This document shows, in pieces, positions 1-23,263 of a stretch of DNA of 23,263 nt (within the stretch, counting starts at the first letter, position 1; each line of letters begins with the position of its first letter). The stretch comes from a virus. The position numbers and the translations under genes were made by a program. The stretch is from positions 1 through 23,263 of the IMG/VR virus record IMGVR_UViG_3300049491_000339. One strand, written 5' to 3'. The notes beneath the pieces are model-generated. The model was given only the letters and a program-made list of their open reading frames with translations. It was not told where the DNA came from and did not search any database.

Positions 1-435
1 GGCCCCAAATTTCGCCAGCCAAGCATGCACGCCGCAAGGGTCTTGCAGCGTATCGCCGAAATGGTGCTTTGGGTTCTTGCGCGCAAACTCGCGCATGGCG
101 GGCAGCGCTGCATCAATCGCCTTTTGAGCTTTCCTGGCCTGCCTCATGTACATCACTTTGTCAGTGCCCTCGCTGTCGGCCAAATCGCGCAGCGCCTGCA
201 CATCAACGCGCAAGTACAGCGGCACGGCCTCAGATTCAGCGTCCGCCAGTTGCACCTCGTGCTCCGTTTCGTGCACCGTGTGGGTGAGGCTGTGGCGCCA
301 CGCCACCGGCTGCGGCATCGGCACCAATTCAGATGGCCGCTGCTGGCCCGATTGCTCATGCAGGCACTTGCTGGCCGTCTTGCACCAACTCGGGTTACAG
401 CACGCACTTGCGCCGGGGCAGTTCTCGGTGTTCAT
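1..435 (-). CDS. Small Cys-rich N-terminus phage protein, 3' end cut by window edge
   Basis: An open frame starts at ATG 435 and stays open to base 1 (145 residues, no stop seen). GGAGA lies 8 nt before the ATG. The N-terminus carries six cysteines in the first 24 residues (NCPGASACC, WCKTASKC), which could bind metal. The remainder is soluble and ends, at the edge, in WLAKFGA. The last two codons visible are GGG GCC, the same as the end of the next gene upstream (516-866), where TAA follows from an attC-like core. The stop here therefore probably lies just outside the window. No family recognised. It is the most distal visible gene of the leftward operon, downstream of attC-like site A. Confidence 0.72.
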   Translation of the reverse strand, partial: MNTENCPGASACCNPSWCKTASKCLHEQSGQQRPSELVPMPQPVAWRHSLTHTVHETEHEVQLADAESEAVPLYLRVDVQALRDLADSEGTDKVMYMRQARKAQKAIDAALPAMREFARKNPKHHFGDTLQDPCGVHAWLAKFGA

Positions 436-463
436 CGTCGTTCTCCAAGTTCCGAGCGTTGGG

Positions 464-521
464 GCCTAACCCTTCGCTCAAACGGACTGCCTACGGCAGC
501 CGTTTAGCTCAAACGTTAGGC
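464..521 (+). repeat. attC-like site A (58 bp)
   Basis: R'' core GCCTAAC (464-470), 9-nt spacer CCTTCGCTC, a stem starting AAACGG that pairs with CCGTTT, 9-nt spacer AGCTCAAAC, then R' core GTTAGGC (515-521). The layout matches classical integron attC sites of about 60 bp (AAC-9 nt-AAGCCGA ... GGCTT-9 nt-GTT). The fit to the attC consensus is good only when read on the plus strand. The R' core supplies the TAA stop of the gene at 516-866. Activity is not shown by sequence alone. Confidence 0.8.
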
Positions 522-866
522 CCCAAGCCGCTGCATCAGCGCAGTGGCTTGGCCCGTTTCAAAATCCGCCTCACCGTGCTGCTCTGCAAACGCCGTGATC
601 TGGCCCACCAAGTCGCGCACGCATTCCAGCAACTCAGGAACGGCGGCTATGCGCCCATCGGTCAGTGGCGCGGCATCTGCGCGGTCTGCCAGGTTCATCG
701 TCATCGCGCCGAGCTCGGTGATCCAATCCAATGCCTGCGCCAGTTCAATGCGGTGTGGCCACGGCTGCCCGTTTTGCCAGTCGATCCCTTTGCCGTCGAA
801 GGCTTGCGAGTAACCAAGCGCCGTTCGGGCTGCGCTGCGTGCAGCATCGGTGTTCAATTCAGCCAT
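516..866 (-). CDS. Hypothetical phage protein, 116 aa
   Basis: ATG 866 is preceded by AAGAAGGA at 9 nt. The product is acidic and helical, with a late segment MQRLGA and no membrane segment or recognised motif. The TAA stop (516-518) is made from the R' core of attC-like site A, so the last codon GCC and the stop are recombination-site sequence. Site B lies just upstream of the ribosome binding site, giving a gene-sized unit bounded by two attC-like sites. Gene direction is opposite to the attC polarity. Function unknown; the opposite-strand frames here are of shadow quality. Confidence 0.68.
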   Translation of the reverse strand: MAELNTDAARSAARTALGYSQAFDGKGIDWQNGQPWPHRIELAQALDWITELGAMTMNLADRADAAPLTDGRIAAVPELLECVRDLVGQITAFAEQHGEADFETGQATALMQRLGA

Positions 867-904
867 CTTGTAAGTCCTTCTTACAGGTTCGCTTCGGAAG
901 CAGG

Positions 905-963
905 GCCTAACAAGCCAATCAACCCGGACGCCCTACGGGCGCCGGTTATTGGCAACGTTGGGC
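905..963 (+). repeat. attC-like site B (59 bp)
   Basis: R'' core GCCTAAC (905-911), spacer AAGCCAATC, stem AACCGG-like sequence with GCCCTACGGGC at the tip, spacer ATTGGCAAC, and R' core GTTGGGC (957-963). The spacers are again 9 nt but differ in sequence from the CCTTC...TCAAAC type, so B belongs to another attC subtype. The minus-strand gene at 933-1148 reads through R' and stops in the hairpin. Confidence 0.75.
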
Positions 964-1148
964 TGCGTGCTGTTGCTCGTCACAACCCGAAGAATCGGCT
1001 CAATGAAGCCGAAGCATCCCACCTTCGGAGTCCAAGCGGGCGCCACATACCACTGGTATAGACCGCCAGGCTCTCGGCGGCGGCACTGCTGGCACGCAGG
1101 CGCGGTTGTTCCGGCGCAGCGTGCAACGTCGTCAGGCAAGGTGCTCAT
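933..1148 (-). CDS. Small Cys-containing phage protein, 71 aa
   Basis: ATG 1148 lies 2 nt after the stop of the gene at 1151-1474, so translation is probably coupled. The sequence has two cysteine pairs (CAGTTAPACQQC region, residues 11-22), then QWYVAPAW and GCFGFIEP. It resembles small phage proteins I have seen in betaproteobacterial phages but cannot name. The C-terminus (about TQPNVANNRRP) is encoded by attC-like site B itself, past its R' core and into the stem, which suggests the original end was lost when the site arrived. An upstream extension of this frame to 1415 is read as a shadow. Confidence 0.6.
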   Translation of the reverse strand: MSTLPDDVARCAGTTAPACQQCRRREPGGLYQWYVAPAWTPKVGCFGFIEPILRVVTSNSTQPNVANNRRP

Positions 1149-1150
1149 GA

Positions 1151-1474
1151 TCAATTCACCTTGTCGCCAACCTGCGGGCCTTCGATGGTCTGCACCATCG
1201 AATCCACAGCAAGCCGCGCGCTCAAGTAGCGGTGCAGGTCGCCCAGAGTCGCCGGCTGAATCTGCTTGCCCATCGGTGCATCGCGGCAGCAGTCTCCGGC
1301 ACACCCGCTGCGCATGTTCCAGCTTACCGGGTGGCCGGTGTCTCGCTCGGGCCAATACCGCCACAGCGCGCCGCAAACAGTGCAGCGGTGCGTAGGTGCT
1401 GGTTCGCTTCTCCACGCGCCGCCCAACCCTTCCATCGAGCCGACCTTTGCCGGCGTAGTTCCTTCAGTGCTCAC
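1151..1474 (-). CDS. Cys-rich phage protein whose start lies inside attC-like site C, 107 aa
   Basis: The start is GTG 1474 with AAGGA 5 nt upstream; both lie in the terminal loop of attC-like site C. The N-terminus MSTEGTTPAKVGSMEGLG is encoded by the loop, the stem arm and R''. The body then has CTVCGALW and CAGDCCRDAPMGKQIQP, a Cys-pair pattern suggesting a small zinc-binding protein. The C-terminal half is helical. The N-terminus closely resembles that of the Rieske-motif protein (2043-2639). Function unknown. The gene is followed at 2 nt by the gene at 933-1148, so this inter-attC unit carries two genes. Confidence 0.68.
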   Translation of the reverse strand: MSTEGTTPAKVGSMEGLGGAWRSEPAPTHRCTVCGALWRYWPERDTGHPVSWNMRSGCAGDCCRDAPMGKQIQPATLGDLHRYLSARLAVDSMVQTIEGPQVGDKVN

Positions 1475-1522
1475 GGTGTCCTTTCTTGCGCCGTCAAAGG
1501 CGGCTCATGTCAAACGTTAGGC
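1421..1522 (+). repeat. attC-like site C (102 bp) with RBS and start codon in its loop
   Basis: R'' core GCCCAAC (1421-1427), spacer CCTTCCATC, stem GAGCCG.CCTTTG pairing with CAAAGG.GGCTC, spacer ATGTCAAAC, and R' core GTTAGGC (1516-1522). Plus-strand polarity by the attC consensus. The loop of about 50 nt holds, on the minus strand, AAGGA and GTG 1474 of the next gene. The stop of the gene at 1524-1820 follows R' by one base. Confidence 0.8.
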
Positions 1523-1523
1523 C

Positions 1524-1820
1524 TCAAACAAACACCGGCTGCGGGCGCCCTGCGATTTGCAGCATTTTACCTTCGCCTTCGCCGCCTTGAATCGGCCTCA
1601 AGCACTCGTCGGCGATGAAACAAGGGAAGCTAAGAGCATGCGCATCACACAGCCAAGCTCTCACCTCACCCGGTCCAATGCACCTAGACTGCCTGCCGTT
1701 GCGCATTGCGATAACTTCGCCGTAGGCGGCTCTTCGCACAACCTCAACGGGGCGGCCGATGTCTGCATCTACAAACCACGGCCTGACAATGACCGCTATC
1801 TGCCCTGGCTTACAGTTCAT
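1524..1820 (-). CDS. Small phage protein beginning MNCKPG, 98 aa
   Basis: ATG 1820 is chosen over the longer frame to 1910 because GGAG stands 8 nt upstream and the protein then begins MNCKPGQIAVIVR, an N-terminus I associate with small uncharacterised phage/prophage proteins that often end in a DECLRPI-like motif, also present here. Composition suggests a small beta-rich domain. It stops at TGA just past the R' core of attC-like site C. Site D lies upstream, with about 120 bp between its R'' core and this gene. Function unknown. Confidence 0.75.
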   Translation of the reverse strand: MNCKPGQIAVIVRPWFVDADIGRPVEVVRRAAYGEVIAMRNGRQSRCIGPGEVRAWLCDAHALSFPCFIADECLRPIQGGEGEGKMLQIAGRPQPVFV

Positions 1821-1881
1821 GCGGTCGGCTCCAATCGCCCTGCGGATACGCAAGGCTAAAAGTTTCAGGCGCCCATGCTGG

Positions 1882-1971
1882 TTACAGCATCGGCTTGTGC
1901 CGGCTGGCACTCTTGCGGGCTTCGGCCAAACTAAAATTGAGGCCTAACCCTTCGGTCGAGCGGACCTCCAC
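1882..1971 (-). other. Possible relic of an attC-started gene (29 codons)
   Basis: A GTG at 1971 in the stem of site D opens a frame whose product starts MEVRSTEGLGLNF, the same R''-encoded STEGLG-type peptide seen in the genes at 1151-1474 and 2043-2639. It ends after 29 codons and has no clear ribosome binding site. It may be the dead start of a lost cassette gene or simply the consequence of R'' being open in this frame. Confidence 0.25.
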
Positions 1972-2055
1972 CAGCTTGGCCCCGCGATCCGCTCAGGTTC
2001 ATGATCCGTCTCGCGAGGCCAAGCTGGCGGCGTCCGCTCACCTCAAACGTTCGGC
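1942..2055 (+). repeat. attC-like site D (114 bp)
   Basis: R'' core GCCTAAC (1942-1948), spacer CCTTCGGTC, stem GAGCGGAC...CCAGCTTGGCC pairing with GGCCAAGCTGG...GTCCGCTC, spacer ACCTCAAAC, R' core GTTCGGC (2049-2055; C at the fourth position departs from GTTRRRY). It is one of the longer, better-paired sites. The stop codon of the Rieske-motif gene (2043-2045) lies in the R'-side spacer. About 120 bp between R'' and the next gene hold only a short frame (1882-1971). Confidence 0.8.
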
Positions 2056-2639
2056 GTCTCATGACGGGCCAGCAGCAGGCCGGTCCGCATGTCCCACCGC
2101 AGCCCATGGCCAGGGCAGATAGCCGTCCCGTCCGCGTGCTCAAACGGCCGCAGGTCGATGCCACGGTGCGGGCATGTGTGGCCGTCTTTCAGCCTGTCGC
2201 AGCGCGTGCGTTGTGCAGCCTCCATCGCGGCCCATGGTTGTCTAGGCTGCACCGGGAAGTCGGGCATCACTCGGTGGCACTTGCGCCGCTTCACGACGGG
2301 CAGGCCAGTCAGCGATTGTTTGAACTGGTCCGGGTTGTCATTGCTAATGACATGTCCGTGTGGGTGGCCTGCAATCCCGCGTGAGCAGCCCACAAACATT
2401 TTCTCGCTGGCAAATCGCCAGTCAATGTGCCAGTGCTCCCGGTCCACGCCCAACTCCAAGTCGCGGTGCTTTGACCCGATCACGGGCACCCACTCTTCAC
2501 CGTAGAACTTTGCCCACACATGCACGCAAAGCACGCGGTAGAACGAGCTCACTTCCGCACGCTCCGGGCCGAGACGGGCCGAGACGCCGAACCCTTCGGT
2601 CGAGCCAAAAATCAACGGCGTACTTGCTTCAGTGGTCAT
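2043..2639 (-). CDS. Rieske [2Fe-2S]-motif protein, 198 aa
   Basis: ATG 2639 overlaps the stop of the coiled-coil gene (ATGA) and has AAGGA 9 nt upstream. Near the C-terminus it carries C156-P-H158 and C175-P-G-H178 with 16 residues between, matching the Rieske cluster pattern CxH...CxxH, flanked by RG and GHGLRWD.RTG as in Rieske ferredoxins. The N-terminal 120 residues hold EHWHIDWRF and a His-rich HPHGH, with no oxygenase catalytic domain recognised. Residues 12-18 (GSTEGFG) are encoded by an attC R'' half-site. Rieske-motif proteins of unknown role occur in phages of this kind; electron transfer to a host or phage enzyme is inference. The stop falls in attC-like site D. Confidence 0.82.
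   Translation of the reverse strand: MTTEASTPLIFGSTEGFGVSARLGPERAEVSSFYRVLCVHVWAKFYGEEWVPVIGSKHRDLELGVDREHWHIDWRFASEKMFVGCSRGIAGHPHGHVISNDNPDQFKQSLTGLPVVKRRKCHRVMPDFPVQPRQPWAAMEAAQRTRCDRLKDGHTCPHRGIDLRPFEHADGTAICPGHGLRWDMRTGLLLARHETPNV
2586..2606 (+). repeat. attC-like half-site (R'' arm only)
   Basis: GCCGAAC, CCTTCGGTC and GAGCC reproduce the R'' core (one mismatch), 9-nt spacer and stem start of site D. The R' arm is missing: beyond the loop-like segment the DNA is the 3' end of the coiled-coil gene. It is translated as GSTEGFG in the Rieske-motif protein. It marks the boundary between the attC-bearing accessory block and the core operon. Confidence 0.6.
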
Positions 2640-3862
2640 GTTGTCTGTCCTTTCGCCGTCTCCGTTACGCGCAGCCGCTCGATGCACTCGACCAGCGGCC
2701 GGAGCCGGGCAAACTGCAATTCGGTGTAGAGCTTCGCTGCCTTGTCGGTTGCCGCTGGGTTGATGCCGAGTTGAGCCAGGCCGGCAGCGTCGATCTTGAG
2801 CGGGGCGATGCGCGCATTGATGGCGCCAATGTTCAGGGTGGCGGGTTCGTCGGTGTTCGGGGCGCGGTCCCCCTCGGGGGTGGCGATTTGCGGGAAGTGG
2901 TCGGGGACAGGCGTTGCCACCGGGATGAATGCAACGCCGCCGATTGCCCCGATCTTCTCGAACAAGTCGGCCGCCGTCTCGTTTGGCAGCGCGGCGAGGC
3001 GTGCGGCTTCCTGCTGCGCGACAAACTCGGCCCGCTGTTTGTCGATGTCGGCCTGTGCCGCCGCGATGCGTGCGCGCTCCGCTTCCTGATCGGCAGAGAC
3101 CCGCTGTTGTTCAACGCGGGCGGTTGCCTCGTCCTTCGCTTTCCGTTCGGCTGCCTCGGCGCGCAGGCGGTCGAGTTCTTCTCGCTCGGCTGCCAGGCGT
3201 GCAGTTTCGGCTTCGGTGTGCAGCGCGGCTTTGTGCGCGACTTCGAGCTTCGACACTGTGGCGGTTCGCGCTGCTTCGGCCTGGGCGCCAAGTTCTTGAA
3301 ACACCTTCGGATCGAGCGTGCGGCTGCGCAGCTCTGCCAGCGCTTCGGCGATGACTGCCGAGCCTTTGCTGGATGCGATGGTCGCATCCATGTGAATCTC
3401 GGCGATGGCGTCTTGGATCGCCTGCACCCGGCCAAACTCGGCGGCGATGCGGGCTTGCTTCGCGTCTTCCTTGCGCTTCTCTTCGGCCTTGATTTGGGCA
3501 TCGACGGGGCCTTCGCCAATCAGCAGTTGCTCGGTCAGCCACGCAGCGCGCGCATCGATGTCTTTGCCAAGCGCCAGCACGGGCGCCTTGGCCTGCTTGC
3601 GCAGCCGCTCGACGCTCAGGCGGGGCTCACGCCACGCCGCCCGGTGAGCAACAGCCTCAACCATTCCGGCGCCAGTGGTCACGTCGTAGACCAGATCGAC
3701 GGGGTAGCGCGCGGCGATGGCGGCGAGGCCGGCGCTCACCTTGTCAAATTCGGACAATGCCGACTCCACCTGAGTGATGTTCTGGCGGATGGCCACAGTT
3801 GATTTTTCAGCGGCTGGCGCAGCCGGTTCCGCGGCGCTCAGGTCTTCGATGATGTATTCCAT
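2636..3862 (-). CDS. Coiled-coil phage protein of the recombination operon, 408 aa
   Basis: ATG 3862 has GGGAGGA 5 nt upstream and lies 13 bp after the SSB stop; the longer in-frame start at 4009 is rejected because it lies inside the SSB gene. Residues about 120-300 are rich in Ala, Glu, Arg and Lys with heptad-like spacing (EAARTATVSKLEVAHKAALH, ERARIAAAQADIDKQRAEF), a long coiled coil. A globular N-terminus and a Pro-containing C-terminal domain flank it. It resembles uncharacterised phage coiled-coil proteins beside recombinases (DUF1351-type is a possibility I cannot verify). Its position after Sak4-like ATPase and SSB suggests a recombination accessory role. It overlaps the next gene by ATGA. 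Confidence 0.82.
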   Translation of the reverse strand: MEYIIEDLSAAEPAAPAAEKSTVAIRQNITQVESALSEFDKVSAGLAAIAARYPVDLVYDVTTGAGMVEAVAHRAAWREPRLSVERLRKQAKAPVLALGKDIDARAAWLTEQLLIGEGPVDAQIKAEEKRKEDAKQARIAAEFGRVQAIQDAIAEIHMDATIASSKGSAVIAEALAELRSRTLDPKVFQELGAQAEAARTATVSKLEVAHKAALHTEAETARLAAEREELDRLRAEAAERKAKDEATARVEQQRVSADQEAERARIAAAQADIDKQRAEFVAQQEAARLAALPNETAADLFEKIGAIGGVAFIPVATPVPDHFPQIATPEGDRAPNTDEPATLNIGAINARIAPLKIDAAGLAQLGINPAATDKAAKLYTELQFARLRPLVECIERLRVTETAKGQTT

Positions 3863-3875
3863 GATGTCCTCCCGA

Positions 3876-4529
3876 TCAGAACGGAATGTCGTCGTCCATG
3901 TCATCGAACGACGTGCGCGGCGCGGCGATGCTGGCGGCTTGCTGCGGTTGTCGCTGCGGTGCTGCCCCATATGCTGGCCGAGCTTTTCGGTCGCGCAGGG
4001 ACTCAACAATCTTGGCCAGTTGGGCGGGCACAGTCTTCCGGTCCAGAATCTCGCTAGCCGTCAACTCGGTGTCGGCCTGGAACACGCCAGCCAGCACCAT
4101 GCGGCGGCCGGTGTCGCCGTTGTTCTTGGTGTAGTCCTCAGCTTCAAGCAGCACGCCGATGGGCTTGCCTTGCAGGTCGTGGAACAGCTTCCCGTCCACA
4201 TCGACTTCGGCGCCTGCATCGTTGTCCCACTTCTTGAACTTGCTGGCAGTCGGCTGGATAGCACGCAGCCGCAGGCACGTCAGCATCGCCATCACAAAGG
4301 CGTGTCCAATGTTGATGCGCGAGCCATCGCCCTTCTCGGTATAGATCGCGAAGCGGCAGGACTGGCCACCGTTCGACTTGAAAGCGAAGTCGATGCCGCG
4401 CGTATTCTTCGGTGCGGCAGTGGTGATGTCTTCAGCTTTCGTGAACACGCCGAGGTACTTGCCGGTTTCGGTAATTTGGCCGCCGCGCTGGTCGGCCTTG
4501 CGTGCGCTTTCGGTGTCGAGTTGGTACAT
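3876..4529 (-). CDS. ssb: Phage single-stranded DNA-binding protein, 217 aa
   Basis: ATG 4529 has AAGGA 6 nt upstream. The N-terminal ~160 residues form a beta-rich domain (GKYLGVFTKAEDITT, KGIDFAFKSNGGQSCRFAIYTEKGD, GKLFHDLQGKPIGVLLEAEDY). A basic, Gln/Pro-rich linker follows, and the C-terminus is DDMDDDIPF. An acidic tip ending in Phe is the partner-binding signature of bacterial and many phage SSBs. It sits directly downstream of a Sak4-like ATPase, a pairing known for phage recombinases that act on SSB-coated DNA. The N-domain is not a clear match to E. coli SSB, so the assignment rests on the tail and context. Confidence 0.75.
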   Translation of the reverse strand: MYQLDTESARKADQRGGQITETGKYLGVFTKAEDITTAAPKNTRGIDFAFKSNGGQSCRFAIYTEKGDGSRINIGHAFVMAMLTCLRLRAIQPTASKFKKWDNDAGAEVDVDGKLFHDLQGKPIGVLLEAEDYTKNNGDTGRRMVLAGVFQADTELTASEILDRKTVPAQLAKIVESLRDRKARPAYGAAPQRQPQQAASIAAPRTSFDDMDDDIPF

Positions 4530-4544
4530 GGTGGTTCCTTGTGT

Positions 4545-5201
4545 TTAGGCGGGTTGTGGCGCGAGGCCGTAGTAATCGACGATGGCTGCGTCCACGGCTG
4601 CCAAGTCGTTGTCGATGTGGTCGTCTTCGAACATCCCCATCGGTGTTTTCACGGTGTCCTGCCCGTTGTTGTGGGTGCTCAACAGGTATTGCCCGTTGAT
4701 GACGTTGGTTCGCAGGACTACGGAAAACATGCCCTCAACACAAATCTTCTCGTCAAGCAGCTTGCCGATGGTCTTGGCCTTGATGCGGCCGGTGTCGTCG
4801 GTATCGGTGTGGGCCAGGATGTAAACACGAACGTCCTGCGCCAGCGCGCTTGCGGCAGTCAGGATGTCCCACGCATGCCGGCCGATGTCACTGAACTTCT
4901 GGAAGCCGGTCTGGTCACTGCGGCGCATGTACTCGTTCGCAAGAACGTACTGGAAGTCATCGAGCACGATCACCTTGCGCTTGGTCTTGCTCATCGCGGA
5001 CACGATGTCGTGGCTCTGGTCAAGCACCCAGATATTGCCTGTTGGCTTGTCGGTCTTGTGCCACTCTGCCCACTCCTTTGAGCGGAACGGAAGCGGCTTG
5101 CGGACGGCTTGAATCAGCAGCGTTTCGGATGCCTTCAGGTTGCGCAGGCTCGCGGACTTGCCGGAGCCAGATTCGCCGAGGATCAGTGTCGAAGTGCTCA
5201 T
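4545..5201 (-). CDS. RecA-fold P-loop ATPase, Sak4-type recombinase, 218 aa
   Basis: ATG 5201 has AGGA 9 nt upstream. Walker A is GESGSGKS (9-16) and Walker B VIVLDD (77-82) followed by FQYV; a sensor-like VYILAHTDT follows near residue 130. The length suits the single-domain Sak4/AAA_24 ATPases that phages use for single-strand annealing and homologous recombination. The partner SSB gene follows 15 bp later. The C-terminus has EDDHIDNDLAAVDAAI, with no further domain. A packaging or DNA-repair ATPase is less likely given the neighbours. Confidence 0.82.
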   Translation of the reverse strand: MSTSTLILGESGSGKSASLRNLKASETLLIQAVRKPLPFRSKEWAEWHKTDKPTGNIWVLDQSHDIVSAMSKTKRKVIVLDDFQYVLANEYMRRSDQTGFQKFSDIGRHAWDILTAASALAQDVRVYILAHTDTDDTGRIKAKTIGKLLDEKICVEGMFSVVLRTNVINGQYLLSTHNNGQDTVKTPMGMFEDDHIDNDLAAVDAAIVDYYGLAPQPA

Positions 5202-5234
5202 GGTGTTTTCCTGTGCTTGGTGGTATGTGGTGGA

Positions 5235-5441
5235 TCAATCGCGCAGCAGAGCCAGCCTGACGCGCATTTCGGCAAGGTCGCGATCAAGCTGGCGAAGATG
5301 CCGCGGCCCGCGCTCGACAACATCGGCCAGGGTTTCGCGGTCCTGCTCGGCCCACTTGATCGAGTACGCGAGTTGCAGCGCTTCAAGGCGCCGGCCGAGC
5401 CAGCTGCGCAGGCCGCGCCGGGTGTGAACTGCGGTGTTCAT
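5235..5441 (-). CDS. Small basic helical protein, 68 aa
   Basis: ATG 5441 overlaps the stop of the small membrane protein (ATGA) and has GGGAGAGG 6 nt upstream; the longer frame to 5606 covers other genes and is rejected. The product is Arg- and Leu-rich, mostly helical (LEALQLAYSIKWAEQDRETL, LRQLDRDLAEMRVRLALLRD), and could form a short coiled coil. No family recognised. It is the last small leader gene before the ATPase. Confidence 0.65.
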   Translation of the reverse strand: MNTAVHTRRGLRSWLGRRLEALQLAYSIKWAEQDRETLADVVERGPRHLRQLDRDLAEMRVRLALLRD

Positions 5442-5542
5442 GCGAACCTCTCCCAAAGTTGCGGGGCGAACCAGAGCGACAGAAGCAGGGCCGCAGATGC
5501 GCCCCAGCAGAAGCCCTCTGCGAGCTGGCGAAGCGCGCTCAT
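5438..5542 (-). CDS. Tiny single-pass membrane protein, 34 aa
   Basis: A 34-codon frame starts at ATG 5542, overlapping the previous stop (ATGA), and its TGA overlaps the next ATG (5441). The product MSALRQLAEGFCWG then ASAALLLSLWFAPQLW forms one hydrophobic segment with a short charged end. The double stop/start overlap, typical of this operon, is the main support; the ribosome binding site would lie in the preceding gene. Function unknown. Confidence 0.6.
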   Translation of the reverse strand: MSALRQLAEGFCWGASAALLLSLWFAPQLWERFA

Positions 5543-5931
5543 TCGCCGCACTCCAGCTCGGCCAGCGCCGCCGCGTTGTCGCTGGCGTAGGCGCGGGCAA
5601 TGGCAACCTTCAACGTTGCGACCCGCGGACAGACCGACTCGGCCAGTACGGTGCGCAGCGTCGCGAGCACGTCCAGGTGGTCGAGCGCATCGTCCAGCAC
5701 CTCGATCATGGATTGCGTGGCGCGCTTCGGCACGCCGCCGATCGGGTAGCGCACGCAGTCAATGCAAGGGTCTTTGGTGGTGTCGTTCAGCCCCGCCAGC
5801 ACCTTGATGACCAGCTCGGTCGTGATGCGGCCGGTGGTCACATCAAGCAGCGCAGCTTTTTTGTCGGCCGCGTCGATGCGATCTTGATGCGCAGCCTGGG
5901 CGGCGCTGTCAAAGCAGACAACGGCGCCCAT
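5539..5931 (-). CDS. Hypothetical early protein, 130 aa
   Basis: ATG 5931 overlaps the stop of the preceding gene as TGATG; the longer start at 6030 is rejected for that reason. The product begins MGAVVCFDSAAQAAHQDRID, is soluble and helical, and has CIDCVRYPIGG near the middle, one possible metal or redox Cys pair. It ends ELECGE, with its TGA overlapping the next ATG. No family recognised. Confidence 0.7.
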   Translation of the reverse strand: MGAVVCFDSAAQAAHQDRIDAADKKAALLDVTTGRITTELVIKVLAGLNDTTKDPCIDCVRYPIGGVPKRATQSMIEVLDDALDHLDVLATLRTVLAESVCPRVATLKVAIARAYASDNAAALAELECGE

Positions 5932-6188
5932 CACAAGCCCCTCTGCATGTAGGCCGCGAGTTGCGCGATTACCAAGCAGGCAGCCACCAGCCCCAAGGCA
6001 AAGCCGGCGAACGCAGGAACCACCCACCACGGGCCGGCTTGGCTCTGATCTTCAGGCTCGGGGTCCGGCGGGCGGATCGGCTCGGGATCGACGATGCCGC
6101 ACTCGCTTTCGAGCATTCGCAGCTCGGCGGAGCGCTTGAGCCAGTCCGCGCCGGACGTGGCGTCGAAGTTGTCGTAGAAGCTGACCAT
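5931..6188 (-). CDS. Single-pass membrane protein, 85 aa
   Basis: ATG 6188 overlaps the previous stop (TGATG), favoured over the GTG one codon earlier. The first ~55 residues are acidic and end in a Pro-rich stretch (PEPIRPPDPEPEDQSQ). One transmembrane helix follows (about residues 54-80, WWVVPAFAGFALGLVAACLV) and a short basic end MQRGL. It would be anchored in the inner membrane with the acidic part on one side. No family recognised. Confidence 0.72.
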   Translation of the reverse strand: MVSFYDNFDATSGADWLKRSAELRMLESECGIVDPEPIRPPDPEPEDQSQAGPWWVVPAFAGFALGLVAACLVIAQLAAYMQRGL

Positions 6189-6379
6189 CACAAACCCCCC
6201 AATTCAGTTTGCGGCTCGCCGGTGAATCGCCGTGCACTGTTCTGCGCGGCGCGACGGACCAACAGGTTGCGCATGCGGTCTTCGTCGGTCATCCGTGCGG
6301 CGATCAACGGGAAGCCGCTTGTGCGCAAGGCAAAGGCGTCGCGCGCCTTGTCAGTTTCGCTCGATGTCTTGGTTTGCAT
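6188..6379 (-). CDS. First gene of the leftward operon, small protein, 63 aa
   Basis: ATG 6379 has GGAGG 6 nt upstream and lies about 40 bp downstream of the strong leftward promoter. The product is basic, with an Arg-rich middle (RMRNLLVRRAAQNSARRF), and no recognised motif. As the first gene behind the repressed promoter it could be an early takeover or regulatory protein; that is inference from position only. Confidence 0.7.
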   Translation of the reverse strand: MQTKTSSETDKARDAFALRTSGFPLIAARMTDEDRMRNLLVRRAAQNSARRFTGEPQTELGGL

Positions 6380-6420
6380 CTGATCCTCCAGGTCGCCGCG
6401 AAGTGCAGCGCGTGAAGAGA

Positions 6421-6449
6421 ATTACACCACCCGATGAATTTTTTGTCAA
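6421..6449 (-). promoter_or_regulatory. Leftward early promoter (P-left type)
   Basis: On the minus strand TTGACA (6449-6444) is followed by 17 bp and TGTAAT (6426-6421), a near-consensus sigma-70 promoter. Operator O1 overlaps its -10 and spacer; O2 abuts its -35. Transcription would start near 6414 and run the whole leftward operon. Confidence 0.82.
6423..6438 (+). promoter_or_regulatory. Operator O1
   Basis: TACACCACCCGATGAA, a weaker copy of the 16-bp operator TACACCATACGATGTA (O3, inverted). It lies over the -10 and spacer of the leftward promoter. Confidence 0.55.
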
Positions 6450-6463
6450 CACCAAACGATGTA
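6448..6463 (+). promoter_or_regulatory. Operator O2
   Basis: AACACCAAACGATGTA, differing from O3 at two positions and followed by the same G. Next to the -35 of the leftward promoter. Confidence 0.65.
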
Positions 6464-6496
6464 GGGAAACGAAAATATTTTTAGCAGGAAGGGTGT

Positions 6497-6524
6497 TGCG
6501 CTTGTCTACATCGTATGGTGTAAT
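6497..6524 (+). promoter_or_regulatory. Rightward promoter for the regulator, probably leaderless mRNA
   Basis: TTGCGC (6497-6502), 16 bp, TGTAAT (6519-6524). The expected start of transcription falls at about 6530-6532, on the ATG at 6531. No ribosome binding site precedes that ATG, consistent with a leaderless message. The -35 match is only moderate. Confidence 0.5.
6507..6522 (-). promoter_or_regulatory. Operator O3
   Basis: TACACCATACGATGTA on the minus strand, imperfectly dyadic (TACA...TGTA). It is the inverted match of O2 and overlaps the putative -10 of the regulator promoter, so bound regulator could repress its own gene. Confidence 0.65.
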
Positions 6525-6530
6525 GGTGCC

Positions 6531-6806
6531 ATGAAAAAGCTCAAGGCGTACCTTGCGACGCTTCCCCCGCAAGACCGAATTGACCTTGCCGAGAGGTGCG
6601 GTACCACGATGGGGCACCTGCGGAACGTCTCATACGGCGACCGACCGGCCTCGGAGGGATTAGCCGCTGCCATCGAGCGCGAATCTGCCGGTGCGGTCAA
6701 GTGCGAGGAAATGCGGCCGGACGTGCGTTGGTTCCGCCAGCCTGATTGCGCATGGCCGTGGCACCCGAAAGGCAAGCCGCTGGTCGATGTGGTGAGCGTG
6801 GACTGA
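6531..6806 (+). CDS. YdaS/Cro-like HTH regulator, 91 aa
   Basis: The N-terminal ~60 residues (MKKLKAYLATLPPQDRIDLA, AERCGTTMGHLRNVSYGDR, SEGLAAAIERES) fit the YdaS-type helix-turn-helix of prophage Cro-like proteins: a short helix, a turn-containing pair and a recognition helix. The C-terminus (DVRWFRQPDCAWPWHPKGKP) is typical of such proteins. It faces a divergent leftward promoter over three operators, so it probably controls the early operons. The start lacks a Shine-Dalgarno and is probably read from a leaderless mRNA. A CI-type repressor with a protease domain is not visible in the window. Confidence 0.8.
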   Translation: MKKLKAYLATLPPQDRIDLAERCGTTMGHLRNVSYGDRPASEGLAAAIERESAGAVKCEEMRPDVRWFRQPDCAWPWHPKGKPLVDVVSVD

Positions 6807-6810
6807 GGCG

Positions 6811-6915
6811 ATGCGCACCCCATTCCCGACTGCCGAGTACGCCGCGCTGCGCCAGAAGTTCGACGAGACCTTGGCGCAGTTCATGGCCCCGGGCATGTGG
6901 AGCGCGAGCGCGTGA
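6811..6915 (+). CDS. Tiny protein, 34 aa
   Basis: ATG 6811 follows the regulator stop by 4 bp with GAGG only 2 nt away; the TGA overlaps the GTG of the next gene. The product begins MRTPFPTAEYAALRQKF and has no recognised motif. Support is the operon packing and unbroken frame; it could be a translational-coupling peptide. Confidence 0.45.
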   Translation: MRTPFPTAEYAALRQKFDETLAQFMAPGMWSASA

Positions 6916-7682
6916 ACTACTACGAACACCACCTCGGCGACTACGCCGCCGCCACGGCTCATCTGTCGTGGGATGAGGACATGGCCTACACGCGGCTCCT
7001 GCGCGCGTACTACCACTACGAGCGTGGTATCCCCGAGGGGCAGCAGTACCGGCTAGCTCGGGCAGCGACGCCGGCACAGCGCAAGGCGGTTGACATCGTG
7101 CTAGGCGAGTTCTTCGTGCTGGGCGATGGCTCCTACAAGCAGCGGCGCGCGGAGGCTGAAATCGAGCGCTACCAGGACAAGCAGCGCAAGGCAAAGGCAT
7201 CTGCGAGTGCGCGCTGGGCTAGTGCCAAAACGCATAGCGAAGGCAATGCGAACGCATCACCGAACGCATCACCGAACGCATCACCGAACGCAATGCGAAC
7301 GCATAGCGAAGGCAATGCTCCCAATCACCAGACACCAGACACCAGACAAGAGATATCGGAGCCTTCGGCTCCTCACCCCAAACCTGCGGTTTCGGGGGTG
7401 GTGCGGTTCCCACCTGGGTTCGAGGATTTCTGGAAAGCCTACCCCCGGAAGGTCGGGAAGGACGCCGCGGCGAAAGCCTTTGCCAAGCGCCGCCCGAACG
7501 CCGATTTGCTGGCGGCGATGCTGGCCGCTGTGGCATTGCAGCGGGCGTCAGAGGCATGGACGAAGGACGGCGGGCAGTTCATCCCGCACCCGGCGACATG
7601 GCTCAACGAGGGCCGCTGGCAGGACGAGGTTTCTCCGGCTGCTGGTGGCGAGTTGGCAACGCTTTTCGGGAGGGCGCTGTGA
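6912..7682 (+). CDS. DUF1376 (YdaU-like) phage replication protein, 256 aa
   Basis: GTG 6912 overlaps the previous stop and has GGAG 9 nt upstream; the GTG at 6897 is rejected for lack of one. Residues 1-95 match the DUF1376 family seen in prophage replication genes (NYYEHHLGDYAAATAHLSWD, MAYTRLLRAYYHYERGIP, AVDIVLGEFF). A low-complexity linker with SPNA repeats follows (DNA 12-mer repeats). The C-terminal ~80 residues (FPPGFEDFWKAYPRKVGKDA, FIPHPATWLNEGRWQDE) resemble the DnaT-like C-terminal part of phage primosome proteins. It probably loads or assists the DnaB-type helicase two genes downstream. Confidence 0.82.
   Translation: MNYYEHHLGDYAAATAHLSWDEDMAYTRLLRAYYHYERGIPEGQQYRLARAATPAQRKAVDIVLGEFFVLGDGSYKQRRAEAEIERYQDKQRKAKASASARWASAKTHSEGNANASPNASPNASPNAMRTHSEGNAPNHQTPDTRQEISEPSAPHPKPAVSGVVRFPPGFEDFWKAYPRKVGKDAAAKAFAKRRPNADLLAAMLAAVALQRASEAWTKDGGQFIPHPATWLNEGRWQDEVSPAAGGELATLFGRAL
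7231..7317 (+). repeat. In-gene tandem repeat (12-bp units inside 18-bp flanks)
   Basis: GAACGCATCACC occurs three times in a row (7250-7285) with a partial fourth. The block is bracketed by two exact copies of CGCATAGCGAAGGCAATG (7231-7248, 7300-7317). All are in frame and encode the linker of the DUF1376 protein (SPNA repeats, THSEGNA twice), so copy number can vary without a frameshift. Confidence 0.85.
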
Positions 7683-8041
7683 GCGTGCTGGCCCCAGTCA
7701 TTGCCCTGCGGAACGCTGGGCTCAAGCCGCGCGCCGTGTTCTTGGACCTTGTGGCCGCGAAGTTCCGCAAGCAACCGACGATCACCGAGGGCGGCGTGGT
7801 GACGTGCCAGATCGTGCCGGACCAGTCGCTCGCGGACATCGACTGCCGCCCGCTGGTGGGCCTGACGGTGCATGTGCAGGACTTCACCGGCAGCCGCGAT
7901 CGCCACCGCGCGCTGGCCCGCTTGGTGGCCGCTGCTGGTCCGGCGCTGCTGGTCATGCCGGTGCTGGCCAATGATGGCGGGCTGACGCTTCACAAACGCT
8001 TCGCCAACGGCGAAACCACCACCGACAGGACGCCTGCATGA
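7679..8041 (+). CDS. Hypothetical protein, 120 aa
   Basis: GTG 7679 overlaps the previous TGA and has GGGAGG 5 nt upstream. The product begins VSVLAPVIALRNAGLKPRAV and has a short helical segment (DRHRALARLVAAAGPALLVM); it looks soluble and alpha/beta. Its ATGA overlap with the helicase gene and its place between DUF1376 and DnaB genes suggest a replication role, but no family is recognised. The longer frame to 7556 is a shadow inside the upstream gene. Confidence 0.72.
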   Translation: MSVLAPVIALRNAGLKPRAVFLDLVAAKFRKQPTITEGGVVTCQIVPDQSLADIDCRPLVGLTVHVQDFTGSRDRHRALARLVAAAGPALLVMPVLANDGGLTLHKRFANGETTTDRTPA

Positions 8042-8976
8042 ATCTCATTTTGGAAGCCGACAGCATCGACTTCGCCCACTACATGCGCGACACCGACGCT
8101 GAGGCAAAGGTGAAGCCGGTTGAGCATTGGGAAGACGACCTGAACGACGAATTTTCAGTCCATGGGGGCGCGTCGTCGGGAACCTGCCTGCCGTGGTCGA
8201 AGCTGGGCAACCGATTTGCCCTGCGGCCCGGAGAGGTGACGCTGTGGTTTGGGTTCAACGGTCACGGCAAGAGCCTTTTGCTGGGTCAGGTGATGGAGAG
8301 CGCAGCTGCGCAAGGTGAGCGCACGTGCATCGCCAGCTTTGAGATGCGACCCCGCAAGACGCTTGCCCGCATGGCGAGGCAGTGGGCCGATTCTTTCGCC
8401 CCGACGCCGCGCGAAGTGGGTGCATTTGTGCGCTGGGCGCATGGGGTGCTTTGGGTCTATGACCAAGTGGGCACCGTCGAACCCGAGCGGGTTTTCGCTG
8501 TGATCCGCTACGCCGCCGACAAGCTCAAAGTTCGGCATTTCGTGGTTGACAACCTCACCAAGTGCGTGAAGGCGGATGACGACTACGCCGGGCAGAAATC
8601 CATTGTGGACAAGCTCACTGCACTGGCACAGGAACTGTCGATTCACATTCATCTTGTGCACCACGCGCGCAAGGGCATCGACGAAACCCGACCACCGAGA
8701 AAGATGGACGCACTCGGCGCCAGCGCCATCACCAACCTTGTGGACAACGTGTGCATCGTGTGGCGCAACAAAGCCAAGTACGAGGCGCAGAGCCCGGACA
8801 TGAGCCAGCCTGACGCGATGTTGATCGTGGACAAGCAGCGCCACGGCAGCGGTTGGGAGGGGGTGCTGAACCTCACGTATCACCAGCGTTCATGCCAGTA
8901 CATCGAGCATGGTTCGCACGCAATGGACATGGCGGACTTCCCGCACGGCTTCGCCGACGAAAGGGCTGCCGCATGA
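8038..8976 (+). CDS. DnaB-type replicative helicase, C-terminal domain only, 312 aa
   Basis: ATG 8038 overlaps the previous stop. The protein has a RecA-like helicase core: Walker A GFNGHGKS (72-79), FEM (101-103), Walker B HFVVDNL (167-173), HLVHHARK (205-212) and a late IVDKQRHG (263-270), as in DnaB/T7 gp4/Twinkle helicases. The primase-interacting N-domain of DnaB is absent; only ~60 residues precede the core. It would unwind the phage fork in the cytoplasm, loaded with help from the DUF1376 protein. The Walker A is slightly unusual (FNGHGKS). Confidence 0.88.
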   Translation: MNLILEADSIDFAHYMRDTDAEAKVKPVEHWEDDLNDEFSVHGGASSGTCLPWSKLGNRFALRPGEVTLWFGFNGHGKSLLLGQVMESAAAQGERTCIASFEMRPRKTLARMARQWADSFAPTPREVGAFVRWAHGVLWVYDQVGTVEPERVFAVIRYAADKLKVRHFVVDNLTKCVKADDDYAGQKSIVDKLTALAQELSIHIHLVHHARKGIDETRPPRKMDALGASAITNLVDNVCIVWRNKAKYEAQSPDMSQPDAMLIVDKQRHGSGWEGVLNLTYHQRSCQYIEHGSHAMDMADFPHGFADERAAA

Positions 8977-9176
8977 CCAGCGACGACGCAACCCGCAGCG
9001 AGTCCGGCACTCGTGAGTACGCGCAGCAGATCGTCGGCCCGACGTACTACTGCAACCATTGCCAGCGGCCGGGGCGGTCGGTCACCGGCAGGCGCAGCCG
9101 GTTCCTGCGGCTGTGGGGCATCAAGCAACCGGCGTGCACGGACTGTCTGATCCGCATCGACAAGGGGCGCGTATGA
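8973..9176 (+). CDS. Small zinc-ribbon-like protein, 67 aa
   Basis: ATG 8973 overlaps the helicase stop (ATGA). Two Cys pairs, CNHC (27-30) and CTDC (55-58), are spaced 24 residues apart around a basic segment (RRSRFLRLWGIK). This is the layout of a single zinc ribbon that could bind nucleic acid. No family name. The TGA overlaps the next ATG. Confidence 0.72.
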   Translation: MTSDDATRSESGTREYAQQIVGPTYYCNHCQRPGRSVTGRRSRFLRLWGIKQPACTDCLIRIDKGRV

Positions 9177-9354
9177 ACAAGCCCCGCATTCGGCTTTTGG
9201 GCGGCTTTTGGGCGGCGTGTGGGTGTGCTTCAGCGGCGCCCGCGTGGTGAGTTCGATGGGCCGGGCCATGGTTGATTTTGCTGACCGAATCGGGTTTGGC
9301 TGGTCGCCGCTCGATGCCTACGACGACTGGCTTTTGAGGGAGTTGCGAGCATGA
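9173..9354 (+). pseudogene. Small phage gene frameshifted by an 11-bp tandem duplication
   Basis: From ATG 9173 the frame ends after 25 residues (TGA 9248-9250). The 11-mer GGCTTTTGGGC occurs twice in tandem (9192-9202, 9203-9213). With one copy removed the frame runs unbroken to TGA 9352-9354, giving 56 residues, MNKPRIRLLGGVWVC joined to a tail ending DAYDDWLLRELRA. That stop then overlaps the next gene's ATG, as at other junctions here. So the intact reading is clear and the gene is broken by slippage, unless recoding restores it. The intact product has no recognised function. Confidence 0.75.
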
Positions 9355-9683
9355 GCACGATGGACGAACTGTTCGACGGCAGCGATGCCCACCTGCTGCC
9401 GGACCCGCAGACCAGCTACATCCTGCGCGCCGAGCTGCCCGCGATTTCACTGGCGCTGCACAAGCGCACGCCCTACGTCTACAGCAACGTCAGCGCCGGG
9501 CAGTTGAGCATCGCGCGGCATTCGGGCATGTGCGTGGTGAACAGCGAGACCTACATCTACTTTGCCGAGTTCGACGAGTTGGTGCGGGATGACGTGCTGG
9601 CATTCGTTCACAAGCGGCGCGGCGCCGCCGAAGCGCTCGACCGCATGGCCGAAAACGCGCGGCAGTTGAGGCTTGAGCTGTGA
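9351..9683 (+). CDS. Hypothetical protein, 110 aa
   Basis: ATG 9351 overlaps the end of the frameshifted gene. The product begins MSTMDELFDGSDAHLLPDPQ, has a beta-rich middle (YVYSNVSAGQLSIARHSGMC) and a charged helical end (KRRGAAEALDRMAENARQLR). No recognised motif or membrane segment. Its TGA overlaps the GTG of the NinB-like gene. Probably an accessory of the replication/recombination operon. Confidence 0.72.
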   Translation: MSTMDELFDGSDAHLLPDPQTSYILRAELPAISLALHKRTPYVYSNVSAGQLSIARHSGMCVVNSETYIYFAEFDELVRDDVLAFVHKRRGAAEALDRMAENARQLRLEL

Positions 9684-10219
9684 CCGAGTACGCCGTCACC
9701 AGATTTGTCGGCAGCCGAGAGGGGGCGCACGAAGCATCGATCGCGATGTACCAGCACGCACAGCTGCTGATCGGCCTTGGCAAGCGCGTGAAGTTCATGG
9801 TGGACGAAGCCGAGGACGAACTGAGCGTGCTTCAGCGCGGGTTCCTGCACGCTGCGGTGCTGCCGCAGATCGCCGAGCAAGTGCGCATGCCTGATGGTAC
9901 GCGCTACGTCGCGGCGGTGTGGAAGGAACATCTGAAGGACTTGTTCATCGCGGACAAGTGGGACATGGTGCGGCTGCCGTTCGTGAAGAACCGCAAGACT
10001 GGTGAATGGAAACCTTCGAGCAAGAAGGTTCCGGTGAAGCGCCGTAAGAGCACCGAGGCGCTGTCGATCCGGCAGTACAGCACCTTCATCGACCAGTGCA
10101 TCGCGCACGCTTCGAGCGAGTGGGGAGTGGTCTTCCAATTCCGTGCTGAAGAACGCGACGCCGTACGCTACGTCGCGCCGCCGCGCAAGGTCAAGCAACG
10201 CGAGGCGGTGCTGGCATGA
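9680..10219 (+). CDS. ninB: NinB-like recombination protein, 179 aa
   Basis: GTG 9680 overlaps the previous stop. Features that recall NinB/Orf of lambda-like phages are the N-terminal Arg/Lys-containing module followed by FLHAAVLPQIAEQV and VWKEHLKDLFI, then a basic central stretch (RLPFVKNRKTGEWK, SSKKVPVKRRK) and a C-terminal helix with YSTFIDQCIAHA.EWGV. NinB/Orf binds single-stranded DNA and SSB and replaces RecFOR functions. The position between helicase and RusA-like genes fits. Assignment is by pattern only. Confidence 0.68.
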   Translation: MTEYAVTRFVGSREGAHEASIAMYQHAQLLIGLGKRVKFMVDEAEDELSVLQRGFLHAAVLPQIAEQVRMPDGTRYVAAVWKEHLKDLFIADKWDMVRLPFVKNRKTGEWKPSSKKVPVKRRKSTEALSIRQYSTFIDQCIAHASSEWGVVFQFRAEERDAVRYVAPPRKVKQREAVLA

Positions 10220-10434
10220 CCACGCTGCGCTGCTTCCGCTGCCACCGGCCGATCAAGGCCGCCACGAAGGAGATCCCGGCGATCGGCGGGGATCTCATGT
10301 TCGGCCCGAAGTGCGCCGAGAAGGCGGGGCTGCGCGACCGCGAGCGCGTGAAAGTGGTTCGCGCTCAGGTGCGCGGTACGTCGTGGTTCGACCCGCTTCA
10401 GATTCCGCTCGACCTGGGGCAACCATGCGCCTGA
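10216..10434 (+). CDS. Small Cys-motif protein, 72 aa
   Basis: ATG 10216 overlaps the NinB-like stop. CFRCHRPI (C6, C9) and FGPKCAEKAGL (C33) suggest a small metal-binding knuckle, seen in many phage nin-region proteins. The rest has no motif. It overlaps the RusA-like gene by 10 bp. Confidence 0.65.
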   Translation: MTTLRCFRCHRPIKAATKEIPAIGGDLMFGPKCAEKAGLRDRERVKVVRAQVRGTSWFDPLQIPLDLGQPCA

Positions 10435-10760
10435 CCATCGACAACTTCCGCACACGCAGCGGCTTGAACGTCCGTGAACACCACATGGTGCGCGCCCGAC
10501 GCGTGAAGGAAGAGCGCGCACTGGTCGGCTGGCACATCCGCCCGCACCCGAAGCCGGCGACGCCTTGCACGGTGGTCCTGACTCGCATCGCCCCCAGCGG
10601 TGGGCTCGATCCGTTCGACAACCTCCCCAGCAGCATGAAAGGCGTCGCCGATGCCGTCGCCGAGTGGCTGGGCATTGACGACAAGCGAAGCGACCTCGTG
10701 AAGTACGAAGTGAAGCAAGAGCGCGGGCCGTGGGCCGTGCGGATCGAGGTGCTGGAGTGA
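10425..10760 (+). CDS. rusA: RusA-like Holliday-junction resolvase, 111 aa
   Basis: ATG 10425 lies within the end of the previous gene. The C-terminal half has LDPFDNLPSSMKGVADAVAEWLGIDDK-type sequence in which D.FDN...K...DA....G..DD recalls the acidic catalytic motif of RusA family resolvases (D.DN..K...D.L......DD). The last strand is VRIEVLE. The N-terminus is basic (RTRSGLNVREHHMVRARRVK). It would cut Holliday junctions or branched DNA before packaging. Position after NinB is a common nin-region order. Exact family not confirmed. Confidence 0.7.
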   Translation: MRLTIDNFRTRSGLNVREHHMVRARRVKEERALVGWHIRPHPKPATPCTVVLTRIAPSGGLDPFDNLPSSMKGVADAVAEWLGIDDKRSDLVKYEVKQERGPWAVRIEVLE

Positions 10761-11179
10761 GTTGGACGAAACCCGCGCCCCGAGTGCGCCAGTGGGGCGG
10801 ACCGATGCCCACGCCGCGCCAGACCGTCGTGGCTGCGCCTGCGCCGGCCCGGCCGATCATCAGCCTGCCGAAGTCGCAGCCGCGTCGCTCGCAGGCCTAC
10901 CTTCGCTGGGTATCCAGCCTCCACTGCGCGCACTGCGGCAAGGCTCCGCCGAATCAGGCATGCCACAGCGACGAGGGCAAGGGCCTGGGCATCAAGAGCG
11001 GCGACGATTCGGCCTGGCCGGGCTGCGCTGACTCGCCGGGCCGCGTTGGGTGTCATTCGATCGTCGGGTCGTCGGGCCTGTTCACGCGCGACCAACGCCG
11101 AACGCTCGAAGCCACCCGCGCCGCCGACACCCGCGAGCGTGCGCGCCGCACCGGAAACTGGCCGAAGGAGTGGGCATGA
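10757..11179 (+). CDS. HNH-like zinc nuclease / nin-region protein, 140 aa
   Basis: GTG 10757 overlaps the previous stop. The N-terminal ~45 residues are Pro-rich and unordered. Then come CAHCGKAPPNQACHSDEGKG, LGIKSGDDSAWPGC and GCHSIVG, with Cys pairs and paired His residues as in zinc-stabilised HNH nucleases of the NinG/YbcO/DUF968 kind. A basic helical C-terminus (RDQRRTLEATRAADTRERAR) follows. Role likely in recombination or DNA end processing; which family it belongs to I cannot say. Confidence 0.62.
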   Translation: MSWTKPAPRVRQWGGPMPTPRQTVVAAPAPARPIISLPKSQPRRSQAYLRWVSSLHCAHCGKAPPNQACHSDEGKGLGIKSGDDSAWPGCADSPGRVGCHSIVGSSGLFTRDQRRTLEATRAADTRERARRTGNWPKEWA

Positions 11180-11430
11180 ACGACCAGTGCACCGCCTGCA
11201 CGAAGGCCATGACCGCGCCCCGAATCGACCTCTGGGCTGCGAACTGCGAATCGTGCAGCGCCCGCGCGCTGGCCGTGACTGGTGCACACGTCGAATCCAA
11301 GGCCGCCGGCCGCGTGACGCCGCGCTACGTCGAGGTGCTGAAGGGCATCTTTGGCGAGCGCTGGAAGGAGGGTGCGGAGCTGGTCAAGCAGTGGGCGGTC
11401 CGTGCCACAGCCGCCCAACGTTTGACATGA
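11176..11430 (+). CDS. Small zinc-finger-like protein ending in attC-like site E, 84 aa
   Basis: ATG 11176 overlaps the previous stop. Two Cys pairs, CTAC (5-8) and CESC (24-27), frame a probable zinc knuckle; the C-terminal half is helical (YVEVLKGIFGERWKEGAELV). The last codons (Gln Arg Leu Thr) and TGA are part of attC-like site E (R' core and its 9-nt spacer). It is the last gene of the rightward early operon, and the minus-strand module at 11503-12254 converges on it. Confidence 0.7.
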   Translation: MNDQCTACTKAMTAPRIDLWAANCESCSARALAVTGAHVESKAAGRVTPRYVEVLKGIFGERWKEGAELVKQWAVRATAAQRLT

Positions 11431-11508
11431 GCCGAAAACCCGGCCGCTCAGACGTGAAAGATGGACCACCCGTAAGCCGGGGTTTTCGGCTCGATGGAAG
11501 GGTTAGGG
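11413..11508 (-). repeat. attC-like site E (96 bp)
   Basis: Read on the minus strand: CCCTAAC (11508-11502; first base departs from RYYYAAC), spacer CCTTCCATC, stem GAGCCGAAAACCC pairing with GGGTTTTCGGCTC, spacer ATGTCAAAC, R' core GTTGGGC (11419-11413). It sits where a plus-strand operon and a minus-strand operon meet; the long hairpin could also act as a two-way terminator. The minus-strand gene at 11503-11697 ends exactly at R'', the usual cassette order. Confidence 0.82.
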
Positions 11509-11697
11509 CGCTGATGGGTCTGGAACAACCGATGCAGGACGACCGACTGGACGGGCAGGCAGACCGACACGCGCGGCGATGCGGCGCGCCTGGTGCACTG
11601 ACAGGCCAAACTTGCGCGCAGCCTCGGCGGCAGTTCCGTGGCCAGCGGCGAGCCATTTGGCTGCGCGCTCGGCGGCAGCGGATGGCCGGCCGCTCAC
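11503..11697 (-). CDS. Small HTH DNA-binding protein, 64 aa
   Basis: GTG 11697 overlaps the upstream stop. Residues about 10-45 (AAERAAKWLAAGHGTAAEAA, RKFGLSVHQARRIAARVGL) form a helix-turn-helix of the kind in resolvase C-termini and small phage regulators. The tail is Pro-rich (PARPVGRP). The TAA stop is inside the R'' core of attC-like site E. It may regulate the module promoter at 12290-12318; that is inference. A terminase-small-subunit-like HTH is an alternative but TerS is present elsewhere. Confidence 0.7.
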   Translation of the reverse strand: MSGRPSAAAERAAKWLAAGHGTAAEAARKFGLSVHQARRIAARVGLPARPVGRPASVVPDPSAP

Positions 11698-11942
11698 GAC
11701 AGCAGCGCCAAGACCGGCTCGCCCTCGGCGCGGCCATCGATCAGCATTTCGACACGACCGATGGCTGTGGCATCACCCCATCCCATCACCGCATCCGGCT
11801 CAACAGAGACAACGCGGTACTCACACGTTGCTCCAGCGACACCCTCGATCCCGCGCTTGCCGAGCGAGCGCTTGCCAGCCAGGCGCTCGATGGTGCCGGT
11901 GTGTGCGTCGCGGGCGATGGTCGAAAAGTAAGTGTGGCTCAT
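11694..11942 (-). CDS. Hypothetical module protein, 82 aa
   Basis: ATG 11942 has AAGGAG 9 nt upstream; the stop overlaps the GTG of the HTH gene. The product begins MSHTYFSTIARDAHTG and contains EYRVVSVEPDAVMGWGD and VEMLIDGRAEGEPVLAL, a small alpha/beta or beta-rich soluble protein. No family recognised. Confidence 0.7.
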   Translation of the reverse strand: MSHTYFSTIARDAHTGTIERLAGKRSLGKRGIEGVAGATCEYRVVSVEPDAVMGWGDATAIGRVEMLIDGRAEGEPVLALLS

Positions 11943-11963
11943 GGTCTTTGCTCCTTGGTTGAC

Positions 11964-12254
11964 TCAGGCGCGGCCGGTGGCGCTGGTGCGCTCAACCAAG
12001 CGGCGGGCGTTGTAGGCGGATTGCTCGGCAAGGTCGCGGGCGCTCGGCTCAATGTCGGCCATCAGCTTGCGCATCGGCTCTTGCGAGAGGATGTCGCCGC
12101 GGCCCGCGTCCTTGGTGGCCTTGACCATTGCGCGGTACGTGGCCGCCGGGATCTCGCCGAAGGGGAAGCGGGCGTTTTCGACGCGCTCGACGGTGCCATC
12201 TGGGCGGGCGATGGTGAGGATGACGCCGCAGGTTACTTCAATCATCTTGGTCAT
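11964..12254 (-). CDS. First gene of the minus-strand module, 96 aa
   Basis: ATG 12254 has GGAG 7 nt upstream; the start at 12398 lies across the promoter and is rejected. The product begins MTKMIEVTCGVILTIARPDG, a beta-rich N-domain, followed by MVKATKDAGRGDILSQEP and a helical end. I associate this kind of N-terminus with small uncharacterised phage proteins. It lies 36 bp downstream of a good promoter and heads a three-gene unit opposed to the phage rightward operons. Confidence 0.75.
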   Translation of the reverse strand: MTKMIEVTCGVILTIARPDGTVERVENARFPFGEIPAATYRAMVKATKDAGRGDILSQEPMRKLMADIEPSARDLAEQSAYNARRLVERTSATGRA

Positions 12255-12289
12255 TTTGTGCTCCGTCTGTTTGCTGAACCGATGACTCA

Positions 12290-12318
12290 ATAATAGAGCA
12301 TGATGCACAATTGCGCAA
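12290..12318 (-). promoter_or_regulatory. Module promoter with palindromic operator
   Basis: On the minus strand TTGCGC (12318-12313), 17 bp, TATTAT (12295-12290). The -35 lies within an almost perfect 14-bp palindrome TGCACAATTGCGCA (12304-12317), a likely operator. The area is more AT-rich than its surroundings. Confidence 0.65.
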
Positions 12319-12356
12319 GGACTATTTTTGCTAGGACAAACCCGGAGCGCGCTGCG

Positions 12357-12470
12357 CTCTAACGTTTGACATGAGGCGCAGCCACCGGCTTTGCGCATGG
12401 AGCGGAAACTATGAATGGTGAAGTGGAATGCGCAAAGCCGGTGGCTGTCGCTTCGATGGAAGGGTTAGGT
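12357..12470 (-). repeat. attC-like site F (114 bp) with a start codon in its loop
   Basis: Read on the minus strand: ACCTAAC (12470-12464), spacer CCTTCCATC, stem CAGCCACCGGCTTTGCGCAT pairing exactly with its complement, spacer ATGTCAAAC, then GTTAGAG (12363-12357; last base departs from GTTRRRY). It is the best-paired stem of the set. On the plus strand the loop holds GGAG and ATG 12411. Confidence 0.82.
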
Positions 12471-12701
12471 TTCACTTTGCACCTGCCGCAATGGGCTTTG
12501 CTGGTGGCATGTGTGGCTGCGCTCTTGACAACTGCGGCGTGGTGGTTTGCGGCGCTGATGTTAGTGGCAGACTGGTGGGTTCCGCAGGAGTCGCCTGTTG
12601 TGGCTGGCTTCCTACGCTTTGGTGGTTTTTGGGTGTCTGGTCTTCTTTCTGGTCTTGCTTTGGCAATATTGCTTGAACGAGAAGCCCGGCCGCAGCAGTG
12701 A
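12411..12701 (+). CDS. Membrane protein starting in the loop of attC-like site F, 96 aa
   Basis: ATG 12411 has GGAG 8 nt upstream, both in the attC loop. The N-terminus includes VASMEGLGF, the R''-encoded peptide also seen in the gene at 1151-1474. Two hydrophobic segments follow (WALLVACVAALLTTAAWWFA and FWVSGLLSGLALAILLE) and a short charged tail. A small two-pass membrane protein, possibly holin-like in size, but nothing else supports lysis. It overlaps the minus-strand frame 12472-12849 in antisense, and only one of the two may be real. Confidence 0.45.
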   Translation: MNGEVECAKPVAVASMEGLGFTLHLPQWALLVACVAALLTTAAWWFAALMLVADWWVPQESPVVAGFLRFGGFWVSGLLSGLALAILLEREARPQQ

Positions 12702-12849
12702 TAAAGATGCCGGCGACTACCTTTATGACGTTGTCTCTAACCCAATGCCAAGTTGCACGCAAGACGGTCTTGGCTTTGTGTTCAGGCTCATCGATGTAGT
12801 AATCAATGCCGCCAGCCGCAAGATCATCGTGCGGGCTATTGCTGCTCAC
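12472..12849 (-). CDS. Single-pass membrane protein in usual cassette order before site F, 125 aa
   Basis: GTG 12849 opens a frame with an acidic N-terminus (DDLAAGGIDYYIDEPEHK), one transmembrane helix (about 37-63, VIKVVAGIFITAAAGLLVQA) and a long Gln/Pro/Thr-rich tail. The TGA lies one base before the R'' core of site F, exactly where a cassette gene should end. The ribosome binding site is poor. The tail lies opposite the hydrophobic part of the plus-strand frame 12411-12701, so its composition could be a shadow, but the helix is mostly outside that overlap. Confidence 0.5.
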   Translation of the reverse strand: MSSNSPHDDLAAGGIDYYIDEPEHKAKTVLRATWHWVRDNVIKVVAGIFITAAAGLLVQAILPKQDQKEDQTPKNHQSVGSQPQQATPAEPTSLPLTSAPQTTTPQLSRAQPHMPPAKPIAAGAK

Positions 12850-12896
12850 TTCGCAACAGACATTGCGCGGCGCGTAGCATTGCCCGCATCGGAGCG

Positions 12897-12998
12897 ATGT
12901 TCCCGCGGATGATGACGCGCAAGGAACGCCACGAGGCTGACACGATCAACGAGCAGGAATGGTGCGAGCCGGGGCCTGTTGGTACAATCGTTAGATGA
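12897..12998 (+). CDS. Tiny basic/acidic protein coupled to terS, 33 aa
   Basis: The frame from ATG 12897 encodes MFPRMMTRKERHEADTINEQ and ends EPGPVGTIVR; its TGA overlaps the ATG of the small terminase (ATGA). GGAG is only 2 nt from the ATG, so the exact start is uncertain. The overlap is the main support, and it would explain how terS, which has no ribosome binding site, is translated. Confidence 0.45.
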   Translation: MFPRMMTRKERHEADTINEQEWCEPGPVGTIVR

Positions 12999-13603
12999 AA
13001 AAGTCAACCAAAGGCAAAGTCAAGCAGCGGCCGGATGTTAAGGTGTTCATCGCCGAGTACAAGATCGACCGCAACGGGCGTAGAGCCGCGATTGCGGCGG
13101 GGTATTCGCCTGCATCAGCAGACCAGACCGCATCACGGTTGATAAGGACTGCGAAGGTCCGTGAAGAGATCGAGGCGCACCGGGCCGAGGTGATCGCCAA
13201 GGTGAAGGAAGAAACTGGCCTGACACTGGAGCGGGTGCTTGGGCAGATCGCTCGGGGAGTGTTCTTTGACGCCCGCAAGCTGCTTGACCCAGACGGCAGC
13301 CCCAAGCCAATCGGCGAGCTTGACGACGACACCGCCATGGCTGTTGCTGGCCTGGACGTGCAAGAGCTGCGCCTTGGCGGGGAAGACTCAGACGGCCGGG
13401 CCACGGTCAAGAAGTACAAGCTCGCCGACCGCAGCAAGTACATCGACATGGCCATGAAGCACCTGGGCGGTTACGAGGTGGACAACAGGCAGAAGACCGA
13501 CCCGCTGGCCGAGGCCGTCAAGTCCATGGGCGCCGACGAGATCGCGCGCCGCATCGCGTTCACACTTGCTCTAGGGTTGCAGGCAAAAGATAGTGCAAAA
13601 TAG
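12995..13603 (+). CDS. terS: Terminase small subunit, 202 aa
   Basis: ATG 12995 overlaps a short upstream gene. The N-terminal part (KVFIAEYKIDRNGRRAAIAA, GYSPASADQTASRLIRTAKV) is the HTH of the Terminase_2 family: conserved AA..AGYS, A...ASRL. and V...I. The rest continues with KEETGLTLERVLGQIARGVF and a KYIDMAMKHLGGYE segment, both common in this family. It binds phage DNA and starts packaging with the large subunit downstream. A weak extended -10 (TGGTACAAT, 12980-12988) lies just upstream but inside coding sequence. Confidence 0.85.
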   Translation: MKKSTKGKVKQRPDVKVFIAEYKIDRNGRRAAIAAGYSPASADQTASRLIRTAKVREEIEAHRAEVIAKVKEETGLTLERVLGQIARGVFFDARKLLDPDGSPKPIGELDDDTAMAVAGLDVQELRLGGEDSDGRATVKKYKLADRSKYIDMAMKHLGGYEVDNRQKTDPLAEAVKSMGADEIARRIAFTLALGLQAKDSAK

Positions 13604-13662
13604 CGACATCCGGCGCTTCTGCTGGATCCTTCACTAGAAACAGCAGACGCGGGGTGTAGCGG

Positions 13663-15234
13663 GTGAATCTGGCTGAAGTCCTCGGGGCCTTCAACGCGCT
13701 GCCGCCTGAGCAACAAGCATCGGTGGCGGCGGATGCCATCGCGGCGACGAGGAACATGCGCTTCGTCCCGCTGCCTGGTCCGCAGACTGATGCCTATTGC
13801 AGCCGCGCCGATGTGCTGCTGTACGGTGGATCAGCTGGCTCAGGCAAGTCCTTCCTGACTGTTGGCCTTGCCGCGCAGGCGCACACCCGAAGCATCATCT
13901 TCCGGCGCGAATCGAGCCAAACGGACGGGCTGCAAGAGGCTGGCCGCCAGATCATCGGTGACTCGGCGCGGTTCAACGGCACCGACCTTGAATGGACGTG
14001 GTCCGATGGCCGCTCACTCAAGCTGGCGGGAATGCAACTGCCGACCGATTGGGGTAAACACGCCGGGCGCGAGCGCGACTTGATCTGCTACGACGAGGCT
14101 GGCGAGTTCCTTGAAGGCCAGGTCTCCAGCCTGATGGCATGGAACCGCGGACCCGAGGGGCAGCGCTGTCGCGTGGTGTTCGCCAGCAACCCGCCGCGCA
14201 GCTCTGACGGCGAATGGATGGTGCGGTGGTTTGCGCCGTGGTTAGATCGGCAGTTTCCGAACCCGGCTGTGTCGGGTGAACTGCGCTGGGCTGTGATGCT
14301 CAAGGGTGTGCCGCAGTGGGTTGACCGCCCGGGCGAGCACCAGATCGACGGTGAGGCGTACACCGCGATGAGCTTCACCTTCATGCCCGCGGCGCTGAAG
14401 GACAACCCGTTTCGGGACACCGCTGAGTATCGCGCACGGCTGCAATCCCTGCCCGAGCCGCTACGCAGTCAGCTTCTGTACGGCAAGTTTGATGCCGGCG
14501 CCGAAGATGACCCGTGGCAGGCCATCCCTACCGCCTGGGTGCAGGCGGCAGTGGCCCGCTGGACCACGACGCCGCCCGTAGGTGTGCCCATGTGCGCCAT
14601 CGGCGTGGACGTGGCGCAGGGTGGTGACGACAAGACGGTGCTTGCCCGCAGACACGATGCGTGGTTTGCGCCAATGATCGCGGTCGAAGGCGCAAAGACG
14701 CCCGGGGGCACAGACGTTGCTGCGCTGGTGATGAAGCACCGCCACGACAACGCTAGAGTCATCATCGACGTGGGCGGCGGCTGGGGCGGCGATGCGCACG
14801 GCCATCTGGTGAAGAACCAGGTCGATTCGGTCGCGTACATGGGCGTCAAGAAAAGCCTGAAGCACACGGCTGACAATCAACTGTCCTTTTCGAACGTCCG
14901 CACCGAGGCGTATTGGCGCTTCCGCGAGGCGCTGAACCCCGACCAGCGCGGTGGCTCGATGATCGCCCTGCCTGACGACCGTGGGCTGCTGGCTGACCTG
15001 ACCGCGCCGCGCTACGAAGTGCGATCAAACGGCATTGAGATTGAGCCCAAGGCCAAGCTGGTCAAGCGCATCGGGCGCTCACCAGACCGCGGCGACGCTG
15101 TTGTGATGTCGTGGTGGGCCGGCGCCCGCATGGCCACCGACTGGCAGAACTGGAACACCAAGAACGCCGGCCCGCGCGTGCTAACGGGCAGAAGCCCGCT
15201 CACCTCGGGCCGCAAAGCATTGACAAGGAGATAG
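13663..15234 (+). CDS. terL: Terminase large subunit, 523 aa
   Basis: GTG 13663 opens a full-length frame; a ribosome binding site is weak (GCGG). ATPase domain: Walker A GGSAGSGKS (55-63), Walker B LICYDEAG (140-147), and coupling-motif-like VVFASNPP (171-178). Nuclease domain (RNase H-like): GVDVAQGGDDKT (314-325), IIDVGGGWGG (367-376) and a late SPDRGDAVVMSWW. Length is normal for the family. It translocates DNA into the prohead through the portal and cuts it. About 60 bp separate it from terS. Confidence 0.93.
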   Translation: MNLAEVLGAFNALPPEQQASVAADAIAATRNMRFVPLPGPQTDAYCSRADVLLYGGSAGSGKSFLTVGLAAQAHTRSIIFRRESSQTDGLQEAGRQIIGDSARFNGTDLEWTWSDGRSLKLAGMQLPTDWGKHAGRERDLICYDEAGEFLEGQVSSLMAWNRGPEGQRCRVVFASNPPRSSDGEWMVRWFAPWLDRQFPNPAVSGELRWAVMLKGVPQWVDRPGEHQIDGEAYTAMSFTFMPAALKDNPFRDTAEYRARLQSLPEPLRSQLLYGKFDAGAEDDPWQAIPTAWVQAAVARWTTTPPVGVPMCAIGVDVAQGGDDKTVLARRHDAWFAPMIAVEGAKTPGGTDVAALVMKHRHDNARVIIDVGGGWGGDAHGHLVKNQVDSVAYMGVKKSLKHTADNQLSFSNVRTEAYWRFREALNPDQRGGSMIALPDDRGLLADLTAPRYEVRSNGIEIEPKAKLVKRIGRSPDRGDAVVMSWWAGARMATDWQNWNTKNAGPRVLTGRSPLTSGRKALTRR

Positions 15235-15236
15235 CG

Positions 15237-15548
15237 ATGGGATTCTTCGACGACTTGTTCAACAACACCTCTGCGGGCAAGCTGCACTCCAAGGTTGACC
15301 CCGCCGGGGTGTTCCTGTTGACTGGCGACAAGGACAAGCTCAAGAAGCAACTTGACCCGCTCAAGATCGGCATGGGCAAGGACAAGCCAGCGGCACCGAC
15401 GATCAGCGCACCCATTACCATGCCAGGGTCGGACGACGAGGCGGTGAAGGCCGCGCGCCGCCGCAAGATCGCCATGATGCAGGCGCAAGCCGGCCGAGAG
15501 TCCACCATTCTGAGCAATGGTGACGGCGGCGCGAAGTTGGGCGGCTGA
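15237..15548 (+). CDS. Small structural-cluster protein, 103 aa
   Basis: ATG 15237 has AAGGAG 6 nt upstream; the longer frame to 15111 is rejected. The product begins MGFFDDLFNNTSAGKLHSKV, then a Lys/Asp-rich stretch (GDKDKLKKQLDPLKIGMGKD), and ends in an Ala/Arg helix (EAVKAARRRKIAMMQAQAGR). Proteins of this form sit between terminase and portal in several podovirus-type phages; role unknown, possibly a virion or ejection-related protein. Confidence 0.75.
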   Translation: MGFFDDLFNNTSAGKLHSKVDPAGVFLLTGDKDKLKKQLDPLKIGMGKDKPAAPTISAPITMPGSDDEAVKAARRRKIAMMQAQAGRESTILSNGDGGAKLGG

Positions 15549-15549
15549 C

Positions 15550-17181
15550 ATGAGCACCAACGTTACCGAACTCATCAAGCAGGGCGATCTGCTGTTCAGC
15601 AAGCGCGGGAGCCTGCTGGACTTCTGGCAAAGCCTGTACGAGCAGTTCAACCCGATCGACGCGGATTTCACCACCACACGGCAACTTGGCACGGACTATG
15701 CCGCGGGCCTGATGACCAGCTACCCGCTGATCGTGGCCCGCGACCTGACAGACCAGTTCAGCACCATGCTGCGCCCGTCTGACAAAGAATGGGCCACGAT
15801 GGAGGTTGACGGCCTGCAAGACCACGACGCGAAGAAGTGGCTTGAATGGGCCACCAAGGCGCAGCGCCGGGCCATGTATGACCGCGCGGCGCAGTTCGTG
15901 GTGGCGACCAAGGCTGGCGATCGTGACTTCGGCTTGGCCGGGCAGTGTGTCATCAGCGTGGACATGATGCCCGACCGTTCGGCGCTGCTGTACCGCAACT
16001 GGCATCTTCGGGACGTGGCATGGTCTGACGGCGTGAATGGCTCGGTTGAGTGTGTGCACCGCAAGTGGGACACGCCGACTGCGTGGGAGTTGAGCCGCAT
16101 CTTCGGCGTGAAGAAGCTGCATCCCAAGGTGGTCGAGCAACTCGGGCCGGGCCGCGATCCCTACTGCGTGGTCAAGTGCCGGCACATCGTCATCCCGACC
16201 GACCTCTACCACGGCGAAACCAAGTTCCGCACGCCGCTGGTGTCGATTTACATCGACGTGGAGAACGAGCACATCATCGAGGTGACGGGCCAGCGCATCA
16301 ACCCCTACGTCATCCCGCGGTGGCAGCGCATCAAGGGCACGCAGTACGCCGCCAGCCCGGCCGCTATCTGTGCGCTGCCCGAGGCCCGGCTGTTGCAGGC
16401 GATGACCTTCACGTTGCTGGAGGCTGGGGAGAAGTTCACGAACCCGCCGCTGCTGGGCGTGCGCGAGGCGATCCGCGGCGATGTGGACTTGGCCGCGGGT
16501 GGAATCACCTACGTTTCGGCCGAGTACGACGAACGCATGGGCGAGGTGCTACGCCCGCTGACGCAAGACAAAAGCGGCATGCCCCTGGGCTTGGAGTTGA
16601 TGCAGCGCAGCGAGGAAATGCTGAAGAAAGCGTTCTACGCCGACAAGCTGCAAATGCCTGTGCGCGGCCCGGAAATGACGGCCTACGAGGTGGGCCAGCG
16701 CGTGCAACAGTACATCCGCGACGCGCTGCCGCTATTCGAGCCGGTCGAGGTGGACTACAACGGCGCGCTGTGCGAGCGCACGTTCGACGTGATGGCCCTG
16801 AACGGCGGCTTCGGCCCGCCCGACTCTTGGCCCAAAGCCTTGCGCAGCGAGCAGATCGAATTCAAGTTCGTCAGCCCGCTTCGCGACGCCATCGAAAAGC
16901 AGAAGGGCGAAATCTTCATGCAAGGCGTTCAATTGGTGTCCACGGCTGTCAGCCTGGACCCGAGCAGCGCAACGGTTGTGGAGGCATCCGAGGCTCTGCG
17001 TGACGCACTGGAGGGCATCGGCTTTGAAGCCAAGTGGATGCGTTCGCGCGAAGATGCTCAAGCCATCAACGCCAGCGAGGCGCAGCAGGCCCAAGCGCAG
17101 CAGACGCTTGAGGCCATGGGCCAAGCGTCCGCCGTGGTCAAGAACATGGGCGGCGCTGCGGCCATGCCTGTTGCGGCATGA
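15550..17181 (+). CDS. Portal (head-to-tail connector) protein, 543 aa
   Basis: ATG 15550 is taken (1 bp after the previous stop) rather than 15517. The protein matches the head-tail connector portal family of T7-like and related podoviruses: RGSLLDFWQSLYEQFNPIDA near the N-terminus, DLTDQFSTMLRPSDKEWATM, YVIPRWQRIKGTQYAASPA and MTAYEVGQRVQQYI late, followed by an Ala/Gln-rich C-terminus. It forms the 12-mer ring at the capsid vertex through which DNA is packaged and the tail attached. Its stop overlaps the next gene. Confidence 0.92.
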   Translation: MSTNVTELIKQGDLLFSKRGSLLDFWQSLYEQFNPIDADFTTTRQLGTDYAAGLMTSYPLIVARDLTDQFSTMLRPSDKEWATMEVDGLQDHDAKKWLEWATKAQRRAMYDRAAQFVVATKAGDRDFGLAGQCVISVDMMPDRSALLYRNWHLRDVAWSDGVNGSVECVHRKWDTPTAWELSRIFGVKKLHPKVVEQLGPGRDPYCVVKCRHIVIPTDLYHGETKFRTPLVSIYIDVENEHIIEVTGQRINPYVIPRWQRIKGTQYAASPAAICALPEARLLQAMTFTLLEAGEKFTNPPLLGVREAIRGDVDLAAGGITYVSAEYDERMGEVLRPLTQDKSGMPLGLELMQRSEEMLKKAFYADKLQMPVRGPEMTAYEVGQRVQQYIRDALPLFEPVEVDYNGALCERTFDVMALNGGFGPPDSWPKALRSEQIEFKFVSPLRDAIEKQKGEIFMQGVQLVSTAVSLDPSSATVVEASEALRDALEGIGFEAKWMRSREDAQAINASEAQQAQAQQTLEAMGQASAVVKNMGGAAAMPVAA

Positions 17182-17465
17182 CAGCGCCCAAGACGCGCAT
17201 CAAGGGGCAGGCGAACATCACGCCGCCGTGGCAACCCATCGATACCAGCGTCGAAGAATTGGCTGCGATACACGCCATGGCAGACGGTGCGGCCAACGAC
17301 CGGCAACAAATGCTCATCATCGAATGGCTGATGCGCGCGACGGCCGTGACTGAGATGGAGTTCCGCCCGACCGGCGAGCGGGAAAGCAACTTCGCTGCTG
17401 GGAAGCGGTTCGTCGGGCTTCAGTTTTTCACACTCGCTCGATCGCGCATTCCGGCAGAGAAGTAA
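17178..17465 (+). CDS. Small structural-cluster protein, 95 aa
   Basis: ATG 17178 overlaps the portal stop (ATGA). The middle has DRQQMLIIEWLMRATAV and the C-terminus has ESNFAAGKRFVGLQFFTLAR, the ending FAEG.RFVG..I that I associate with small proteins after the portal in many phages. Function unknown; it may help capsid assembly. Confidence 0.78.
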   Translation: MTAPKTRIKGQANITPPWQPIDTSVEELAAIHAMADGAANDRQQMLIIEWLMRATAVTEMEFRPTGERESNFAAGKRFVGLQFFTLARSRIPAEK

Positions 17466-17519
17466 CCCAGGCGCGATCAAGCGCCATCACCACGCTGCCC
17501 CAACGAAAGGACACCCAGC

Positions 17520-18497
17520 ATGTCAGAAGAAGTGATCGAAGCCCCGGCGCCCGTCGCCGCACCCAGCCCGGCGCCGTCCGCCGAAACAGCGCCAGCGCCT
17601 CCCGCCCCAGCGTCGAGCGCTGCATCAAGCCCTGCGCCAGCACCCGACCAAGCCCCAGCACCGCCGCCCGCCGCCAAGTGGCCCGAAGCCTGGCGCGACG
17701 AAATGGCCGGCAAGCTGCCCGACACCGCGACCGACGACGAGAAGGCCGAGCATGGGAAACTGATCAAGCGGCTTCAGCGCTTCAACAGCCCAGCCGACGC
17801 AGCCAAGGCGATCCGCGAGCAGGACAAGCTCATCAGTAGCGGGCAATTGAAGAAAGCACTGCCGAAAAACGCAACCGACGCACAAGTCTCCGAATGGCGC
17901 AAGGAGAACGGCATCCCCGAGTCGGCCGACAAGTACGACCTGACGGGCTTCGAGTTCAGCGAGGACGAAAAGCCCGTGGTCGATGCATTCGTCAAGGGGC
18001 TGCACGGCGTGAACGCTACCGCCGATCAAGTCAAGGGCGCGCTTGCCGCGTTCGCCGACATCAAGGCATCGCAGGGCGAGAAGTTCACCGCGGCCAACAA
18101 CGCCGCCCGCGCCGCCGTGGAAGACGAGTTGCGCGTGGATTGGGGCACCGACTACCGGCCGAACGTGGACGCCGTGAAGTCCATGCTCGAAAACGCCGGC
18201 AGCGAGGTGGCCGACTCCGTGTTCAAGGCCCGCGGCCCGGATGGCGTGCAACTCATGAACAACCCAGCCGTGATCCGGTGGTTCGCCGCGCACGCCCGTG
18301 AGCTTGGCTTTGTCTCGGGCACCGTGGTCCCGGCTGGCGGCGATGTTGGCAAGAGCAACGAAGACGCCATCGCCGAAATCGAGAAGTCCATGTTCAACGC
18401 GGACGGCACAAAGTCTGACGCCTACTGGAAGTCAGAGAAGGCCCAGGCCCGCTACATGGCGCTGCTCGAAACGCGCGACCGCCGCGAGAAAAACTAG
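17520..18497 (+). CDS. Scaffold-like protein, 325 aa
   Basis: ATG 17520 has AAAGGA 8 nt upstream. The N-terminal ~50 residues are almost only Ala, Pro and Ser, then comes KWPEAWRDEMAGKLPDTATD, a soluble acidic/helical body (PADAAKAIREQDKLISSGQL, ESADKYDLTGFEFSEDEKPV) and a C-terminus rich in charged residues (DAYWKSEKAQARYMALLETR). This layout between portal and capsid is that of podovirus scaffolds. Direct homology is not visible, so the call rests mainly on position and composition. Confidence 0.72.
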   Translation: MSEEVIEAPAPVAAPSPAPSAETAPAPPAPASSAASSPAPAPDQAPAPPPAAKWPEAWRDEMAGKLPDTATDDEKAEHGKLIKRLQRFNSPADAAKAIREQDKLISSGQLKKALPKNATDAQVSEWRKENGIPESADKYDLTGFEFSEDEKPVVDAFVKGLHGVNATADQVKGALAAFADIKASQGEKFTAANNAARAAVEDELRVDWGTDYRPNVDAVKSMLENAGSEVADSVFKARGPDGVQLMNNPAVIRWFAAHARELGFVSGTVVPAGGDVGKSNEDAIAEIEKSMFNADGTKSDAYWKSEKAQARYMALLETRDRREKN

Positions 18498-18501
18498 GCG
18501 A

Positions 18502-18536
18502 TGCCGCTCGCGCTGGTATATACTCGGCGCGTGCGG
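18502..18536 (+). promoter_or_regulatory. Hairpin with TATATA in its loop before the capsid gene
   Basis: GCCGCTCGCGC (18502-18512) pairs with GCGCGTGCGGC (18526-18536) apart from one T:T. The 13-nt loop holds TGGTATATACT, an extended -10-like sequence. It could be a promoter within a dyad operator or an RNA stem that stabilises or ends the scaffold transcript. No T-run follows, so a simple terminator is unlikely. Confidence 0.45.
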
Positions 18537-18664
18537 CATTCAACCGCATGATCTGCCGCAGCAAGGCCCATAGGCAGCCGATCCGGCCCGCAAGGCACCC
18601 CGGATAGCCGCACGAAGGACACCCCAAGCGAAGGCGCAAACCTTCACCAACTTGGGAGCCCATC

Positions 18665-19510
18665 GTGGCAGAAACTGCAAACCAAACCCTCTACCGGCAA
18701 GAGCTGGTCAAGACTTTCGAGCGCCGTTCGGCGTACTTCGAGCCCCGCGTGACGACCGAAGGCATCGCCTCCGGCTCGAACTACGTCTTCCTCGTCAACG
18801 GCTCCGGTGGCCGCACCGCTGTGACCCGGGGCGTGAACGGCAACATCCCGTCCGCCGCGAACGACGACACGCAGACGACCGTGGCGCTGACCGAGTGGCA
18901 CGACAAGCCGCAGGCCACGCGCTTCAACATCTTCTCGGGTCAAGCCGGGATCAAGCGCCGCGGCGCAATGCAAGAAGAGTCGATCGCCGTGCTGAACCGC
19001 AAGGCCGACGAACTGGTGGTCACCGCCCTTTCGACCTCGACGCAGTACGCCGGCCTGACGGCTGTTCCGTTGACGGCAGATATTGCGCTTCGGGCGATTT
19101 CGGTCGTGTTGGCCAACAACGCATCGTTGTCGTTCAACGATGTGACGGGTGTTCTGAGTGCGGCTGCGTTCACCTTGCTTGTCAAGCAAAACTTGGTGAG
19201 CAGCAAGGACTACGTGGAAATGGGGCCGTTGCCTGGCATGCCGACCATGCTTCGCTGGGCCGGCATCACATGGATGATTCACACCGGCCTGCCGGGCGCG
19301 AACACCTCCAGCGAACGCCTGTTCGTGTTCCACCGCGCCGCTGTCGGCCTCGCCCGTGACCGTGACGCCATGAACGTGGCGGCTGGCTACAACGACGAGA
19401 ACGACTACTACTACGCCCGCGCGTCAATGTTCATGGGTGCGGCACTTCTGCAGAACGCAGGCGTGTGCTCGATTCGTCACGACGCGTCTGGCCAAGCCGC
19501 AACGGCCTAA
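18665..19510 (+). CDS. Major capsid protein, 281 aa
   Basis: GTG 18665 has GGGAG 8 nt upstream. The protein has the size and style of a podovirus coat subunit: an N-terminal helical entry (LYRQELVKTFERRSAYFEPR), YVFLVNGSGGRTAVTRGVNG, ALTEWHDKPQATRFNIFSGQ, ADELVVTALS and a central KDYVEMGPLPGMPTMLRWAG, and a conserved-looking end YYYARASMFMGAALLQNAGV. It follows the scaffold-like gene after a 167-bp gap that holds a possible promoter, which would suit higher expression. Confidence 0.85.
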   Translation: MAETANQTLYRQELVKTFERRSAYFEPRVTTEGIASGSNYVFLVNGSGGRTAVTRGVNGNIPSAANDDTQTTVALTEWHDKPQATRFNIFSGQAGIKRRGAMQEESIAVLNRKADELVVTALSTSTQYAGLTAVPLTADIALRAISVVLANNASLSFNDVTGVLSAAAFTLLVKQNLVSSKDYVEMGPLPGMPTMLRWAGITWMIHTGLPGANTSSERLFVFHRAAVGLARDRDAMNVAAGYNDENDYYYARASMFMGAALLQNAGVCSIRHDASGQAATA

Positions 19511-19528
19511 CCTCAAGGAGAAACAGAG

Positions 19529-19807
19529 ATGGCCTACGCAACTTCCAATCCGCCCCGCCTTGTCACCACGACGATCGGCGCCACGCCGTTCCAACTGTGG
19601 GTCTACCGCAGCACGGACGCCGCGGCAACCGTGGATACGGCGAACTACTTCACCAACGGTGGCGACCTCGGCATCCGTGTGGGTGACCTGATCTACGTGT
19701 CGAACACCACCGGCAACATCACAACGATCCACCAGGTTTCGGCGACCGGCAACGGCACGACCGACGTGAACGACTTGACCACGATCACGCAGACCGACAC
19801 GGACTGA
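19529..19807 (+). CDS. Small beta-rich virion protein (decoration or head-tail), 92 aa
   Basis: ATG 19529 has AAGGAG 9 nt upstream. The product is rich in Thr, Gly and beta-forming residues (IGATPFQLWVYRSTDAAATV, GDLGIRVGDLIYVSNTTGNI) and has no helix or membrane segment. Such small proteins follow the capsid gene in many phages as decoration or fibre-base proteins; the exact role is inferred from place. A hairpin with weak T-tail follows. Confidence 0.68.
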   Translation: MAYATSNPPRLVTTTIGATPFQLWVYRSTDAAATVDTANYFTNGGDLGIRVGDLIYVSNTTGNITTIHQVSATGNGTTDVNDLTTITQTDTD

Positions 19808-19830
19808 TCCGGGCAGCAGTTGCCCATTTG

Positions 19831-19868
19831 ATGGCCCGCGCCTCCGCTTGGTGGTGCGGGCCATTTCT
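19831..19868 (+). terminator. Hairpin after the capsid-decoration pair
   Basis: ATGGCCCGC (19831-19839) pairs perfectly with GCGGGCCAT (19856-19864) over a 16-nt loop; TTTCT follows. The T-run is short, so it may be a partial terminator that lowers downstream readthrough after the highly expressed capsid gene, or an RNA processing/stability stem. Confidence 0.55.
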
Positions 19869-19883
19869 ACAGGAGAGACCCAG

Positions 19884-20321
19884 ATGGAAGAAGTCAAGGC
19901 GCCGCCGCTCAGCCCGAACAACCTGCAACTCGCCGAGTTCGTGCGCACCACGCACATCGCCGAGATTCCGCCCGGCGTGCCGTTTTCGAGTTTGCTGCGC
20001 CCCGAGTTCTGGACGCACTGCGCAAAGAAGTTCAAGACGTACTCGATCGTCGAGTGCCGCGCGCAAGACAACAAATGGCTGGCCGACCTCATGGTGTCGG
20101 CTGTCGGCGAGTTCGGCGTGTCAATGTGGGTCAAGAGCTTCGTTGACATCGAGGCGCAAGCCCAAAAGGCCGCGACCTCGGACGCTGGTTACACCGTGAG
20201 CTTTGCGGCCCGCCAGCGCTGGCGTGTCATCCGCAACAGCGACGGCGCCGTGGTGCACAAGGACTGCGCCACCGAAGAGGAAGCCAAAGCCTGGCTCGAC
20301 AAAAGCCTGACCGCGGCGTAA
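19884..20321 (+). CDS. Hypothetical structural-cluster protein, 145 aa
   Basis: ATG 19884 has AGGAGA 7 nt upstream; the GTG at 19848 lies in the hairpin and is rejected. The product begins MEEVKAPPLSPNNLQLAEFV, contains FWTHCAKKFKTYSIVECRAQ and DLMVSAVGEFGVSMWVKSFV, and ends ATEEEAKAWLDKSLTAA. Soluble, mixed alpha/beta. It may be a virion or assembly protein; no family recognised. Confidence 0.75.
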   Translation: MEEVKAPPLSPNNLQLAEFVRTTHIAEIPPGVPFSSLLRPEFWTHCAKKFKTYSIVECRAQDNKWLADLMVSAVGEFGVSMWVKSFVDIEAQAQKAATSDAGYTVSFAARQRWRVIRNSDGAVVHKDCATEEEAKAWLDKSLTAA

Positions 20322-20324
20322 GCC

Positions 20325-20948
20325 ATGCCCGCCAGCAAGCTCAGCCTCTTCAATGGGGCGCAACGGCTCCTGAAGGATCGCAAGTTGTCGGCGGCGGAAG
20401 TCACCGGCAACACGCGCGAGCCTGCACGCATCCTGAATGACATTTGGGACGCTGGCGCGCTGGATGAGTGCTTGCAGGCCGGGCAATGGAAGTTCGCCAC
20501 GCGCACGGCGCGCATCGACGCATCAAGCAGCGCGACGCCCGACTTTGGGTTCAAGTACGTGTTCGAGAAGCCCGACGACTTTGTGCGCCTGACGGGCGTG
20601 TGGTCCGACGAGAACATGCAGCACCCGCATCGCCAGTACCGCGAGGAAGCCGGATTCTGGTTTGGCTCGCTCGAAACCATGTTCGTGAGCTACGTCAGCA
20701 ACGACGCGATGTTCGGTGCTGACTTCTCGCTGTGGCCCGCGAACTTCGTCAACTTCGTGGAAGCGCACCTCGCATCCAAGGCGGCCGGCCCGCTGGCCGA
20801 GCAAGGCGTGGAGTTGCTCAAGATCCGCAAGATGCTGCTTGATGAAGCGAACGGCACCGACGCCATGAGCGACCCGAGCCGAAGCCTGCCGGTTGGAAGC
20901 TGGGCCAGCTCACGCGGGAGCAGCTACCGCCGAGGCGAGCGGTTCTGA
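20325..20948 (+). CDS. T7 gp11-like tail adaptor (tail tubular protein A), 207 aa
   Basis: ATG 20325 starts 3 bp after the previous stop. The pattern LSLFNGAQRLLKDRKLSAAE, EPARILNDIWDAGALDECLQ, GQWKFATRTARI, YVFEKPDDFVRLTGVW and NFVEAHLASKAAGPLAEQ is that of the T7 gp11-type adaptor protein of podoviruses, which docks on the portal ring and carries the nozzle. The C-terminus is Ser/Arg-rich (PVGSWASSRGSSYRRGERF). It overlaps the nozzle gene by TGATG. Confidence 0.87.
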   Translation: MPASKLSLFNGAQRLLKDRKLSAAEVTGNTREPARILNDIWDAGALDECLQAGQWKFATRTARIDASSSATPDFGFKYVFEKPDDFVRLTGVWSDENMQHPHRQYREEAGFWFGSLETMFVSYVSNDAMFGADFSLWPANFVNFVEAHLASKAAGPLAEQGVELLKIRKMLLDEANGTDAMSDPSRSLPVGSWASSRGSSYRRGERF

Positions 20949-23263
20949 TGGGCCAGCAACACCAACTGTTGGCGTTCAACCGCGGCACCGTGTCGCGGCT
21001 GGCCCTGGCGCGCTTGGACATCGCGCGCCTCGCCATGTCGGCCGAGGTGCAAACCAACTGGATGCCGCGTGCGCTCGGCTCGATGATGCTGCGCCCCGGC
21101 CTGGGCTACATCGCAGGCGAGAGCGGAGAAACGCACCTTCTGGAATTCGTCTTCGCTGCTGACGACGCCGCGCTGATCGAGTTGCACGACCAGACGCTGA
21201 CCATCGTGAAAGACGATGTGCGGCTGACGCGCCCCGCGGTGACGTTCCCGATCGTCAATGGCGCGTTCGCCCTGAGCCTGGCCGGCTGGGCGACCTACGG
21301 GATCGCCGCAACGTGGGTGACTGGCGGCGGCGTGAAACTGGTAGGCAACGGCGCGTCATCGTCAGACGTGCACCAGACCGTGGCGGTGACCAGCCCCGGC
21401 ACCGAGCATGGCCTCAAGGTGACCGTGACGCGCGGCACCGTGAAACTGCGCGTGTCGTATGACCTTCTCGGCGGCTCGCACCTTGTCGAATCGAGCCTTG
21501 GCGTTGGCGTGCACTCGATCGGGTTCACGCCTGCGGCTGACGTGCAAATCGGGTTGTTCAACCAATCGAGCGCCGCGGCCATCGTGGCATCTGTGGTTGT
21601 GGAATCCGGCGACGTGGTTCTGCCAACGCCTTGGACCGCCGCTGATCTTCGCTTTGTGCGTGAGTACCAGTCGGGCGACGTGGTGTTCGCCGCCTGCCGC
21701 GGCCGGCAACAGCGCCGCATCGTGCGCACCTCGGCTCGGTCTTGGTCCGTCGAGGTGTACGCCCCGACCGATGGCCCGTTCCGCATCGAGAACGTCACCA
21801 ACACCACGCTGACGGCCAGCGCCATCACGGGCGACATCACACTGACTGCATCGGGCGGCACGTCGAATGGTTTGTTCAAGCCGACACACGTTGGCGCGCT
21901 GTTCCGCCTGTCATCGGTCGGCCAGGCTGTCACCTCGACCTTCACGGCCGACAATCAGTTCAGCAATTCCATTCGTGTGATCGGGGTCGGCGCGGCGCGC
22001 AACTTCTCCATCGTGCTTACCGGCACCTTCACCGCCACCGTCACGCTGCAATACAGCACCGACAATGCGACATGGGTGGACCGCACCACCTACACCGCGG
22101 CGACAAGCACATCCCTGACCGATGGCCTGGACAACCAGATCATCTACTACCGTCTTGGCGTCAAGACGGGCGGCTACACCAGCGGCTCGGCGGTGGCAAA
22201 CCTGAGCTTCGCGGCGGGCAGCATCACGGGCGTGGTGCGCGTGACGGCCTACACCGACCAGTCCACGGTATCGGCAACCGTTGTCAAAGACCTGGGCGGC
22301 ACCACGGCCACCGAAGTGTGGGCGGAGGGCGATTGGTCCGACTACCGCGGCTGGCCTTCTGCTGTGACCATCCTGGACGGCCGCCTGTGGTGGGCTGGCA
22401 AAGATCGGTTTTGGGGCTCTGTGGTCGATGCCTACAACAACTTTGACCCCGACTATGAGGGTGACGCCGGCCCCGTATCGCGCTCCATCGGCTTCGGCCC
22501 GGTCGATGTCATCAATTGGCTGCTGCCGATGGACCGGCTGATGGCCGGAACCGCGGGGTCTGAGTTGACTTGCCAATCGTCGGCCTTCGACGAGCCGCTG
22601 ACGCCGACCAACTTCACTCCGAAGGAATCCAGCACGCAGGGTTCGGCTGACGTGCAGGCCATCAAGATCGACGACAAAGCCATCTTCGTGCAGCGCTGCG
22701 GAACGCGCGTGTACGAGATGGCCGCTTCATCGGCGAATGGCAAGTTCACGCCCGAAGACCTTACGGCCATCAACCCCGATGCCTGTTCGCCCGGCGTGGT
22801 CTACATGAGCGCGCAGCGCCAGCCCGACACCAGGGTTCATTTCGTGCTTGCAGACGGGACCGTGGCTGTGCTGCTGTTCGACAAAGCCGAGAACCTGATT
22901 TGCTGGGTGAAGGTCGAAACGGATGGCGTGATCGAAGACGTGGCAGTGCTGCCCGGCGAAGAAGAAGACGCCGTGTATTACGTGGTGCGCCGCACGGTCG
23001 GCGGCTCGCAAGTGCGCCACCTCGAAAAGTGGGCACTCGAAGAAGAAGCCCGCGGCGCGGCGGTGAACAAGATCGGCGATTCGTTTGTCTACTCGGCGGC
23101 GGCGGCCAGCTACATCGACGGCTTGAACCACCTCGAAGGGCTTGACGTGGTGGCCTGGGGTGGTGGCGTCGAACTTGGCACGCACACGGTTTCGGGCGGT
23201 CGCATCCTGCTGCCTCAAGTTCCCCCGTCTGACGATGCGATGCTGCTCGAAACGGAAGGCGGC
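20948..23263 (+). CDS. T7 gp12-like tail nozzle protein, 3' end cut by window edge
   Basis: ATG 20948 overlaps the adaptor stop; 772 codons are open to the right edge. The N-terminus (NRGTVSRLALARLDIARLAM, MLRPGLGYI) and later FVFAADDAALIELHDQTLTI are typical of tail nozzle proteins of podoviruses; later RLWWAGKDRFWGSVVDAYNN and FDPDYEGDAG are the beta-propeller-type repeats of gp12 relatives. Two beta-rich insert-like regions (about 80-220 and 290-440), with LTASGGTSNGLFKPTHVGAL and ATVTLQYSTDNATWVDRTTY, look like extra Ig-like or jelly-roll modules. It forms the outer tube below the adaptor. Confidence 0.85.
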   Translation, partial: MGQQHQLLAFNRGTVSRLALARLDIARLAMSAEVQTNWMPRALGSMMLRPGLGYIAGESGETHLLEFVFAADDAALIELHDQTLTIVKDDVRLTRPAVTFPIVNGAFALSLAGWATYGIAATWVTGGGVKLVGNGASSSDVHQTVAVTSPGTEHGLKVTVTRGTVKLRVSYDLLGGSHLVESSLGVGVHSIGFTPAADVQIGLFNQSSAAAIVASVVVESGDVVLPTPWTAADLRFVREYQSGDVVFAACRGRQQRRIVRTSARSWSVEVYAPTDGPFRIENVTNTTLTASAITGDITLTASGGTSNGLFKPTHVGALFRLSSVGQAVTSTFTADNQFSNSIRVIGVGAARNFSIVLTGTFTATVTLQYSTDNATWVDRTTYTAATSTSLTDGLDNQIIYYRLGVKTGGYTSGSAVANLSFAAGSITGVVRVTAYTDQSTVSATVVKDLGGTTATEVWAEGDWSDYRGWPSAVTILDGRLWWAGKDRFWGSVVDAYNNFDPDYEGDAGPVSRSIGFGPVDVINWLLPMDRLMAGTAGSELTCQSSAFDEPLTPTNFTPKESSTQGSADVQAIKIDDKAIFVQRCGTRVYEMAASSANGKFTPEDLTAINPDACSPGVVYMSAQRQPDTRVHFVLADGTVAVLLFDKAENLICWVKVETDGVIEDVAVLPGEEEDAVYYVVRRTVGGSQVRHLEKWALEEEARGAAVNKIGDSFVYSAAAASYIDGLNHLEGLDVVAWGGGVELGTHTVSGGRILLPQVPPSDDAMLLETEGG

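Follow-up and report, generated by a model that had tools for sequence, protein, structure and literature searches.

The window studied here is the whole of the IMG/VR record IMGVR_UViG_3300049491_000339 (23,263 bases), which belongs to a tailed phage. Its left arm is a single operon on the minus strand, beginning near 6.4 kb and cut by the record edge at position 1. The arm contains four attC sites of plus polarity and a decayed fifth, and the genes between these sites are on the minus strand. Two further attC sites, E and F, have the opposite polarity and adjoin plus-strand genes. The sites and backbone genes are listed below; each attC site is given with its weight-matrix score and the predicted folding energies of the bottom and top strands.

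464-521, plus: attC A (R'' 464-470, R' 515-521), score 71.5, bottom -18.6 and top -16.4 kcal/mol
905-963, plus: attC B, score 43.8, bottom -17.1 and top -17.0 kcal/mol, a near tie
1421-1522, plus: attC C, score 74.2, bottom -25.9 and top -20.9 kcal/mol
1942-2055, plus: attC D, score 70.9, bottom -42.9 and top -34.6 kcal/mol
2583-2670, plus: decayed attC of repeat family D2/D5, R''/L'' half (2583-2605) intact, R' (2663-2670) reduced to CGTTACGC
2636-6379, minus: upstream part of the left operon, including an ssb-like gene (3876-4529) and an AAA ATPase gene (4545-5201, AAA_24)
11413-11508, minus: attC E, score 72.6, bottom -26.4 and top -25.1 kcal/mol, opposing the plus-strand operon
12357-12470, minus: attC F, score 63, bottom -35.5 and top -31.5 kcal/mol
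13756-15234: terminase
15550-17181: head-tail connector/portal
18665-19510: capsid protein

The sites were identified with a scanner that combines a two-half weight matrix with helix pairing. The six sites score between 44 and 74; applied to 312 kb of shuffled sequence, the scanner returned nothing at or above 20. The boxes RYYYAAC and GTTRRRY flank imperfect L''/L' arms in the window sites; the R' box of site D (GTTCGGC) is one base off. Since the R'' box is almost a palindrome of the R' box, the polarity of a site rests on its inner arms. Compared with the aadA7 consensus, the extra base of every left-arm site is in the plus-strand 5' half. Folding predictions for the six sites put the bottom strand at a lower energy than the top strand in every case, at site B by just 0.1 kcal/mol, and on the bottom strand of site A an extrahelical T and G are bulged on the R''/L'' side. 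The initial annotation had assigned plus polarity to the left-arm attC sites and minus-strand orientation to their genes, and had named fold prediction of both strands as a result that could overturn the call. The assignment is upheld by the consensus and by the extrahelical bases on the more stable bottom strand, which is favoured at all six sites (site B being a near tie). Moreover, bacterial genes come out sense under the same polarity call, which validates it.

The profile search for IntI found no intI within the 23-kb record. Two or more attC sites without a nearby integrase define a CALIN, and the record taken by itself would fit this; the record stops inside the array, however, so that the attI region and any intI of this phage lie outside it. 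IMG/VR records are mostly fragments. Six backbone relatives of the window have no intI, and the two of them scanned nearly whole for attC gave no match.

The genes of the cassette region are the following.

1-435, minus: gene cut by the record edge, coding score 11, short matches in array phages L381 (intI phage G025) and L390
516-866, minus: gene whose TAA stop lies in R' of A, 88% identical across 68 aa to a gene of L073 that lies beside the attC of that contig
933-1148, minus: gene with 41% identity over 69 aa to an array gene of intI phage G011
1151-1474, minus: open reading frame only, weak coding score, start possibly inside attC C
1524-1820, minus: gene with 53% identity to L164/L184 and 44% to L012, phrog_2529 (E=1.4e-6)
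2043-2639, minus: gene 63% identical, across its full length, to the intI-adjacent cassette of L438, phrog_10072 (E=3.7e-15)

The reading frame of the fifth gene is open to 1910, and its homologs align from the ATG at 1820. The loop of site C holds a minus-strand GTG with an AAGGA-type ribosome-binding site. The left-arm genes had been described as ending at or in R', and this is largely borne out at the nucleotide level: the stop at 516 is a TAA inside R' of A (offset -5), that at 1524 is 2 nt outside R' of C (offset +2), that at 2043 is a TGA in L' adjoining R' of D (offset -12), and that at 933 is deeper, on the loop/L' side of B (offset -30). The offsets -5, +2 and -12 are the three commonest stop offsets among the other viral contigs. 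In a bacterial-type array genes are sense to attC and stop at R''; the left-arm genes are antisense.

Some of these genes have relatives in phages that carry intI, and the matches in L073, L164/L184 and L012 likewise lie in arrays. Contig L438 is otherwise unrelated to the window, as its other genes have no match to the window backbone, and it keeps a full attC (6246-6345) at the place of the decayed site at 2583-2670, with the gene start in the loop. In intI phage L452, ATPase (68%) and ssb-like (41%) genes as in the window precede reversed cassettes and intI. A back-translated scan for the 2043-2639 gene returned no relative, and L438 surfaced later via its intI. The left arm had no blastn match among annotated phages, and the products of 1524-1820, 2043-2639 and 11964-12254 had no tblastn match there; the searched collection of annotated phages lacks these cassettes.

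Sites E and F form an exception. Three minus-strand genes lie between them (11503-12254: an HTH-like gene at 11503-11697, then 11694-11942 and 11964-12254), and these are sense to the sites. The initial annotation extended the left-arm relation to site E; this holds for the plus-strand gene 11176-11430, which ends in the R'/L' side of E, but not for the genes between E and F. Host cassettes in the E-F interval were considered and the idea was weakened: the gene 11964-12254 (coding score 19.6) has a 56% homolog in L007 that is likewise on the minus strand and outside any array. To judge from that homolog, the E-F interval may hold a phage module on the minus strand instead of a captured cassette. 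At site F two overlapping reading frames, 12411-12701 (plus) and 12472-12849 (minus), both score poorly and neither was chosen. The longest-frame test described below calls the E-F interval antisense, a test that is noisy in GC-rich DNA.

To place the left arm in a wider context, IMG/VR was scanned with three attC patterns (one R''-L'' and two L'-R') and bacterial genomes with the R''-L'' pattern, and viral and bacterial loci were run through one attC scanner and one simple gene finder. The matrix sees beta/gamma-proteobacterial attC types only, hence all attC counts are lower bounds. Among viral contigs with scorable genes, 89 were antisense, 21 sense and 7 tied, against 3, 72 and 4 bacterial loci. 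Gene stops at viral sites were antisense in 162 cases and canonical in 11; at bacterial sites 3 were antisense, 163 canonical and 2 both. The same contrast was obtained independently of the gene finder by a cruder test, the longest reading frame between neighbouring sites, with antisense to sense ratios of 197:75 in viruses and 19:206 in bacteria (Fisher p=3e-51). The stops are mirror images: the TAA in R' ends 75 of 199 phage genes, and the TAA in R'' ends 74 of 167 bacterial genes. About a fifth of the scorable viral contigs (~21) are majority sense; at least one of these (L073) is a gene-finder error, and others may be real.

Of the 73 sites in ten larger phage contigs, 71 have a polarity opposed to the local operon, and at these the bottom strand is the coding strand. 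Contig G002 has plus attC sites in its minus arm and minus attC sites in its plus arm. The polarity of attC follows the operon, not the genome strand. Accordingly, the proposal that gene direction is set by the phage operon and not by the bacterial cassette rule finds support both in these 71 sites and in the polarity flip within G002. Homologous cassette-gene pairs in the sample surveyed (n=40) linked phage to phage in 22 cases, bacterium to bacterium in 18, and phage to bacterium in none. The phage cassette cargo includes at least eight DNA methyltransferases, a Lar restriction-alleviation protein, an ERF recombinase, NinB and an RNA ligase. As a separate observation, the terminase matches in attC-bearing viral contigs L081, L221, L234 and L172 contain an in-frame TGA, which could reflect stop recoding, frameshifts or read-through past the true stop.

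Full integron integrases were found in four of 50 attC contigs tested, with scores of 420-450 bits against a TIGR02249 cut-off of 265. Two of these four, G011 and G022, have capsid and tail genes, and G011 additionally has terminase and portal genes. Phage IntI aligns over its full length with VchIntIA (2a3v, residues 4-313) and keeps the catalytic R...HxxR...H...Y residues as invariant columns. A profile scan yielded 226 IntI-encoding viral stretches, and the best 80 of these were taken for layout analysis. In this set, the polarity of attC relative to intI was canonical in 92 of 92 scored sites, as it was in 48 of 48 bacterial sites, and the attI-side genes were on the intI strand versus the opposite strand in a ratio of 197:11, compared with 3:41 in bacteria. 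The combination of uniform attC-intI polarity and reversed genes indicates that the recombination geometry is conserved and that the cassette genes alone are flipped. The four phages inspected all have an attI-like motif, whose end reads GTTRGGC or similar, separating intI from the first cassette; with the strict attI pattern, just 12 of 62 viral intI loci gave a match. When 70 viral IntI were placed in a tree together with 60 bacterial ones, 58 of them grouped as a single clade (SH-aLRT 99). Several of the remaining viral IntI, including those of L452 and L474, fall elsewhere in the tree, and their layout is likewise reversed, which points to more than one origin.

Taken together, the left arm is probably part of a phage integron, or the remnant of one, whose cassettes are read in reverse, from a phage early promoter toward attI and intI. 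Judging from the operon layout, this promoter would be at the far end of the operon, and transcription would proceed through recombination genes to the cassettes and on to attI and intI. When transcription comes from the side opposite to the bacterial Pc, only cassettes with reversed genes are expressed; with the early promoter on the far side and intI last, or nearly last, in the operon, the expressed genes must point toward attI. The side of the promoter would then account for the reversal, so the recombination chemistry need not change. The gene direction in phages argues against a Pc that reads from attI into the cassettes. Followed in the direction of transcription, each cassette would have its start codon just past or inside its own attC, and its gene would stop in the R' half of the following site, at the crossover or close to it. 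IntI, provided in cis, by a co-resident phage or by the host, could insert and excise cassettes via the folded bottom strand. The intI of the window would be expected to the left of position 1, past the record edge, or may have been lost.

In the reversed arrangement the bottom strand is the coding strand. Were replication to run in the direction of transcription, it would also be the lagging-strand template. In large chromosomal integrons the bottom strand is mostly on the leading template. The GC skew of the phage arrays tracks the coding strand and does not settle the direction of replication. Excision and insertion are more frequent when the bottom strand is on the lagging-strand template (PMC5371416, PMC11023631). 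If replication follows transcription, placement on the lagging template would be a second, compatible factor for the reversal.

Phages would exchange small accessory genes, such as DNA methyltransferases and Lar-type restriction-alleviation genes, through a cassette pool of their own, which bacterial integrons would read backwards, and vice versa. We lean toward the broader view that phages have their own integron lineage, read toward the integrase from a phage promoter, and that the phage and bacterial pools are mutually unreadable, a crossing cassette staying silent until its gene or site is flipped.

Two causes of the left-arm layout had been put forward initially, from one genome record in which no integrase is seen. 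The observation that gene direction follows the operon stands, but neither cause is supported as stated. Co-directional insertion as stated is unsupported, because an ordinary cassette keeps its gene sense to its own attC wherever it is inserted. Use of the sites as operon spacers leaves unexplained the many phages in which the integron integrase is intact and the array ends in an attI-like site. A related explanation, in which a host integrase captures orphan attC sites singly in operon gaps and the phage has no integron of its own, is the best of the alternatives, though an unlikely one. It could keep the antisense polarity if the bottom strand is on the lagging template, or if a bottom-strand hairpin suits the phage mRNA. 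It fits the lack of intI in the window record and in most of the attC contigs examined, the bottom strand being the coding strand at 71 of the 73 sites in the ten larger contigs, and the established strand effects on recombination (PMC5371416); IntI1 can use phage attC sites (PMC9892861). Against it, dozens of phages with the same array carry intI, some with a recognisable attI, and the cassette genes of the window are homologous to cassettes of these intI phages.

It is highly improbable that the sites are attC look-alikes acting as terminator or processing hairpins of the phage mRNA. They do form hairpins between genes and supply stop codons, but their R''/L''/L'/R' boxes, extrahelical bases and spacing match those of bacterial sites, and such sites stand beside intI in uniform polarity. 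Antisense cassettes exist in bacteria, where they are rare (5 of 317 sites scored), yet chance antisense capture of ordinary bacterial cassettes, or a chance run in one genome, hardly deserves credence, being already contradicted by the systematic bias across about 90 viral contigs on several backbones, by the lack of phage-bacterium pairs among the 40 homologous cassette pairs, and by the phage-type cargo (NinB, ERF, Lar).

The reverse-read phage integron proposed here shares with sedentary chromosomal and class 1 integrons the IntI family, the attC structure and an intI divergent from the attC polarity. Bacterial integrons have Pc-driven genes that point away from attI, in contrast to phage genes, which run toward attI on the strand of intI. 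In the 'reverse' integrons of Treponema, intI is on the cassette-gene strand, as in the phages, and it is intI that is said to be flipped; in the phages the normal intI-attC geometry is kept and the cassette genes are flipped instead. The inverted superintegron of Vibrio cholerae (PMC11023631) shows that cassette excision depends on which strand carries the attC bottom strand. There, the whole array is inverted relative to replication, and gene and attC stay mutually sense, unlike in the phages.

Integrase-less attC arrays in virulent phages, and CALINs and integrons in phage genomes, were described by Qi et al. 2023 (PMC9892861). Five of six attC sites tested there, from phages TJE1, PH101 and P12002L, recombine with IntI1, the bottom strand being preferred. 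The accessible text of that paper describes one-direction arrays with some divergent sites; neither a systematic reversal of genes versus attC nor a phage IntI clade was found in it. The complete integron of Shewanella phage M16-3 (Qi et al.) has genes divergent from intI, which is the bacterial layout, unlike that of the reversed phages. Virus Rctr41k (L396, KX853513.1) has the same layout as the reversed phages at 2317-5678, with an IntI-family gene (48% to phage IntI) downstream of small same-strand genes; its attC sites, if any, are of another type. No attC was found in Rctr41k or M16-3 with our matrix of beta/gamma-proteobacterial types. Phage attC arrays are already known (PMC9892861); no description of gene-versus-attC reversal in phages was found in the openly available published papers searched.

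The same reversed layout occurs in many other phages, including dozens with their own intI, so it seems that phages maintain a form of the bacterial gene-capture system of their own, one that is read backwards. If this is true, integrons are no longer solely a bacterial platform, many phages having their own integrase clade and a reversed cassette design through which small genes (DNA methyltransferases, restriction-alleviation proteins) are swapped. It would also explain the presence of attC in phage genomes and split two cassette pools by reading direction. Furthermore, the idea that the side of the promoter, and not recombination, sets the polarity of cassette genes would become testable. 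Reversed arrays would be misread by annotation tools built on the assumption that genes are sense to attC.

Several other elements were observed outside the arrays of the window. The divergent left and right operons are separated by an 81% inverted repeat at 6449-6521 (ACACCAAACGATGTAGG / CTACATCGTATGGTGT), which is likely the operator of an early switch; a YdaS-like HTH gene (6531-6806) adjoins it. A DUF1376-like gene contains short tandem repeats at 7229-7318 with a 12-nt unit, CGAACGCATCAC, that encode NASPNASP repeats. Phage G032 (L386 15621-16823) has in common with the window (8973-10434) only a short early-gene block, at 94%, 81% and 72% identity, a sign of recent module exchange.
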